From Phycisphaerae bacterium (GTDB lineage: Bacteria > Planctomycetota > Phycisphaerae > Phycisphaerales > UBA1924): a DNA stretch of 64,000 nucleotides. Positions 1-64,000 of this stretch are shown piece by piece (position 1 is the first letter of the stretch; each line of letters begins with the position of its first letter). Under the pieces are notes generated by a model, which saw only the letters and a program-made list of their open reading frames with translations, ran no database searches and had not been told where the DNA came from. The translations under genes were made by a program, and so were the position numbers. The DNA lies in NCBI GenBank assembly GCA_030429705.1, contig JAUIES010000005.1, forward strand, positions 1 through 64,000, in the 5' to 3' direction.

Positions 1-505
1 CACCTTCCAAACGCACTCGTCCATGCTTGCCTCCTTGTGGTCCTGCCAGACCGAGAGGCAAGCATGGCATGCGCACACACTTAACGCAAGTTAGCACGCG
101 CTACGCGCGAAATCCTCCATGGCCATGACGAAGCGTTATTGAAGTTCGATCATGGCCTTGTAGAGCCAAGACCAAGGTACCTGGCGTGGATGTGTTCGGC
201 GGTGAGGATGTCGCCATAGTCCGGTCTGTCAGCGTTCTGTTGTGGATAAGTGGCGTGGTTGGTTGACGGGGTGTTCGGTGCCTGATACCGTGCTTCGGTC
301 GGGCTCGCGAAGGTGCCGCCCCCGACATGGTGCGATGGTCAGTGTGATGATCCACCATAACCAGCATCAGACCTCTCGTGCCCACAAGGCTGAGCCACAG
401 TTCGTTTCCCCACACCACCCAAACAGGTGAACTGTTGAACGGTGATGTCAAGGAAAGCGAAATCGGCAAGATGCCCGAGGCCCCACGCGAGGAAAGGAGA
501 ATCTC
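1..505. other. Left-edge non-coding region upstream of recA
   Basis: I see no convincing gene here. The open frames present translate into low-complexity Thr/Arg/Pro-rich sequence without recognisable domains. The stretch holds a perfect 13-bp inverted repeat (CCATGCTTGCCTC at 21-33 and its complement at 55-67, 21-nt spacer), with no T-run after either arm, so it does not look like a simple terminator. The recA ribosome binding site (GAAAGGAG) lies at its right end, around 493-500. Promoter elements for recA could not be assigned with confidence. Confidence 0.5.
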
Positions 506-1597
506 ATGGCCAAAGGTGTGTCCAGAGTCATCGAACCGATCCCCGAAACCGACAAGGCGAAAGCCCAGGCACTGACCCGGGCGGTCGGGCAGATCGAAAA
601 AGCGTTCGGCAAAGGCTCGATCATGCGTCTCGACGAAGACGCGTATCTCGCGATCCCAGGTATTTCAACCGGTGCTCTCTCACTTGACCTCGCGCTCGGT
701 GGTCGGGGGATTCCGCGCGGCCGCATCGTCGAGATCTTCGGCCCGGAGTCTTCTGGTAAAACAACACTCGCGCTCACGGTGATTGCCAATGCGCAGAAGA
801 ACGGGGGGGTGGCTGCATTCATCGATGCCGAGCACGCCCTTGATCCATCCTGGGCCCGCAAGATCGGTGTCAATATTGACGACCTGCTCGTCAGTCAGCC
901 CGACACGGGCGAACAGGCACTCGATATCTGCGAGTTGCTCGTGCGCTCAAACGCGGTCGATATCATTGTCATCGACTCGGTTGCCGCGTTGATTCCCAAG
1001 GCTGAAATCGAAGGCGAAATGGGCGATACCCATGTCGGCCTGCAGGCGAGGCTGATGAGTCAGGCGATGCGTAAACTCACGGGTGTGATTGCCCGCTCGA
1101 GCGCGACCGTCATCTTCATCAACCAGATCCGCGAAAAGATCGGCGTGATGTTCGGCAGCCCCGAAACCACCCCCGGCGGCCGGGCGCTCAAGTTTTATTC
1201 GTCCGTCCGCATCGACATCCGCCGCACGGGTGCGATCAAAGAGGGCGATGTGAATGTCGGCAACCATGTCCGTTGCCGCGTGGTCAAGAACAAGGTCGCT
1301 CCGCCCTTCCGGCAGTCCGAGTTTGACATCATGTTCAATGAAGGCATCAGTATCACCGGCGATCTGCTCGATCTGGCGGTCGAAGATGACATCTGCCAGA
1401 AATCGGGCGCGTGGTTCAGTTATGGCGAGATCCGTCTCGGGCAAGGACGCGAGAACTCGAAGAAGTTCCTGTCTGAGAACCCTGACCTGATGGCTGAGAT
1501 CCGGGCAGCGATCGTCGAGAAGCGCATGCCCAAGCCGACGAAGCAGCCTGAAGTCGATCTGGAGACCGGTGAAGTCCTCGAAGAGGTCGAAGCCTGA
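506..1597 (+). CDS. recA: Recombinase RecA
   Basis: RecA is the ATP-dependent strand-exchange protein of homologous recombination and the co-protease of the SOS response. The 363-residue product has the expected length. Walker A (GPESSGKTT) is at about residues 79-87, the [17 protein letters not shown] segment covering the strand-exchange L2 loop region is near residue 205, and the C-terminus is acidic as usual (ends [13 protein letters not shown]). The start is set by the strong Shine-Dalgarno sequence GAAAGGAG just upstream of ATG 506. A rho-independent terminator follows at 1693-1723, so the gene appears to be monocistronic. No LexA box of a known consensus was recognised upstream. Confidence 0.98.
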
Positions 1598-1690
1598 TTG
1601 AAGCACACTGGCTCGACGAGCCGTGACCGTCAGGGAGTCGGTTCCGACTGAACATGGCTCTCAAACCGAATGCTTGAACAGACAATCCAA

Positions 1691-2125
1691 TCAGCCGGGC
1701 TGCGAGAGCAGTCCGGCTTTTTTCTTGCATTGACAGAATGCAATGACGAATAGCACAGCCCAGATGAGATCAAGCCCGGCCATGGGTTTCCACATGTCTG
1801 GAATCGCACTCGTCATCCAATACACCGCAACAAGTCCGGTGTAGCAGAGTTTGAGCAGCACGCCATAGATCATCAGTTCGCGGCGGGGGACGGGATCGAG
1901 TGCGATCCGCACAAACATGATCGAAAAAATGACGAGAAGGAGCGCGGGGAACTGTACATAGGCTGCATGGTTCGGTGGTTGCACGCCGAACGCATCGTAG
2001 AGGGGGGCGTGCGCAAACAGGAAGGCAAGGCCGAGCAAACCATCATACAAGGCGGCGGTCCAGAACACTGTGCGGATCCACCTGGTGGAGTTTTCACTGG
2101 GTCGTTCTGATGGTTGCGTTGACAT
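1691..2125 (-). CDS. Small four-helix membrane protein, unknown function
   Basis: This 144-residue protein has a short charged N-terminus and four hydrophobic segments (roughly residues 17-40, 52-72, 83-103 and 113-133), ending in a basic CKKKAGLL tail, so it should be an integral inner-membrane protein. I do not recognise a family. The start at 2125 is supported by TAGGAG a few bases upstream. It is the last gene of a minus-strand operon, beginning 9 bp after the stop of the radical SAM gene. Its 3' end overlaps the recA terminator hairpin. The function is unknown; a role alongside the radical SAM enzyme is inferred only from position. Confidence 0.7.
   Translation of the reverse strand: MSTQPSERPSENSTRWIRTVFWTAALYDGLLGLAFLFAHAPLYDAFGVQPPNHAAYVQFPALLLVIFSIMFVRIALDPVPRRELMIYGVLLKLCYTGLVAVYWMTSAIPDMWKPMAGLDLIWAVLFVIAFCQCKKKAGLLSQPG
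1693..1723 (+). terminator. Rho-independent terminator of recA
   Basis: The arms AGCCGGGCTGC and GCAGTCCGGCT pair over 11 positions (one G-U pair) around a GAGA tetraloop and are followed by a run of T. The hairpin lies inside the last codons of the convergent gene at 1691-2125, so the same bases serve as terminator and as coding sequence. Confidence 0.88.
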
Positions 2126-2134
2126 AGGAATCTC

Positions 2135-3463
2135 CTATGAGCCGTTATCGATATCCATCGCGTGCCGTCGCCACTGTTCGGCGAACTGCTCGCGACGCTG
2201 ATCCAACGATGATCGATTATATAATCGGGCTGCGAGATCACGAAACCCTGTGACCAGTTCGTCGGGTGTCATGGGATCGGGCACGAAGTTGAGGTCGAAA
2301 AGTGTGCATCGGTTCCATTCGCCGTCGTGTGTGAGTCGTCCGGCTTTTTTGAGCCGCTCGTACATCGGTGTGCCTGGGAACGGCGTGGGCAGGGTGATCT
2401 GGACATCGAACAGCCCGGATTCAGCGGCAAAAATGGCGATGCTGTCGAAGATCGAGGTTGTGTGGCCATCGAGACCGACGACGAAACACCCGTTAACACG
2501 AATGCCGAACGATTGAATGCGTCGGACGGCTTCGAGATTTGTCTTCCACTGTTTGCGCTTCCAATCACCTCGTAACTCGAGGCCAGCCAATCCAGATTCG
2601 ATGGGACTTTCGAGGCCTATGAGTACCTGTGCGCACCCGGAGGATGCGAGTTGTTCGAGCAACTCGGGGTTGTTTGCAATTGAGATGTCGGTTTCGGTGA
2701 ACCAGCGCAGCCGCCGCGCGGCGAGTTCGGGGAGCAGTCGCGACCAATAGGCCTTGTTGACCAGGCTGTTGTCGTCGGCGAACTCGATGAATGGGCGTGG
2801 CCAGAGTTCGAGAATGCGATCAAGTTCGGCCAGAACGTGTTTGATCGGTTTCTGTCGATACTTCGGCGAATACAGAATTGAACTCGCACAGAACTCGCAT
2901 CGAAACGGGCACCCTCGGCTGGTCTGGACTGTGAGCCGATTGTACTTGGGGATATCGAGCAGTTCATACTTGGGCATGGGCGCGTGAGCCAGATCAAATC
3001 GGCCGTTGCGGTCGCCATAGATTGGTTTGAGTTGGTCTCGCTCGGCATCGAGCAAGATTTCTTCCCAGACGCATTCGCCGTCACCGACGGCTGCGGCATC
3101 GGCGTGCTGCGATACCTCGGTTGGTAAGACGGTCGCGTGCAGGCCGCCGATGACGACCTTGCAGCCAAGATGCCGAAGTTTGCCTGCGAGTTCGTATGCT
3201 TCGAGACTCTGGGCGGTGAAAGTTGAGATCGCGACCAGGTCAAAGTCGGCGAAGGTTTCTTCGGTGTTTTCGATACGATTCGATTCAAAGTAGGCGATGT
3301 CGTGACCGGGTGGGGTGATGCCAGCGATCGTGAGCAGACCGAGGCTTGGGAGCGACGCGATCGCCTCGCCCCGCTCGAGGAACCCGGGCAGCGTCATGCC
3401 CAGTTTGATGAGATCCGGATCGACCACCCGCAAGCCACTCATGCCGATCAGCGCAATTCTCAT
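2135..3463 (-). CDS. B12-binding domain radical SAM protein
   Basis: The 442-residue product combines an N-terminal cobalamin-binding-like Rossmann domain (about residues 1-145, including VVIGGLHATVLP and GDGE) with a radical SAM core. The cluster motif is Cys185-x3-Cys189-x2-Cys192 (RGCPFRCEFC). Family members perform methylations or rearrangements through a 5'-deoxyadenosyl radical; the substrate here cannot be read from sequence. I chose ATG 3463 rather than a longer frame because GGAG lies 5 bp upstream, residues from this Met align with the domain start, and the ATG forms an ATGA overlap with the upstream gene, which suggests translational coupling. The lack of an obvious DxHxxG motif means cobalamin binding could be base-off or lost. 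Confidence 0.88.
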   Translation of the reverse strand: MRIALIGMSGLRVVDPDLIKLGMTLPGFLERGEAIASLPSLGLLTIAGITPPGHDIAYFESNRIENTEETFADFDLVAISTFTAQSLEAYELAGKLRHLGCKVVIGGLHATVLPTEVSQHADAAAVGDGECVWEEILLDAERDQLKPIYGDRNGRFDLAHAPMPKYELLDIPKYNRLTVQTSRGCPFRCEFCASSILYSPKYRQKPIKHVLAELDRILELWPRPFIEFADDNSLVNKAYWSRLLPELAARRLRWFTETDISIANNPELLEQLASSGCAQVLIGLESPIESGLAGLELRGDWKRKQWKTNLEAVRRIQSFGIRVNGCFVVGLDGHTTSIFDSIAIFAAESGLFDVQITLPTPFPGTPMYERLKKAGRLTHDGEWNRCTLFDLNFVPDPMTPDELVTGFRDLAARLYNRSSLDQRREQFAEQWRRHAMDIDNGS

Positions 3464-3843
3464 GTGTTCTCCAACACAAGTTGTGCCGTCGAGATGCATC
3501 CAATGGCGAGCGACACCACCGGGACCACAAACAAGTGTCGCATTGGCTTTTTCCAGGCGGCGAGGAAGCACACTGTCGGCATGGTGGCGGCACCGACGAT
3601 GAGCAGGATGGATGCGGCTGTCAGATTGGTGTCATCAGGTAAACGCGATGCCGTAACCACGAACGCCAGGTTGACGAATGCAAGGCCGAAGAATGCGATG
3701 TGACCGAGTCGAACAAGCCGGCGAGACCAACTGTCATAGCCTCCCAACCAGGACGCTTTGTGAAAAAAGAGCCCGATTGCGGCACCACTGAGGACGCCAA
3801 GTGCGAAACCGATCCAGACTGCGATGAGATTCCATGATGCCAT
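3460..3843 (-). CDS. Small membrane protein, first gene of radical SAM operon
   Basis: The 127-residue product is very hydrophobic, with about four membrane segments (residues 5-27, 43-63, 75-95 and 101-123). No conserved family was recognised. The ATG at 3843 is preceded by GAGGG at good spacing. Its stop overlaps the start of the radical SAM gene (ATGA), so the two are probably made in fixed ratio. It may anchor or serve a membrane-associated reaction of the radical SAM enzyme; this is inference from coupling only. Confidence 0.65.
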   Translation of the reverse strand: MASWNLIAVWIGFALGVLSGAAIGLFFHKASWLGGYDSWSRRLVRLGHIAFFGLAFVNLAFVVTASRLPDDTNLTAASILLIVGAATMPTVCFLAAWKKPMRHLFVVPVVSLAIGCISTAQLVLENT

Positions 3844-3940
3844 GGCGTGCCCTCGTGAGACTGTAGCATTCTTTGGAATTGTACGGATGCGTGTTCAGGT
3901 CGGCCAAAACGGGGTTGTGGGCCTATCATGTCGCCCGTTC

Positions 3941-4026
3941 GCGGATGTGGCGGAATTGGCAGACGCGCTAGGTTCAGGTCCTAGTGGGGGTAAAACCCCG
4001 TGGAGGTTCGAGCCCTCTCATCCGCA
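3941..4026 (+). tRNA. tRNA-Leu (anticodon CAG)
   Basis: The 86-nt sequence folds as a class II tRNA: acceptor arms GCGGATG and CATCCGC with discriminator A, the D-arm sequence GGCGGAATTGGCAGACGC typical of tRNA-Leu, anticodon CAG at 3975-3977 inside the TTCAGGT loop, a long variable arm (GTGGGGGTAAAACCCCGTG) and a T-arm with GGTTCGAGCC. The CCA end is not encoded. A terminator follows directly. Confidence 0.96.
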
Positions 4027-4029
4027 TTG

Positions 4030-4060
4030 AACCCTTAGCCAGTCGGTTAAGGGTTTTTTT
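4030..4060 (+). terminator. Rho-independent terminator after tRNA-Leu
   Basis: The arms AACCCTTA (4030-4037) and TAAGGGTT (4048-4055) form an 8-bp stem around a 10-nt loop, followed by seven T. It ends right at the stop codon of the convergent membrane-protein gene. Confidence 0.9.
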
Positions 4061-4495
4061 CTAGAATCCGATCGCCGGTCCGCCGATGAAAACGCGAGCC
4101 AGCGACGCGACCACGAGTCCGAACACGAAATTCACCATGGTGCCCCCGAGATAGAACCCTGGGTCGCGTTTGATAGCATCGGAGCGGACGAGGGACTTGG
4201 CGGCGAAGATCAGGGCAAGCCCGGCGACTTGGCCGGTCAAAACCAGTGTGACGGTGACGATGTTCTCACACTTGCCGATGACGGCGCTTGGGTCAAACCG
4301 AGGCCAACCCCCCGGCGGCGTCCCCCCCTCAGGAGGCCAGGTCGATCGATGGTTATAGGGCAGGACAAAGAATCGAACCAACGGGCCGCTGAGCATCAGG
4401 GTGATGACATACGCAAGTATCACGATCACCCACCGCAGCCACCCGTCTAGCACGATGGGTTGAGCCGGAATTGATGCCAAAAGAAACGCGTTCAT
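4061..4495 (-). CDS. Membrane protein resembling the C-terminal half of DUF3307-type proteins
   Basis: The 144-residue product has about four membrane segments separated by a Pro/Gly-rich cytoplasmic loop (residues 49-68). The second half, with VLTGQVAGLALIFAAKSLVR and a following DPGFYLGGTM motif, resembles from memory the C-terminal membrane region of DUF3307-type proteins, which often neighbour satD-like genes. The gene follows the SatD-like gene after 4 bp, so the pair forms an operon. This context supports a regulator plus membrane partner module. The specific function is unknown. Confidence 0.72.
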   Translation of the reverse strand: MNAFLLASIPAQPIVLDGWLRWVIVILAYVITLMLSGPLVRFFVLPYNHRSTWPPEGGTPPGGWPRFDPSAVIGKCENIVTVTLVLTGQVAGLALIFAAKSLVRSDAIKRDPGFYLGGTMVNFVFGLVVASLARVFIGGPAIGF

Positions 4496-4499
4496 ATGC

Positions 4500-5144
4500 C
4501 TACGCCTCCAATTCAGAGCCGATCTCCGTCAGGCGGATACCAATCGCGTTTGCGATGCGTTCCATGGTATCGAAACCGGCGCGGTGCAGCGCTTGAGAAA
4601 CGGTTTGGGGCGACACGCCGAGTGACACTGCAACCTCGATCTGCGTCGATTGTGCGCGCGCCGAACGCACGATGTCGTACTGGCGCGGACTCCAATCGGC
4701 CATGTGTTCGGCATGGGCGAGGGCGGCTGCCTCTATCAGGGCGGTCGAACCAGGGCCAACGTCTTCGAGTGAAACTGCAAAAAGTGTCCGCGCATGTTTT
4801 GCTCTGCGCAGGCCGTCAGCTGCATTGTGAAACGCTGTGCCATCGAGCGCACCGGCATCACCGCTCTCGAGCCCGATGTCGATGGTGCCAGAGCCGAGCG
4901 ACCATCGGAATCGTTCCGGCCAGACCAGTTCGTTCATGGCGGATGCGATGTCGAATGCACGGTCTGGCCGGTTCAGTGCCGACGAGAGTTCGTCGATGCC
5001 CTTGGCGTTAGTGATCGGTGTCAGCCAATCGTCTGAAAATGAGATCTGCAATTCGCGCAACGCCGCTTCCAGCTTGAGGGACAACGCCTTGCGGTCTTTG
5101 ACCAGTCGAGAGTTTTCGAGGTCGGCTATCAGCGCGTATGGCAT
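4500..5144 (-). CDS. SatD-like protein with C-terminal helix-turn-helix
   Basis: The 214-residue product opens with YALIADLENSRLVKDRKAL, the start characteristic of SatD-family proteins, and ends with a helix-turn-helix-like segment (about residues 153-190, SARAQSTQIEVAVSLGVSPQ followed by TVSQAL) suited to DNA binding. SatD proteins are poorly characterised; some lie in stress-related operons of Gram-positive bacteria. The downstream membrane protein starts 4 bp after the stop, so the two are probably co-transcribed from a promoter in the 107-bp gap above 5144. The hypothesis is a sensor/regulator acting with its membrane partner. Confidence 0.78.
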   Translation of the reverse strand: MPYALIADLENSRLVKDRKALSLKLEAALRELQISFSDDWLTPITNAKGIDELSSALNRPDRAFDIASAMNELVWPERFRWSLGSGTIDIGLESGDAGALDGTAFHNAADGLRRAKHARTLFAVSLEDVGPGSTALIEAAALAHAEHMADWSPRQYDIVRSARAQSTQIEVAVSLGVSPQTVSQALHRAGFDTMERIANAIGIRLTEIGSELEA

Positions 5145-5251
5145 GATAGAAGTATATCAGTCGAATACGATTGATACAGCGTGCGTCAGATATTTTTCAA
5201 GAATCAACATTTCGACGATCTCAGACGGCGTCTGCCCGTTGCGGTTCTGAT

Positions 5252-6211
5252 TCAAGCGTCGGCGAATTCATCGTCAGCCGGATATGAGCCACGCCGAATC
5301 TTCACGAATGTGCGCAAGAGGTCGTTGAGCAGGCTCGACGCACCGAACCGGAACAGGTCGGCGTGTAACCAGGGCGAGGGCGATGGCGCATCGAGCGGGC
5401 TGAGCGTCTCGTTGACCATGCACAAGTAGTGCCACGCTTGTTTGGCGGTCTTGATGCCGCCTGCCGGTTTGATGCCGATGCGGCGACCGGAGCGAAGAAA
5501 CTCATCGCGGACAGCTTCAAGCATGACCAAAGTAACGGGCATGGTCGCTGCGGGTTGAATCTTGCCGGTGCTGGTCTTGATGAAGTCACCATCGCGGATG
5601 GAGGCGATTGCAATGTCGCTCGCTCGGCGGACATTGTCGAGCGTTTCGAGTTCGCCGGTTTCGAGAATGACCTTGAGATGGACAGGACGATTGAGTTCAT
5701 TGCTGCAGGCTTGACACAGGTCGGCGACCTCGCGGATTTCTTCGGCGACCTCGCGATAGCGCCCGGCCAAGAAGGCACCGCGATTGATGACCATGTCGAC
5801 TTCGTCCGCGCCGGATTCGATCGCTTGGCGAGCATCGCGCAGACGCACAGCAAGCGGGTACTGCCCGCTTGGGAAGCCGGTGGCGACGCTGGCAACATGA
5901 ACACCCGACCCGGCAAGTGCCTCGGCAGCAACCTCGACCAGATTTGGATAGACACACACCGCTGCAACATGGGGGAGGCGTTCGCCCAGTTCCGATTCAT
6001 CCCGGTCGTAAGGATGAATCGCCTTGCGGCACAGCGATCGCACTTTCTCTGGCGAGTCTTTGCCTTCGAGCGTCGTGAGGTCGGTCATGCTGATCGCGAG
6101 ACGCAGGGCTGCGGCTTTCGATTCTTTCTTGATCGATCGTGTGGTGAACGATTGCGCGCGTTGCTTGGCTGCAATCGTGTCAACCGTCGGACTGTTCGGG
6201 AGGGTTGTCAT
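5252..6211 (-). CDS. deoC: Deoxyribose-phosphate aldolase
   Basis: DeoC cleaves 2-deoxyribose 5-phosphate to glyceraldehyde 3-phosphate and acetaldehyde in deoxynucleoside catabolism. The 319-residue product keeps the expected catalytic set: Asp139 in ADEVDMV, the Schiff-base Lys212 in FIKTSTGK and Lys248 in IGIKPAGGIKT. The length fits the longer DERA-type branch (about 320 residues) rather than the short bacterial form. I placed the start at 6211 because upstream codons in this frame are low-complexity shadow of the hydrolase gene. It then overlaps the hydrolase stop by 32 bp; no strong Shine-Dalgarno is visible, consistent with translational coupling within the rseP-hydrolase-deoC operon. 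Confidence 0.95.
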   Translation of the reverse strand: MTTLPNSPTVDTIAAKQRAQSFTTRSIKKESKAAALRLAISMTDLTTLEGKDSPEKVRSLCRKAIHPYDRDESELGERLPHVAAVCVYPNLVEVAAEALAGSGVHVASVATGFPSGQYPLAVRLRDARQAIESGADEVDMVINRGAFLAGRYREVAEEIREVADLCQACSNELNRPVHLKVILETGELETLDNVRRASDIAIASIRDGDFIKTSTGKIQPAATMPVTLVMLEAVRDEFLRSGRRIGIKPAGGIKTAKQAWHYLCMVNETLSPLDAPSPSPWLHADLFRFGASSLLNDLLRTFVKIRRGSYPADDEFADA

Positions 6212-7118
6212 CTGAACAATGGTAGTTCGGGAGTTCGTCGAGGAATGCGTGGACGCGGTTGCGCGTTGTTTCGAGCATGTCCGTGTCGGTCCAGAGGTGA
6301 TTGTGATTGCCTTGCTCGATCGAGCAGAATGAACCCAGTGGTGCTGCTCGGGCAATGCAGCGACCATCCTCGATGGGACTGACGCGGTCGAGTTCGCCAT
6401 GGATGACGAAGAGCGGGCAGGTCAGCTGCTGGGCATGGGTCGCACAGTCAAAGGCGATCCGTCCCTTGCCGGTGAGACCCAGTGTCCACAGTGCTCCGGT
6501 GAGTGTGAGGCCGCTAGGGAGAGAGGCGGCCCGCAGGACATTGCGAGCGGGGGTTTCGGGGTATTGGTACGGCGCTTCGGCGATGACGGCCGCGAGCTGT
6601 GGGTGTGTTGAGGTGCCGGCTGCGGCGATCGAGACCACGGCGCCCAGCGACGAGCCATACAACACGACCCGCCGATCGTCGAGTTGGTTGAGTAGTGCGA
6701 GCAAGTCCTTTGGCTCATGCACACCAAGACTTGATACGCCGGGAGATTCGCCATGCCCGGGCAGATCCCACGCGATGATTCTGGATGCAAAAGGCAGAAG
6801 GTGGGGGACACGCGTCAAGGCCCCGATTCGAGAGTCACCCCAGCCGTGGGTCAGGACAACCGTTGGCCCATCAGGGTCAAGACCCTGGATGTCCCAGACG
6901 GGCAGGTCATGTCCGCGCGACGCGAACGACCACGAGTCGTAGTTCGGCGGGGGGATGAGTTCTCCTGGGTCACTTGGGAGATTCCGTGCGATGGCTGAAG
7001 CGCATGTTCGTCTCGGGGGGTGTCGTAACCGCCAACCGATCGCTAGCACGACAGCAATGTAATAAACCACGCCGCCGAGCGCGAGGAGAATGAGCAACCC
7101 CGTTACATGCTCGGTCAT
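6180..7118 (-). CDS. Membrane-anchored alpha/beta hydrolase
   Basis: A 312-residue alpha/beta-hydrolase with one N-terminal membrane segment (about residues 7-30). The fold's landmarks are present: oxyanion segment THGWGDSR (residues 90-97), nucleophile elbow GSSLG with Ser157, acid Asp244 in HGELDRVSP, and His272 or His274 in GNHNHLW. It probably acts as an esterase or lipase on the outer face of, or near, the inner membrane. The substrate is unknown. It starts 3 bp after the stop of the site-2 protease gene and overlaps deoC, so these three are one transcription unit. Confidence 0.88.
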   Translation of the reverse strand: MTEHVTGLLILLALGGVVYYIAVVLAIGWRLRHPPRRTCASAIARNLPSDPGELIPPPNYDSWSFASRGHDLPVWDIQGLDPDGPTVVLTHGWGDSRIGALTRVPHLLPFASRIIAWDLPGHGESPGVSSLGVHEPKDLLALLNQLDDRRVVLYGSSLGAVVSIAAAGTSTHPQLAAVIAEAPYQYPETPARNVLRAASLPSGLTLTGALWTLGLTGKGRIAFDCATHAQQLTCPLFVIHGELDRVSPIEDGRCIARAAPLGSFCSIEQGNHNHLWTDTDMLETTRNRVHAFLDELPNYHCSDDNPPEQSDG

Positions 7119-7121
7119 GGT

Positions 7122-9236
7122 CTACAACCCAAAGAGATTGCGCACATCATTAAAGGTGATGACGAGGAAGAGTGAAACAATGAGCAGCAACCCGGCCATG
7201 GTGACAGCGTTCTGGACCGGCACAGGAAGCGGTTTGCCTCGAATTTGTTCGTAGAGCAGCATGAGAAACTGCCCGCCGTCCACGATGGGGAGCGGGAGAA
7301 AGTTGATGACAGCCAGATTGACACTGATGACGGCCATGAAGAACAGCACCCAGACGAATCCTCGTCCGGCCAGGATAGTGCCGATCTGTGCGATGCCGAC
7401 GGGGCCTTTGAGGTGTTCGATCTTGACGGTCTGCTGAAACAGTCGAGCGAAGGTGACATAGGTCATGACCAGCACGCGGCGTGTTTCGCTCAGGCCGAGT
7501 CCGATGGCTTCGAGCGGACCTTCGGCTCGGAGCACGATTTGCTCTGGCTCGAACACCAGACTCGAGGCAAATGGCGGTGTCCACGCAAGTTGGTGAACCG
7601 TCTTGATATCTTCAGCGTCAAGATCCCAGACGCGTTCGGCTTGCGGCTGGTCGGATCCGATGAGGGGGCGTTCGACGAGCATGTTGATCGACGCACCGGT
7701 ACCTTCTTCGAACGCTTGAGTCGTGGCTGCGACGATCGCGTTGCGAATGTCAGTGAATGATGTGACGGGTTGTCCGTTGACGGCAATGATGCGTTCGCCA
7801 GGAACGGAGACGAGTTTCGTGGCAGCGGGGGGGTTGGTTTCGCCGGTCTCGATCGACTCAATGGCGGCTGGCGGCAGGGCGACAATCGTGCCGACAGACG
7901 CGGTTGTGTCGGAGGAGAACCCGATACGGCCCTGGCGTGAGACATGGGCATCGAGTGGAACACGCGCGAGTTCGCCGTCAACTTCACGCAGCACGACAAC
8001 TTTGATCGTGCGTGAACGGTTGCTCTGGATTGTGCGGATGCCAGCATCGAGGCTTGGAAACTCGACACCATCAATCGCTGCAAAGATATCGCCGGGTTGC
8101 AAGCCTGAGGCTTGGCCGTCTTCGGTCACGGTACCTTCGCCGCGTGCGACCATCATGACCGGCAGCAGGCCGAGCAGATGTTCGATCGCGATGCGTGCGT
8201 TCTTCTCGGTTCCTGGAATGAAGCCGATGTTGAGTTCAGGCGAGGGCATCAGTGTGCGTGCAATCAAGCCTGCATCCGTTTGGAACACCAGTTCGACGGG
8301 TTGGCCCTGCGATTGTTGGAACGCCTGCGTGAGTTGGTGGCCTTGGGTGACTGCCTGGCCGTTGATCGAAGTGAGGACCGAGCCGGGGCCGACGCCCTGT
8401 AAGCCCCATGCGTCAGGCATGGCTTCTCCGCCCGGTCCGACGGCTTCTGAAACGGTCAATGAAGAGGGCGCATCAACTCCAAGTGAGAGCAAGCCGTCTG
8501 AACGAGAGACTTCGGGCAGGGCTTCGTAGCGGAGCAGTTCCAGTTGTCCTGGCCTTTGGATCGTGAGTTGAACCGAGCTGTTTGCGGATGCCATGGCGGC
8601 TTCGACGCGCACATCTGCGAAAGTGTTCGGCGCTCGGCCGTTGATCGTGACGACTTCGTCACCTGGCTGGAGCCCGATCTGCGTGTTGCCTTCATCGAGC
8701 GGTGTCGCTTCGGCGGCCGGTGAACCGGGCGCGACCATGCCGATGCGGGGGGGCTCAACTTTGAGACCAAGCATGAACACAACAACGAACAACATTGCTG
8801 CTGTGACGACATTGGTCACCACCCCAGCACTGATCACAATCATGCGTTTCCACGGCTTGCAGTTTTGATAACTGTCGGGTTCTTCTGATACCGCAGTTGG
8901 GTCGAGATCATCTTGACCCAGCATTTTGACATACCCGCCGAGCGGCAGGTAGTTGAGGCGGTATTCGGTGGGGCTGACAGACTCAAGTACGCTCGGGTTA
9001 CCCTTGAGAAGAATCGTTCGATACTCAGGTTCTGTCGAGCCTCGCCGCCAGCCGAGCCCTTTGCGGTAGGAAGCAATTGCTGGACCGAATCCGACCGCGA
9101 ATCCGAGTACGCGGATCCCCGCCCAGCGCGCAGCGAAGAAGTGACCACATTCGTGGAGAAAGACAATCAACCCGAAGCCGAGGATGACCACGAGAAGATC
9201 GAGCAGCGTTCCGATAAGACCGGGGATTCCAAACAT
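7122..9236 (-). CDS. rseP: RseP-type site-2 zinc metalloprotease with four PDZ-like repeats
   Basis: This intramembrane protease family cleaves anti-sigma factors and signal-peptide remnants within the membrane. The zinc site HECGH is at residues 28-32 in the first helix, and the C-terminal NFLPLPIVDGGQ segment supplies the third zinc ligand region. At 704 residues it is far longer than the usual 430-450. The extra length is made of PDZ-like units, which I count as four from their GDxxxxxNGxxV-type signatures (around residues 190-230, 285-325, 375-410 and 480-520). Helices flank this region on both sides. It heads a minus-strand operon with the hydrolase and deoC. Confidence 0.93.
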   Translation of the reverse strand: MFGIPGLIGTLLDLLVVILGFGLIVFLHECGHFFAARWAGIRVLGFAVGFGPAIASYRKGLGWRRGSTEPEYRTILLKGNPSVLESVSPTEYRLNYLPLGGYVKMLGQDDLDPTAVSEEPDSYQNCKPWKRMIVISAGVVTNVVTAAMLFVVVFMLGLKVEPPRIGMVAPGSPAAEATPLDEGNTQIGLQPGDEVVTINGRAPNTFADVRVEAAMASANSSVQLTIQRPGQLELLRYEALPEVSRSDGLLSLGVDAPSSLTVSEAVGPGGEAMPDAWGLQGVGPGSVLTSINGQAVTQGHQLTQAFQQSQGQPVELVFQTDAGLIARTLMPSPELNIGFIPGTEKNARIAIEHLLGLLPVMMVARGEGTVTEDGQASGLQPGDIFAAIDGVEFPSLDAGIRTIQSNRSRTIKVVVLREVDGELARVPLDAHVSRQGRIGFSSDTTASVGTIVALPPAAIESIETGETNPPAATKLVSVPGERIIAVNGQPVTSFTDIRNAIVAATTQAFEEGTGASINMLVERPLIGSDQPQAERVWDLDAEDIKTVHQLAWTPPFASSLVFEPEQIVLRAEGPLEAIGLGLSETRRVLVMTYVTFARLFQQTVKIEHLKGPVGIAQIGTILAGRGFVWVLFFMAVISVNLAVINFLPLPIVDGGQFLMLLYEQIRGKPLPVPVQNAVTMAGLLLIVSLFLVITFNDVRNLFGL

Positions 9237-9326
9237 CCATCAATACTATCGGTTGAAAACACCTGGCGATCGTGTTGCGGACATATGAGATCAACTTGAT
9301 CTGAGCGAATGCTCACCGGATCGCGC

Positions 9327-9363
9327 AAAAAAATCGCACGCCGCGCTTCTGGCGGCGTGCGAT
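9327..9363 (-). terminator. Rho-independent terminator of the redoxin operon
   Basis: The arms ATCGCACGCCG (9333-9343) and CGGCGTGCGAT (9353-9363) form a perfect 11-bp stem with a 9-nt loop. On the minus strand the hairpin runs into seven T (complement of the A-run at 9327-9333). It lies 24 bp beyond the stop of the redoxin gene. Confidence 0.93.
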
Positions 9364-9387
9364 TGGTTTTACGACCGAATTAGACGA

Positions 9388-10152
9388 TCAGTCTTTCTTC
9401 TTTGTGGCGTACTTGATGCTGCATCCGACTGCTTTGGTGGTCTTCTTGGTGACTGTTTCGTTGGCAAGGACAGCGCGGACAGCGTCGCGCGGATAGATGA
9501 TTTCGCCGGTCTTGGACGGGCTCTTTTCTGAATCCATCGCACCGGTGTAGGCGATCACGCCTTCGTTGTTGATGACGAACATGGTCGGGGTGACCTTGGC
9601 GCCGTACGAACGGCCGACGGTCCCGGCGGTGTCAAGCAGGATCGGGCTTTTGATCTTCCAGTTCTGAGCATACTTGGCGTTGGTTTCGCGAGCGTCTTTG
9701 ACGGACTCGGCTTTACCTGAGTTGATGCGCAGCCAGACGACTTTTTCTTCCGTGAACTCCTTCTCGACGGCGGTGCTGGTGCCCTTGCCTTCGTCGTTGT
9801 AGTGCTCGACAACATAGGGGCAAGTTGGGTTGAACCACTCGAGTACGACCGTCATACCCTTCGCGGTGTAATCGCTCAAGCGATGTTCTTTGCCGAGGTG
9901 GTCAACAAGCAGGAAGTCGGGAGCGGTCTTGTCGATCGCGGCTTTCTTGGTCTGCTTCATCGATTCGACGATCTTCTTGACTTCTTCGGGTGAACGTTCA
10001 GCCACCTTCTTAATGGCTTGTCCAGTATTGGTCACTTGTTTGGTGACTTGTTTCTTGGTGGTCGAGAGCGCTTCTGCTTGGGCGAGGCTGACCGATGTGG
10101 TCAAGCCGGCGACGAGCAGAACAGCAGCAGTTTGCAATGTGCGTTTCATCAT
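9388..10152 (-). CDS. Exported redoxin (AhpC/TSA/thioredoxin-fold) protein
   Basis: The 254-residue product has a signal peptide (cleavage likely after SLAQA, about residue 26), a Lys-rich linker, and a thioredoxin-fold domain starting near residue 75 (KTAPDFLLVDHLGKEH). The active-site region is WFNPTCPYV with a single Cys111, lacking the second Cys of a CxxC, and VTPTMFVIN carries the cis-Pro. This suggests a one-Cys peroxiredoxin-like or thiol-relay function in the periplasm. A strong AAGGAG precedes the start. It follows the DsbD-N-like gene by 9 bp, so an exported thiol-redox pair is likely. Confidence 0.85.
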   Translation of the reverse strand: MMKRTLQTAAVLLVAGLTTSVSLAQAEALSTTKKQVTKQVTNTGQAIKKVAERSPEEVKKIVESMKQTKKAAIDKTAPDFLLVDHLGKEHRLSDYTAKGMTVVLEWFNPTCPYVVEHYNDEGKGTSTAVEKEFTEEKVVWLRINSGKAESVKDARETNAKYAQNWKIKSPILLDTAGTVGRSYGAKVTPTMFVINNEGVIAYTGAMDSEKSPSKTGEIIYPRDAVRAVLANETVTKKTTKAVGCSIKYATKKKD

Positions 10153-10161
10153 GATTCTCCT

Positions 10162-11094
10162 TCAAGGTTTGGGGTCAGATTTCGTGTGACTGAATCCATC
10201 GCGTTCTTTTTCGCTTCGTAATGGAATCTCGATTGCGATGACCTGTGTGGTGTCATCGGTTCCTTGGACAACGAGGCTGCCGATGATTGGGGTTTCTTGA
10301 TCGCCACCGAGTGGGACAGTGTGGAGCAAGTTGTCTTTGCTCGCTCGGGTCAAGGTGTGCCCGGTCGTGGGTCGTCCCTCTTCTGATGCGTAGAAAACGA
10401 CTGATTTGGCGTTGATGACACCTATCTCGAGCGTCTCCCGATCGCCCCCGATGATTGATACATTGATACGACGATTGGATTCGTGTAACGGGACTGGTGT
10501 CAGCCGGCGTGCTTTCTTGATGACCGCGGCATCTAGCGGGCGCAGGCGTGCGCCAGGTTCGATTTGATTCGTGGCTTCAAATGAATACTGCACGCGCTGG
10601 CTTTCGGCAATACACATGGTTTTGCACACCAGCCACTCGATATCGCATGCGATCGTCGGGCGTGCAGAGCCGGTCCATGTGTCAGGTACTTTGACCGGGA
10701 ATAAGACGATCGGGGTGTCTTCGAGGACGAGGTCGACAAGCCCGCCTTCGGAGATGTAAGGCGTCGGTGCTGGCCAACGGGGCTGACCGATTTTCCATCC
10801 TTCAGGCAAGCGCCAATCAAACAGCGGCGCCATCCCGGAGTCGTTATGACCGGGCCAATAGATGTGCCAGTCCGAACGAATATCGAACGCCACGGCAACC
10901 CAGAAGACCTGTCCCGGCGCGACGGCAGCATGATCGACGAGAAGACTCGCTTCGACCAGAGGGCCTTCATCGAGTGGTTCAACGGCGATTCCTGGCTGCT
11001 CAACGGGCGGAGCGCCGACCGAAGCCACCGCCTGCGCGTGACTACCAATGGCAAGTAGTCCGAAGGCAAGGGCAGCGAGGAAATGATGCATCAT
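10162..11094 (-). CDS. Exported DsbD N-terminal-domain-like protein
   Basis: This 310-residue protein starts with a signal peptide (MMHHFLAALAFGLLAIGSHA) and continues with the beta-sandwich signature of the DsbD N-terminal domain: WHIYWPGHNDSG (residues 76-87), then Cys150, Cys157 and Cys161 in CDIEWLVCKTMC. In DsbD this domain passes electrons from a membrane core to periplasmic partners. Here neither the eight-helix membrane core nor the C-terminal thioredoxin domain is present, so the partner must be encoded elsewhere or is the redoxin next door. I set the start at the paired Met codons 11094/11091, where the signal peptide begins; upstream residues in frame are not signal-like. Confidence 0.85.
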   Translation of the reverse strand: MMHHFLAALAFGLLAIGSHAQAVASVGAPPVEQPGIAVEPLDEGPLVEASLLVDHAAVAPGQVFWVAVAFDIRSDWHIYWPGHNDSGMAPLFDWRLPEGWKIGQPRWPAPTPYISEGGLVDLVLEDTPIVLFPVKVPDTWTGSARPTIACDIEWLVCKTMCIAESQRVQYSFEATNQIEPGARLRPLDAAVIKKARRLTPVPLHESNRRINVSIIGGDRETLEIGVINAKSVVFYASEEGRPTTGHTLTRASKDNLLHTVPLGGDQETPIIGSLVVQGTDDTTQVIAIEIPLRSEKERDGFSHTKSDPKP

Positions 11095-11238
11095 GTTCGA
11101 TTCCAACGTGAACGGGGTGAGGAGGGTACCCTCATATTCGTCTCGACTCGTGTTCGCCGCAGTGTACAACGAAAGTGGATGTGGGCATATTCCATTTTAT
11201 CGCGTGAAGTCTGCGAGTTCTTTCAGGAGTGAACTATC

Positions 11239-11676
11239 ATGAATCGACTGATGGTGTGGGCGTTGTTGGCTTCGATGGTCGTGTTTCTCCCCGGATGCGG
11301 GGCTCCACGAACCGATGACACGGACATCACGGTGATTGATCTGACGACTCTTCGATCTGCGATGGAAGAGGATCGCAAGTCACCCAAGCATCTTGTGATC
11401 ATTGATCCGCGGCCTGGGGCGAAGTTTGCCGAGGGGCACATTCCCGGTTCGATCAACCTGCGATTACCCGATGTGGATCGGGTTGAAGGGCGGAATCCGG
11501 CGATCGCAGGCCACCACATGATCGTGGTCTATGGGCAGGATCCTGCATCGGCGGTCGCGAAAGGGATGACGAAAAAGCTCATCGAACTCCGCTACAAGCG
11601 CGTGAAGATGTACGGTGGGGGTATCACCGATTGGGAAGCGGCGGGGCTTGTTCTTGAGAAGTCACCCGGCGGCTGA
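11239..11676 (+). CDS. Rhodanese-like lipoprotein without catalytic cysteine
   Basis: A 145-residue protein with a lipoprotein signal peptide (lipobox LPGC, Cys20) and one rhodanese fold (VIIDPRPGAKFAEGHIPGSI at about residues 53-72, and YGGGITDWEAAG near the end). Rhodaneses move sulfane sulfur through a Cys at the start of the active loop; here that loop reads VVYGQDPAS with no Cys. It is therefore probably a non-enzymatic binding version in the periplasm. An AGGAG-type ribosome binding site supports the start. The last 15 bp overlap the convergent racemase-like gene. Confidence 0.85.
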   Translation: MNRLMVWALLASMVVFLPGCGAPRTDDTDITVIDLTTLRSAMEEDRKSPKHLVIIDPRPGAKFAEGHIPGSINLRLPDVDRVEGRNPAIAGHHMIVVYGQDPASAVAKGMTKKLIELRYKRVKMYGGGITDWEAAGLVLEKSPGG

Positions 11677-12369
11677 ATCGACCTGGCACGCTCTGCGGAG
11701 CGCTTCAGCAGCCACGATCGAGCAGGCATCGTAGGTTGGAAGCGGCCAGTCGCCGCGGTCTTCCAGTTCTGGCCCTTCGCTGCAGCCGAACAGAATCGCA
11801 TCGCAGCCGCGATCGCGCATAGCGCAGGCGACGGTACGGATGGATTCGAGACTCTCGGGCAAAAGAGAGCCGTAGGCAAGTTCTTCGAAAATGATGTGTT
11901 CAACGATTTCGGCTTCTGCGGGTGTTGGTTTGTGAATGCGCACGCCTCGCATGCCGAGCGTCGCTTGATAGGTCGAGCCACTGGTGACGATGGTTGTGCC
12001 GAGGATCCCGACGGTGGCACGGTTGTCGGCTGCGATTGCATCGGCGACGAGATCGGCCATATTGACCCACGGAATCGAGCAGGAACTTTCGACCATTGGA
12101 ACGGCATGCTGGACCATGTTGTCAGGCGTGAAGACGATCTGGGCACCGGCTTGGGCAAGGACTTCCGCCGAATCGCGCAGCATGGATGCCACGGTGACCC
12201 AGTGCCCTCCCCTGACCGCGTCGATATAGGCAGCAAATGGGATGTTGTGGATCGAGACCGTCGGATGTTCTGTGTGGCCGAGCGTTTCACGCGCGTAGCG
12301 AAACAGTTGTCGATTGCACAGCGACGCACCTACAGGGCTGACGGCCACCATTCCGATATGCTTGGGCAC
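11662..12369 (-). CDS. Aspartate/glutamate racemase family protein, one catalytic Cys replaced
   Basis: The 235-residue product has the two-lobed fold of the Asp/Glu racemase superfamily: N-terminal IGMVAVSPVGASLCNRQLF, central TVGILGTTIVTSGSTYQ and C-terminal ILFGCSEGPEL. The second catalytic Cys (GCSEG, about residue 197) is present. The first position, normally C-N-T or T-N-T, reads PDNM (TPDNMVQHA), so the first acid/base Cys is missing. It may be a one-sided racemase, a hydrolase-like relative, or have another amino acid substrate. The start at 12369 is the natural Met of the fold. Confidence 0.82.
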   Translation of the reverse strand: MPKHIGMVAVSPVGASLCNRQLFRYARETLGHTEHPTVSIHNIPFAAYIDAVRGGHWVTVASMLRDSAEVLAQAGAQIVFTPDNMVQHAVPMVESSCSIPWVNMADLVADAIAADNRATVGILGTTIVTSGSTYQATLGMRGVRIHKPTPAEAEIVEHIIFEELAYGSLLPESLESIRTVACAMRDRGCDAILFGCSEGPELEDRGDWPLPTYDACSIVAAEALRRACQVDSAAG

Positions 12370-12499
12370 TGTCGCCTCCCTTGTGGTGTTTCGGACAGCG
12401 TATGGTCCATGATCCGATGCCCACTGTCAAGCGTTGTTGCTTATCTGATGCCTGTGTAGCCCGTTCCTGCGTCCTTTTTACCGTTTCGACCCGTTGATC

Positions 12500-13741
12500 A
12501 TGCTTGTTGCCCTGTGGATCATGCTGCCTGTTTTGCTTGTTCTGTCCGCCATCGCCAGCGGGACGGAGACGGCGATGTTCAGTCTGGGCGGCAAAGACCG
12601 CGATGACCTTGCGGCCACTTCTCCCGTGACAGCCCGAGCGGTGGAACGACTGCTCGCCCATCCGCGGCGGCTGCTGATCATGGTGCTTGTCTTCAACATG
12701 ACCATCAATGTGCTGTACTTTGTGGTCAGCACGCTGTTGTCGTATCGAGCAGAGAGTCCATTGTCGGCTGCGTTGATATCGACCGGTGCGGTTCTTGCGA
12801 TTGTTTTGTTCGGCGAGGTTCTCGCCAAGGTGATTGCGTCGAGCCGGCGCGTTTCGATCGCGCGCATCATTGCGATGCCCGCGATGACGATCTTGCGATT
12901 GGGATCGCCTTTGTGGGTTGGGCTCGACCGATTTGTTGTGGCTCCGTTGACACGCGTGGTCAATCCGGCGGCGATCGAGCAACGCGTCGATGTTGGCGAG
13001 TTGACAGCGTTGGTCAAGCGTGCATCCGGCGTTCTCAATGATGCCGAGTCTGCGATATTGGCGGAAGTGGTCGAACTTCGGATCCGCCGGGCAAAAGACA
13101 TCATGACACCACGCATCGATCTCACGGTGGTCAATCCGGCGTGGACCAACGACGATCTGCGGGCGGCGCGATGTCCGTTCGTGGCTGTCAGTTCTGACGG
13201 ATTGCATGAGCACTTCGGCGGGTCTGTCGATGTGCGACGAGCGTTGATGACGAACACGCGTGCGGTTGTCGACCCGGTGTTTGTTCCTGAGATGGCGACG
13301 CTGGACAGCGTCATTGGTGAACTGGGGCGCAAGAACACGGAACTTGTCTATGTTGCTGACGAACGAGGCGATGTGACCGGGATGATCACGCTCGACGATA
13401 TCGTTGACGAGTTGACCGCCGGTGCGGTGTTTGGTGAAGGGGCGACCGAAATCGGGCCGGACCTCTGGCGTATCAACGGTCGGATGGGTGTTCGAGATTT
13501 CGGCGAGGAGTTTTCGATCGAGGACATCGAAGCGTGGGTGGGGCAAACCCGCGTGAGCACGATCGGAGGGTTGGTCCACGAGAAATTGGCTAGAATCCCG
13601 GCGGTTGGAGACCGCGTTGAAGTCGGTGCGTTTGTCTTTACAGTGCACACCGTGCGCGGTCGCGCGGCCGAGTCACTAGATGTAGAGCGTGCGCAAGCAC
13701 CCGAAGGTCAATCGACAAACGAAAGTGAGGCTGATGCATGA
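12500..13741 (+). CDS. CNNM/CorC-type transporter with CBS pair
   Basis: A 413-residue membrane protein of the CorB/CorC/YtfL type, associated with divalent cation (Mg/Co) transport or efflux. In order: a CNNM (DUF21) membrane domain in the first half, with the motif SGTETAMFSL and LFGEVLAKVIASS; a CBS-domain pair from about residue 195 (RAKDIMTPRIDLT, then VYVADERGDVTGMITLDDIV); and a C-terminal CorC/HlyC domain (FSIEDIEAWVGQTRVSTIGG). I use ATG 12500; a TTG two codons upstream is also possible. Its stop overlaps the next CNNM gene (ATGA), so the two are coupled and may form a heteromer. Confidence 0.92.
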   Translation: MLVALWIMLPVLLVLSAIASGTETAMFSLGGKDRDDLAATSPVTARAVERLLAHPRRLLIMVLVFNMTINVLYFVVSTLLSYRAESPLSAALISTGAVLAIVLFGEVLAKVIASSRRVSIARIIAMPAMTILRLGSPLWVGLDRFVVAPLTRVVNPAAIEQRVDVGELTALVKRASGVLNDAESAILAEVVELRIRRAKDIMTPRIDLTVVNPAWTNDDLRAARCPFVAVSSDGLHEHFGGSVDVRRALMTNTRAVVDPVFVPEMATLDSVIGELGRKNTELVYVADERGDVTGMITLDDIVDELTAGAVFGEGATEIGPDLWRINGRMGVRDFGEEFSIEDIEAWVGQTRVSTIGGLVHEKLARIPAVGDRVEVGAFVFTVHTVRGRAAESLDVERAQAPEGQSTNESEADA

Positions 13742-14718
13742 GTGATCAGTCCTCGATGATTGTCGGTATTGGACTTTGTGTCATCGGCATCGGTGGCTCG
13801 GCGATCTGTAGCGGTCTTGAAACTGGGTTTTACTCGATTAACCGTATTCGTTTGCGGCTGCGCGCGGGTGACGGCAACAGGCGGGCCGAGTTGATTCATG
13901 CTGAGTTGCAACAGCATGACAGGCTCCTGACGACGCTCCTGATCTGGAACAATGTGTTCAACTATCTTGGGTCGCTGGGTCTGACCGCGATTTTGTTTGG
14001 ATTCGGGTTTTCAGAGGCGTGGGTGATTGCGCTGCAGGCGTTGGTTTTGACACCCATGCTGTTGATTTTTGCTGAGTCGATTCCCAAGGAGTTGTTCCGT
14101 GTGCGCGCGGACGATCTGCCGTTTCGCTTGATTCATATTGTCGTCGTGCTGCGCTGGATTTGCCTGCCGGTACTCTGGGTTGTCTTGGGGTTTGCTCGAT
14201 GGGTAGCGCAGCTCGTGGGCGCGGGCACAGCACCTGGCGGAGATCGGCGAAACCGGATCGCGTCGCTCCTCAAAGAGGGTGTCTCTCATGGTGCGATCAG
14301 CCGATTGCAGGCATCACTGATTGATGATGCTATGGATCTGGCGCGCACACCGGTGGGTGATCTGGGCGTTCCCTTTGCCAGGCTTGCGTGTGTTGTGGAG
14401 GGTGCGCCGCACGAACAGGTGCAGAGAGCTGCTCGCTCGACCGGGCACGAGCCTGTCGTCTTTCTCGATCGCGTGGGGCGCGTCGCGTCACTTGTCGATC
14501 CTCTTGATATTGGATTGGGTGAACTGCCGATGGACGAGCCTCTTCGGCTCGAGGCTTCGCTTGGCTCGCGTGAGGCGCTTGCTGAGATGGCGGCTCGAGG
14601 CGTTCGCTCGGCTGTACTTGTCCGATCCGTTCGCGATGTCGGTATCGTGACGACACGGCACATCGTTGGTCCGCTCCTTCGATCGACCAGGCAGCCAGAT
14701 CGGACAGCACGGGAATAG
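13738..14718 (+). CDS. Second CNNM-domain protein lacking the CorC domain
   Basis: The 326-residue product repeats the membrane architecture of the gene before it (SAICSGLETGFYSINRIRLR near the N-terminus, LIFAESIPKELFR at about residue 115), followed by a degenerate CBS-like region. The terminal CorC/HlyC domain is absent. The start codon lies within the preceding stop (ATGA). A tandem duplication followed by loss of the C-terminal domain is the simplest history; a paired transporter is inferred from the coupling. Confidence 0.88.
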   Translation: MSDQSSMIVGIGLCVIGIGGSAICSGLETGFYSINRIRLRLRAGDGNRRAELIHAELQQHDRLLTTLLIWNNVFNYLGSLGLTAILFGFGFSEAWVIALQALVLTPMLLIFAESIPKELFRVRADDLPFRLIHIVVVLRWICLPVLWVVLGFARWVAQLVGAGTAPGGDRRNRIASLLKEGVSHGAISRLQASLIDDAMDLARTPVGDLGVPFARLACVVEGAPHEQVQRAARSTGHEPVVFLDRVGRVASLVDPLDIGLGELPMDEPLRLEASLGSREALAEMAARGVRSAVLVRSVRDVGIVTTRHIVGPLLRSTRQPDRTARE

Positions 14719-14777
14719 ATGCGGCATGATGTCAGTTGTGCTGTGTGGGGTCGCACGGCTTACGACGGAGGTGGAAA

Positions 14778-15224
14778 ATGCGTCGCAACGGTTTGATATT
14801 CGTTCTTCTTGGAATCGTGGCTGTTGCGATCATTTTGCCGCGGTTTCGAGGTGTCGCGCCGACACCCCAGGTCTTTGATGAAGGCTGGACATTGACCGAA
14901 GCAAAGGTCGAGAGTGCGTCGTCGGCCAAGCCTGTTTTGGCGCTACTCACTGCCGATTGGTGTCCGCCGTGTCAACAACTCAAACGCGGCGCACTGAGCG
15001 ATTCGAAGGTTGCCGCCGCGATCAAAGAACGCACCATTCCCGTCTATGTTGATGTCGATCACGCAGCACAAGACGCACAGCAGTTTGCAAATATTCGTTC
15101 AATCCCGACGATGGTGATTCAGGTGGGCGATGAGGAAGTCGGACGAGTCACCGGTGTTGTTGGCGCGGGTGAACTCTTGCGCTGGCTGGATGAAACGCTG
15201 GCGCGGGTACCTGATGATGAATAG
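14778..15224 (+). CDS. Membrane-anchored thioredoxin
   Basis: The 148-residue protein has an N-terminal membrane anchor (about residues 5-22) and a thioredoxin domain facing the periplasm, with active site WCPPC (Cys62, Cys65) and cis-Pro in SIPTMVI. It resembles the thioredoxin-like domains that serve cytochrome or envelope thiol reduction. The start at 14778 is chosen for the GGAGGTGG just upstream; a longer frame from 14736 lacks such a site and would put charged residues before the anchor. It lies 59 bp behind the CNNM pair and may be co-transcribed. Confidence 0.9.
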   Translation: MRRNGLIFVLLGIVAVAIILPRFRGVAPTPQVFDEGWTLTEAKVESASSAKPVLALLTADWCPPCQQLKRGALSDSKVAAAIKERTIPVYVDVDHAAQDAQQFANIRSIPTMVIQVGDEEVGRVTGVVGAGELLRWLDETLARVPDDE

Positions 15225-15259
15225 CCGTCGTTTGATGCAACTGCTCCTGGGTCGCACGG

Positions 15260-16603
15260 TCAGCTCAAGGGGTTGAGAAACAGACCCGTTGCCAGTTTCG
15301 GATAGAAGAATGTCGACTTCTGTGGCATGACTTCGCCTTCCTGGCTGACCTTGCGAACTGCGTCGAGCGGGGTTGGCTTGACGATGATCGCGATCTGCGC
15401 GAAACCTGAACCGCCGCCCGAGCCGGTTTCTTTTCCCTTGCCGATGGCGAGGACTTCGTCGATCGCGTGTGGGAAAGCCCAGGTGATGGGCTCGCCGTCG
15501 TTGAGTTGCGGCTGACAGATCTCTTCAACAATCAAGTGTTGAATGATGGCGACATCAAGACGGCGCCAGGCTTCGGGTTTGTCTGGGAACTGCACTTCGA
15601 GCGGGTCGTCCACCGCAGGCCAGGCGCAGAAACAGAGCCCGGTGGCGAAGTCCATCACGCCAAAAACACTTGTGCTTTCGCGTGCCGCGATGTGTTCGAT
15701 CGCTTCGTCGAAGTTCTGTGGGTCATTTTCGACGGCTTCGACATTGAGTAACCCCTGACTGGCTTCAAGGAACTTGTCGATGCTGTAGTTTTTCATTCCG
15801 CCCAGCACGCGATGGGTTGGTCCGATTGCGAGGCCGGGGTCTGACATGCCGACCAGGACCATCATTGTTTGGCGTGCGGGGTGATCGGCTGGCACATCGC
15901 CTTGGGACTCGAGCCACTCGATGTAGTTGAGAGCCGTGTTGTAGCGATGATGTCCATCCGCGATGAAGATGTCCTCATCGTCGAGTGCGTCTCGGTAGGC
16001 AGCAATATCACCCGGTTCATCGATGGTCCAGACTTCGTGTTTGACGCCATCGCCAAGGTCGGCGGTCATGTCGGGTGAGCGGGATTCGGTCACGCGTTGA
16101 ATGAACGCGGTGGCTCGGCCGGATTCATCCGGATGAAGACCAAAGATCGGGCTTAACTGGGTTGCGGTGGCTTTCATGAGGGCGAGGCGGTCTTCCTTCG
16201 GTCCTGAAAAGGTGTGTTCGTGAGGGAGGATGCCCCCGCCCTCGCGCGGGCCGAATGGAACGGTGTCGACATTGCACGCGACACCGCAGCGGCGATAGGT
16301 CTGACCCATGAAGTCAAAGGTCTGGATGTACGCAAAAATAGCGGGTGTGTCGCGGCGGGTCACCGTGTGATTGTCGATCAATGCCTTCAGATGGTCCGCT
16401 GCTGCGTTGTACGCGGCGGGCGGGCCGAGTTCTTTGGCTGGCACATGTGGCAGATCGATTGCGACAATGTTGTCGGCATCAGTCTGAAGCAATGACTGCT
16501 TGGCGGCTGCATCGAGGACATCATATGGCGGCGCGACTTTGCGACTGACATCGCCTCGGCCGTTGTTGTACTGGTAGGCGTGCAAAGGGTGGATTTGTGG
16601 CAT
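15260..16603 (-). CDS. DUF1015 family protein
   Basis: This 447-residue cytoplasmic protein carries the family's landmarks: HPLHAYQYN at the N-terminus, KVAPPYDVL (about residue 22), NIVAIDLPHV, GILPHEHTFSGPKEDRLAL and the very conserved ADGHHRYNTA (near residue 237). Members of this family lie in the ParB/sulfiredoxin-like fold group and some have been linked to free-serine kinase activity; I cannot tell whether this one is active. The start at 16603 has AAAGGA upstream and coincides with the family start. It diverges from purQ across 91 bp, which must hold both promoters. Confidence 0.92.
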   Translation of the reverse strand: MPQIHPLHAYQYNNGRGDVSRKVAPPYDVLDAAAKQSLLQTDADNIVAIDLPHVPAKELGPPAAYNAAADHLKALIDNHTVTRRDTPAIFAYIQTFDFMGQTYRRCGVACNVDTVPFGPREGGGILPHEHTFSGPKEDRLALMKATATQLSPIFGLHPDESGRATAFIQRVTESRSPDMTADLGDGVKHEVWTIDEPGDIAAYRDALDDEDIFIADGHHRYNTALNYIEWLESQGDVPADHPARQTMMVLVGMSDPGLAIGPTHRVLGGMKNYSIDKFLEASQGLLNVEAVENDPQNFDEAIEHIAARESTSVFGVMDFATGLCFCAWPAVDDPLEVQFPDKPEAWRRLDVAIIQHLIVEEICQPQLNDGEPITWAFPHAIDEVLAIGKGKETGSGGGSGFAQIAIIVKPTPLDAVRKVSQEGEVMPQKSTFFYPKLATGLFLNPLS

Positions 16604-16694
16604 GGTTTTCCTTTCCACCGAACTATATGGAACCAGAGGTCGGTTCTCATCGGTTGGTTGTGCTATTGTGGGGCGACGAGCGGAGGACGCTGCG

Positions 16695-17507
16695 ATGGTA
16701 CGCGTATTGGTCATCAGAACTGCCGGGACGAACTGCGAACTTGAGATGGTGCGTGGTTTTTCACTTGTCGGTGCGCAAGTTGAACTTGTGCATGTAGATG
16801 CGTTAGTCGCCGAGCCCACGCGCCTCGATCAGGCACACATGATCGGGTTTCCTGGCGGTTTCAGTTATGGTGACGACATCGCATCTGGACGGATTCTCGC
16901 GATGACCATGCGAGAAAAGTTGTGGCCTGCGCTGCGCGATGCGGCACAGCGCGGCGTGCCGATGATCGGAGCGTGCAACGGATTTCAGGTCATGGTGCAA
17001 CTCGGACTCCTGCCCGGGCCGGATCAAGGGGAGGCGTGGCCTGAGGTTGTCGAGGAGCAATCGCTCGCGCTTGCACACAATGACCACGGGCGATTCGTCG
17101 ATCGTTGGACCCGCGTCGAGGTGCCGACAGAGAGTGTGTGCATCTGGACCGCACCTTGGCGTGAAGGCTTTGACAAAGATGAACTGATGCTCCCGAGCGC
17201 ACACGGCGAGGGGCGGCTGGTCTCAGCGAGTTCGCACATTCTGGACCGGCTCGCCCGTCGTGGGCAGGTCGCGTTGCGGTATGCGGACGACCTGAACGGG
17301 TCGGTTCGTTCGATCGCGGGTGTTTGTGATACGACCGGTCGGATTTTCGGTCTGATGCCACATCCCGAGCGATATCTGGATTGGACACGACATCCGTTCT
17401 GGACGAGACTGGAACGCCGTGATGGACGCGACACGCCCGGGTTGGCGATGTTCCGGGCGGCGGTCGAGGCAGCGGCGACGCAGCCGGCTAGTGCAACTCC
17501 TGCGTGA
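16695..17507 (+). CDS. purQ: Phosphoribosylformylglycinamidine synthase, glutaminase subunit
   Basis: PurQ supplies ammonia from glutamine for step four of purine synthesis, acting with PurL and PurS. The 270-residue product has the class I glutaminase nucleophile Cys94 in GACNGFQ, the FPGGFSYGDDI segment, and the His/Glu pair in LMPHPER near residue 225. It is longer than the roughly 225-residue Bacillus form; the extra residues are in the middle (around DNDHGRF-like HNDHGRFVDRW). The start at 16695 is preceded by CGGAGG and matches the family start MVRVLVIRTAGTNCE. Its stop overlaps a possible GTG start of the next gene. Confidence 0.95.
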   Translation: MVRVLVIRTAGTNCELEMVRGFSLVGAQVELVHVDALVAEPTRLDQAHMIGFPGGFSYGDDIASGRILAMTMREKLWPALRDAAQRGVPMIGACNGFQVMVQLGLLPGPDQGEAWPEVVEEQSLALAHNDHGRFVDRWTRVEVPTESVCIWTAPWREGFDKDELMLPSAHGEGRLVSASSHILDRLARRGQVALRYADDLNGSVRSIAGVCDTTGRIFGLMPHPERYLDWTRHPFWTRLERRDGRDTPGLAMFRAAVEAAATQPASATPA

Positions 17508-18541
17508 AGTCATCGGTACACGGGTACGACATGGTTGTCAGCGAGTCCTATCTGAAATCGCTTGCGAGCACCAAAGCCCAAGCCTCTCCGGGGCGGTCTT
17601 GTCGGCGCTGTGGGTATAGCCTCGCGGGGCTTCAGCCGGGAGGCGTGTGCCCGGAGTGCGGCACGCCGTTTCGAGCAGATCCGATCGCCGGGCGGTTCTG
17701 CGATAGTTTGCTTGATGCGCCGCTTTCGTATATTCGGTCATTGCAAATCGGGCTTGGCCTGCTCGCTTGCGCTGTGTTGGTCATTGCGTTGGGGTTGATT
17801 GCGTCGTACTTTGGCGGGGTCGAGGTTCTCGCGGGGACAGGTGTCATCGTTGGTGCACTGTGGCTTCCGGGTGTGTGGCAGACGACCATACCCAGGCCGA
17901 TCGATGACTCGATTGCGCCCGACGCGGTGCTTGACTCAGACCGATTGCGACTGGTCTGTCGTGTGACGCAGTCGGCTGTCCTGCTGGGGGGGATATGCTC
18001 GCTGGCAGCGACCATAATGTCTGTTGGTGGCGGCGCGACAGGAGCCCTGACGACAACGGTCCTGATTCTTGCTGGGGTCGCGTATCTGGTGAGCGTACTC
18101 GCACTGGCACCATTCGGCGTGTATCTGTCGGCCTTGAGCGACTGGTCGGGTCATGGGGTTCTTGGAACGCAGTTTCGGGTGGCGGTGATGACGATCACGG
18201 TGGCTGCGGGCGCAGCGATCGGTTCGGCGCTCGGTGCTGCGGTTTCTGTCAATATTCGGGGATTGGCGGCGTTGATCACGCTGTGGTCTCTAATCGCACT
18301 TTTTGCAGCGAGTGTTTATTTTCTCGTTTTGATTCTGCGTCTGGGGAATGCGGCTCGGTGGGCGATCAAAAACGCGTTGTTTGCCATGGAGTCGCAAGCG
18401 CGTGTGGCGGAGCGGCGTAACCAGCACGCCGACCGCGTTGCCGAGCGTCAAAAGAATGCGAAAGCGACGAAAGAAGGGCACGGCGGCTCGTGGGAAGACT
18501 CGGGATTTGTGCCACTCGCCGAACCAGATGAGCCGGCGTAG
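17504..18541 (+). CDS. Zinc-ribbon multi-pass membrane protein
   Basis: A 345-residue protein with an N-terminal zinc ribbon (CRRCGYSL and CPECG, about residues 33-55) followed by five or six hydrophobic segments between residues 80 and 290 and a highly charged C-terminal tail rich in Arg, Lys and Glu. Membrane proteins headed by this CxxCGY...CPECG ribbon are common in Phycisphaerae, and their role is unknown. The GTG start at 17504 overlaps the purQ stop (GTGA); an ATG at 17531 is an alternative that would keep the whole ribbon. Confidence 0.78.
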   Translation: MKSSVHGYDMVVSESYLKSLASTKAQASPGRSCRRCGYSLAGLQPGGVCPECGTPFRADPIAGRFCDSLLDAPLSYIRSLQIGLGLLACAVLVIALGLIASYFGGVEVLAGTGVIVGALWLPGVWQTTIPRPIDDSIAPDAVLDSDRLRLVCRVTQSAVLLGGICSLAATIMSVGGGATGALTTTVLILAGVAYLVSVLALAPFGVYLSALSDWSGHGVLGTQFRVAVMTITVAAGAAIGSALGAAVSVNIRGLAALITLWSLIALFAASVYFLVLILRLGNAARWAIKNALFAMESQARVAERRNQHADRVAERQKNAKATKEGHGGSWEDSGFVPLAEPDEPA

Positions 18542-18585
18542 TCCAAAACATTGGTTGTGGTTGCGTTGGCGCTACGATTGAGGCT

Positions 18586-19755
18586 GTGAACAAGCCGAAG
18601 AGAAAAGTTTTGCTTGCGATGAGCGGCGGCGTGGATTCGTCCGTGGCGGCTGCTTTGTTGAAAGAGCAGGGGTACGACCTCGTCGGTTGCTTCATGCGGC
18701 TCGGTTCACCTGGTGAAACGCTGGATGACGCGTGCGAGACCGAGACCACGAAGATCGGGCACCAGGGGTGTTGTTCGATCGGTGATGCAGCCGATGCGAG
18801 GCTCGTCGCGGCGAAACTTGACATTCCGTTTTATGTGTGCAATTTCAAAGACGATTTCGGGCGGATCATTGATTATTTTGTTGATGAGTACGCAGCCGGT
18901 CGGACTCCGAATCCGTGTGTTCGCTGCAACGATTGGCTCAAGTTTGGTCGATTGCGTGCGTTCGCTGAGCAGATGGGGTGTGACATGGTGGCGAGTGGGC
19001 ACTATGCCCAGATTGATTTTGTTGATGATGAACCTCGACTCTTGCGTGGGGTTGATGAAGGCAAAGACCAGTCGTATGTGCTGTTTGGTGCGCCGCGTGA
19101 AGAACTCGCGCGGACACTGCTACCGATTGGTGGCTATGAAAAGGCTCGTGTGCGTGAGTTGGCGGCTGCATACGACCTGCCGGTGTTTGACAAGCCGGAT
19201 AGTCAGGAGATTTGCTTCGTTCCTGACAACAACTATGCAGGGCTCGTTGAACGAAAGCGGCCGGAGGTCGCGAAGCAGGGCGAGATTCTGAACGAACAAG
19301 GCGACGCGATTGGTGAACACGATGGACAACACAAGTTCACCATCGGCCAACGCCGCGGGGTGGGTGTCGCGTTCGGGTATCCGATCTATGTGATCGACAA
19401 GAATCCTGTTCAGAACACGGTCACCGTCGGGAAGAGAGAGCATCTGTTGGCGACCGGGTGCATTGCCGCCGAGTCGAACTGGCATATCGACCATTTTGAT
19501 GGTTGGAAGCCGTGCCTTGCGCAACATCGTTACAACAGTGCTCCGGCGTTGGCTCGGGTTCGGCTTATCGATGGCGTTGAGGGTGCCGACTCGGCTGGCG
19601 CATCGGGCAGAGTGGGGCGTTTTGAAGTTGCGTTTTTGCGGCCTGAGCAGGCTGTCACGCCAGGGCAGGCGATCGTACTCTATGATGCGGCCCGCCCTGA
19701 ACTCGTGATGGGTGGGGGATGGATTGCGTCAGTCGACCGCGTGGGAGAATCATGA
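18586..19755 (+). CDS. mnmA: tRNA-specific 2-thiouridylase MnmA
   Basis: MnmA thiolates U34 of tRNA-Glu, -Gln and -Lys. The 389-residue product has the PP-loop ATP site MSGGVDSS (residues 12-19), the catalytic Cys in TPNPCVRCN (near residue 108) and the second in EICFVPDNN (near residue 207), which together form the persulfide relay. The C-terminal domain (TVGKREHL onward) is complete. GTG 18586 is the start that matches the family N-terminus. The stop overlaps the ATG of the next gene (ATGA). Confidence 0.96.
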   Translation: MNKPKRKVLLAMSGGVDSSVAAALLKEQGYDLVGCFMRLGSPGETLDDACETETTKIGHQGCCSIGDAADARLVAAKLDIPFYVCNFKDDFGRIIDYFVDEYAAGRTPNPCVRCNDWLKFGRLRAFAEQMGCDMVASGHYAQIDFVDDEPRLLRGVDEGKDQSYVLFGAPREELARTLLPIGGYEKARVRELAAAYDLPVFDKPDSQEICFVPDNNYAGLVERKRPEVAKQGEILNEQGDAIGEHDGQHKFTIGQRRGVGVAFGYPIYVIDKNPVQNTVTVGKREHLLATGCIAAESNWHIDHFDGWKPCLAQHRYNSAPALARVRLIDGVEGADSAGASGRVGRFEVAFLRPEQAVTPGQAIVLYDAARPELVMGGGWIASVDRVGES

Positions 19756-20186
19756 GTAGTGACCGAGATATAGCGATTTACTTGAACGGACTCAACGCTG
19801 AGACCTACGACCGGGCTGACGATCCATCGGCGGATGAAGACGGGCATGTTGTGACGGCGACCGTGCTGCGCGGGCCTCGCGGCGACACATCGATGGTGCC
19901 GGTGCGTGTACGCATCGGGCACGGGGTGTCTGTGACGACTGCGTCGGGGATGCTTCGAAAGATGGCTGACATGATCGATGACAACCCTGATCTGCTCAGC
20001 GGCATGCCCGGGTTTGCACTTCGGCGCATTCCGGGTGGCGGCGCTGAACGCAAGCGGATTACGCCGGAAGGGCTGGAGCAGATGGCCGATCGTCTGGAAG
20101 GTGAAGACCGGGAGAAACTGCTTGAGATGATCGATCGGATACGCGATCAGATCACCGAGGACCCGAGTCCTGATGACATGCTTTAG
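19752..20186 (+). CDS. Unknown acidic protein coupled to mnmA
   Basis: The 144-residue cytoplasmic protein is acidic and helical in its second half (SGMLRKMADMIDDNPDLLSG, then two further helices rich in Glu, Asp and Leu). No domain was recognised. The first half reads as a small beta-rich unit (VPVRVRIGHGVSVTTAS). The start at 19752 overlaps the mnmA stop (ATGA) and has GGGAG just upstream, so it is translationally coupled. A role near tRNA thiolation is possible but inferred only from coupling. Confidence 0.75.
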   Translation: MSSDRDIAIYLNGLNAETYDRADDPSADEDGHVVTATVLRGPRGDTSMVPVRVRIGHGVSVTTASGMLRKMADMIDDNPDLLSGMPGFALRRIPGGGAERKRITPEGLEQMADRLEGEDREKLLEMIDRIRDQITEDPSPDDML

Positions 20187-20234
20187 TTCGTTTTGTCGGT
20201 TCGTGTGATCGCTTCTGGTTGATTGAACAAAGAA

Positions 20235-20264
20235 AAAGGGCTCCGGTCGAAACCGGAGCCCTTT
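20235..20264 (-). terminator. Terminator between convergent genes
   Basis: The 13-bp arms AAAGGGCTCCGGT and ACCGGAGCCCTTT flank a 4-nt loop. On the minus strand the stem runs into TTTTTCTTT, so it terminates the metalloprotease transcript. On the plus strand only three T are part of the stem's end, so termination of the mnmA unit is weaker but possible. Confidence 0.9.
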
Positions 20265-20290
20265 GCTATGAGCTGATTGTGTCAGACTCG

Positions 20291-22567
20291 TTATGGCGTG
20301 ATGACCACATAGCCGTCGCCCCATGGGGTCCAGGCCGAGCCACCGCCAGCGCTTCGTGCGTGCACGCGGTAGCGATACTCGCCGGCACCTGGTGAGTCGA
20401 TGTATGACTCGGTGTTCGGTGCGGGTGAAGCGATGATACCAACCCAGACCCATGAGCCGCCGATGTGATCACGGCGCTGGATCTCGAACTTGGTTTCGTT
20501 CGAACTGTTGTCAGTCCATGCGAGCATGGCTTGACCGCCACCAAGGTCAGTCGCGCTGAAGTCCGACGGAGGCGTCGGCACGCTAGTGTCCTTGAGGACG
20601 CGGACACGCCACTGCGACCACTGCGAAGTACCCGCGGTGTTGCGAGCACGGACGCGATAGCGGAATGTACCGAATCCTGCTGCGTCGTCATAACTGGTGG
20701 TGTTTGCCGGAAGGGCAGAAGCCACGATCGTACGATTGGTGTATGAACCGTCGATCTTCTCCATTCGCTCGACATCCCACTCGTCCTCATTGGGAAGATC
20801 TGTCCAGGTGACGCGAGCGACACCGCTACCGAGATCCTGCGTCGTGGGGCGTGCGGGACGATCGGGGGGGGTCACGGCTCCGCCGTCTTCGACGATCACG
20901 GTGACGGTGTCCGTATCAAACAGACCTTCTGAATCGAAGATCGTCGCGGTGACGGTGTGTGTTCCGACGCTCAAGCCGCCGTAGTTGAAGTTGTTTCCGG
21001 TCTGGAAGAACCCGTCAAGGCTTGACACCCATGCGGTGTCAGCGCCGATGTCGCCTTCTTCGGCATCGTCGACTGTTGCTGCGAAGAACACGAGATCACC
21101 CTGTTCGGATGTTGCGTTATTGAAAGGCAACACGATGTCGATGGTGGGCGCGGTGTTTGGCGGAGGGCCGCTATCGAGGCATCCTCGGCCGTTGGCGTAG
21201 TTGGTGATGGTGTTGGCCGAACCTGAACTAAAGTTCGGGAGTCCGAGCCCGCCACAACCACCGAGGCCGGCGCACATGATCCGGCAGGAACCACCTGAAC
21301 AGTGACCCGCGGAGAAGTTGTGACCGAGTTCGTGAGCGGTCAATGCCGTACGAGCAGCGAAGTTGGTCGTGAAGCGAGATTCACTCAAGCCATAACCAAA
21401 GCTTGTGCACACAGCACTGAGCCAGGCGATACCGATGGTTCCGCCGTTGATATTGCGACCAGTCATGAGGTGTGCAATGTCACGATGCACGCCGCCATGA
21501 TTGCTTTGCCAGTGGCTGCGGAACTGATCGAGCAGCGTGCCGGCATCGTTGGTGGTGTATGGGTTGGAACCGCTTGACGAACGGACGATTGTTTGGGTGA
21601 TGACGAAGGTGATGCCACAGTCACGCTCATAGACGACATTCACCGCGTTCATGACATTTTCGATGTCGTTGATCGTGGCTGTGGTGTTGCTGCCGTTCTT
21701 CTGATAGAACTGGAAATCGGCGTCGTATGCAATTTCAGCGACGATAAAGCCGCCGCGCGGGGCAACAACATCTTCCTGAGGCTGGACACCGACGATGGGG
21801 TTGTCGGTGATCAGTGCGCCGCCACAGACCGCGTCGGTTGCGACCGGTGCCTGGCTGTCATAGACGACATGCAGGTCTGACGATGCACCGTCGACGATTT
21901 CGTTGAGCGGCTGAATGAACCAACCGGCATCGATGTCATTGTGGAGGATGATTGACGCGGTCAGGCCGTCTTCATCGATAGAAGCTGCGATCGCACTGCC
22001 GGGCATTTCGACGACGCGACCACGGAAGGTCGCTGAAGCAGGCGCTTCAACTTCGACAAGCTCGCCGTCGCCGTTGTCGATGAGCACTTTGAAGTTGTCA
22101 GTACGGACTGTCTGGGGGATCAGTTCGAGGGTGTAGATCCCACCATCGAGAACGACCGGGACGAACACGGTCTCACTTGCATCTGCGGGGATGGCCAGCA
22201 CTTCAAGCATGTGACTGTCGACACCGAATTGGTTGCCGATGAATGCGGTTGTGCTTTCGAGGCTTGAGATGATCGTGCTGGGGAACTGGTTGAACACCGT
22301 GCGGGCTTGTGTCAACCCAACGCCGACGGAGACGATCTGCGAACCGTCTTCATCGGTGCCGATGACTGAGCCATCGACAGCCGTCAGGGCTGCAGTGCGG
22401 ATTGTGTCATTGGCATCTGCACCCCAATGGACGACAATGGTGTTGGACGCATGGTCCGTGGTAAGCCGGTTGATCGCTTCTGCCTGGATCAGTTGACCCG
22501 AAGCGAAACCGGCAGCACTTGTGAGCGCGATTGTCGCTCCGAGTGCTATGCCATGTGCTTTCTTCAT
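20291..22567 (-). CDS. Secreted reprolysin-like zinc metalloprotease with FnIII domains
   Basis: The 758-residue product has a signal peptide (residues 1-24), a pro-region, and a metzincin domain with the zinc motif HELGHNFSAGH (His412, Glu413, His416, His422) and a Met-turn candidate in CRIMCAG (Met431). The usual glycine at the eighth motif position is serine. Behind it come a PKD/cadherin-like beta domain (about residues 470-560) and two fibronectin type III domains (about 565-660 and 665-758), suited to binding extracellular polymers. The start has AGGGAG upstream. It is monocistronic, with a terminator downstream and a strong hairpin in the upstream gap. Confidence 0.92.
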   Translation of the reverse strand: MKKAHGIALGATIALTSAAGFASGQLIQAEAINRLTTDHASNTIVVHWGADANDTIRTAALTAVDGSVIGTDEDGSQIVSVGVGLTQARTVFNQFPSTIISSLESTTAFIGNQFGVDSHMLEVLAIPADASETVFVPVVLDGGIYTLELIPQTVRTDNFKVLIDNGDGELVEVEAPASATFRGRVVEMPGSAIAASIDEDGLTASIILHNDIDAGWFIQPLNEIVDGASSDLHVVYDSQAPVATDAVCGGALITDNPIVGVQPQEDVVAPRGGFIVAEIAYDADFQFYQKNGSNTTATINDIENVMNAVNVVYERDCGITFVITQTIVRSSSGSNPYTTNDAGTLLDQFRSHWQSNHGGVHRDIAHLMTGRNINGGTIGIAWLSAVCTSFGYGLSESRFTTNFAARTALTAHELGHNFSAGHCSGGSCRIMCAGLGGCGGLGLPNFSSGSANTITNYANGRGCLDSGPPPNTAPTIDIVLPFNNATSEQGDLVFFAATVDDAEEGDIGADTAWVSSLDGFFQTGNNFNYGGLSVGTHTVTATIFDSEGLFDTDTVTVIVEDGGAVTPPDRPARPTTQDLGSGVARVTWTDLPNEDEWDVERMEKIDGSYTNRTIVASALPANTTSYDDAAGFGTFRYRVRARNTAGTSQWSQWRVRVLKDTSVPTPPSDFSATDLGGGQAMLAWTDNSSNETKFEIQRRDHIGGSWVWVGIIASPAPNTESYIDSPGAGEYRYRVHARSAGGGSAWTPWGDGYVVITP

Positions 22568-22882
22568 GGAGATTCTCCCTAAAAAATCGTTGACCCCTCA
22601 AAACACGATACGGAATGTGTATCGGAACACGCCATCGCACTGCGATGGCGTGTTCCAACCCCCTCTGAGCAGCCTGGGTCTATTGGCGTACCCCTCCGTA
22701 AGACTATGAATCATCCGTATTTGTGTACTTTCACCAAGCACAGATGAACGAGCAATTTACCATACCCGAACTGTGGAGCCCTCGCAAGCGGGTTTTGGCT
22801 GTCCTCGTCCACATTCCGTGTAAAAGCCGATGCCGGACCCCGAAATGAGTAGGTTGTCCGATAAAAGATGATTTTGACCGGA
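22568..22882. other. Intergenic region with strong inverted repeat
   Basis: No gene is visible in these 315 bp. They contain, on the minus strand upstream of the metalloprotease, a small hairpin (CGATAC/GTATCG, 22606-22624) next to a large one described separately. The left end carries the AGGGAG ribosome binding site of the protease gene. Confidence 0.5.
22624..22656. repeat. Perfect 16-bp inverted repeat
   Basis: GGAACACGCCATCGCA (22624-22639) and its exact complement (22641-22656) are separated by a single C, giving a hairpin of about 14-15 bp with a tight loop. It lies 57 bp before the protease start codon on the minus strand. Neither side has a T-run, so it is not a standard terminator. 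It could be a transcript-stabilising 5' structure, a protein-binding palindrome or a factor-dependent end for the upstream gene. Confidence 0.85.
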
Positions 22883-24082
22883 TTATTTTCCGGGCGCGAT
22901 CGCAACATCCATCCATACCGCGAAATGGTCGCTGGGCGGATTGGCATCAAGCGTGCGCCAAATGCCACAGCGCAATGACCGGATGCTGGCGGCAGGTAAT
23001 ACATAATCGACGCGGAGTCCAAAGCTGCTGGTGTCGTCGTCGTCCAGGCCTGCGATCGTGACTTCACTCTTGGGTGTCATGCTTGCATTGATTCGCGCGT
23101 TGTTGAGCAGGTACTTGCCGATGGGATCGCGATATCCATCACCTTCGTCAGGATCGGCGTTGAGATCACCCAGAATGATGAATGATGTGTTGGGACGCAT
23201 GCCACCTTGCACGCCATCGTCGTCGACGATGTAGTCAGCGCCGAGGATGTAGTCACCCCAGAAGCGGATTTCGTCATGATTGCGTTTTTTGTTTCGCATT
23301 TCGTCGCCGTCAAATGCAGGGGGGGTAGGATGGCTGGCGAGAAAATGAACGGTTGCGCCATTCGGTAGTTTGACCGGTACATCCCAGTGGCTCTTGGAAC
23401 TGAGTCGAACCATATCGAGCGCTTCATCCTGATACCAGAGGTTGTCGTCTTCATCACGAGGGAGGTTTGCGTTGGGCATGGCCTTCCATGGGAACAGATG
23501 GAAAGTGCGAATCGCTTCTTCGTCGATCTCGAGTCGTTCGTCGACAAGTAACGCCATGCCGTATTGTCCGGGGAAGGTGCCGAAACCCCACGAGTCGTTC
23601 CCATAGGCGCGGCCTGCAGCGGACTGGGCAGGAGGTGCGCCGGTGACCGGATCGGATGCGTCGGGTAAAGGAAATGAGGTTTTAATTTCGCCGTTGCGGT
23701 CAAGATCGAACCCGGATGGCATGCCGGTGTTTGGGCGAGCGGTAAACACGCGGTATCGCAATGGCTTGAGCCCTTCTCGCTGCGGAACGGCGAGGTACAG
23801 TTCGTTGAATCGTTCGGCGGTGGCATGGCCACTTGCTTCTCGACCGAAATCATTTTCAGCAGCAAACGCGATCTCGTTCAACAAAATGACATTGGGACGA
23901 ATGCGTTGGATGGTCTCGGCGATGTGCTTGAGTCGTGGTTGTTCGCCATCGGCGACATCGCTCGGACGGACATCCTGAATGTTGTATGTGGCGACGCGGA
24001 TGGCCATGGGTTTGGCGGACTGGGCTTGTGCAATCGAAGTGAATGCGGTCAGGGCAAGAAATGACAGGCATCGAATCAACAT
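22883..24082 (-). CDS. Exported endonuclease/exonuclease/phosphatase family protein
   Basis: The 399-residue protein has a signal peptide (MLIRCLSFLALTAFTSIAQA) and an EEP fold: RVATYNIQDVRP at the start, NVILLNEIAF carrying the metal-binding Glu, ILGDLNADPDEGDG, and a C-terminal SDHFAVW with the catalytic Asp-His. Exported members act as phosphatases or nucleases on extracellular substrates; the long inserts around residue 150 are typical of planctomycete versions. I start at 24082 because the signal peptide begins there with CGGAGA upstream, and a longer frame would run through the tRNA-Arg gene on the other strand. Confidence 0.88.
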   Translation of the reverse strand: MLIRCLSFLALTAFTSIAQAQSAKPMAIRVATYNIQDVRPSDVADGEQPRLKHIAETIQRIRPNVILLNEIAFAAENDFGREASGHATAERFNELYLAVPQREGLKPLRYRVFTARPNTGMPSGFDLDRNGEIKTSFPLPDASDPVTGAPPAQSAAGRAYGNDSWGFGTFPGQYGMALLVDERLEIDEEAIRTFHLFPWKAMPNANLPRDEDDNLWYQDEALDMVRLSSKSHWDVPVKLPNGATVHFLASHPTPPAFDGDEMRNKKRNHDEIRFWGDYILGADYIVDDDGVQGGMRPNTSFIILGDLNADPDEGDGYRDPIGKYLLNNARINASMTPKSEVTIAGLDDDDTSSFGLRVDYVLPAASIRSLRCGIWRTLDANPPSDHFAVWMDVAIAPGK

Positions 24083-24181
24083 GCGAGGTCTCCGTGGGTT
24101 GGTCTGATGAGCATAAGCGGTCACAGTCCGATAGGGCGGACGGGTTGACAACTGATCGCAGGTGGCGACACTTGAGCGTTG

Positions 24182-24255
24182 GTCCCGGTAGCTCAGCTGG
24201 ATAGAGCAGCGGACTTCTAATCCGCAGGTCGTTGGTTCGAATCCAACCCGGGATG
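24182..24255 (+). tRNA. tRNA-Arg (anticodon UCU)
   Basis: The 74-nt sequence folds as a standard tRNA: acceptor GTCCCGG against CCGGGAT (first pair G-U), discriminator G, D-arm GCTCAGCTGGATAGAGC, anticodon stem GCGGA/TCCGC with loop CTTCTAA and anticodon TCT at 24216-24218, and T-arm GTTGGTTCGAATCCAAC. CCA is not encoded. It reads AGA codons. Confidence 0.96.
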
Positions 24256-24478
24256 TTGCGGTCGGGCAGTTCGGCCCGCACGGGGCTTGAAATGGATCGC
24301 CGTACCGGTGGTCAGGCCCATGATTCTTGAATTTGTCCATTGGAGCCCCGAGACCGGCGTGATGTCGATCGTCGGCTCACGCTGTACAGGTGACTGGCGC
24401 GTTCTTCGGGTAGGAGAGCGATCGGGAGACTGTTTGTCGCAGTTTGTTTGGGCAACTGTGAAGAAGGGGCTTTGACCA

Positions 24479-25201
24479 ATGACGACGGCCATGTACACTG
24501 GGTCCGAGCGACAGAAGGCACGGAGCCTCGTCCAGAGCAATCGAGGTGGGGGCACCAGGGTGACCGAAATTTCCAGTCAACAAGAGAATGAAGAACAACT
24601 TGTCTCCCGTGCGGTTGCGGGCGATGAAGATGCGTTGACCGATCTGCTTCGTCTGTGCGGTCCGATCGTTCGTGATCGGGTCAAGCACCGGATCGGTGCG
24701 CAATGGCGTTCAGCGGTCGATGAAGATGATGTCATGCAGGTGACTTATCTTGAGGCGTTCCTGCTGATCAATCAGTTTCAGCCTCGAGGCCCGGGTTCGT
24801 TCGTCGCCTGGTTGAGTCATGTGGCGGAGAATAATTTGCGTGACGCGGTGCGAGGCTTGCAGGCGCAGAAGCGACCTGACCCACGCCGTCGCGTTCAGCC
24901 GCGCGGCAGTACCGATTCTTTTGTCGCGCTGGTCGAGATGCTCGGGTCGACCGACAGCACGCCGAGTCGACATGCGGCTCGCGATGAAGCGAGTCAGTTC
25001 CTCGAAACGGCGCTCGGTACTTTGCCGCCGGATTACGAGCGTGTTGTGCGGCTGTACGACCTCGAAGGTCAATCGGCATCAGATGTGGCTGAGCAACTTG
25101 GTCGATCGACCGGCGCCATCTATATGTTGCGTGCACGAGCACACGAACGGCTGAAGGAATCGCTCGGTACGGAGTCGCAGTTCTTTACGAATCCGGGTTG
25201 A
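24479..25201 (+). CDS. ECF-type sigma factor, planctomycete subfamily
   Basis: The 240-residue product fits the planctomycete-specific ECF sigma subfamily (TIGR02984-like). Region 2 is VDEDDVMQVTYLEAFLLINQF followed by FVAWLSHVAENNLRDAVR, and region 4 is LGTLPPDYERVVRLYDLEG with the helix-turn-helix ASDVAEQLGRSTGAIYMLRA. Such factors are usually encoded beside a Ser/Thr kinase rather than an anti-sigma factor, as here, 25 bp upstream. ATG 24479 has AGAAGGGG upstream; GTG 24560, behind GAGGTGGGGG, fits the usual family N-terminus better and is a real alternative (213 residues). Confidence 0.9.
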   Translation: MTTAMYTGSERQKARSLVQSNRGGGTRVTEISSQQENEEQLVSRAVAGDEDALTDLLRLCGPIVRDRVKHRIGAQWRSAVDEDDVMQVTYLEAFLLINQFQPRGPGSFVAWLSHVAENNLRDAVRGLQAQKRPDPRRRVQPRGSTDSFVALVEMLGSTDSTPSRHAARDEASQFLETALGTLPPDYERVVRLYDLEGQSASDVAEQLGRSTGAIYMLRARAHERLKESLGTESQFFTNPG

Positions 25202-25226
25202 GTCGGCAGAATGGGCATGCGGTGAT

Positions 25227-26459
25227 ATGGCGACGAGAATCGACACACCACCTTCGTCGACTGATGACTTCGACCTGATTGAAGCAGCACGCATCCAAGC
25301 CCAGCACGGTCTCGGCCATGGTGCGCGCAGTCCGACCGGGGGGACGATCCCCGGTTATCAGTTGCTGCGTGAGATTCATCGTGGCGGCCAGGGTGTCGTC
25401 TATCTGGCGGTGCAGGAAGCGACTCGGCGCAAGGTCGCGATGAAGATCATGCGTGAAGGTCCTTTTGCGGGTGAGCATGATCGGGCTCGGTTTGAGCGTG
25501 AGGTGCAGGTGCTCGCGCAGTTACGAGACCCGCACATCGTGACGGTGCACGACTCGGGTTCGAGTGATGGGTGTTTCTACTTTGTCATGGACTATGTGGC
25601 GGGCTTGCCGCTTGATCAGCATGTGACGATGCATGAACTGACGGTCGTCGACATACTCGATTTGTGCGCGACGGTGTGTGAAGCCGTGAACAGCGCGCAT
25701 TTGCTCGGTGTGATCCACCGAGACTTGAAGCCGGGCAATGTCCGCGTGGATACGCAAGGGCTGCCGAGGGTTCTGGACTTCGGGCTCGCCAAACTAAGCG
25801 GGAGTCGAGACGAGTTCGGGGCTGATACTTTGACGCAGATGACCGCGACGGGGCAGTTCGTCGGTTCGCTTCCATGGGCAAGCCCTGAGCAGGCGCGCGG
25901 CGACGCAAGCAAGTTGGATGTGCGTACTGATGTCTATTCGCTCGGCGTGGTCATGTATCAGTTGCTCACGGGCGTGTTCCCGTACGAGGTTGAAGGCGGG
26001 TTGAAGGATGTGCTCGATCGCATCGCTTCGATCGTGCCTGTGGCACCAAGTACGCGCAATGAACATATACACAGTGAAGTCGATGCCATTATCCTCAAAG
26101 CGCTGTCGAAAAACTGTGAAGATCGGTATCAGAACGCGGGCGAACTGGCGCGCGATATTCGCAGACATATAGCGGGTGAACCAATCGAAGCCAAGCGAGA
26201 CAGCGTCGCGTACCTGACCAAGAAAACGATGCAGCGGTACTGGGTTCGGTCGCTCATCGTGATCGGATGCCTGTTGTTGGTGCTCGCGTTTTCTGTGACG
26301 ATGACGGTGATGTTCCGGGTGCAGTCCAGACTTCTGGATGCAGCAGAACTTGATCAATGGCAGTGGTCGCAAGAGCGTCGCGACTTGCTGGAGCGGATCC
26401 GCGTGCTCGAATCGGGTTCAACGCCCGAGTCGCACCAGAGCGGCGCGCAAACGCCGTAG
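25227..26459 (+). CDS. Membrane-anchored Ser/Thr protein kinase
   Basis: A Hanks-type kinase of 410 residues. The N-terminal 40 residues are flexible. The kinase domain has the Gly loop HRGGQGVVYL (about 51-60), Lys73 in KVAMKIM, catalytic HRDLKPGN (164-171), DFG (184-186) and an activation segment ending WASPEQARGD. One membrane helix lies at about residues 344-367, followed by a short predicted coiled coil and only some 40 outer residues, so it lacks the large sensor domain seen in many relatives. It probably signals to the sigma factor encoded just upstream; that link is family knowledge, not shown here. Confidence 0.95.
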   Translation: MATRIDTPPSSTDDFDLIEAARIQAQHGLGHGARSPTGGTIPGYQLLREIHRGGQGVVYLAVQEATRRKVAMKIMREGPFAGEHDRARFEREVQVLAQLRDPHIVTVHDSGSSDGCFYFVMDYVAGLPLDQHVTMHELTVVDILDLCATVCEAVNSAHLLGVIHRDLKPGNVRVDTQGLPRVLDFGLAKLSGSRDEFGADTLTQMTATGQFVGSLPWASPEQARGDASKLDVRTDVYSLGVVMYQLLTGVFPYEVEGGLKDVLDRIASIVPVAPSTRNEHIHSEVDAIILKALSKNCEDRYQNAGELARDIRRHIAGEPIEAKRDSVAYLTKKTMQRYWVRSLIVIGCLLLVLAFSVTMTVMFRVQSRLLDAAELDQWQWSQERRDLLERIRVLESGSTPESHQSGAQTP

Positions 26460-26622
26460 CGAGATTGTTGTATCAAGTCGGTTCTCGGGCGTTTGGCAGG
26501 CGGTCCAGTTGTTGCAACCGGGATGACCGGCATCATCCATTCAAAGAGAATCTGGGTTGGGTGGCATTGTTGATGCACATATCCGATGATTTTGCAGGTG
26601 TTTTTATTGAGAGGACCTGGTC

Positions 26623-27276
26623 ATGGGTTACCGTCAGCGCCGCGAAATGCTGTGCATCAATGCCATCGCGTGGGCAGGAGCGCTCGGCGTGGTGGGGCTC
26701 GTCGCTCTTGATATTCGAGAGCATTCGCTGAACTGGTCGAGCAGTGGTGTCGGGTTCATTTTTGCGTCGGTGTTTTTTGGACTTTTGCTCGTTAGCGGGC
26801 GCGGGTTGAGTTTCGGCGCTCTGCTTGTGGCGGCTGTCGCGGGCGGTTTTCCGCTGTGGGCAGAGCCGGGCGCGATGTGGTTTACGAACCTACTCGCAGG
26901 CATGACACTTCCGTCCTGGCTGATGAATTCGATGGAGATCCTGAGTCTTCCAATCTTTATGGTGTGCGTGAGCGCGTTCATGGGGTTATTGCTCGCGGCA
27001 GCGACAACCAGCCGAGGAGTTGGGATTCAGACTGTGCTTGCGGGGTTTGTCGCCGGAGGGTGTCTGATGGCACCGGGTGAACCCACGATCGTGCTTGGGG
27101 CTGCGGGCGTGTTATGGAATCTGATCGTGTACCTGAGTCTCTCATCGTGGGCGCGCGACTATGCGGCGCGGGCCAGCCGGAACCAATCGGCACCGGCCCT
27201 GGGTCAGTCTGGACCGTTGGCTTCGTTGGTGCGTGGGTCGACGAAGCAGGAGTTGCGCCGATCAAACGCTGCGTAG
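26623..27276 (+). CDS. Multi-pass membrane protein, unknown
   Basis: The 217-residue product has about six hydrophobic segments (starting at residues 9, 37, 60, 98, 120 and 145) with short loops and a basic C-terminal tail. No family was recognised. A ribosome binding site (GAGAGGACC) lies upstream of ATG 26623. Its last 73 bp overlap the convergent HExxH gene on the other strand, an unusually long overlap; part of either end could be misassigned. Confidence 0.65.
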   Translation: MGYRQRREMLCINAIAWAGALGVVGLVALDIREHSLNWSSSGVGFIFASVFFGLLLVSGRGLSFGALLVAAVAGGFPLWAEPGAMWFTNLLAGMTLPSWLMNSMEILSLPIFMVCVSAFMGLLLAAATTSRGVGIQTVLAGFVAGGCLMAPGEPTIVLGAAGVLWNLIVYLSLSSWARDYAARASRNQSAPALGQSGPLASLVRGSTKQELRRSNAA

Positions 27277-27770
27277 GGCATCAGTTCGCCGGGCAGTGTG
27301 CGCATTCCGCGACGCACAGCTTTATCGACGGCATAGGCGAGCGATTCGTGGACACGCTTACGCACGCGATCGGTGACGGCGATGTTCCACGCTTCCATCT
27401 GATCCAATGAAAAGCACCACGCCTTGAGTTCTTCGAGACATCGAGGACGGTACACATTGAACCCGATCGCGTGGTGCCCGATTTCATGCAGGAAAACGGC
27501 CGCCGAGACAGGTCCCCTCGGCCTGGGTGACTCGATGAGGCGTGCGACCCTGCCATCGGTATAGGTGATCTGCCATGCGACGCCGGAGGTGTTTGCGCGC
27601 CACTTTCGAACGCGGACACCATAGCGGCTGAGCATGGAGCGCTGCATGTCGAGATACCGTTCGGAAACGGGAGCAACAGGCGTGGGTCGCGATGCCGGGT
27701 GGTTGCGCTCGGCCGGGCGATGTGTTACCCGTGCATTTGGTGTCAATAGATCCCACAGCGTGCGTGTCAT
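27204..27770 (-). CDS. HExxH metalloprotein coupled to fmt
   Basis: The 188-residue cytoplasmic protein has a zinc-protease motif FLHEIGHHAIGF (His95, Glu96, His99) and an Glu pair (Glu113, Glu114 in CLEELKAW) at a distance suited to a third ligand, as in gluzincins such as ImmA/IrrE. No full family match came to mind. I start at 27770 because the ATG overlaps the fmt stop (ATGA), giving translational coupling in a def-fmt-HExxH operon. The operon suggests a link to initiator-Met processing or translation, which is inference. It overlaps the convergent membrane gene by 73 bp. Confidence 0.75.
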   Translation of the reverse strand: MTRTLWDLLTPNARVTHRPAERNHPASRPTPVAPVSERYLDMQRSMLSRYGVRVRKWRANTSGVAWQITYTDGRVARLIESPRPRGPVSAAVFLHEIGHHAIGFNVYRPRCLEELKAWCFSLDQMEAWNIAVTDRVRKRVHESLAYAVDKAVRRGMRTLPGELMPYAAFDRRNSCFVDPRTNEANGPD

Positions 27771-28729
27771 GGTCGATTGTATTTTGGGATCACAGCCGTG
27801 CCTGTTTCGATGGAGCGACCATTGGTCAACGCTGTCCATGTCATCGGTTTTTTGCCAACCGGTTGAATCTCGATCATTTGGATCGTCGTGTTGTCGCCGC
27901 AGCGGATGATGCCTCGATGTGCGTCGATGAGCGTGCCGGGTGCGGCGTCTTTCTGTTGTACATCGCTCTGGATTGGCTCATCGCAAACGGACACGCGCAA
28001 GAGCCTCATTTCGACGGTGCCGATCTTGACTGCGACTCCCGGCCATGGTGTGAGGCCATGGATTCGTCGTCGCACTTGATGTGCATCATCATTGAAATCG
28101 AGCCATGCCTCATTTCGGCTGAGTTTCGGTGCGATGGTGACCTTCGACTCGTCTTGCGGCATTGCGTTCAGCGTGCCGGCTGCATGGTCGGTCAAGACCT
28201 GCGAAATGAGGCCCGGGCCGTCGGCCGCGAGTAGGTCGTGCAACTCACCGGTTGTCAGCGCGGGATCAATGGTGCGTTTCGATTGTCCGAGAATCAACCC
28301 GGCATCCATTCGATCGGCGAGTGTGATGACGGAGTTGCCGGTGATGGTGTCGCCGGCCAGGATGGCGGCATGAATCGGTGCAGCACCACGCCAACGGGGG
28401 AGCAACGACGCGTGAAGATTGATTGCAAATCGGTCGGCGAGAAGAGGCTGACTGAGTTTTTGCCCGTATGCAATGACGACCCAGGCATCAGCCTTGTGTG
28501 CTCGGACCTGTTCGATCGACGCGGGCTCGTTGATTGACTCAGGCCGATACAGCGGGGTCCGTGGTATGTTTTCGAGAACCCAGTCAGAAACTGGGGTGGG
28601 GGTAAGTTTTGAACCGCGGCCGGCCCGACGGTCGGGTTGCGAGACGACCGCCAGCAGTTCGTGCTCTGCGTCAATTGCTGCAAGAGATGGAACCCCGAAA
28701 GCGCCGGAGCCGAAGAACACTACACGCAT
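27767..28729 (-). CDS. fmt: Methionyl-tRNA formyltransferase
   Basis: Fmt formylates Met-tRNAi from 10-formyl-THF to start translation. The 320-residue product has the catalytic trio Asn104, His106 (NLHASLLPRWRGAAPI) and Asp142 (ADRMDAG), plus the C-terminal tRNA-binding domain (TPWPGVAV near residue 220). The N-terminus MRVVFFGSGAFGVPSL is the expected Rossmann start. The upstream deformylase gene ends 33 bp before, and the downstream HExxH gene is coupled through ATGA. Confidence 0.97.
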   Translation of the reverse strand: MRVVFFGSGAFGVPSLAAIDAEHELLAVVSQPDRRAGRGSKLTPTPVSDWVLENIPRTPLYRPESINEPASIEQVRAHKADAWVVIAYGQKLSQPLLADRFAINLHASLLPRWRGAAPIHAAILAGDTITGNSVITLADRMDAGLILGQSKRTIDPALTTGELHDLLAADGPGLISQVLTDHAAGTLNAMPQDESKVTIAPKLSRNEAWLDFNDDAHQVRRRIHGLTPWPGVAVKIGTVEMRLLRVSVCDEPIQSDVQQKDAAPGTLIDAHRGIIRCGDNTTIQMIEIQPVGKKPMTWTALTNGRSIETGTAVIPKYNRP

Positions 28730-28762
28730 GGCATACTGGTTCCTTGAACAAGAGCAATGAAG

Positions 28763-29326
28763 TTAGCGAGAACCGGCACGGCGTTCGAATGCGCGGATTT
28801 GGTTTTCGGCCATTGCACGCGAGGCCTGCGTCATGCGGTCGATGATGAGGACACCATCGAGGTGGTCGTATTCGTGCTGCCAGCAACGAGCGAGCAGCCC
28901 GCCGGCCCGATGGGTTGATCGATGACCATCAAGATCTGTCGCCGTGATTGAGATCTCGGTCGGTCGAATGACTTCGCCTGCGATCTCGGGCAGACTGAGG
29001 CACCCTTCCTGGCAAGGTTCGATCATGCGATTTGGTTCTGAGAGTTCAGGGTTGATATACACGACCGGGCCGGCGGTGGCGATTGGAAGATCCGATGGTG
29101 GAGATTTGTCTGGTGCGGGCACATCGACGACGAATAAGCGCCAAGGGAGCCCAACTTGAGGGGCTGCGAGTCCGATCCCTTCGGCGGCGTACATGAGGTC
29201 AATCATCCGTTTGGCGACCTCGATGACATTGGGGGTCAGTTCGATCGGTTCGGCCTTCTTGCGAAGGATCTTGTCAGGGTAGAGACGCACGCGGAGTGTG
29301 GCTGGATCGACGGTCATCGCGGGCAT
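28763..29326 (-). CDS. def: Peptide deformylase
   Basis: Def removes the N-formyl group from nascent proteins. All three motifs are present in the 187-residue product: GIGLAAPQVG (residues 50-59), EGCLSLP with metal ligand Cys109, and QHEYDHLDG with His151, Glu152 and His155. Between motifs 1 and 2 there is an insertion of about ten residues (DVPAPDKSPPSDL). Met4 (29317) is an alternative start. It is the first gene of the def-fmt-HExxH operon and diverges from the TPR gene. Confidence 0.97.
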   Translation of the reverse strand: MPAMTVDPATLRVRLYPDKILRKKAEPIELTPNVIEVAKRMIDLMYAAEGIGLAAPQVGLPWRLFVVDVPAPDKSPPSDLPIATAGPVVYINPELSEPNRMIEPCQEGCLSLPEIAGEVIRPTEISITATDLDGHRSTHRAGGLLARCWQHEYDHLDGVLIIDRMTQASRAMAENQIRAFERRAGSR

Positions 29327-29415
29327 GATACGCTTTGAGTCGGTGTCTGCGGGCGGGTGGCGATCGCGCTACACTGTCACCCGTCTGGAAAAGGCGATTT
29401 GCACAGGGGTTCGGC

Positions 29416-30942
29416 GTGGCATTGTTTGGCAAGAAAAAAGATGATTCCGATGACAACGGGGGCTTTGACGATGGTGTCAACGGCTCTGCGGACGCATCAT
29501 CTTCTGGTGATGAGGGGGAAGAGTTCAGTTCTGCAAAGGCGGACAATTTCTTCACCCACGCCCGTACGACTTACGAATCTGGTAACTATGAGTATTCTGC
29601 ACAGTTGTGGCTGCGCGGGTTGCGTTGGAATCCTTCCGACATCGAGGGCGTGAACTGGCTTTGGAAAACTGTGCAGCAACTGGCTGAGGGGTCGAAGAAG
29701 AAGGCTCCTTCGAAGGACTTGGTCAAGGCTGCATCTGAGGGCAAAGGGCCCATCAAACGCTACCTGCAGGAACTCCTGAACGCAGCATACAAATGGGATG
29801 ACCTGAATGCGGTTATCAAGGCAGCCGAAGCGGCGGTCGGCGTCGATGCACCTGACATTGCGAACCTCATGGGTCAAAGGGCGTTTTCGTTGGCCCGGCA
29901 AGAGAAAAAACCTCGCAAGGACTGGTATGTGAAGTTGCTTCGCGTGTTTGAACACGGCGGAAACTTCAAGTTGGCGGTTGAGTGCGGCGAAACCGCTCGG
30001 CAGCTCGATCCGTCCGACGCGCAGCTCCAAAGCGATGTCCGCAACATGATGGCGCGTGAGACCATGACCAGTGGCGGGTTTGATCAAGCCGGTGAAGCGG
30101 GTGGTTTCCGCCGGAACATTCGTGACGCAGCGAAACAGGCCGAACTCGAAGCCGGCGACCGGATCACCAAGTCTGAAGATGTGAAAGACCGACTCGTCGA
30201 AGCAGCGAAAAAAGATCTCGAAGAGAGTCCTGATGATGTCGCGATGATGGACAAGTACGCGAAGGCACTACGCGATCGAGGATCGGCGAGCGACCTGACG
30301 CAGGCATGGCGGTGGTTTAACAAAGCTTACAAGCAATCGAACCAGTTCCGTTATCGTCAGGCAGCTGGCGAAATCATGCTTCGCAAGTCCAAAATCGCAA
30401 TCGCGCAGCAGTCTGCAATGGTCGAGAAAAATCCTGACGATAAAGAGGCCGCCGAAAAACTCGAAGCGATGAAAAAGGAGTTTGACCGCACCGCTCTTGA
30501 AGAGTTGAAGTTGCAGGAAAAGAACTATCCGACGGACTTGAAGTTGAAGTTTCGTCTGGGCATCGCGCTGTTTGATCGTGAGTTGTATGACGAATCGATT
30601 GCGTATCTGCAGGAAGCACAATCGGACCCCAAAAGCCGGAGCTTGGTGCTTGGTTACATGGGGCGTGCGTTCAGTCACCTTGAGGGGTGGGAGAGCGAAG
30701 CGATTCAGACGCTACGCCGTGCGATTGAAGAGAACGAAGATCAGTCTTCGGATACGGCTTTTGCGTTACGGTACGACCTGATGTGCTCGCTGCAGCGCAA
30801 GGCGGAGCAGGATCGCGACAAGGCGGCGGCGCAGGAAGCTGACGAACTCGCAGCCGCCATTGCGATGGAGCGGTTCAGTTACCGCGATATCCGCGATCGA
30901 CGCACGCAGATCAAAAAGCTCATGGATGAGTTAAAGGATTGA
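29416..30942 (+). CDS. Large TPR-repeat cytoplasmic protein
   Basis: A 508-residue soluble, strongly charged protein. After an Asp/Gly/Ser-rich start it is built of helical tetratricopeptide-type repeats (for example YESGNYEYSAQLWLRGLRWN near residue 60 and ELYDESIAYLQEAQSDPKS near residue 395). No enzymatic motif is visible; such proteins serve as scaffolds. GTG 29416 is preferred because the product then begins VALFGKKK and leaves 89 bp for the divergent def promoter; a frame extension to 29335 would leave 8 bp. The next gene, kdsB, begins 7 bp downstream. Confidence 0.8.
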   Translation: MALFGKKKDDSDDNGGFDDGVNGSADASSSGDEGEEFSSAKADNFFTHARTTYESGNYEYSAQLWLRGLRWNPSDIEGVNWLWKTVQQLAEGSKKKAPSKDLVKAASEGKGPIKRYLQELLNAAYKWDDLNAVIKAAEAAVGVDAPDIANLMGQRAFSLARQEKKPRKDWYVKLLRVFEHGGNFKLAVECGETARQLDPSDAQLQSDVRNMMARETMTSGGFDQAGEAGGFRRNIRDAAKQAELEAGDRITKSEDVKDRLVEAAKKDLEESPDDVAMMDKYAKALRDRGSASDLTQAWRWFNKAYKQSNQFRYRQAAGEIMLRKSKIAIAQQSAMVEKNPDDKEAAEKLEAMKKEFDRTALEELKLQEKNYPTDLKLKFRLGIALFDRELYDESIAYLQEAQSDPKSRSLVLGYMGRAFSHLEGWESEAIQTLRRAIEENEDQSSDTAFALRYDLMCSLQRKAEQDRDKAAAQEADELAAAIAMERFSYRDIRDRRTQIKKLMDELKD

Positions 30943-30949
30943 TGTGACG

Positions 30950-31702
30950 ATGGATGCGGTGGTCATCATCCCCGCGAGGCTGGAATCGCAGCGTTTTCCT
31001 CAGAAAGTGCTTGCCGATGCGACCGGCCAAACGCTGATTCAGCATGTGTATGACGGAGCGGCTCGCAGCGGTGCATCGCGCGTGGTTGTAGCGACGGACG
31101 CACCAGAAATTATCGCAGTCGTAGAGGGGTTTGGCGGCGAAGCGGTGCTGACCGGACGCGCGCACGAGAACGGGACTTCTCGATTGGCGGAGGCCGTTCG
31201 GCTGCTCGAACTGGCAGATGATCAGGTCGTGGTCAATGTGCAGGGCGATGAGCCTGAAATCGAATCCGATATCGTTCGAGCTGCTTTCGAAGCGCTGGGA
31301 CCTGATGCCGACATCGCGATTGGGACTGTTGTTTCTCCGATCGAAAATCAATCCGAGTTTGAGTCGCCGAATGTCGTCAAGGCTGTGGTGAGCGAGGCAG
31401 ATGAGCACGGCGACCGCCGAGCGCTGTATTTCAGTCGGGCGGCGATTCCATTCGATCGTGATGGATCGGGCGATGTGCGAGCGTTCAAACACATCGGCAT
31501 CTATGCGTACCGTGCGGGTTTTCTGCAGCGGTATGCCGCGTTGCCACCGACGGCGCTCGAAAAGGCGGAAAAACTGGAGCAACTGCGCGCGCTCGAGCGC
31601 GGATTTGCGATCGGTGTGGCGGTGCGCGAAGTCAGGTCGGTGGGGATTGATACGCCCGAAGACTACGAGCGTTTTGTACAGCGGTGGGAGCGTCGTTCGT
31701 AG
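30950..31702 (+). CDS. kdsB: CMP-Kdo synthetase (3-deoxy-manno-octulosonate cytidylyltransferase)
   Basis: KdsB activates Kdo with CTP for the inner core of lipopolysaccharide. The 250-residue product has the nucleotidyltransferase start VVIIPARLESQRFPQKVL, VNVQGDEPEIE (about residues 96-106), ALYFSRAAIPFDRDG and HIGIYAYRAGFL. It follows the TPR gene by 7 bp. ATG 30950 gives good spacing to AAAGGA; a GTG two codons upstream is possible. Its presence supports an outer membrane with LPS in this organism. Confidence 0.95.
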   Translation: MDAVVIIPARLESQRFPQKVLADATGQTLIQHVYDGAARSGASRVVVATDAPEIIAVVEGFGGEAVLTGRAHENGTSRLAEAVRLLELADDQVVVNVQGDEPEIESDIVRAAFEALGPDADIAIGTVVSPIENQSEFESPNVVKAVVSEADEHGDRRALYFSRAAIPFDRDGSGDVRAFKHIGIYAYRAGFLQRYAALPPTALEKAEKLEQLRALERGFAIGVAVREVRSVGIDTPEDYERFVQRWERRS

Positions 31703-31711
31703 GTACGATGG

Positions 31712-32182
31712 TCAGTCCGTGATCTCAAGCAGGACTTCAACCTCGACCGTCGCGTTGAGCGGGAGGGCGCTGCATCCAACAGCGGCTCGTGCGTGGCGAC
31801 CCGATTCGCCGAAGACTTCGGCCATCAATTCACTGGCACCATTGGCGACCTGCGGCTGCTCACCGAATCCTGGTTCGCTTGCGACGAACACACCCAATCG
31901 AACCACACGGGCGACTCGACTCAATGAACCAAGTTCGGCTTTGGCAACAGCGATTGCGTTGAGAGCGCACTGTCGAGCCGCGGCTGCAGCCTGTTCAGTC
32001 GAACCGGCTGCGGGGAGTTGGCCGGTCATCGTGAGTTGGCCATCGACGAACGGAACTTGGCCTGAAATCACGAGTTGATTACCCATTCTGACACAAGGAA
32101 CATACGAAGCCACCGGTTTAGGTGGTGCCGGAAGTGTAATGTTGAGCGATTCGAGTATTTGCTCGGGCTTAGTTTGGGTCAA
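31712..32182 (-). CDS. RidA/YjgF family protein with TTG start
   Basis: The 156-residue product belongs to the longer branch of the RidA/YjgF fold (NQLVISGQVPFVDGQL at about residues 36-51, RVVRLGVFVASEPGF, and HARAAVGCSALPLNATVEVE near the end). Classic RidA deaminates reactive enamine/imine intermediates; in this branch the conserved Arg of the C-terminal strand must be checked before assuming activity. TTG 32182 is chosen because AAAGGA lies 7 bp upstream and the product then starts like its relatives. The gene ends 9 bp from the convergent kdsB stop. Confidence 0.88.
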   Translation of the reverse strand: MTQTKPEQILESLNITLPAPPKPVASYVPCVRMGNQLVISGQVPFVDGQLTMTGQLPAAGSTEQAAAAARQCALNAIAVAKAELGSLSRVARVVRLGVFVASEPGFGEQPQVANGASELMAEVFGESGRHARAAVGCSALPLNATVEVEVLLEITD

Positions 32183-32623
32183 TTTTTGGTCCTTTTGAAA
32201 TGAATTCGTGGAATGGAGTTGGAACCGGTTGCGTCCGGGAAACGGAGAAGATAGTGTATCGCAGGCTGTGCACGGCCACTGGTTGTTTGTGGAATCCAAT
32301 ATCTGAATGCTCTCATTGGCGGTTTTGACCGCCGACCATTTCCACTCCACATGCAGCCGACAACTTGGCCCACGATCGTCCAAACGGGGAAGGGGTCGTG
32401 GTCGATGGATTTGGCTGAAGCTTCGATTCGTGAAGGTTTGGTGCCTGCGGGTGTCGTTCTGGATCGTGTTTGAGCGTCAACCAACCCCGATCGTGGCGGG
32501 TGCGTTTGCATTCGTCTTCTGAATCGGGCGGGCTGCTCATGTTTCTTGAGATTTATTGGCCCGCATTGGACATGTGAAGCGTTGCTCGTGCAGCGACTTC
32601 AAACTTAGTGGAGTACAAGTATC
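32183..32623. other. 441-bp region between RidA gene and pseudopilin
   Basis: No gene is visible in this gap, apart from short open frames without conserved features. It must carry the divergent control regions of the RidA-type gene and the pseudopilin. I searched by eye for sigma-70 and sigma-54 promoter patterns and found none that I would defend. The pseudopilin has no strong Shine-Dalgarno; GTGGAGTACAAGT precedes its start. Confidence 0.4.
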
Positions 32624-33583
32624 ATGATGACCAAGACTAATCGTAAAAGTGGTTTCACGCTGATCGAATTGCTGGTGGTGATCGCCATCATCGCGCTCTT
32701 GATCGGCATCCTGCTGCCTGCTCTGGGTAAAGCCCGTCGCAGTGCTCAGCAGCTGAAGGACTCGACGCAGATCCGCAATATTCTGCAGTCGATGGCTGTG
32801 TTCGCCAGCAACAACAAGGACACCTACCCGCTTCCGAGCCGGGTGGACAAGGCCCACAACACTATTCAGGATCCCGGTACCAACTCCTTCAAGGATGTGA
32901 CCCGTAACATCTTCTCGATCCTCGTGTTCGATGGTTCGATCCCGACTGAAATGTGCATCGGTACCACCGAGCCCAACGGTCAGTTCGAGCAGTACAAGGA
33001 GTACGAACTCGCCAACCCGCTCGGTGCCGCGATTCCGGAACTCGCACTGTGGGACCCCAAGTTCTCTGCCAACCCTTCTGACGCAAGCAGTGCCCTCGCT
33101 GTTGCCGGTCAGAATCAGAGCGGTAACTTCTCATACGCTCACACCATCCCGCTCGGCAAGCGCAAGGCTCTCTGGGCAAACACCTTCGGTGCAACCGAAG
33201 CCTCATTGAGCAACCGTGGTCCGACCTACGAAGGTGGCGGCGGAAGCAACCCCTGGACCCTCACGCAGGATGCAACAGGCGAGCAGTCCAACACGCTTCT
33301 CACCCACGGCAGCCGTTCGAAGTGGGAAGGTCTTGTCGGCTTCAACGACGCACATGTGTCATTCGAGAACGAAGCTGATCCCGAAAAGTTGATCTTCACC
33401 TTCATCGATCTGCAGGACGAAGAAAAGACCCAGCCTGACAACCTGTTCGTCAGCGAAGATGATGCGGACCGCTCCATTGCTTCAGCAAACGAAACGCTGA
33501 ACCAGCGCAACGCATACCTCCGTCAGATCACAGAGATCTCCGGCAGCGGTTCAAACATCAACGTGACGATCTTCGTCGACTAA
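32624..33583 (+). CDS. Pseudopilin-like secreted protein (type II secretion/pilin leader), highly codon-biased
   Basis: The 319-residue product begins with a prepilin leader (MMTKTNRKSG, cleavage before FTLIELLVV with Glu at the usual position 5) and a hydrophobic helix, then a large polar domain of unknown fold. Planctomycetes have many such pseudopilins with C-terminal domains. Codon use differs sharply from neighbours: Asn is nearly always AAC, Phe nearly always TTC, and Lys mostly AAG, which points to very high expression. A strong terminator follows, so it is probably transcribed alone. A major pilus or surface-fibre subunit is the best guess. Confidence 0.85.
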   Translation: MMTKTNRKSGFTLIELLVVIAIIALLIGILLPALGKARRSAQQLKDSTQIRNILQSMAVFASNNKDTYPLPSRVDKAHNTIQDPGTNSFKDVTRNIFSILVFDGSIPTEMCIGTTEPNGQFEQYKEYELANPLGAAIPELALWDPKFSANPSDASSALAVAGQNQSGNFSYAHTIPLGKRKALWANTFGATEASLSNRGPTYEGGGGSNPWTLTQDATGEQSNTLLTHGSRSKWEGLVGFNDAHVSFENEADPEKLIFTFIDLQDEEKTQPDNLFVSEDDADRSIASANETLNQRNAYLRQITEISGSGSNINVTIFVD

Positions 33584-33613
33584 GTTGGTCGAAGATAGCG
33601 CAGATGAATTATG

Positions 33614-33651
33614 GAGGCCCGCGACATTGGTCGCGGGCCTCTTCTTGTTTT
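33614..33651 (+). terminator. Strong rho-independent terminator of the pseudopilin gene
   Basis: The 12-bp arms GAGGCCCGCGAC (33614-33625) and GTCGCGGGCCTC (33630-33641) enclose the loop ATTG and are followed by TTCTTGTTTT. It lies 31 bp after the stop codon. Confidence 0.93.
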
Positions 33652-33702
33652 GAAACTGTGTAGGCGCGTCCTGATTTAGGTTATGAGTGATAGAGTGTCG
33701 CC

Positions 33703-34476
33703 ATGATCGTGACAGCGTGGAATGTCAATGGGATTCGTGCTGCTGCCCGTAAGGGAATGCTCGATGCCATCGACCGGATCAAACCCGATGTTTTGCTTTT
33801 GCAGGAGGTGCGGGCCAGGCCGGATCAGTTGACAGCAGCGCTCGCGGCGCCGGATGGTTGGCATGTGCATTGGCACCCGGCGGAGAAGCCCGGGTACGCC
33901 GGGACGGCGATCTGGTCGCGCGAGCCGCTCAAGATCGAGTCAGTCGGTCTGAATGGGCGTGGTTCAGACCCGGAAGGGCGTGTGATTGTCGCTCGCGTTG
34001 GAGGCGTACGGGTCGTGAGCGTGTATCTTCCTTCCGGGAGTTCCGGCGAACATCGGCAGGCTGTAAAAGACCAGTGGCTTGAGGCGTTCGAGCCCTGGGC
34101 AGCACGATTTGCGAGATCGCGTATACCGACCGTGATCGGGGGGGATTTCAATATCGCCCACACGGAGCGCGATATTTTCCATGCCAAGTCGAATCAGAAT
34201 CAGTCAGGTTTTTTGCCGCATGAACGAGCATGGATGGGCGACTTTCTGGCGGGCGGCTGGCACGATATAGTGAGACTCGAGCACGGTGATGTGGATGGTC
34301 CTTATTCGTGGTGGTCAAACCGTGGGCGTGCGCGAGAGCTCGATCGAGGCTGGCGGATTGACTATGTCATGGGCAACAAGGCAGCGGATAAAAAGACGCA
34401 TCGCTCCTGGATCGACCGGGAGGGCGGCCTGACGGTGTCAGATCATGCGCCCGTGAGTGTCGAACTTGATGTTTGA
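33703..34476 (+). CDS. xthA: Exodeoxyribonuclease III (AP endonuclease)
   Basis: This 257-residue enzyme of base excision repair cleaves at abasic sites and degrades 3' ends. Motifs of the ExoIII branch of the EEP fold are complete: TAWNVNGIRAAARKG, LLLQEVRA with the metal-binding Glu, GGDFNIAHTERDI and the C-terminal RIDYVMG and SDHAPVSVEL with the catalytic Asp-His. The start is the natural Met of the family, though no clear Shine-Dalgarno is seen. It stands alone, with 162 bp before the transporter operon. Confidence 0.95.
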   Translation: MIVTAWNVNGIRAAARKGMLDAIDRIKPDVLLLQEVRARPDQLTAALAAPDGWHVHWHPAEKPGYAGTAIWSREPLKIESVGLNGRGSDPEGRVIVARVGGVRVVSVYLPSGSSGEHRQAVKDQWLEAFEPWAARFARSRIPTVIGGDFNIAHTERDIFHAKSNQNQSGFLPHERAWMGDFLAGGWHDIVRLEHGDVDGPYSWWSNRGRARELDRGWRIDYVMGNKAADKKTHRSWIDREGGLTVSDHAPVSVELDV

Positions 34477-34638
34477 CTGCCTTGGCGCCGGGTCGCGGAT
34501 GGTTCTGGATATCAACTTGCAACCGAGCACCGACTGGGCATCGTCTGCGCATTGAAATGAGACTGCACCGCATGCAGTGACGATGTTCTGCATGTACAAA
34601 CTTGGGCGAATTGGACGAAAGTCGGCTACACTCGGCGC

Positions 34639-35883
34639 ATGAGTTCGCATGGATCACGCACAGGTCAGCAGAACGGCTCGCACGGGCTCATTCGCCGAAT
34701 CTTCTCCGTGCAGGAGTCGGGGTTGGTCATTGTCATTGCTGTGATGGTGATCGCGTTGACACTTTTGGGCGGGACGAAGCCGAAGACCCGCATTGTTGAG
34801 ATTGATTCGGCTGCAAGCATCACCGTTTTTGATGAGGCTGGAGAAGGGCATGTGGCAGGAACGCTGCCCGATCGGTCGATCAGCAGAATTGAAGTGACCG
34901 TTGATGGTCAAACGACGATCTATGCCGGGTCTGTTGGGTATCGCGCGTCTGGTGGCGTGCGACGGGTGACGATTCAAGAGACTGTGAACAAGTTTCTGGA
35001 TCTTGACAACATCGTGCTTGTGCTGAAAGACGCGAGTTTTATCGCGGTGATGGCGGTCGGGATGACGGCTGTGATCATTCTCGCGGGAATCGACCTGTCG
35101 GTTGGGTCGATTTATGCGCTGGCCGGCGTACTCGGGGCGATGGCGCTGCACGAACTAGGGCCTGGTACGAATGGTTTTGTAGCGGTGTTGGCTGGTCTTG
35201 GGGTGTGCGGGTTGGTGGGGCTGATCTGCGGGCTTGCAAACGGAGCCATGGTGGTCGGGCTTCGGGTGCATCCGTTTGTGATCACACTCGGGATGATGGC
35301 AGCACTGCGCGGGCTGACCATCATCATTCCGCAGCAGGTCTATGGCGAGCAGTCGATCGCCGGGTTCCCCGAGGGGTTCACCCGTGGTTTCTTTAAGGCA
35401 GAGATTGCGGGCGTGTACCCGGTCCCGGTCATCATCATGGCGATCGTGGCGATCGGAGGGTGGTTTGTTCTTTCACGGACGGTGATCGGGCGACGCGTTT
35501 TTGCGATCGGTGGCAACGAGACGGCTGCGGGGTATGCCGGGATTCCCGTCGGCCGGGTCAAAATCATCGTGTACACGGTGATGGGAGCGTTGGCCGGGCT
35601 CAGTGCGTGCATGTCGATCGGGTATTACGGCTCTGCTGAAACCGGCGCGGGCAACGCATATGAGTTGCGAGTGATCGCGGCTGCGGTGATCGGGGGGGCC
35701 TCGCTCATGGGCGGACGCGGGAGTGCGCTCGGGGCTGTCCTTGGGGCGGTGATCATCGAGTTGATCGGGAATGCCATGATTATCTTCGATATCGATCAGA
35801 GTTGGAATCAGGTGGTGATGGGGGCAGCGATCGTCGTGGCGGTCGTTGTCGATCAGGCGAAGCGTCGGCTCTCGGCGCGATAA
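34639..35883 (+). CDS. Ribose/xylose-type ABC importer permease with extracytoplasmic insertion
   Basis: The 414-residue product is an RbsC-type permease (BPD_transp_2) with the signature ILAGIDLSVGSIYALAGVLG (about residues 154-173) and later GNETAAGYAGI. Between the first membrane helix (about residues 32-50) and the second, there is an unusual insertion of about 75 residues (residues 52-125) that reads as a soluble beta-rich unit (ISRIEVTVDGQTTIYAGSVG). RbsC-like permeases normally have no such domain. The binding protein and ATPase genes follow in that order, an operon of permease-SBP-ATPase. Confidence 0.9.
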   Translation: MSSHGSRTGQQNGSHGLIRRIFSVQESGLVIVIAVMVIALTLLGGTKPKTRIVEIDSAASITVFDEAGEGHVAGTLPDRSISRIEVTVDGQTTIYAGSVGYRASGGVRRVTIQETVNKFLDLDNIVLVLKDASFIAVMAVGMTAVIILAGIDLSVGSIYALAGVLGAMALHELGPGTNGFVAVLAGLGVCGLVGLICGLANGAMVVGLRVHPFVITLGMMAALRGLTIIIPQQVYGEQSIAGFPEGFTRGFFKAEIAGVYPVPVIIMAIVAIGGWFVLSRTVIGRRVFAIGGNETAAGYAGIPVGRVKIIVYTVMGALAGLSACMSIGYYGSAETGAGNAYELRVIAAAVIGGASLMGGRGSALGAVLGAVIIELIGNAMIIFDIDQSWNQVVMGAAIVVAVVVDQAKRRLSAR

Positions 35884-35927
35884 GAACGAACTAGAGCGGA
35901 GCGAGTCGCTCTGTAAATGATGGAGAC

Positions 35928-36959
35928 ATGAAAATGAACAAGCGTGGAATGTTCTCGATTTTCGGCTGCCTTGCTACAGCGACATTGATCGGGCTCACAG
36001 GGTGTTCGAAGCCTGTGACGGAGGGTGACGGAACCGACGGCGATAGCGGCGGAGCGCCCGCTGAGACTAAGTATGTCATCGGCGTAGTCGCAAAGAGCCA
36101 GTCGAACCCGGTGTTCAAGGCTGCGCGGGTTGGAGCTGAGGCCGCTGCTGCGGATCTGTCAAAGAAGTATGGCATCGATGTGCAGGTTCGTTGGCAGACG
36201 CCCGATACCGAGAATGCACAGCAGCAGGCTCAGTATGTTGAACAACTGGTAGCATCCGGCGTTGATGGCATCGCGATATCAGTCATTGATGCGAACTTGC
36301 TTACTGATGTTCTGAAGGATGCTGTTGATTCAGGCAAGTTGGTCATGACATTCGATTCAGATGCACCTGCATCTGGACGCATGGCGTACTACGGGGTTGA
36401 TGACAGGGCAGCGGGTGCTGCGGTCATGCGCGAATTGGCCGAAGTCATGGGGTCCGATGCGGGGAAGGTTGCCATTCTTGCGGGTAACCAGGCGGCGACG
36501 AATCTGCAGGCTCGCGTGGCGGGTGTGAGGGCCGAGGCGGAGAACCACGCCGGGATTGAGGTTCTCGATGTGTACTACCACCCGGAGACTGCGAACGATG
36601 CGGCTGCCAAAATGCAGCAGGTACAGAATGCGAACCCCGACATTCGCGGCTGGGCTCTTGTTGGCGGTTGGCCGCTCTACACGGACAATGCGCTTGATGG
36701 CGTGTATGAATCCGCGAAGGTTGTTTCGCTCGATCCGTTGCCGTTGCCACTTGAATATCTGAAGAAGGGGCAGGTGCAGGTGTTGATCGGGCAGCCATAC
36801 TTTGGGTGGGGGTATGAGTCGGTGACTTATATCGTCGAGAAGTTGCACAATGCAAAGGACCCGGACAGCGAGTTCATCTATGCAGACTTTGATGTCGTGA
36901 CCAGCGACAATGTCGACGAGTTCCTGACACAGTGGCAGTCATGGCTGAAAGATGACTGA
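35928..36959 (+). CDS. Sugar-binding lipoprotein of ABC importer
   Basis: A 343-residue periplasmic-binding-protein (type I, Peripla_BP_4 fold) with a lipoprotein signal (lipobox LTGC, Cys26) and a Gly/Asp-rich linker. Residues YVIGVVAKSQSNPVFKAAR (about 47-65) and GVDGIAISVIDANLL lie on the two lobes that close on the ligand. This class carries pentoses, hexoses, autoinducer-2 or inositol; the ligand cannot be deduced. It lies between permease and ATPase genes and overlaps the ATPase start by 8 bp. Confidence 0.93.
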   Translation: MKMNKRGMFSIFGCLATATLIGLTGCSKPVTEGDGTDGDSGGAPAETKYVIGVVAKSQSNPVFKAARVGAEAAAADLSKKYGIDVQVRWQTPDTENAQQQAQYVEQLVASGVDGIAISVIDANLLTDVLKDAVDSGKLVMTFDSDAPASGRMAYYGVDDRAAGAAVMRELAEVMGSDAGKVAILAGNQAATNLQARVAGVRAEAENHAGIEVLDVYYHPETANDAAAKMQQVQNANPDIRGWALVGGWPLYTDNALDGVYESAKVVSLDPLPLPLEYLKKGQVQVLIGQPYFGWGYESVTYIVEKLHNAKDPDSEFIYADFDVVTSDNVDEFLTQWQSWLKDD

Positions 36960-38568
36960 GACGGGTGATGCGCGAGATGTGATTCTTCTGACAGCGTCGG
37001 GTATTTCCAAACGATTTGGGAGCACCCAGGCGCTCGCGGATGTGTCTGTGTCATTTCGGCGCGGCGAAGTGCATGCGCTCATGGGTGAGAATGGAGCGGG
37101 CAAAAGCACACTTGGCAAAGTGATTGCCGGGCTTCATAAGCAGGATTCGGGCGAAGTCAGCATCAATGGTTCCGTGTTGCGGCCAGGATCGATTGATGAT
37201 GCGTTTGCCGCGGGCATTCGGATTGTTCATCAGGAACTGGCTCAGTGCCCGAACCTGACTGTTGCCGAGAACCTGTGTTTGCACAACCTCCCGCGCACAC
37301 GGTGGGGGACGGTCGATCGAGCGGCGATGGCGGAGCGGGCAGCCCGGCTTGTTCATCCGATTGAGCCTTCCATCGATGTCGAAGCCGAACTCGGCTCGTT
37401 GTCGCCAGGGCATCGTCAAATATGCCAGATCGCAGCCTCGCTGGATGATGAAGCAAAACCCGGTGCCGAGGCGGCTCGGGTCGTCGTTTTTGATGAGCCG
37501 ACAAGTTCACTTTCAGTGTCAGAAACCGATCGTCTGCTGGAGATTATTCGAGGGTTGGCGCGTGACGGGCTGACGATTGTGTATGTGTCACATCGGATGG
37601 GCGAGATCTTTGCGGTGTGCGATCGCGTGAGTGTGCTGCGTGACGGTCGATTTGTCCAGACATCGACGGTCGCGGATATTTCTGAAGCGGATCTCGTCGA
37701 GCAGATGATCGGCCGTCGACTGGAAACACCTGCGGGGCGGCTTCGGTCGCCCGGGGGGGAAGCAGCGGCGTTGCGATCGCTCGCAACGGGTGACCAGCAG
37801 GTGAGTCACCAGATCAAGTCTGACGAACCATCGCTCGTTGTGCGTGATATTCGATCGCCTCGGAAGTTGACGGGTGTCTCCGTGTCTGTGAAACCGGGCG
37901 AGGTCGTTGGTATCGGCGGGCTCGTCGGATCAGGCCGATCTGAGTTGCTCGACGCGATCTTTGGAATCGACAAGCAAGCGACTGGAGTGGTGAGTGTTGG
38001 TGGGCGGGTCGTCAAGACCGGGCAGCCACGGGCGATGATCGCAGCTCGAGTCGGCTATGTGCCGGAAGATCGACGGCTGCAGGGTTTGTTTTTTGATCTC
38101 GGCATCGATGAAAACACGGTGATGCCGTATATGGCGGATCTGGCAGGCATTGGGGGTGTGCGATCGGGTTCGGGTGAATCGGCATTGGTCGCTGATCGGC
38201 TGGAAGCGTTCCAGATCAAGGCTGCATCACCGAGGGCCCATCCGGGCTCGCTCTCGGGGGGGAATCAGCAGAAAGTTTTGATTGCGCGTTGGATGCATGA
38301 TCGATCGCAGGTTTTGCTGCTTGATGAACCAACACGAGGTATCGATGTCGGCACGAAGGCTGAGATCTATCGTTTGATTCATGCAGCAGCGGATCGTGGT
38401 GTCGCGATCTTGTTGGTCAGTAGCGAAATGCCTGAGTTACTTGCGCTATCCGACCGTGTGTTGGTGATGGCGGATGGCCGAATCACTGGCGAACTGACCG
38501 GTGATGAGATGACGCAGAAGAACATCCTGACGCTGGCAACGAACGAACTTGCAGTCACTGGGCAATAG
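36952..38568 (+). CDS. Sugar ABC importer double ATPase (RbsA/MglA-like)
   Basis: The 538-residue protein has two fused ABC domains. Domain 1 has Walker A GENGAGKST (about 45-53), a degenerate signature LSPGHRQICQIAA and Walker B VVFDEPTSSL. Domain 2 has the typical degenerate Walker A VGSGRSE (about 325-331), and a complete signature LSGGNQQKVLIARW with LLLDEPTRGID. This asymmetry is normal for the family. The start overlaps the binding-protein stop. It powers import of the sugar bound by the upstream lipoprotein. Confidence 0.95.
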   Translation: MTETGDARDVILLTASGISKRFGSTQALADVSVSFRRGEVHALMGENGAGKSTLGKVIAGLHKQDSGEVSINGSVLRPGSIDDAFAAGIRIVHQELAQCPNLTVAENLCLHNLPRTRWGTVDRAAMAERAARLVHPIEPSIDVEAELGSLSPGHRQICQIAASLDDEAKPGAEAARVVVFDEPTSSLSVSETDRLLEIIRGLARDGLTIVYVSHRMGEIFAVCDRVSVLRDGRFVQTSTVADISEADLVEQMIGRRLETPAGRLRSPGGEAAALRSLATGDQQVSHQIKSDEPSLVVRDIRSPRKLTGVSVSVKPGEVVGIGGLVGSGRSELLDAIFGIDKQATGVVSVGGRVVKTGQPRAMIAARVGYVPEDRRLQGLFFDLGIDENTVMPYMADLAGIGGVRSGSGESALVADRLEAFQIKAASPRAHPGSLSGGNQQKVLIARWMHDRSQVLLLDEPTRGIDVGTKAEIYRLIHAAADRGVAILLVSSEMPELLALSDRVLVMADGRITGELTGDEMTQKNILTLATNELAVTGQ

Positions 38569-38609
38569 GTTAGCAGCCATCAAACTGGCTCATTGCGTCT
38601 CGCTGGTGT

Positions 38610-39125
38610 CTAACCAGCAGCGAAGGCAGGTCCGAGACCGAGTGCGCGACGAAGCGTACTCAGTTGGCCTGAGTGCCAGCCTTCGTGCCAGATTTCCTTG
38701 TGTATTGCTTCGAACGGTGAGTTGGCGAAGCCGATGCCGCCATCATCGAGGGGAGCGTGGAGTTGTTCGTCAGTCGCGGTGTTGACCCAGTCGAGCAATC
38801 GCTGCCTCTGTTCATCGAGCGCGGTCTGTACCTCTGCAAAGGCGGGATAATCGTCCGCGTCTTCGGTGAGGTCTGTTTGGTAGCCAAATGCTTTGCCGAA
38901 GGCTTCTCCCATGGGGTTTTCATTGCCGGTGATCATTGAGAGAACCCAGGCATCGCTCAGTGCGATGTGGCCGAGAATCCAGAGGGCGTGACAATCGGCG
39001 GGCGTGGAGCGAAACAGCATCTTGTCATCAGGAAAATCTTTGAGCAGATCATGCAAACACTGCCGGGACCAGTTGAGGCCGTTGCTCAGGATGGATTGAT
39101 TGCTCGGCGGCGTTGAATTTGTCAT
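38610..39125 (-). CDS. DinB-family protein
   Basis: The 171-residue four-helix-bundle protein has the DinB/YfiT metal-binding pattern: CHALWILGHIALSDAW near residues 45-60 and HEGWHSGQLSTLRRAL at 147-162. Family members are stress-induced, and some act as bacillithiol or mycothiol transferases; activity here is unknown. Its start overlaps the stop of the glycosyltransferase gene (ATGA), so the two are co-translated. Confidence 0.9.
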   Translation of the reverse strand: MTNSTPPSNQSILSNGLNWSRQCLHDLLKDFPDDKMLFRSTPADCHALWILGHIALSDAWVLSMITGNENPMGEAFGKAFGYQTDLTEDADDYPAFAEVQTALDEQRQRLLDWVNTATDEQLHAPLDDGGIGFANSPFEAIHKEIWHEGWHSGQLSTLRRALGLGPAFAAG

Positions 39126-39907
39126 GTGCGTTCTCTTGTAGATTTGTGAATTGTTTGAACCGACGCGACGCCTGAAACTGGATCGTCGAAGGAGCCCTGC
39201 TGCGGCGGGTCGGGGTCATTTCGCCGGTCAGTGTACCAGATATCGTGCCTCGTTCGAAGAGCAGAACGGGTAGGCCGTGCGATCGAAAGGCATGTTTTGA
39301 GAATTTCAAGAGCGGTAAAAGTACGGATCTTTCGACCCGAGGTCACGATGCGTCCGCGAACGGTTTGAAACCTTCCACACCGATGAAGTCGTCGAGCCAG
39401 GATAGCCTCTTCGGCGGCAAAATACGACTCGTCGAACCCTCCAACGCGATCGAACGCTGCTCGTGTACAAAACAAGTACGCGCCCGATGCGAGGCGCAGC
39501 ATATGAAACAAGGGACGCAAGACGCCCAGCAATAGCCGTGCGTACAGCGGTATTCGGCCATCGAAACGCGGGAAACTCGTTCCCGCGACCGCACCGGTTT
39601 CAAACGCCCTCACCGTTTGTTGCACGACCTCGGGTGGTACGAAGGTGTCAGCATCAACAAACACAAGTCGGTCGCCACGCGATGCTCGAGCGCCCGCGTT
39701 TCGCGTAGCGGCGATCTGGCGATTTTCGCATCGAACGACGCAAGCACCGAGCGCAGCCGCAATTTCGCCGGTGCGATCATCCGATGCGTCATCTGCCATA
39801 ACAATTTCGTAATCCACACCGGTTGCTTCGGCTGCGGTTTGGATTGATCTGATCGTGCGCTCAATCAGTCTCTCTTCGTTCCATGCCGGGATGATAAAAG
39901 ACAGCAT
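39122..39907 (-). CDS. Family 2 glycosyltransferase
   Basis: A 261-residue GT-A fold transferase starting LSFIIPAWNEERLIERTI, with DDASDDRT (residues 39-46), the DxD-like motif VFVDADTF (about 83-90) and GGFDESYFAAEE. It resembles undecaprenyl-independent envelope glycosyltransferases; no membrane helix dominates. The acceptor is unknown. It is coupled to the DinB gene through ATGA. Confidence 0.9.
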   Translation of the reverse strand: MLSFIIPAWNEERLIERTIRSIQTAAEATGVDYEIVMADDASDDRTGEIAAALGACVVRCENRQIAATRNAGARASRGDRLVFVDADTFVPPEVVQQTVRAFETGAVAGTSFPRFDGRIPLYARLLLGVLRPLFHMLRLASGAYLFCTRAAFDRVGGFDESYFAAEEAILARRLHRCGRFQTVRGRIVTSGRKIRTFTALEILKTCLSIARPTRSALRTRHDIWYTDRRNDPDPPQQGSFDDPVSGVASVQTIHKSTRERT

Positions 39908-39944
39908 GCCGGTTGTACCGGTATCGATTGGCGAGGTTGCTCAA

Positions 39945-42128
39945 TCAAGGCAGTTGAATATGGAGGCGTTTGCCATCTATGCCGGTATCGACTATTTCCT
40001 TGCCGTCGGGGTGAAGGAGGCGGACGCGGAGAGCGCGGTCTGGTCTCGGTCGATTGCCTTCAGTGGCAGCAACCCAGACGCGGACGATGTCGCCGGTGCG
40101 GGCTGCCGAATAGGTCGTCTGGAGAAAGTCGCCTTCGCGATATCCCCAGCCTTCACCGGCATCTTCATAGAGTGTGCCACGGGCCCGACCGTCGGCATCG
40201 AGATTGATGATGAGCGTGACGGGGTCGAGCGGCTTCTCATCAACGAACTCCATCACCGGGCCGGTGGGGAGAATCGTGCCGGGCTTGAGGTAGAGAGCGG
40301 GTTGGTCGGGGTCTTTGCTGTCGCGGCCGCCGTCAAAACTGGGGAAGTCGAACGCGCGCCATTCGACGCCTTCGATTGGTTTGGGCAAGACCACAAGCCG
40401 ATCACGGGCGGGTTGGATCTGTGCGACGACGAGCAGCCCTTCGCCGAGGAGGAATGCGTCGTCTTCGGTGCGCAGGGCTTGATCGGTGGGATCTGCAAAG
40501 AACGCCGGGCGGGCGACAGGCATGCCGGTGAGGGAGGCTTCACGAAACAGCGTGTAGAGATGGGGGATCAGGCGGTATCGGCGTTCGAGAGCGCGGCGGC
40601 TGGTGGCTTCAATTTCCGGACCAAACGCCCAGGGCTCTTTGTCGATATTCCCTTTGGCCGTATGACCACGGGAGAAGGGGAGGAGTGCGCCAAAGCCGAT
40701 CCAGCGGGCGAAGAGTTCGGGCTCGCCGTTGCCCGCAAAGCCCCCGATGTCAGGACCGGTGAACGGCTGCCCACTGAGCCCGAGGTTAAGTGTCATCGGA
40801 ATGGACACATCGAGGTGGTACCAGTCTGCGGAGTTGTCACCGGTCCAGGTTGCCGCGTATCGATGCCCTCCCATGAAGTTCGCCCGGCTGAGCACGAACG
40901 GACGATTGTCGGGATTCGCCTTCATGACGCCCTCACGCGTCGCCTGCACCATGAGCATGCCATAGACATTGTGATAGCGAGCGTGGGTGTCGGGGCCGCC
41001 GAGGGTTTGGTCGGCTCGGTGCCAGTTGCTCTCGGGCATGGTCTTGGTGGGGGTGTTAAAGACAGCAGGCTCGTTCATGTCATTCCACACACCGGAAATA
41101 CCGTGAGCCATGAAGGGTTCGTAGAGATCTGCCCACCATTGGCGGACGGCGGCGTTGGTGTAATCGGGGAAGACGCACATCCCGGGCCAGACTTCGCCCT
41201 CAAAAGTCGTGGTTTTGTCGGCGGTTTTGACCCAGACATCGGCAGCCTCGCCTTGGTCATAGATGCTGTAGCCCTGTTCGAGTTTGATGCCGGGGTCGAT
41301 CATCCAGACATTGCGGAAGCCCTGATCGAGCAACTTTTTGTTGAGGTCGGCGGGACTCGGAAAGTCTTCTGGATCAAAGGTGAAGCATCGGTAGCCGTCC
41401 ATGTAGTCGATGTCCATCCAGATGACATCGGCCGGGATGTCGCGGTCGCGAAATTCCCTTGCGATCTCTTCGACGCGGGTTGCGGGATCATACGAGTATC
41501 GGCATTGGTGGTAACCGATCGCCCATTTGGGCGGCATGGTGATCGTGCCGGTAAGCGTGCCAAGTTGTCTGACGACATCCTGCGGCGAATCACCCTGCAA
41601 CACATAGACCGGCTGGGGGGGACCGACGGCGCGGAATGTGATGCCATCGGTCAGGTCAATTTCGCATCGGTCTGTGGTGTCGGCCAGCACGCCGTAGGCC
41701 GTCCCATCAGCACGGACGGCAAGTACCCACGGGTGCGATGTGTAGAGGCTTCGGTCGTCGTCCATGTAGCCATAAGCATCGGTGTTCCATGTTTCGACGG
41801 TTCGTCCGGTGCGTTCGAGTTGGCCGGCGACTTCGCCTGTACCATAGAGCGATGTGCCCGGACTGGTTTCGATGGAGGCAGTCCAGCGGTCGCCTGATTG
41901 ACCGAAAACGACATTGACCTGTGAGTCGTCAAGAAAACGACCAGTGATCTCGAGAGGCTCGACGAGAGCAAACGACGGCCGGGCACTTTGTTGCGACTCT
42001 TCACTTGCATGGTGGACAAGCACCCCGCTGGAAGTGATTTCGACGATGGCATCGTTCGCGCGTGTCGTCGTGGGCGAGAACACAAAGGTGTACAGGAGTG
42101 TTGATGCAAGAATGAGGCGTGAAAGCAC
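39945..42128 (-). CDS. Exported glycoside hydrolase family 31 (alpha-glucosidase type)
   Basis: The 727-residue product has a signal peptide (residues 1-24) and all GH31 landmarks: WMDIDYMDGYRCFTFD (about 237-252), the catalytic nucleophile Asp350 in GVWNDMNEP and the acid/base Asp431 in WTGDNSADW. The C-terminal beta domain is complete. It should release glucose (or xylose) from alpha-glucans outside the inner membrane. It diverges from the dockerin-tailed GH13 gene over 184 bp containing a palindrome and a possible promoter, so the two may be regulated together. Confidence 0.95.
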   Translation of the reverse strand: MLSRLILASTLLYTFVFSPTTTRANDAIVEITSSGVLVHHASEESQQSARPSFALVEPLEITGRFLDDSQVNVVFGQSGDRWTASIETSPGTSLYGTGEVAGQLERTGRTVETWNTDAYGYMDDDRSLYTSHPWVLAVRADGTAYGVLADTTDRCEIDLTDGITFRAVGPPQPVYVLQGDSPQDVVRQLGTLTGTITMPPKWAIGYHQCRYSYDPATRVEEIAREFRDRDIPADVIWMDIDYMDGYRCFTFDPEDFPSPADLNKKLLDQGFRNVWMIDPGIKLEQGYSIYDQGEAADVWVKTADKTTTFEGEVWPGMCVFPDYTNAAVRQWWADLYEPFMAHGISGVWNDMNEPAVFNTPTKTMPESNWHRADQTLGGPDTHARYHNVYGMLMVQATREGVMKANPDNRPFVLSRANFMGGHRYAATWTGDNSADWYHLDVSIPMTLNLGLSGQPFTGPDIGGFAGNGEPELFARWIGFGALLPFSRGHTAKGNIDKEPWAFGPEIEATSRRALERRYRLIPHLYTLFREASLTGMPVARPAFFADPTDQALRTEDDAFLLGEGLLVVAQIQPARDRLVVLPKPIEGVEWRAFDFPSFDGGRDSKDPDQPALYLKPGTILPTGPVMEFVDEKPLDPVTLIINLDADGRARGTLYEDAGEGWGYREGDFLQTTYSAARTGDIVRVWVAATEGNRPRPDRALRVRLLHPDGKEIVDTGIDGKRLHIQLP

Positions 42129-42209
42129 CGGCGAGTCCTCCAGTCCAAGATCTTTCGTTCTCGGACGAATGTACGGGGTGATTCTGAGGCTGACAACGGC
42201 GGGTCGGTG

Positions 42210-42236
42210 ATGAAACTGTGTTCACACGAGTTTCAT
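42210..42236. promoter_or_regulatory. Candidate operator palindrome between GH31 and GH13 genes
   Basis: ATGAAACT (42210-42217) and AGTTTCAT (42229-42236) form a perfect 8-bp dyad around 11 bp, which itself contains GTG...CAC, so with one bulged base the symmetry extends further. It sits next to the possible promoter of the amylase gene, a typical place for a sugar-responsive repressor. No regulator gene lies beside it. Confidence 0.45.
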
Positions 42237-42265
42237 TTGGTCACACCCGTCGAATAGACTATAAC
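42237..42265 (+). promoter_or_regulatory. Candidate sigma-70-type promoter of the GH13 amylase gene
   Basis: TTGGTC (42237-42242) and TATAAC (42260-42265) are spaced by 17 bp. The -10 matches five of six consensus positions; the -35 is weak. Transcription would start near 42272, about 40 bp before ATG 42313. Confidence 0.4.
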
Positions 42266-42312
42266 CGGGGAACTTCGGACCGGCTTTGCTGGCGATCAAG
42301 GGAGAAACGGGT

Positions 42313-45057
42313 ATGTGGATTCGACGCACGCTGACGGCTGGATTTTCGACGGTGGTGATGCTTGCTGCTGCGGATCACGCTGCGGCCCAAGCGAACCCGG
42401 TGATTTTGCAGTGGTTTGAAACCGAGTGGGACGATATCGAACGACGGATGCCAGACTTTTTCCTTGCCGGCTATGGAGCAGTCTGGCTTCCGCCACCCTC
42501 GAAAGCGTCGTATCAGAGCCCGGGCTATGACCCGTTCGACCGATTTGATCTTGGTCAGCCCCCGATTTTGGCGACAGGTTCGGGACGCGCCCGGACGACT
42601 TACGGCACCGAACAGTCTTTTCGTGCGATGGTTGACGAGTTTCATCGGGCCAACGCGCTCGTATACATCGATGCGATCCTGAATCACAACTCCGGTCGTA
42701 CGACTTCCGATGCGTTTCTGGAGCAGGGCGGTTGGCCGGGGTTCTGGATCCCTCGTGAAAACCCGGCGCGTGACAAGTTGCCGACCGACGACTGGGGCGA
42801 TTTCCACGGTGGTAATGGAGCAGGGTTTCTTCAATCTGAAAACCCAGGGGGGGCAAACTATCATCTGACAGATGGCGATCTGGTCGCGCTTATCGATATT
42901 GCACCTGCAACGAACCATCAGTTCATCCGCAACCCTGTGTCTGCCGGCGATCCGCTCAATATCCCGGCCGGGACCCTGTACAACAAGCCAGACCCGAAGA
43001 ATGCGCGGACCTACCCCGACACAAATCTTGCTCCGGTATGGATTGAGAACCCGGGGACGAGTCGAAATGAGGGCTGGAGTTACTACCGGTTTCCGTTCAA
43101 TACAGCCAATGAGTCTGCCGGGGATGCGGTTACAGAGAATACAACCGGGTATTTGATTCGTTGGGCCAGGTGGATGCACGAGGTCCAGGGGATCGACGGC
43201 ATGCGCCTCGATGCACACAAGCACATGCCAACATGGTTCTGGGATACCTTTTTCGATGCAGCGGTGCATCAGGCAAGAATCGACCCCAGGGGTGAGCGTG
43301 TGAATGCCTTCACCTTTGGTGAAAATGTGGCTGGCAACTTCGATATTCTGGCGAATTACACGCGGAAGGATGCGTTTGCGACGCGCGACTCGCTGGATAT
43401 TCAGGGGTCGGCACGATTGCGAGAGATCGTCAACGCCGGCGGATTTGGATCGTGGGGGGGACTATTTTCCAATGCCGACACGGCACTGCTCGATGTCGCG
43501 GACAATGGTATCTCGGATGGTTCGCTCGGCGTCGCTCATGTGTTCAGCCATGACAATGGAACGGCGGGCGATGGCACGGCGATGCCGGTCATCCCGAGTG
43601 TGCGCCAGCGCGGCTATCCGCAGCAGGCATTCCTGTTGATGCGTCCGGGTCGCACGATCGTGTATCACCACGGCCGGGGCGTCCCGCGATCAGGCGGATT
43701 CTTCCCGCGCGAAGGAATTCCGAACGCGCTCGGGCATGAGCCGATCGGGAATACGCTCGACGACACCATGACGAATCTCGTTCAGTTGCACAATCAGATC
43801 GGGATCGGCGAATACAACCAACTCAATAGTTCGATCAGCGATGTACTGGTCTATGAACGAGCGACGAATGGCATGGCGAACTGCCTGGTTGCGGTCAACG
43901 ATCGATTCGACGCTGGCGTCAACACGATCACGGTGACCACGCAGTATGCAGCCGGCACACGCCTGCACGAGCAAACCGGCAATGCAAGCGACGCGACTGT
44001 GGATCCGACCAATGCAATTCCTCAAGTCCTTGTTGTTGGAAGTGGGGGGCAGGTCACGCTGACTGTGCCACGCAATGTCTCGACGACCGGCACAGAACAC
44101 GGCAGGGGATTTGTCGTGTATTCAGAAGCGTTACCCAATGGCACGCTGACTGTTTCGAATCAATCGGGTGTCGTTCCGGCGGACCCGGCACACTTCCCGC
44201 CGTTCTTCCGCAGGTTGAATGCGATTCCTGTTGTGTCCGCCGACACATTCCGCATTACGCTCGCCACTTCGCAAGCGGATTCACAGGATCCGAACACGGA
44301 TGACAACGCCCTGTTCAAGATTGACGCGGGTGTTGTCGATCGCAATGGCAGCGGCGGCGATGATTTCCCGTGGGTCAACCCGGTGTTGCGCGGTTACGAA
44401 CAGTTTCTGACCATCAACGCTCCGACTTTTGGTTCGGGTGGCACGACTGGGACTTATTCACAGGACATCGACGCGACCGGTCTGGATGAAGGATTTCACT
44501 ACATCTCGACGATCGCGTTTCGCCATCGACCCGCGTTTGCGTCGCCGTTGTTCCGCGAGTGGCGTGAAGTGGTCTATATTGATCGATTAGAAGCGCCGTT
44601 GGATGTGCCCGGCCTCGGTGAGCCGCTGACCGACCCATCGTTCGAGTTCCGGATCCTCAATCCAGATCGAACGGTCACTGGTGTTCACACCTTCCTCGAC
44701 CTCGATTCGACCGATGATCCGGTCGCGATGGCCAGCGTTTTTAATGCCGCCACAAAATGGGATCGTTCGGAGTGGCGTCGCGCTTTTGATGCACCGATGT
44801 CTGATGGCTTGCACAGACTGACCGTTGTCGCGTTCGAACACTCAGGTCGCGCGACCGTCGTTGAGTTGCCGTTTCAGGTCGGAGATTGCGTCGTCGATTT
44901 CGCTGAACCCTTCGGCGTGCTCGACTTCTTCGATGTGGCAGCATTTCTCAGTGCTTTTGCCGGTGGTGACTTGGCTGCAGACCTGACGGGTGATGGCTTG
45001 CTCGATTTCTTTGATGTTGCAGCGTTCTTGAGTTCGTTCAGTGCTGGTTGTCCGTGA
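42313..45057 (+). CDS. Secreted GH13 alpha-amylase with GC-type dockerin-like tail
   Basis: The 914-residue product has a signal peptide (cleavage after HAAAQA, about residue 26) and a GH13 catalytic barrel with DAILNHNS (120-127), nucleophile Asp300 in GMRLDAHKH, acid/base Glu337 in TFGENVAG and Asp414 in FSHDNG. Two or more beta domains follow. The end is a Cys-flanked tandem of LDFFDVAAFLS (residues about 872-912), a GC-type dockerin-like module of Phycisphaerae. It probably anchors or sorts the enzyme outside the cell. The start at 42313 has AAGGGAG upstream. The 3' end overlaps the convergent GH13 gene by 20 bp. Confidence 0.93.
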   Translation: MWIRRTLTAGFSTVVMLAAADHAAAQANPVILQWFETEWDDIERRMPDFFLAGYGAVWLPPPSKASYQSPGYDPFDRFDLGQPPILATGSGRARTTYGTEQSFRAMVDEFHRANALVYIDAILNHNSGRTTSDAFLEQGGWPGFWIPRENPARDKLPTDDWGDFHGGNGAGFLQSENPGGANYHLTDGDLVALIDIAPATNHQFIRNPVSAGDPLNIPAGTLYNKPDPKNARTYPDTNLAPVWIENPGTSRNEGWSYYRFPFNTANESAGDAVTENTTGYLIRWARWMHEVQGIDGMRLDAHKHMPTWFWDTFFDAAVHQARIDPRGERVNAFTFGENVAGNFDILANYTRKDAFATRDSLDIQGSARLREIVNAGGFGSWGGLFSNADTALLDVADNGISDGSLGVAHVFSHDNGTAGDGTAMPVIPSVRQRGYPQQAFLLMRPGRTIVYHHGRGVPRSGGFFPREGIPNALGHEPIGNTLDDTMTNLVQLHNQIGIGEYNQLNSSISDVLVYERATNGMANCLVAVNDRFDAGVNTITVTTQYAAGTRLHEQTGNASDATVDPTNAIPQVLVVGSGGQVTLTVPRNVSTTGTEHGRGFVVYSEALPNGTLTVSNQSGVVPADPAHFPPFFRRLNAIPVVSADTFRITLATSQADSQDPNTDDNALFKIDAGVVDRNGSGGDDFPWVNPVLRGYEQFLTINAPTFGSGGTTGTYSQDIDATGLDEGFHYISTIAFRHRPAFASPLFREWREVVYIDRLEAPLDVPGLGEPLTDPSFEFRILNPDRTVTGVHTFLDLDSTDDPVAMASVFNAATKWDRSEWRRAFDAPMSDGLHRLTVVAFEHSGRATVVELPFQVGDCVVDFAEPFGVLDFFDVAAFLSAFAGGDLAADLTGDGLLDFFDVAAFLSSFSAGCP

Positions 45058-46645
45058 TGTCGATGACATAGCCGGTGTAGGGGGCGAGTTCGAGCACCGG
45101 ATAGATCGAGTTTGTTGTAACCGGACTGCTGTGCAAGAGTTCGCGGGCAGGTTCGCCATGGGCCGGGTGGATGCGATAGTCCGCGATTGGTTGGTCGGAG
45201 AGATTGACGACGATCATGAGCGATTCGGTGGCTGTCGTTCGCTCATACGCAAGCACCGCGTCATGAGCAGTTTCAAGAAGGGTGAACGAACCGATCGAGA
45301 GCGACTTGTGTTTCGATCGGAGGCGAATAAGCCGACGGTAATGATTGAGCAATGAACCATCCCGCTCGTCCTGCACCTCGACATTGACGGTTCGAGTGTT
45401 GTTGTTGAGTTCCCGCCAGGGCTTGCCCGTCGTAAAACCGGCATGACTTGCGTCACTCGTCCATTGCATCGGCGTACGGATATCTGGGTCAGGTTTGGTA
45501 CCGGTCATGCCGATTTCTTCGCCGTAGTAGATGAAGGGCGTGCCGGGGAGTGTCATCAACAGCGTGGCTGCCAAAGCGGACCGCTGCATCGATCCGCCAA
45601 GTCGGTCCAAGATGCGGTCCATATCATGGTTGCCGATGAATGTGCTGAAGTCGTCAAAACGACCGGTCTTGTCGAGGTCCGCCAATGCTGTAACAAGGAA
45701 TGAAGTGTCGGACCCATTGATTGAAGACTGGATGGCGCTCGCAAGCGGGAACGCAAAGGCCGAGTCAACTCCACGCTCGATATAGCGATTGATCGTGTCG
45801 AGGTCAGACCAGACTTCGCCGACGAGGAATGCGCTTGGCTTTTCACGATGCATGGCAGTGTTGTAATCGGCAAGCCAATCGAGGGTCTCCGGCGTGTTTT
45901 CAAAGGTCACGCCGTCTTCGATCAGGTGTTTTATCGCATCGAGCCGGAGCCCATCAGCGTGCATATCGGTGAGCCAGAATTTCGAAAAATCATGGATCAT
46001 GGCTGTCGCGTCGGGTGAGCGCAGGTTGAAGTCCGGCATGCCATGCCAGAACCACCCGTAGTACATCATCCCGTTCTGCTGCTGGAACTGCGGGTGCCAG
46101 ACTGTGTGCTGCGGCTCACCCGGGCCGCGTGCGGGGGCATCGGTCCAGACGAACCAATCGTGTGTTTCTGAGTCAACAGAAACAGCCTTCTGAAACCACG
46201 GGTGTTCGATCGAACAGTGATTGATGACGGTATCGACGATAACCCTGATGCCACGCGCATGACAAGCATCCATCAATGCCAGAAAATCGGCCTCGGTGCC
46301 GTATTCAGGATCGACTTCTTTGTAGTTGGTGACATCGTACCCGTGGTAACTCGGCGACTCTGCAATGGGCATGAGCCAGATCGCGGTGATGCCAAGATCG
46401 GTGGTTGTAGCCGGGTCGCCGTCGTTGAGGTAGTCGAGCCGTTCGATGATGCCGCGCAGATCGCCGATGCCGTCTCCAGCGAGCGGGCCGGTCGTCGAGT
46501 CAGCAAATGATCGGACGAAAATCTCATAGAAGACAGCATTACGCCACCAGTCGGTTATCTCAGTTGATGTGAAGGGCGATGCCCAGGCAGAGGACAGACC
46601 TGTCAGGCAAGCTGTCAGTGTAAAACTATTGATGAAGGACTTCAT
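45038..46645 (-). CDS. Exported GH13 alpha-amylase/alpha-glucosidase
   Basis: A 535-residue enzyme with a signal peptide (MKSFINSFTLTACLTGLSSA...), barrel landmarks DTVINH (138-143), nucleophile Asp236 in GLRLDAIKH, acid/base Glu277 in LVGEVW and Asp341 in IGNHDMDR, and a short C-terminal beta domain. It resembles oligo-alpha-glucoside-cleaving amylases rather than the dockerin-tailed neighbour. AGAGAGG precedes ATG 46645. It probably works on the maltodextrins released by the neighbour; the two genes converge with a 20-bp overlap. Confidence 0.94.
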   Translation of the reverse strand: MKSFINSFTLTACLTGLSSAWASPFTSTEITDWWRNAVFYEIFVRSFADSTTGPLAGDGIGDLRGIIERLDYLNDGDPATTTDLGITAIWLMPIAESPSYHGYDVTNYKEVDPEYGTEADFLALMDACHARGIRVIVDTVINHCSIEHPWFQKAVSVDSETHDWFVWTDAPARGPGEPQHTVWHPQFQQQNGMMYYGWFWHGMPDFNLRSPDATAMIHDFSKFWLTDMHADGLRLDAIKHLIEDGVTFENTPETLDWLADYNTAMHREKPSAFLVGEVWSDLDTINRYIERGVDSAFAFPLASAIQSSINGSDTSFLVTALADLDKTGRFDDFSTFIGNHDMDRILDRLGGSMQRSALAATLLMTLPGTPFIYYGEEIGMTGTKPDPDIRTPMQWTSDASHAGFTTGKPWRELNNNTRTVNVEVQDERDGSLLNHYRRLIRLRSKHKSLSIGSFTLLETAHDAVLAYERTTATESLMIVVNLSDQPIADYRIHPAHGEPARELLHSSPVTTNSIYPVLELAPYTGYVIDITDNQH

Positions 46646-46739
46646 GTGCGCAACCTCTCTTGCCAGTCGAACGGGACGAGTGATTGTATTCATCGGTGCG
46701 ACAGCCTTGCATCGCTCGGCTATAGGGCAACAATACGAC

Positions 46740-47165
46740 ATGGTTGATCAGCACGCTTCGGACAGTCCGTTACCCATTCGTGGAACTGAAAATCGACTGG
46801 TGGATGATGTAAATGCATTGATCTCCGAGTCGTTGATTCGCCAGTTGGTCGAGTCGTTTTATGGGCGAGTCATCCGTGATGAAACGCTTGGTGCCATTTT
46901 CGACGGAGCTGTCGCTGATTGGCCGACGCATTTGTCGAAGATGTGCGATTTCTGGTCGGCCGTAGTGCTGCAATCCGGGCGATATGCTGGTCGACCGCTT
47001 GAGGCTCACCAAGCGCTTGATGCGATTCAACCAGAGCAATTCGATGATTGGCTTCAACTTTGGGAAGCCGTGGTTCAGGAGGTTGTGCCGAATCCGGTGC
47101 AGAGTCAGTTCATCGTGCCCGCCCAACGGATGGCGAGCCACATGCGTCGTCGCCTGTTTGCCTAG
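46740..47165 (+). CDS. Group III truncated haemoglobin
   Basis: The 141-residue product matches the group III (P) truncated haemoglobin pattern, as in Campylobacter Ctb: Tyr41 of SFYGRV at B10, His64 of WPTHLSKM near E7, KMCDFWSAVVLQSG and the proximal His90 in PLEAHQAL (F8), followed by Trp104 in FDDWLQLW. Such proteins bind O2 or NO and may help in oxygen delivery or detoxification. ATG 46740 excludes upstream codons that belong to the amylase control region. It ends overlapping by 4 bp the convergent redox operon. Confidence 0.92.
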   Translation: MVDQHASDSPLPIRGTENRLVDDVNALISESLIRQLVESFYGRVIRDETLGAIFDGAVADWPTHLSKMCDFWSAVVLQSGRYAGRPLEAHQALDAIQPEQFDDWLQLWEAVVQEVVPNPVQSQFIVPAQRMASHMRRRLFA

Positions 47166-47914
47166 TCGATCGGCGTGATGTGTGCTGCGGTTGTATCGAG
47201 CACGGGTAAGCCGCCAGATTCGCTCAGCCAACCTTCAATGCGGACAGGTTGGGCAACGAGCGCCAGGACCGCCGGTTCCAGTTTCGTCGAGCCGTCCACA
47301 CGCAGGAGCGGGAAGAGCGATTCGGTTGGTGTGTTATTCGTAACGACAAGCGGGGGGAGCCCGCCCATGAGGCACAGCGTGGCGCACGCCTTGTGCGTCT
47401 TGCCGTCGCCAGGCTTCATGGCCCCGAGGTAGCATTTGCCGTCAACGATTTCAGTGATGAGTGTGATTTGTCTCCGGGTGTTCGTTGAGTTGCCTCGTGG
47501 GACTGTTTGGTCATGAATTGCTGCAATTGCGTCGAGGTCTGGACTGAGTTCGATCATGCGCCGCGATGCTCGGGCAAGTCGATACCCCTTGACGCGACAT
47601 GACATGTCGGCAAACGGCGAAACCCGGTCGGCAACGCCGTACTTGCCCATGCCAACAATCAAATATGAACCTTCGCCTTCGACCTCAAGCATCGGATACG
47701 GCTCAAGCCGAATGACACCGGACCAGTGTTGTTCAGCAGCACTATCCCAGACGGCCGGTCCTGGGTTTCGTTGCGTTGTCGTCAGGATGACGGCCATCAC
47801 GCCGAGCCAACAGAACAGACCCGTGACCAATAAACGCACGAACTTGCGGTGCCGAGCAGAGAGCGGCAAATAGCCGACATAGATGGTGTGACCGGGGGTG
47901 GATTGTTCAGGCAT
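47162..47914 (-). CDS. Membrane-anchored Cys-motif protein in redox operon, unknown function
   Basis: The 250-residue product has one membrane helix (about residues 27-47) and a periplasmic domain. Its most striking feature is KCYLGAMKPGDGKTHKACAT (residues 160-179) followed by CLMGGLPP, giving Cys161, His174, Cys177 and Cys181 arranged like a metal or cofactor site. I do not know the family name. The ATG at 47914 is preceded by AAGGTGG and overlaps the Rieske gene's stop by 8 bp. It is the last gene of the four-gene redox operon. Confidence 0.72.
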   Translation of the reverse strand: MPEQSTPGHTIYVGYLPLSARHRKFVRLLVTGLFCWLGVMAVILTTTQRNPGPAVWDSAAEQHWSGVIRLEPYPMLEVEGEGSYLIVGMGKYGVADRVSPFADMSCRVKGYRLARASRRMIELSPDLDAIAAIHDQTVPRGNSTNTRRQITLITEIVDGKCYLGAMKPGDGKTHKACATLCLMGGLPPLVVTNNTPTESLFPLLRVDGSTKLEPAVLALVAQPVRIEGWLSESGGLPVLDTTAAHITPID

Positions 47915-48989
47915 GCAAACCACCTTCTAGATCCGGAATCGGCGCCGGTTTCGTGGGTGTGCCCGGAGGATTTGGATCAGGATTGAGCAGGACGGACCGC
48001 CCTTCGATCCGTACATCGAAGGTTGGTATCTTCTCCGTATAGGGTGGGGGGCTGCACCCATCTTCAGGGTTGTATTGGTACCCATGCCATGGGCATGTGA
48101 TACAGCCTCCGACAATTTGACCTTCTGCGAGTGGGCCGCCCTGATGCGCACACACATTGGAAACCGCACGGAATCCGTTCTCATGGCGGTAGAGTGCGAT
48201 TCGTTCACCATTTGGGATCGAGACGAGTTTGGCCGAGCCTTCTGCGATCTCGTCGATGGTGGCTGCGACGATCCAGCCGTCGGCATCCGCGGCGGGCTCT
48301 GGGTCGGTTGGTGTGTGATCGCGCGCCCGCTCGTGCAGGCCGGCGAGCAGATGAAGCGTCGATACAAACGCCACACCAATCGCAACAACCACGGCGTAGA
48401 TCGGGCTTGTTTCGCTTTGCAGCGCTCCGAGCAACACATGGGCCACGACCAGTCCATATGCCAGATAGACCAACATATGGAGTGCTTTCCAGGTCCGGTG
48501 GCCGAGATTGGCGAGCCAGAAGTCATGACTGGTTGCAGCCATCGCGAAGAAGATGACCAAAGCAAACAGCCCGAGAAACTCGAATGGAAACGAACTGACT
48601 TTGTTGAATCCTGTGGGTAGCAGGACGATCGCGGACACGGGGTTTTGCAACCCAAATCCACCATAGTACAGTGTCGCCAGAACCGCATGAAACAGGGCGA
48701 CAACGAAAAACGCCACACCAAGGTGTCTTCGGTTGTAGAGAAGGGGGGCTGCGAGATCAGTCCACCTGGATATCGGGCCGATGCAGAGAATGATGTGCAG
48801 TAGCAAGAACGCAAGTGTGCTCAGGCCGCGGATCAGGAGGATCGGGAGATCAATTTGATTGGGGGGGCTGTGTGTCAACATGCCAACCCCGACGAAACAC
48901 CCCAAGTAAGTGACGATGAGTGTGATGAGTATCAGGTCGTAGGTGCGCTTGTGGCTGTTCCATTGCACCCAGCGATATGCATTGGTCAC
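47907..48989 (-). CDS. Ferric-reductase-like membrane domain fused to a Rieske [2Fe-2S] domain
   Basis: The 360-residue fusion has six or so helices of the ferric-reductase/MsrQ type with candidate haem ligands (His65, His101, His171, His184), then from about residue 237 a Rieske domain with cluster ligands Cys280 and His282 (CAHQGG) and Cys299 and His302 (CPWHGY). It could pass electrons from the membrane through haem to a periplasmic or cytoplasmic partner, depending on topology. Joining these two modules in one chain is uncommon to my knowledge. The start overlaps the upstream small gene (ATGA). Confidence 0.9.
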   Translation of the reverse strand: MTNAYRWVQWNSHKRTYDLILITLIVTYLGCFVGVGMLTHSPPNQIDLPILLIRGLSTLAFLLLHIILCIGPISRWTDLAAPLLYNRRHLGVAFFVVALFHAVLATLYYGGFGLQNPVSAIVLLPTGFNKVSSFPFEFLGLFALVIFFAMAATSHDFWLANLGHRTWKALHMLVYLAYGLVVAHVLLGALQSETSPIYAVVVAIGVAFVSTLHLLAGLHERARDHTPTDPEPAADADGWIVAATIDEIAEGSAKLVSIPNGERIALYRHENGFRAVSNVCAHQGGPLAEGQIVGGCITCPWHGYQYNPEDGCSPPPYTEKIPTFDVRIEGRSVLLNPDPNPPGTPTKPAPIPDLEGGLHA

Positions 48990-49150
48990 GGTGATCCTCC
49001 GGGTGCCACTGGATCAGGTGACGGTTGTTCGATGTCCCCGAGCAATGTTCGGTCAGGACGAAGAGTCAAGAGCACAATGGTGCCGACGATAAGCACCGGC
49101 GCAAGCAGGACCCAGGTCCGAAAGTGCCGACGACGCAGGACGCGTTCCAT
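48986..49150 (-). CDS. 54-residue single-helix membrane protein in redox operon
   Basis: The product has a basic N-terminus (MERVLRRRHFRTW), one membrane helix (residues 14-30) and a Pro-rich C-terminus. No family is known to me. The ATG overlaps the stop of the upstream gene (TAATG), and its own stop overlaps the Rieske fusion gene (ATGA), so all are translationally linked. Such tight coupling in a conserved-looking order supports a real gene despite its size. It may be an assembly subunit of the redox complex. Confidence 0.7.
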   Translation of the reverse strand: MERVLRRRHFRTWVLLAPVLIVGTIVLLTLRPDRTLLGDIEQPSPDPVAPGGSP

Positions 49151-49383
49151 TATTCTTGCTCCGGTATTCGCTCTGGTTTTGTCAAAGTTGCCCATCGGCG
49201 GAGCAGAACCGGCCACACAACGACGACCCCGGGTAGCAACAGCAACCGCACATGTTTCGGGGATCGCACCGTCGCGGGATCGATCGCTTGTATGCCTCGG
49301 CACAGAAAAGGCACGGCAAATGCCATGCCCAGCACGGCATAAACGGCGAGTCCGACGAGGAGGAACAAGATGACATGCGACAT
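49150..49383 (-). CDS. 77-residue two-helix membrane protein, first gene of redox operon
   Basis: The product has two hydrophobic helices (about residues 4-25 and 44-59) joined by a loop that carries FLCRGIQAIDPATVR, then LLLPGVVVVWPVLLRRW. This pattern resembles small proteins seen near Rieske and ferric-reductase-like genes in several bacteria (my recollection, not searched). ATG 49383 is the likely start. It overlaps the next gene at TAATG. The operon's promoter should be in the 281-bp gap above it, shared with the histidine kinase on the other strand. Confidence 0.72.
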   Translation of the reverse strand: MSHVILFLLVGLAVYAVLGMAFAVPFLCRGIQAIDPATVRSPKHVRLLLLPGVVVVWPVLLRRWATLTKPERIPEQE

Positions 49384-49664
49384 GGAGGCAATTACCCTTG
49401 TGAGAATGACGACTTGTGAGTCTAGCAGAACCACGAACGGTCCTTTGGGCCGTCATATTCCGCTGCTCGGATTTGAGTCGTGCACCCCAATTTGTGGGGG
49501 CAACAGCACTATTGTGGACACGAATGATCTTGTTTTCGACCGATTGCGTTGCGCTTCCATGCGTTGGGCATCAAATCTGGCGCAAACACTGTTGTCTCAA
49601 CGATTGAGATAACTTGGAGGAGTGGAAAGCCCGATTCTGAGGGGAGGGCTCGTCTGATGTCGAT

Positions 49665-51491
49665 GTGAGTCCACGCAACACATTCATGAGGCAAGTAGAT
49701 CAGATGTCGCGGACTGGTAATCAGAATATGACGGTCGTCAACTCGAAGGAACGAAGCCGCCTTGAGCGATCGGGACGACTGCACTGGTTCCACTGGGTGG
49801 TGGTGGGGCTTTCTCTCGCATTGACCTTGGGTGCGTGGCAGTTTTCAAAGAAGCAAGTCCACAAACAGGTCGAGCGGCAGTTTGATCGCGAATACACACA
49901 GGTGATCGCGCTCGTGAAAGAACGCATGATCAAGTACGAAGATGCGCTCTGGGCCGGCGTGGGTCTCTATAGCGCGTCGTCGCAAGGCGTTGATCTTGAC
50001 CAATGGAAACGGTACAGCGAGAGCATTCGCATCGAGCAGAAATACCCCGGCATCATGGGTATCGGTGTCATTAAGAATATTCCGATCGGAGAGTTGGGCT
50101 CTTTTCAACGAGCGCAACGCGAGGAACGACCTGGCTTCACGGTCTACCCAGAACACGACCGCGATATCAGCATGCCCATCACCTACATCGAGCCGATTGA
50201 GGACAATGATCCCGCCGTCGGTCTTGATATGGCTCACGAAACGAATCGATTGACGGCTGCGCTGCGAGCACGCGATACTGGCACGGCGCAGATCACCGGT
50301 CCGATTGTTCTGGTGCAAGACTCTGCCCGTACACCAGGTTTCCTGTTTTTTGCGCCCATGTATTCCAACGGAGCCAGGTCTCTCGACGAGGCTGAAGGCT
50401 CTGAGTTTACAGGGTTGGTGTATGCCCCGTTTGTAGTGCAGCGATTGATGGAAGGTACTCTGGACGACGAGAATCGGCATGTTGGCATTCGGTTAAGCGA
50501 TGGCGATGAGCCGCTGTACGATGAGTTGATCTCTGACGAGGATGACTTTGACGATGATCCACTCTTCAAGCGATCTGAGTCAGTCGCCATGTTTGGTCGT
50601 GAATGGAATTTTGATATCTGGAGTTCCAAATCGTTCCGAGTTGCGCAGCAGAGCACACAGCCTCAGATGATTCTCATTGGCGGGATCATCATCGATTGCC
50701 TGCTGATCGGGCTCTTCGTCTTGCTGACGCGTGCAAATCGATATGCGCTCGCGTATGCAGATGATGCGACTGCCAAGTTGCAGGATCGAAACGGAGAACT
50801 CGAGCAGTTTGTGTACACAGCGTCACATGATCTCAAATCACCTCTGTTGACGATTCAGGGTTTCGCTGGATTGCTGCAACACGATATTAAAGTTGGCGAA
50901 CAGGGCCGTCTGCACGAGTTTGCCGAACGCATACAACAGGGTGCGGATCGAATGCGACGGAATATTGACGACCTGTTGGAGTTGAGTCGAATCGGTCGGG
51001 TCGCAGACGAGCAACAGGTCATCGAGCCGTCCAAGATGATTGAGCAGTTGGTGGCCGAGTTTGAATCGCAGATTGAAGATGCGCAGGCGACGGTGTCGAT
51101 CCAGCCCGACATGCCCTTGATCACTGCAGATGCCGATCGCATCAGACAGGTTTTCGCCAACTTACTAGCCAATGCGCTGAAGTATGGCACGCCGGAGATG
51201 GGTCAGATGCACATCTCGATTGAGGGCGTTTTAAGTGAGCATGAAGTTCAATTGTCACTTTCCGACAATGGGCCGGGCATCGATCCGATGTATCGAGAGA
51301 AAATATTTGGGTTGTTTCAGCGGCTTGAATCAGAGGCCGAAGGTACGGGCGTTGGTCTGGCGATCGCCAAGCGCGTTGCCGATGTCCATAACGGTCGAAT
51401 CTGGGTCGAGGATGCACCGGGTGGGGGGGCAAAGTTCGTTCTTGCGATCCCGCGTCAGGCCTCACAAGAGCGAATGAGAAAGGCAGCATGA
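49665..51491 (+). CDS. CHASE-domain histidine kinase
   Basis: The roughly 608-residue protein has an N-terminal helix, a periplasmic CHASE sensor domain (about residues 85-290, with PGIMGIGVIKNIPIGELG and FAPMYSNG), a second helix near residue 330, a HisKA domain (phospho-acceptor His near residue 388 in TASHDLKSP) and an HATPase_c domain (NALKYG, NGPGIDP, GTGVGLAIAKR). CHASE domains sense small extracellular ligands. The GTG start is uncertain; ATG codons at 49686, 49704 and 49728 lie in frame, and none has an ideal ribosome binding site. The response regulator gene overlaps its stop (ATGA). Confidence 0.93.
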   Translation: MSPRNTFMRQVDQMSRTGNQNMTVVNSKERSRLERSGRLHWFHWVVVGLSLALTLGAWQFSKKQVHKQVERQFDREYTQVIALVKERMIKYEDALWAGVGLYSASSQGVDLDQWKRYSESIRIEQKYPGIMGIGVIKNIPIGELGSFQRAQREERPGFTVYPEHDRDISMPITYIEPIEDNDPAVGLDMAHETNRLTAALRARDTGTAQITGPIVLVQDSARTPGFLFFAPMYSNGARSLDEAEGSEFTGLVYAPFVVQRLMEGTLDDENRHVGIRLSDGDEPLYDELISDEDDFDDDPLFKRSESVAMFGREWNFDIWSSKSFRVAQQSTQPQMILIGGIIIDCLLIGLFVLLTRANRYALAYADDATAKLQDRNGELEQFVYTASHDLKSPLLTIQGFAGLLQHDIKVGEQGRLHEFAERIQQGADRMRRNIDDLLELSRIGRVADEQQVIEPSKMIEQLVAEFESQIEDAQATVSIQPDMPLITADADRIRQVFANLLANALKYGTPEMGQMHISIEGVLSEHEVQLSLSDNGPGIDPMYREKIFGLFQRLESEAEGTGVGLAIAKRVADVHNGRIWVEDAPGGGAKFVLAIPRQASQERMRKAA

Positions 51492-51955
51492 CAAACATGA
51501 CTCGCGACCGTGGCATGAATCCAGAAGGGCAGTTTCACTTTTTACTGGTTGAAGATGATCAGACTCATGCCGATCTCATTCGATTCTCCCTTGAGTCACA
51601 TGAGACTTCATGTACCTTGAGCCATGTTGTTGACGGAGCGGCTGCAGTGGCATTTATGCGACAAGAGGGCAAGTACGCCGACACACACAAGCCTCATGTT
51701 GTGCTGCTTGATTTGAATCTGCCCAAGTTGAACGGGCTGGAGGTTCTGGAGATCATCAAGTCGGACCCCGATCTCCAGCACACACCGGTGATCGTTTTGA
51801 CGACCTCGGCCAGTGAGGGGGACCGAAGCCAGGCATATCTGCGGCACGCGAACAGTTTCCTGACCAAACCACTCGATTTCGGTCTCCTCCAGAAGATGAT
51901 GGCCGATGTTCAGCGTTACTGGACGCAATGGAATCAGCCTTTGACGACTAACTAG
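51488..51955 (+). CDS. Single-domain response regulator
   Basis: A 155-residue receiver of the Rcp1/CheY-like type without output domain. The acidic pair Asp23/Asp24, phospho-acceptor Asp75 (VVLLDLNLP), and Lys127 (SFLTKPLD) are in place. It must act by protein contact rather than DNA binding. The ATG overlaps the kinase stop and has GAAAGG a few bases upstream. The pair makes a classical two-component module. Confidence 0.95.
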   Translation: MTNMTRDRGMNPEGQFHFLLVEDDQTHADLIRFSLESHETSCTLSHVVDGAAAVAFMRQEGKYADTHKPHVVLLDLNLPKLNGLEVLEIIKSDPDLQHTPVIVLTTSASEGDRSQAYLRHANSFLTKPLDFGLLQKMMADVQRYWTQWNQPLTTN

Positions 51956-52046
51956 GCCCATCGGACTTTTCAATCGATGTTCCATTGTGATCGGAATAAA
52001 CAACGCGGACGATGAGGTTTGGTTTCGGGTGGAGTAGTATTCATCG

Positions 52047-52448
52047 ATGGATCGTCTGATTGCCATCTTGATTGCCGGAGCGATACTCGCGGTCCCTTTG
52101 CAGTCTTCACTCTGGAAAGCGTGTGCTTGTTGTACAGGCGTGCAGTTTCCGCTGGAGTCCATGGCGGCAGGCGATGCAAACGATCAAGCCGACGCGTGCT
52201 GCATTCTTTCAGAAGACGCGCAGTATCTACCTGAAGAACAAGAAAAAGAGCAACCCTGCGATCAACAAGATTGCCCGATGACCTGCTGCTCGGCCACGAT
52301 CTCATTTGCGTTGTCCATCAATGCGGTTGACAGCACCGAAGTTGAGCAGGACGAGATCGCGTTTCAGTGCTTCCCGACGATCAAACCCAACTCACGACAT
52401 GTCGCTGAGTTGAAGCGGCCCCCGAGACCCATGACCCTGCCTTGCTGA
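52047..52448 (+). CDS. Small exported Cys-rich protein, unknown
   Basis: The 133-residue product has a signal peptide-like N-terminus (residues 1-20) and clustered cysteines: ACACCTG, ACCILSE, PCDQQDCPMTCC, plus two more near the C-terminus. The central part is acidic. The pattern suggests metal binding or disulfide-linked structure in the periplasm. I do not recognise a family. It lies 51 bp upstream of an adaptor/ABC operon and may be its first gene. Confidence 0.65.
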   Translation: MDRLIAILIAGAILAVPLQSSLWKACACCTGVQFPLESMAAGDANDQADACCILSEDAQYLPEEQEKEQPCDQQDCPMTCCSATISFALSINAVDSTEVEQDEIAFQCFPTIKPNSRHVAELKRPPRPMTLPC

Positions 52449-52499
52449 GTAAGGTGCGCGCTTCGTGCGCGGTTGTCATGGTGTTTTTGAGGGTTCTTC

Positions 52500-54059
52500 A
52501 TGTCTATTCAATCTGTCGATATGCGTCACCGGCGCAGCGGTCCGCCGCGCCGTTTCGTGGCGTTCGTTGTGCCACTTTCCGTCACTGCAGCGTTGGGGTG
52601 TGCGCTTATGTGGAGCGCGTGGCCTCTCTTGCAGCCGGAGCGCGAAGTGCGCGTGGTGCAGGCGGTGCCGGACCGTGCGTCTTTGACGGCTGATGTCGTT
52701 CCGACTGCTGATTCTGTGATCTCAGCGCCGGCGGTGCAGGCACCGGGGTGGTTAGAAGCCGAGCCGTTTTACATCGCTTGCGCAGCGCTGGCCGACGGTG
52801 TCGTGCAGAGCATCGAGGTTCTTGAAGGCGAGTATGTAGAAGCGGGTTCGGTTGTTGCCAAATTGGTAGCCGAAGATTCGGAATTGCGACTTCGTCGCGC
52901 CGAGGCAGAGCTGTCAGCGTCGATCGCTTTTCTCGCGATTGCAAAGGCAGAACTTGAAGCCGCCACTCGGACCTGGGACGAACCGGTCGAACTCGAGCGA
53001 GCCGTTGAATCAGGCGAAGCAGCGGTTATGGAGCACGAGAGCGAGTTGGCGCAGCTCCCGTCCTTGCTTGCATCTGCCCAAGCGACCTTGAAGGGATTGG
53101 ATGAAGAGGCTGCAAGGGTTCGACGATCCACCGAACGCGGTGCGACGAATGAACTCGAGTTGATTATTGCCGAAGCGCGTGCAGCCGCCCAGCAGGCCGA
53201 TGTCGAAGCGATCGAGGCCCGACGACCGATTCTGCAGGCCCGCGTTCAACGACTCAAGGCTGAACTGCGAGCAGCGCGCCGCGATCTGGAGTTGCGCATC
53301 GCCGACCGGCGCCGTCTCGAGACAGCTCTGTCAGAGGTCACGCGGCGAGAAGCAGCCGTCGAACAAGCCAAGGTCAGCCGCGATGAGGCAGCACTCGAAC
53401 TTGAGCGGATGACGATTCGTGCACCGATCTCAGGGTTTGTGCAAACACGGCTGAAAGTACCCGGAGACAAGGTGATTCTGATGATGGATTCACCGCACTC
53501 GGCGCATCTTGTTCACCTGTACGATCCGCAGCGTTTGCAGGTGCGCGTCGATGTGCCACTTGCAGACGCGGCGTACATCGCCGTTGGCCGTCAATGTGAA
53601 GTTATTGTCGATGTCTTGCCCGATCGTACATTTGCGGGTGAAGTCCTTCGGGTTACGCACGAAGCGGATCTTCAGAAAAACACGCTGCAAGTGAAAGTGA
53701 AAGTCATCGATCCGGATCCGATTCTTCGGCCTGAGATGCTCACACGCGTCAAGTTTCTAGCGGGTACAGGAGGCTCGGGCGCGGTTGGTTCGACTGAACA
53801 GCAGTATCCGCGCACATTGGTTCCTGCTCAGGCTCTCGTGGAACAGGACGGGATCACGCAGGTCTGGACAGTTGTCGATCGCCGTAACGGGCACGGCGTG
53901 CTCCGTCCGCAACGCGTCGAAGTCGTTGAGCGAGCGGAAGGCTGGCTGACGGTCACGGGCGATCTGCACGCGGGGGCGTTGATTGCGGTTGACATCGAGA
54001 ATCCTCGGTCGGGTGAACAGGTGTTCGTTCGCAGCACTGCAGCTGGGGGGTCATCATGA
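52500..54059 (+). CDS. HlyD-type periplasmic adaptor (membrane fusion) protein
   Basis: The 519-residue product has one N-terminal helix (about residues 18-40), a biotinyl-lipoyl-like first half (ADGVVQSIEVLEGEYVEAGS near residue 98), a long alpha-helical hairpin rich in Glu, Ala and Arg (residues 125-300) and a beta-barrel part with TIRAPISGFVQTRLKVPGDK. It links an inner-membrane pump to the outer membrane or to a periplasmic partner. It is coupled by ATGA to the ATPase gene. GAGGG precedes the start. Confidence 0.92.
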   Translation: MSIQSVDMRHRRSGPPRRFVAFVVPLSVTAALGCALMWSAWPLLQPEREVRVVQAVPDRASLTADVVPTADSVISAPAVQAPGWLEAEPFYIACAALADGVVQSIEVLEGEYVEAGSVVAKLVAEDSELRLRRAEAELSASIAFLAIAKAELEAATRTWDEPVELERAVESGEAAVMEHESELAQLPSLLASAQATLKGLDEEAARVRRSTERGATNELELIIAEARAAAQQADVEAIEARRPILQARVQRLKAELRAARRDLELRIADRRRLETALSEVTRREAAVEQAKVSRDEAALELERMTIRAPISGFVQTRLKVPGDKVILMMDSPHSAHLVHLYDPQRLQVRVDVPLADAAYIAVGRQCEVIVDVLPDRTFAGEVLRVTHEADLQKNTLQVKVKVIDPDPILRPEMLTRVKFLAGTGGSGAVGSTEQQYPRTLVPAQALVEQDGITQVWTVVDRRNGHGVLRPQRVEVVERAEGWLTVTGDLHAGALIAVDIENPRSGEQVFVRSTAAGGSS

Positions 54060-54760
54060 GTTTGATTGAATGTCGACAACTGACGCGCGAATACAAGAAG
54101 GGTGACACGACAATCAGGCCGCTCGACCAACTCGACCTTGATGTTCCGGCAGGAGACTTTCTGGCACTGATGGGGCCGAGCGGGAGCGGCAAGACAACGC
54201 TGCTCAATCTGATCGCGGGTATCGATTCACCCACGAGCGGCTCTCTTGTGATCAAAGGCATCGAGATCGGCGCTCTACGCCGCAACGCGCTCGCTGCCTG
54301 GCGTTCGGAGCAGGTTGGGTACATTTTTCAACTCTACAACCTCGTCCCGGTCTTGACAGCATATGAAAATGTCGAGTTGCCGCTGCTCATTCATCGATTA
54401 TCGCGAAGAGATCGCGACCAACGCGTGATGGCTGCCCTCGAACAAGTCGGCATCGCGGATCGGTCTGAACATTACCCGCGACAACTCTCCGGCGGGCAGG
54501 AACAGCGGGTTGCGATTGCACGGGCCATCGTGACAGACCCGGCGATCATCGTGGCAGACGAACCAACGGGCGACCTCGACAAACAATCGGCTCATGCGGT
54601 GATGGTGCTGCTGCAAGAACTGAATCAGAAACTCGGCAAGACCATCATCATGGTCACGCACGATCCACATTCAACAGACTACGCCAAGCGGACGCTGCAT
54701 CTTGACAAAGGCAGACTCGTTGAACTCGGCGTTCCATCACTTAAGGAGGTGGCATCATGA
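54056..54760 (+). CDS. MacB/LolD-type ABC ATPase
   Basis: A 234-residue ATPase with Walker [10 protein letters not shown] (about 40-48), signature [15 protein letters not shown] (one residue from the usual GGQQQR), Walker [13 protein letters not shown] and an H-loop in VTHDPHS. It works with the two permeases after it in a mechanotransmission-type transporter. It overlaps both the adaptor and the first permease genes by 4 bp. Confidence 0.95.
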
Positions 54761-55908
54761 CACTGTTCCGTTGTTTACCGTATGTGTTCAAACAGGTCGT
54801 ACGGTACCGCGTGCGGTCGCTATTGACTGTTGCAGGTATTGGGATCGCGATGTTTCTGTTTACCGCAGTGCAGGCGATGAACAGCGGTGTGACGGCGGCA
54901 ACCGAGGCGACCGCAAAGGACACCGTACTCGTGGTGTATCGCGAAGATCGGTACTGCCCGGCGACGAGCCAGTTGCCGCAGGACTACCAGCGCCGAATCG
55001 AGCAGGTCGAAGGTGTGACGAGTGTAACGCCGATGAAAATCGTCGTGTCGAACTGTCGCACGAGTTTGGATGTGGTGACCTTTCGCGGTGTTCCCAAAGA
55101 TACATTTTTGAATGAGCGGAAAGGTGCGATCGAGGTGATCGAAGGCTCGGTCGAGTCGTGGATGAGTCGCACCGACGCAGCCCTTCTGGGCGAAACTCTC
55201 GCAACACGGCGAGGGCTCAAGCCGGGGATGACTTTCGACGCTGCGGGGATTACTGCGTATGTCGCGGGGGTGATTCGATCGGACAATTTGCAGGACCACA
55301 ATGTCGCGTACACGGCGCTCGAGTTCGTCCAACTTGCCGGACGAGATCAACTTGGGATCGTGACACAGTTCAATGTCAAGGTTGAAGATTCTTCCATGCT
55401 CGACCGTGTCGCGGAAGATATCGACGAAGTCTTTCAAACAGCGCAAGAACCGACCGCGACATTCAGCGAAAAAGCGTTCATCGGTCGTGTGGCAGACGAC
55501 ATCATCGAACTTGTCGGATTTGCGCGCTGGCTTGGGCTCGGCTGCCTCGCTGCGGTCCTCGCCCTCGTGGCGAATTCAATCATCCTGGGTGTCCAAAGCC
55601 GTGTTTCTGAACATGCTGTCTTGCAGACGCTGGGCTATTCTGGTCGGCTCGTTGCCGCGTTGATCATGGCAGAGGGGATCGTGCTTGCTGTGATCGGTGG
55701 CGCGATCGGCGCAGCAGCTGCCTTGGGCGTTGCGCGGTATGGCAACTTTGCACTTTCAGTTGAAGGAGCGTCGATTCCGATCGTCGCCGATGTGCGGCTG
55801 CTTGTGACAGGACTGTTGGTCTGTGGGATCATCGGTGTTCTAGCCGGGCTTGTCCCTGCCTGGCAGGCATCCAGGCGCGAGATATCGGCGTGTTTTCGAG
55901 CGATGTAG
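54757..55908 (+). CDS. FtsX/MacB-type ABC permease, first
   Basis: The 383-residue protein has the four-helix FtsX architecture: one helix near residues 20-40, a large periplasmic domain and three C-terminal helices from about residue 250. The motif ILGVQSRVSEHAVLQTLGYS is typical of the cytoplasmic loop. The periplasmic part contains Cys in RYCPATSQLP and SNCRTSL. The start overlaps the ATPase stop with a perfect AAGGAGGTGG upstream. Confidence 0.93.
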   Translation: MTLFRCLPYVFKQVVRYRVRSLLTVAGIGIAMFLFTAVQAMNSGVTAATEATAKDTVLVVYREDRYCPATSQLPQDYQRRIEQVEGVTSVTPMKIVVSNCRTSLDVVTFRGVPKDTFLNERKGAIEVIEGSVESWMSRTDAALLGETLATRRGLKPGMTFDAAGITAYVAGVIRSDNLQDHNVAYTALEFVQLAGRDQLGIVTQFNVKVEDSSMLDRVAEDIDEVFQTAQEPTATFSEKAFIGRVADDIIELVGFARWLGLGCLAAVLALVANSIILGVQSRVSEHAVLQTLGYSGRLVAALIMAEGIVLAVIGGAIGAAAALGVARYGNFALSVEGASIPIVADVRLLVTGLLVCGIIGVLAGLVPAWQASRREISACFRAM

Positions 55909-55916
55909 TGAACACC

Positions 55917-57089
55917 ATGCGGCAACTCCCATTCCATTATGCGTTTCGCAACCTGGGTCGAAGTGGTGTACGGCTCTGCGCGTCACTGGTTGGCTCGTCG
56001 CTTGTCGTGTTACTTGTGCTCGCGTCAGGCGGTTTCATTCGCGGCATGCAACTGACGCTGACACAAGATGGCGGATTGCATGAGAATGTCATGATCCTCG
56101 GCACGGGTAGTGAAGAGGGGGTCGAGCGATCGCAGATCGGGGGATCGGTCGAGAGCATTGCTGCGGCGAGTATTCCAGGGCTCAAAGAACAAGCGGGTGT
56201 CGTGTATGCATCGCCGGAGATTCATGCTGCCTTACCGGTGCGCGAGCAGCGTGACAGTTCTGTCGATCTTGCGGCTGTGATGCGGGGAGTGCGGCCGGTC
56301 GCATTTCTTGTCCATCCGGAAGTAGAGATTATTGAGGGCCGAGCGCCACGAGCCGGGCTCGACGAACTCATGGTTGGGCAACTCGCGTCAACCAGACTTG
56401 GCGTTCCATATGAAAGGCTCGCGGTCGGGCAGACACTGCATTTCGATGATCGGGACTGGACGATCGTCGGCCGGTTTAGCGCACCAAACACCGTCATGAA
56501 CGCCGAGATATGGCTCCCTCTCCCTGATCTTCAGATCGCAACCAACAGAGAAGCCTCGATTTCGTGTGTTGTGGTCACACTCGATCAAGCGACTTTTCCC
56601 GATGCGGATTTGTTCGCCAAGAGCCGACTCGATCTTGAGATTACCGCCCTGCGCGAGCGTGACTACTACGCGTCGATTGCGGCATTTTATGCACCGATTC
56701 GGATTATGGTGCTCGTGACGGCTGTGCTCATTGCGTCGGGCGGTATTTTGGGGGGGCTCAACACAATGTATGCTGCGTTCGCTGCGCGCGTGCGCGAAGT
56801 CGGCATGTTGCAAGCCTTGGGGTACACCCGTCTTGCGATCGTTTTGAATCTCATGGAAGAATCGGTCTTCGCGTCCGCTTGCGGGACGTTAATCGGATCT
56901 GTTGTAGGGGTTGTGTTGCTTGACGGCCTGGCTGTCAAGTTCTCGATGGGTGCATTCGCGCTCACCATCGATCCACCTGTTTTGTTGACCGGAATCATCG
57001 GAGGCCTCTTGGTCGGTTTCGTCGGGGCAATCCCCCCGGCGATTCGTTGTCTCCGGCTCCCGATCACGGAAGCACTGAAATCGTACTAG
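55917..57089 (+). CDS. FtsX/MacB-type ABC permease, second
   Basis: A 390-residue paralogue of the preceding permease with the same four-helix layout (AAFAARVREVGMLQALGYTR in the conserved loop). With its neighbour it should form a heterodimer with the ATPase. ATG 55917 follows the first permease's stop by 8 bp; frames starting upstream (GTG 55890) overlap. The last codons end just before the lipoprotein gene's ribosome binding site. Confidence 0.92.
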   Translation: MRQLPFHYAFRNLGRSGVRLCASLVGSSLVVLLVLASGGFIRGMQLTLTQDGGLHENVMILGTGSEEGVERSQIGGSVESIAAASIPGLKEQAGVVYASPEIHAALPVREQRDSSVDLAAVMRGVRPVAFLVHPEVEIIEGRAPRAGLDELMVGQLASTRLGVPYERLAVGQTLHFDDRDWTIVGRFSAPNTVMNAEIWLPLPDLQIATNREASISCVVVTLDQATFPDADLFAKSRLDLEITALRERDYYASIAAFYAPIRIMVLVTAVLIASGGILGGLNTMYAAFAARVREVGMLQALGYTRLAIVLNLMEESVFASACGTLIGSVVGVVLLDGLAVKFSMGAFALTIDPPVLLTGIIGGLLVGFVGAIPPAIRCLRLPITEALKSY

Positions 57090-57112
57090 TTCAATTTAGG
57101 AAAGGTCTGCAT

Positions 57113-57643
57113 ATGCAAGTCATCACAAAAATCGTTCAAACAAGTCTTCTCACAGCAGCAATTGTGCTCGCTTCGTGTAGCAAGAGTGAATCAGAAGCAC
57201 CTGAGCAATCAGCAGCCGACGCACCAGCATGGGTTCTCGCTGTTGCACCAAGCGATGCGGTCAGTATCGTCGAAGCGAAGTCGACTGTAAAGGAAGGCGA
57301 TCATGTCGTGCTTCGTGGCCGCATCGGTGGCCGCAAGGAACCGCTGACAAGCGGGAGCCCAGTCTTCACAGTGATGGATCTTGAGATTCCACATTGTGGA
57401 GAAAATGCGCTCGACGCGTGCCGAACGCCATGGGACTATTGCTGCGAAACACCGGAGACCATTACTACCAACTCAGCGACCGTGCAGGTCGTGGACGAAC
57501 TCGGGCAACCGATCTCTGACGACCTCAAGGCATTTGGCATCGAAGCATTGGATGAAATCATTGTGGTCGGCACCGTCGCGCCGCGCGCGAATGAAGAGGT
57601 TCTGACCGTGCGAGCAACCGGCATTCACCGTGTTGGCGGTTAA
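57113..57643 (+). CDS. Cys-rich lipoprotein closing the ABC operon
   Basis: The 176-residue product has a lipobox (LASC, Cys22) and a small beta-rich, OB-fold-like domain (GDHVVLRGRIGG near residue 62, IIVVGTVAPR near 152). It contains Cys95, Cys103, Cys110 and Cys111 in HCGENALDACRTPWDYCCE, echoing the Cys-rich exported protein at the other end of the operon. ATG 57113 has AGGAAAGG upstream. The ligand is unknown; a metal is my hypothesis. Confidence 0.8.
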   Translation: MQVITKIVQTSLLTAAIVLASCSKSESEAPEQSAADAPAWVLAVAPSDAVSIVEAKSTVKEGDHVVLRGRIGGRKEPLTSGSPVFTVMDLEIPHCGENALDACRTPWDYCCETPETITTNSATVQVVDELGQPISDDLKAFGIEALDEIIVVGTVAPRANEEVLTVRATGIHRVGG

Positions 57644-57847
57644 GGGCTCGGCGGTTGACTGCGGGACTGATCAATGCATCCTCCGAGGGAGGCTGAGCGA
57701 CTCGCCTCGCAGGCAGATACGCAATCGCGTATTGCTCAGTGTGCGGACGCTGGATCGGTTGATCGATCAGGAGGAGTCACCATTCCGGCGACTGAAGCGT
57801 GCTGCTGCCGATTTACAGCGCATCGCTTGTGCTGTACAGTGTCGTGA

Positions 57848-59914
57848 ATGAGCCGACTAAAAAAGTGCCGTTTCGTGGCGTTCTTGTTTGCGTTCTTGAT
57901 TATCGGCGTGGTGGCTGCGCAAGCACCCGAGCCGGAAGAACCGGGCGTGCGTCTGCGTGCGTATTGGATCGGTGAACCGGTTGAAGGTTTGTACCCACTT
58001 CGGCCGGGAGAAACGCCGAATGTTGATGTCACCGCGCCATCACTCAACATGTCAAACGGTGCTCCGCCATTTTCGGGTGCGGACGATGAAATGTTTGATC
58101 GTCACTATGTAATCGAGATGACCGGTACGATCTTGATTGAATCGCCGGGCGAATACGAATGGAAAGTCGGATCGACCTCTGCCGTTCGTGTGTACATCGA
58201 TGATCAACGCCTCACAGATCCGACGGGTCCACCCACATGGAAGCGTGCAAGCGTCCATCTGGACAAAGGGCCGCATCGTCTCCGCATCGTGCAATGGGTG
58301 AATGAGCCGAACGAACGGTTCATGAATCACCAGTGGCGAGTGCCGGGAACTGAAGAGTTCGTCGACATTTCTACCGATGTGTTGCGCGCCCCAGCGTTCT
58401 ATTTTCGACCCACGCAGCCAGGGCAGAAAGTGCTCGCCATGGGTGGCGATCGTCCAGGATTGCGAATGAAACTCGACCGCGTGCACCCGGGGTATCGCGT
58501 CGTCAACATTCGACCGGATGGCATGGAGATGCCAGTCGGCGCTCTCGGGCAACTTTCCGATGGTCGGCTCGTCGTCGCTCGCTTCGACGCGACCACGCTC
58601 AAGGCACCTCGTCCGACCGAGACACCAAATGGTCAACTGTGGCTTCTCAGCAATGTCGATGGTGCTGATACCGACAAGCCGGAAGGCGACATGATCGCCG
58701 ATGGGCTGTTTGAACCCTCCGGTATTTGCGTTCTGGACGATGTCATCTATGTCTCGCAACGGCGTGAAGTGTCTTGCTTTCAGTATGACAACGCAACGGA
58801 CGCATGGCGCAAATCAGTCGTTGCTTCCGGCTGGGAAACCAATGATTTCCACCAGATCTCTGCAGGGCTGCTGCATGAGCCCGGACCTGATAAACAACAC
58901 CCGGGGTACTTGTACATGGCGCGGTCACCCGGTCTGGGGTTGATGCAGAATCCGCCCAACCATGGGTCTGTCTGGCGTATCGATCTTTCCAAGCCGGCAG
59001 GCGACAATGTCACGCCGTTGACTGGCGGGCACCGAACACCCAACGGCATCGGCTATGGTCCTGGTCGAGAGATCTTTGTAATCGACAATCAGGGCGAGTG
59101 GACACCTGCGAATGAACTCAACCATGTGCAGCAGGGGAAGTTTTACGGCTTCTATCACGGGCATAATCCCCCCCGAGCGTATAAAACACCATTCCAGCCA
59201 GAAAACCGCGAAACGGGCGAGGTGACGCAAGCCGCCGTGCTCTTGCCGCAGGACGAGATCGGCAACTCGCCGACGCAACCCTTGTTGTTTCCGGCAGATC
59301 ACGCTTTCGCAGGGCAACTCGCGCTGCCCGATATGCGCTACGGCGGTGTGAATCGTGTGTTTCTCGAACAAGTCGAGGGTGTGTGGCAAGGGTGTGTCAT
59401 GCGCTTTACACAAGGCCTCGAAGCAGGGCCGAATCGAATCTTCTTTGGACGGGACGGCTCACTCTATGTCGGCGGTATCGGCGGACGCCACGCTTCGACC
59501 TGGTACTGGGTCAATGCTGCGGGCGAGCCGACCTATCAAGGACTCGAGCGATTGATCCCCACGGGAGAGCAAGCGTTTGAGATCGACCACATGCGCGCGA
59601 CAGAAACCGGGTTCGTGCTTGCGTTTACTCAGCCGGTCGCGGCTGCATTCCTCGAACAGCCGGAAAACTACGCGTTGAAACAATGGACCTATCGCGCGAC
59701 CTCAGGCTATGGAGGGCCGAAGGTCGATCTTGGTGAACTCGAGGTGACACAGGCAATCGCCTCAAACGATGGTCTGGAAGTGCGACTGGTCGTTCCGGGT
59801 CTCAAGCCGGGTTATGTTGTGTATCTCGCGACAGATCCGACGAGCCGGGACGGGCAGGCCATCTGGTCAGGTGAAGTTTGGTACACGCTGAATCGCATCC
59901 CGGATTCTGATTGA
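57848..59914 (+). CDS. Exported PA14/beta-propeller protein (sugar-dehydrogenase-like)
   Basis: The 688-residue product has a signal peptide (residues 1-25), a PA14-like carbohydrate-binding domain (about residues 32-180, with VRVYIDDQRLTDPTGP), and a beta-propeller of the glucose/sorbosone dehydrogenase type (GGHRTPNGIGYGPGREIFVIDNQGEW near residue 390). Such proteins in planctomycetes may be PQQ-dependent oxidoreductases, or propellers that have lost the cofactor; no quinone-ligand set was checked. No clear ribosome binding site is seen. It stands 180 bp from the Gfo/Idh gene. Confidence 0.83.
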   Translation: MSRLKKCRFVAFLFAFLIIGVVAAQAPEPEEPGVRLRAYWIGEPVEGLYPLRPGETPNVDVTAPSLNMSNGAPPFSGADDEMFDRHYVIEMTGTILIESPGEYEWKVGSTSAVRVYIDDQRLTDPTGPPTWKRASVHLDKGPHRLRIVQWVNEPNERFMNHQWRVPGTEEFVDISTDVLRAPAFYFRPTQPGQKVLAMGGDRPGLRMKLDRVHPGYRVVNIRPDGMEMPVGALGQLSDGRLVVARFDATTLKAPRPTETPNGQLWLLSNVDGADTDKPEGDMIADGLFEPSGICVLDDVIYVSQRREVSCFQYDNATDAWRKSVVASGWETNDFHQISAGLLHEPGPDKQHPGYLYMARSPGLGLMQNPPNHGSVWRIDLSKPAGDNVTPLTGGHRTPNGIGYGPGREIFVIDNQGEWTPANELNHVQQGKFYGFYHGHNPPRAYKTPFQPENRETGEVTQAAVLLPQDEIGNSPTQPLLFPADHAFAGQLALPDMRYGGVNRVFLEQVEGVWQGCVMRFTQGLEAGPNRIFFGRDGSLYVGGIGGRHASTWYWVNAAGEPTYQGLERLIPTGEQAFEIDHMRATETGFVLAFTQPVAAAFLEQPENYALKQWTYRATSGYGGPKVDLGELEVTQAIASNDGLEVRLVVPGLKPGYVVYLATDPTSRDGQAIWSGEVWYTLNRIPDSD

Positions 59915-60094
59915 CATGCGTTCGTTGGTGCACACACGCCCAGAACAGTCGTCTTCCGGAGTTCGACGAGAAGTGAACCGATCGTCAGAATCGTGTATGC
60001 TGTCCCTTGATCGCGAGAGCACGCTCAGGTGGGTGATCTTTGCGGTTTGCAGACTGAGGACTTGTACAAGCACACCAAGAGCGAGGAAGAAGTG

Positions 60095-61474
60095 ATGAGC
60101 AACAAGAGAACACGACGCGAATTCTTGAATGATGCCACCGGTTTGACCGCGACTGCGTTGCTCGCTTCGCACGCATTCGGCGGGGTGCACTTCGGCGGCA
60201 GCGACAGTATTCAGATTGCCCTCGTGGGCTGTGGCGGGCGGGGCACTGGTGCTGCGCAGAACGCGCTGTCCGTCAAACAGGGACCAGTCCGTCTGGTTGC
60301 CATGGCTGATGTCTTTGAAGACAAGATGAACGGAAGCCAGGGTGCGTTGAAAAACGCGTTTGCGGAAGGATTCGATGTCCCGCCCGAGCGGCGGTTCATC
60401 GGGTTTGAAGGGTACAAGCACGCGATGGACAGTTTGAGCCCGGGCGATATCGTCATCTTGGCCACGCCCCCTGCCTTCCGTTGGGTGCATTTTGAATATG
60501 CGATCAAGAAGAACCTGAATGTGTTTATGGAGAAGCCTCTCGGGGTCGATGGGCCGAGTTGTCGCAAGATGCTCGAACTGACCGAACAGGCAGAAGCGAA
60601 AGGCTTGAAAGTTGCCGTCGGCCTGATGGCGCGCCACAGTCGCGCTTTCCAGGAACTTGCGGCTCGCGTACATAATGGTGAGTTGGGCAAGATTATCAGC
60701 CAGAACGGATACCGGATGCAGGGGACCATCGCCACTTTCCGTTCCCCACCAGTTCCCGCTGGAGTCAACGAACTTGAGTACCAACTTCGACGCTTCCACA
60801 GTTTCCTGTGGGCGAGTGGGGGGGCGTTCAATGACTTCTTCATTCATATCGTTGACCAACTGTGTTGGATGAAGAACGCTTGGCCGGTCACGGCGCAGGC
60901 GCTTGGCGGCCGCCACTATCGAACCGATGCAGACGGCGTTCCATTTGTCGACCAGAACCTCGACAGTTACGCCGTTGAGTACACCTATCCTGATGGCACC
61001 AAGATGAATTTTGACGGTCGCAACATTGACGGCTGCAAGTCGCAGTTCTCGAGTTACATGCACGGCACCAAGGGCTCGGCGGTCGTTTCGAGCAACGGCG
61101 ACTATGGATATCCATCCCGCATCTATAACGGGCACGAGATGAATCGTGAAAATCTTGTCTGGACATCCGAAGTCGCACGCGACGAGCGGAATCCATACCA
61201 GAACGAGTGGGAGGATTTCATCGATGCGATTCGCGCCGGCCGGCCATACAACGAAGCCAAGCGCGGCATCGAAGCCACGCTCGTGTGCAACATGGGTCGC
61301 ATGGCCGCTCACACCGGTCAGGAAATCACATTCCAAAGCATGCTCGATTGTCAACACGAGTTCGCGCCCGGTGTTGGCGAACTTGCACTCGGTGGCCCGG
61401 CGCCACTCCAAGCCGACGCCAACGGTTTGTACCCCGTGCCAAGACCAGGACAGTTGACAGACCGCGAGTATTAA
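60095..61474 (+). CDS. Tat-exported Gfo/Idh/MocA-family oxidoreductase
   Basis: The 459-residue product has a Tat signal (RTRREFLNDATG, twin Arg followed by FL), then a NAD(P)-binding Rossmann start ALVGCGGRGTG (about residues 42-52) and the EKP motif MEKPLGVDG (about 145). The family oxidises sugars, inositol and related polyols; planctomycetes have many periplasmic copies with the cofactor inserted before export. The start at 60095 has GAGGAAG upstream and puts the Tat motif at the N-terminus. Confidence 0.92.
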   Translation: MSNKRTRREFLNDATGLTATALLASHAFGGVHFGGSDSIQIALVGCGGRGTGAAQNALSVKQGPVRLVAMADVFEDKMNGSQGALKNAFAEGFDVPPERRFIGFEGYKHAMDSLSPGDIVILATPPAFRWVHFEYAIKKNLNVFMEKPLGVDGPSCRKMLELTEQAEAKGLKVAVGLMARHSRAFQELAARVHNGELGKIISQNGYRMQGTIATFRSPPVPAGVNELEYQLRRFHSFLWASGGAFNDFFIHIVDQLCWMKNAWPVTAQALGGRHYRTDADGVPFVDQNLDSYAVEYTYPDGTKMNFDGRNIDGCKSQFSSYMHGTKGSAVVSSNGDYGYPSRIYNGHEMNRENLVWTSEVARDERNPYQNEWEDFIDAIRAGRPYNEAKRGIEATLVCNMGRMAAHTGQEITFQSMLDCQHEFAPGVGELALGGPAPLQADANGLYPVPRPGQLTDREY

Positions 61475-61667
61475 GGGTCAGCGAGCGCACCAGTCGTTTC
61501 GTTGAGGATACCAGCGTTTGACATGCTGGTGTCCGGGCTGCCGCTGTGCGCATTGCAATGATGGAGGCGATACCAAGCGGCTCGATCGATGATGGCCCAC
61601 AATGCGTTGAGGGATGTCGGTCGAGTTTGTCATCGTCGATTCGGGCTGTGTGTCAACCAATCGCGGA

Positions 61668-62549
61668 TCACCGGTTTTTTGATCGTTCGAAAAGAAGGGG
61701 ATGAAATCGTCCGTCTATTTTTTGCCCTTTGGGTATCGGTTCGGTGCCGTTGAGCAGGGGTTCGTCGTGGTCTGAAATGGTGCCATCCTCGAAAACATTC
61801 AACACGATCGCTCGGCGAGGGCTGGTGGAACGATTCTCATAACTGCCGTGGACAATCATGGGGTGATGAAAGGAACATTGACCAGCCTTCAGCGGGATCG
61901 GTACCGGTTGAAACGCTCGCAACTGGTCTTGGTTCAGGACTGATCTGATTGCTTCCATGTTGTTGGCGAGATCGGTGGTAGGCAGGAGATCCCAGCGGTG
62001 CGAGCTGGGAATGTACTGAACACATCCATTTTCGACCGTCGAATCATCCAGCCCGATCCAGCAGGTCAGGTGATTCATAGGCTTCGTTCGCGTCCAGTAC
62101 GAGTAGTCCTGGTGCCAGGCGACGACCCCCCCGTCGCGAGCAGGTTTGCAGAAGAGTTGATCATGCCAGAACCGTACCGACCCGCCGAGAAGCTGGCTTG
62201 CCGGCACGAGAAAGGCCGGATTCCAGAGCGTGTCGTGGAGCGCGGGCCTGACTCGCCATGCCCCGAGCGCATGGAACAGAATGGCATCAGGGTTTCCCGA
62301 TTCGTTTGAGTGGTATTCGTACCAGAGGTCGTGCCCCTCGTGCATCGGCAGAACAAGATCGGCAAGTTCGCTTCGCAGCACCTCAAGTTGGGCATCGTCG
62401 AACAGTTGCACGCCCGCAACATAGCCGTTGTCGTGGTAGAACTGCAGTTGTTCTTCACTGAGTTCGAACTGCTTGCCTTCATCAGATGGAGCGAGTCTTG
62501 CGAACAGATCTGTCAATGGAGCGTGGTGTTCAGAGAGATCGGTTGCCAT
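61668..62549 (-). CDS. Phytanoyl-CoA dioxygenase family protein
   Basis: A 294-residue Fe(II)/2-oxoglutarate dioxygenase of the PhyH group. The iron triad is His146-x-Asp148 (WHQDYSYW) with distal His234 (VHGSYENRS) and Arg240 for 2-oxoglutarate. It hydroxylates an unknown aliphatic or secondary-metabolite substrate. GGAG precedes ATG 62549 by eight bases. It converges with the Gfo/Idh gene, separated by 193 bp without a clear terminator. Confidence 0.92.
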
Positions 62550-63111
62550 TTCATTGCTCCATGCATTGATCAACGCGCACCGTTTGATGCTTCGTCGAGT
62601 CATTATTCAAAGGGACATCCTCAACAGTGTACATCCGCACGGCATCATGCACACCGAGCGTCCAAAGGATGGTCAGTTGAATCGAGATGCATACAAAGAG
62701 CCAGGGCCTGAATATCGAATGGCACTTACTGATCGCCACGAGTGCGCACCGATCAGGCGGTCCCCGAGTTAAAAAAAAACCGGATCTTGTTACCCCGGGC
62801 TTTGACGCTCTGTGATCGGAACGGTCTTCAACTGATACTCATGTGCAGCTGGTGAAGGTGGTGTAGAGGTTGGGATCTGTGCGCGAAGTATTGCGTTGAA
62901 GTGATATGGGACTGAACGGAGATCTCACTGACACGCTCACGATGTTCATTTGGCAACTGGTAAGGCGTTATGGCTCATACCCGAGGTGGCTGCAGCTCGA
63001 CCTGCCTCAAGCGGTTGTCACAAAGCCGGGACAGTCGTTGACTCGATTCTGGTGTATAACTGTTCGATATCAAGTCGGATCGCAATACACCCATTCATGA
63101 AGGGAGTCGAT
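62550..63111. other. 562-bp intergenic region
   Basis: No gene is supported here; a 64-codon frame around 62906-63100 has no coding character. It contains an A-run at 62772-62780 and a TATAAC at 63055-63060, but the only nearby -35-like element (TTGACT) is too close (11 bp), so I did not call a promoter. The right end carries GGGAG, the ribosome binding site of the VIT-domain gene. Confidence 0.4.
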
Positions 63112-64000
63112 ATGCTCGCGGCACGATTGAGAAGACTTTATAGTTACTTGCTGGTCAGTGCGCTCTTTGCAACGCCGACGGCACTCGCTCAACCTGAAGT
63201 TCCCGCGGAGACCGATCGTGAGATCGCTCCATTCGTCATTGTTCCGCAGCAGCGAACATACTCAACGCAGGTTATTCCAACCGGGCTTCGTTTGACTGAT
63301 GTCTCCGCCACGATTGAGATTGTCGAACAGGTTGCGACCACCACCCTGGAAATTGTGATTCACAATCCGAGTTCAAGACAACTTGAGGCCGAACTGATCG
63401 TGCCTGTTCCTGATCGTGCGGCGATTCGCCGATTCAGCATCGATGGCTCGGTTGGCGACACAACAGCGACGCTTTTGCCAAGTGCGGAGGCGCGCGGTCT
63501 ATACCGCTCGATTGTGCGCAAGATGCAGGATCCCGGATTGCTCGAGTTCATCGGGTTGAATCTCATCCGCTCCAGCGTGTTTCCTGTGCCGGCGAACGCC
63601 TCGCAGACGATGACAATGGTGTACGAGCAGATCCTTGTCGGTGACGGCGACCGGGTTGATTATGTCCTGCCTCGGAGCGATGCCTTAGCGGGCTCAAGCG
63701 TCGGCTGGAAAATCAAGGCCACAATTCAGTCAGATCGGGTCATTTCGGCGGTGTATTCACCCAGCCACGAACTGCAGACCAGCAACGGTGCGTCGCGTGT
63801 GGTTGCTGAAGTCCCTGAAGGCAAGGCAGGGCCGGGGGCATTCCGATTGAGCTATCTACTCAAGCGTGACGGGCTCTCGACGACAGTGCTGACCTATCCC
63901 GACGAGAGCATTGGAGGCGGATATTTTCTGCTCCTGGCGGGCATACCCGAAGCAGAACAAGAAGCCGCGCGAACCCCACAAAAGCGTGAGGTGATCATCG
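63112..64000 (+). CDS. VIT-domain exported protein, truncated at window edge
   Basis: The readable 296 residues start with a signal peptide (LVSALFATPTALA) followed by a VIT (vault/inter-alpha-trypsin) domain, with LRLTDVSATIEIVEQVATTT at about residue 62 and VPVPDRAAIRRFSIDG. The sequence breaks off at the window edge near KREVII, where such proteins usually continue into a von Willebrand A domain. The start ATG 63112 has GGGAG upstream; ATG 63097 is an alternative in the same frame. Bacterial VIT-VWA proteins are exported or membrane-bound, with unknown roles. Confidence 0.85.
   Translation, partial: MLAARLRRLYSYLLVSALFATPTALAQPEVPAETDREIAPFVIVPQQRTYSTQVIPTGLRLTDVSATIEIVEQVATTTLEIVIHNPSSRQLEAELIVPVPDRAAIRRFSIDGSVGDTTATLLPSAEARGLYRSIVRKMQDPGLLEFIGLNLIRSSVFPVPANASQTMTMVYEQILVGDGDRVDYVLPRSDALAGSSVGWKIKATIQSDRVISAVYSPSHELQTSNGASRVVAEVPEGKAGPGAFRLSYLLKRDGLSTTVLTYPDESIGGGYFLLLAGIPEAEQEAARTPQKREVII

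Follow-up and report, generated by a model that had tools for sequence, protein, structure and literature searches.

A conserved four-gene cassette encoding a Rieske-extended MsrQ-type membrane protein and a double-OB Cys/His protein, a candidate transmembrane electron-transfer unit

Four overlapping genes, P1 to P4, on the minus strand of a 64,000-nucleotide stretch of a Phycisphaerae bacterium genome (contig JAUIES010000005.1, positions 1 to 64,000, hereafter the window) constitute a genuine, conserved four-gene cassette. We consider it probable, though well short of assured, that their products form one membrane complex that carries electrons from the cytoplasm to the periplasm, with P4 as the acceptor. 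The computed basis of this model comprises the open reading frames (ORFs), their linkage, residue conservation, domain families, P3-P4 fusions and the predicted fold of P4; topology, cofactors and the outward direction of electron flow are what we infer, the direction from topology and by analogy with MsrQ. The first-pass annotation had read the locus as a membrane electron-transfer unit, which fits the retention of the cassette across phyla and the strict linkage, and sometimes fusion, of P3 and P4.

All four minus-strand ORFs and the convergent globin ORF announced by the first-pass annotation are present in the window. P1 (49150..49383, 77 aa) encodes a membrane peptide, P2 (48986..49150, 54 aa) a single-helix peptide, P3 (47907..48989, 360 aa) a ferric-reductase-like protein with a Rieske domain, and P4 (47162..47914, 250 aa) an anchor helix followed by two OB-type domains. 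Overlap at every joint holds as described, with 1 bp shared at P1/P2 (TAATG), 4 bp at P2/P3 and 8 bp at P3/P4 (ATGCCTGA); the P2/P3 joint, however, had been quoted as ATGA and is actually GTGA, P3 starting with GTG. On the plus strand, genes for a histidine kinase with a CHASE domain and for a response regulator (49665-51955) diverge from the cassette; they begin some 280 bp upstream of P1 and could control it. The region 39945-46741 carries carbohydrate genes, namely one glucosidase-like and two alpha-amylase-type genes, one of the latter being a weak match with dockerin-like repeats at its C-terminus.

A P3 search of a species-level genome collection returned 248 encoding places, the best 80 of which were used for locus comparison; among these, the closest relatives of the P3 from our source genome (3.49 Mb, 96% complete) belong to Phycisphaerales. 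P4 homologues lie after P3 in 79 of the 80 loci and P1 homologues before it in 75, on the same strand and in the same order. The cassette is kept across at least seven phyla (Planctomycetota, Acidobacteriota, Verrucomicrobiota, Kiritimatiellota, Bacteroidota, Cyanobacteriota and Pseudomonadota), and its small ORFs have homologues as well. On Rhizobium plasmids, where both P1 and P2 are present, it is annotated as a "Rieske 2Fe-2S domain-containing protein" and "hypothetical proteins". Within a 294-genome panel of the phylum, a full-length P3 is adjoined by a full-length P4 in 20 of 20 genomes, the remaining P3-profile matches being essentially the Rieske domain alone. Phylum labels change seven times on the P3 tree, the minimum being six, and the distances between P3 proteins correlate with those between P4 proteins (r = 0.72), which points to an old unit inherited mostly with the lineage.

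Two loci encode P3 and P4 as a single ORF, one from Acidobacteriota (L064, 623 aa, -6 to +1865 relative to the P3 start) and one from Planctomycetota (L090, 636 aa, 5156-7066). Because both fusions join the C-terminus of P3 to the N-terminus of P4, these two ends should lie on the same membrane face, and the fused proteins make good targets for structural work. Elsewhere, a 135-aa remnant of the P4 C-terminus adjoins a Rieske-Glu_synthase gene (L095:4519-6583, genome G016); no full-length P3 was found in that genome, and the remnant is perhaps a decayed cassette.

The two tiny ORFs are not there by chance, given the constant position of P1 and the recovery, in 60 of the 75 P1-bearing loci, of a P2-like single-helix ORF with the motif R-R-x-H; P2 is too short for a reliable similarity search, which yielded 19 matches among the best 80 of 248 loci. 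P1, which has no significant family match in Pfam or NCBIfam, is probably a two-helix hairpin in the membrane, with Y15, G19, D35, P51, W57 and P58 invariant or nearly so. In P2 the R-R-x-H motif precedes the single helix, and its N-terminus is predicted to face the inside. Other lineages carry a longer P2 with a periplasmic beta domain; its resemblance to DM13, suspected by eye, found no support, as neither Foldseek nor Pfam at E values of up to 10 returned a match.

The gene that converges on P4 (46740-47165, plus strand, 4 bp shared) does encode a group III truncated haemoglobin, as first annotated (Pfam 6e-6; closest solved structure 2ig3, E = 6e-17). The proximity of this genuine globin had suggested that the unit serves O2/NO chemistry jointly with it, but the gene lies on the opposite strand, no homologue was found within 5 kb of the cassette in any of the 80 relatives (the best 80 of 248), and none was found in the cassette regions of ten further planctomycete genomes. 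A joint O2/NO role thus seems scarcely credible; the globin was discarded as a subunit and, judged by these comparisons, is a neighbour only, outside the complex.

P3 matches PF01794 (Ferric_reduct; 2.3e-12, 47.5 bits against a cut-off of 28), which places it in the FRD superfamily, and PF00355 (Rieske; 6.5e-16). Ferric_reduct and Rieske-type matches are its only ones in Pfam, without any FAD- or NAD(P)-binding dehydrogenase domain. Hydropathy over 81 sequences predicts six membrane helices within residues 19-218 (48336..48935, minus strand). Escherichia coli MsrQ uses haem to carry electrons across the membrane to the periplasm; profile alignment with it (hhalign, E = 7.6e-7 over 132 columns) reveals R87, R88, H101, W167, H171, Y175 and H184 as shared residues, and P3 stays below the cut-off of the MsrQ equivalog NF003831 (43.6 bits vs 130). 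Canonical FRD proteins bear four haem His in TM3 and TM5, and short forms such as YedZ two or three, according to the accessible text of a survey (PMC3591440). P3 lacks the full four-His set in TM3 and TM5 and displays the YedZ signature instead, in which Arg (R87) replaces the first His and three remain (H101, H171 and H184). Of the four candidate haem His proposed by the first-pass annotation, these three match MsrQ, whereas the fourth would be H89 or H155, both invariant among the P3 family and absent from MsrQ. The likely ligand pairs are H101/H184 and H171 with either H89 or H155, so that the sequence would allow for one or two haems.

The Rieske domain of P3 (residues 239-324; 48018..48275, minus strand) has the ligand pattern C280xH282 ... 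C299xxH302 and a profile match of the ferredoxin type; the four ligands are invariant across the family, and its closest PDB relatives are dioxygenase ferredoxins. Since the positive loops of the six-helix core fall on the N- and C-terminal side, the domain is predicted to be cytoplasmic. Overall, P3 appears to combine a six-helix haem-b domain of the MsrQ/YedZ type with a C-terminal Rieske domain of the ferredoxin type. Its identity as a bc1-type Rieske protein was discarded in view of the ferredoxin-like cluster motifs (CAHQGG and CPWHGY) and of the predicted cytoplasmic location of this C-terminal domain.

P3 is the sole match to PF00355, and the sole match to PF01794, in the source genome, which suggests that this species has no Rieske-type bc1 complex. 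The uniqueness of this Rieske protein, together with the wide and mostly lineage-bound distribution of the system, could be expected of a unit that feeds respiration or an oxidase, or that oxidises a periplasmic donor and sends electrons inward. Such a role is nonetheless improbable in our view, as the Rieske domain is of the ferredoxin type and cytoplasmic by topology, unlike that of bc1/b6f, and the cassette neighbourhoods (best 80 of 248) lack any recurrent oxidase or quinone module.

The acceptor in the outward model would be P4, whose predicted structure (pLDDT 91.8) consists of one N-terminal anchor helix and two OB-type domains, the latter predicted to be periplasmic. Its signature region, D158-x-K-C161-x2-G-x-M166-x-P-x5-H174-x2-C177-A-x2-C181-x2-GG-x-PP (residues 158-188; 47351..47443, minus strand), contains the Cys161/His174/Cys177/Cys181 set at exactly the positions first claimed, and D158, C161, G164, M166, P168, H174, C177 and C181 are invariant in 77 homologues. 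In the structural model, H174, C177 and C181 share one helix (172-183), with the His and Cys on one face, and C161 sits on the preceding helix, which makes a common site plausible. The window P4 matched nothing in Pfam or NCBIfam, hence no molybdopterin domain of the kind expected of an MsrP partner, and nothing significant in the PDB by sequence or fold apart from generic OB folds. Weak similarity to DUF5818 (PF19135) was detected in 17 of the 77 family members (best 8.7e-5), P4 differing by its additional anchor helix, second OB domain and fixed redox-cassette setting; no useful literature on DUF5818 was found. Tat export, which would favour an Fe-S centre, was discarded for want of a conserved twin arginine. 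Insertion of P4 is therefore likely of the Sec type, and copper, another metal or thiols accordingly seem more likely than an Fe-S cluster in the periplasm.

From these elements a route can be proposed in which a cytoplasmic donor would first reduce the C-terminal Rieske cluster of P3, electrons would then traverse the membrane via haem b of the MsrQ-type six-helix domain, and this haem would hand them to the one-helix-anchored, double-OB P4. The Cys3-His(-Met) site of P4 would either accept the electrons or form the active site, most likely through a bound metal, with copper suspected, or a redox-active thiol, and P1 and P2 would act as structural or assembly subunits. As to the substrate, our guess is periplasmic metal/thiol redox homeostasis.

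One version of this general model casts the unit as a metalloreductase or metal-handling complex, in which Cu(II) or Fe(III) would be reduced at the Cys/His/Met site of P4, whether to export the metal, to take it up or to assemble cuproproteins. The P4 site domain also has standalone relatives, which are small secreted proteins, some with His-rich tails. Some of them adjoin efflux genes of the CusA/CzcA type, and examples beside metal-efflux genes are found at L122 (plasmid pPSMK1 of Phycisphaera mikurensis, 5893-7590), L097:4890-8603 and L098. The pPSMK1 relative has a His-rich tail and lies in a copper-efflux-type cluster, among genes for copper-binding, metal-regulator, TolC and RND-adaptor proteins. 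In R. binae the cassette is followed by a gene of the CopD family, and metal reductases are known among FRD proteins, as the accessible text of PMC3591440 indicates. However, metal contexts concern a minority of the standalone relatives examined, several having no metal neighbour, and no metal-efflux gene recurs around the cassette in most of the 80 loci. In the window itself, a plus-strand segment (52047-57089) encodes a Cys-rich 133-aa ORF and then an HlyD/MacAB-like ABC exporter, for which (52500-57089) a heavy-metal RND identity was discarded. We regard metal reduction as possible but doubtful. The pPSMK1 relative also adjoins a DUF2231 protein and a periplasmic-type Rieske protein, and the three possibly form a parallel redox module.

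In another version, P4 would be a thiol-based analogue of MsrP within a periplasmic repair reductase, reducing oxidised methionines, disulphides or peroxides, with P3 as an MsrQ-like feeder. The MsrQ-type membrane domain of P3, the three invariant Cys of P4 and the presence of dsbD, dsbA, peroxiredoxin-like and YHS genes in the Rhizobium cassette islands agree with such a function. Yet domain searches matched P4 to none of thioredoxin, MsrA, MsrB and MsrP, and the invariant His and Met near its Cys would suit metal binding equally well. Repair and metal reduction are the two leading candidates for the function, but we consider repair, taken by itself, unlikely.

Candidate cytoplasmic donors for the outward model are suggested by the longer operon of some planctomycetes, which runs Rieske-Glu_synthase, Rieske-thiamine-pyrophosphate (TPP) enzyme fusion, (DUF1622), P1, P2, P3, P4. 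The upstream pair, a Rieske-glutamate-synthase-like flavin protein and the Rieske-TPP enzyme fusion, is found at L092:2563-6554, L093:2877-6889 and L094:9217-12927, and a Rieske-Glu_synthase gene lies within 8 kb in 9 of the best 80 of 248 loci. The architecture of the Rieske-TPP fusion, on which no useful literature was found, looks unusual, and the enzyme may be an electron donor. Such fusions are missing from the source species, where P3 alone matches Rieske, and its genome also yielded no BphA4-type reductase (PF14759) as a donor.

Other genes recur around the cassette, mostly downstream. Among the best 80 loci, these encode YHS (16 loci), DoxX (13), DinB (21), TANGO2/NRDE (18) and VTT (19) proteins; they occur in several phyla, and the presence of each requires 6-11 changes on the P3 tree. 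A block YHS - DoxX - DinB - TANGO2/NRDE - VTT(+ATP-grasp-like), whole or partial, occupies the downstream flank at L020, L026, L029, L039, L045, L057, L058, L065, L067, L075-L077 and L079. No useful literature on the YHS and DoxX combination was found. In the window, neither these five genes nor Rieske-fusion genes are adjacent to the cassette. In the cyanobacterial loci (L047, L053, L066 and L074), the genes that flank the cassette encode an EamA transporter and an ATP-grasp protein of the GSH-synthetase type.

Known routes that bring reducing power to the periplasm are few (DsbD, MsrPQ, flavinylated systems and NOX-like proteins). If the model is true, the cassette provides another one, equipped with a donor module and an acceptor of its own. 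A broader proposal, which we advance tentatively and at a little less than an even chance, posits a widespread class of transmembrane electron-transfer complexes. In these, an MsrQ-type haem protein equipped with a Rieske domain would drive a new type of Cys3-His(-Met) centre, borne in the periplasm by a double-OB protein, and Rieske-flavin and Rieske-TPP enzymes of the cytoplasm would serve as alternative donors. Three of the four cassette proteins are unnamed in the databases searched, despite their presence in so many phyla and on Rhizobium plasmids. Because cultured organisms carry the cassette (Rhizobium strains, Moorena bouillonii and Agaribacillus aureus), its function is directly testable.

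The first-pass annotation knew of no described complex of this composition, and our literature search, which covered few subscription papers, likewise found no description of the P1-P4 cassette. The Rieske of bc1/b6f complexes is a high-potential, periplasmic protein with a disulphide Cys pair (CTHxGC/CxCHGS), a pair that P3 lacks in its predicted cytoplasmic C-terminal domain. NOX and STEAP proteins share with P3 an FRD membrane core that carries electrons across the membrane, but P3 has a Rieske domain in place of an FAD/NADPH dehydrogenase or F420-type module, and the proposed destination of its electrons is a dedicated partner protein, not O2 or a free metal; bacterial NOX (PMC5676040) is likewise different from the cassette. 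Flavinylated MsrQ-like systems also pair a PF01794 membrane protein with an extracytosolic redox partner, yet they rely on ApbE-attached FMN-binding domains (PMC8238504), whereas no FMN_bind domain was found in P1-P4 with Pfam. Bacterial FRD proteins with a Rieske module were listed in 2013 as an electron-transfer extension, domain model M4 (PMC3591440), which in the accessible text of that paper is a bare mention of architecture that also names an FMN domain and includes no operon, P1, P2 or P4. The Rieske-FRD architecture was thus already known to that extent, and what appears to be new is the four-gene cassette with P1, P2 and P4.

The closest parallel in organisation is MsrPQ (YedYZ), which reduces methionine sulphoxide in the periplasm of E. 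coli. Both systems have a six-helix MsrQ-type haem protein with a conserved R-R ... H and W ... H ... Y ... H pattern, a gene for the periplasmic partner that adjoins it, and an outward electron flow, which for P3-P4 is proposed. They differ in that P3 bears its own Rieske domain, absent from MsrQ, and the additional invariant H89 and H155, in that P4 is a double-OB Cys/His protein where MsrP is a molybdoenzyme, and in that the cassette adds two small subunits.
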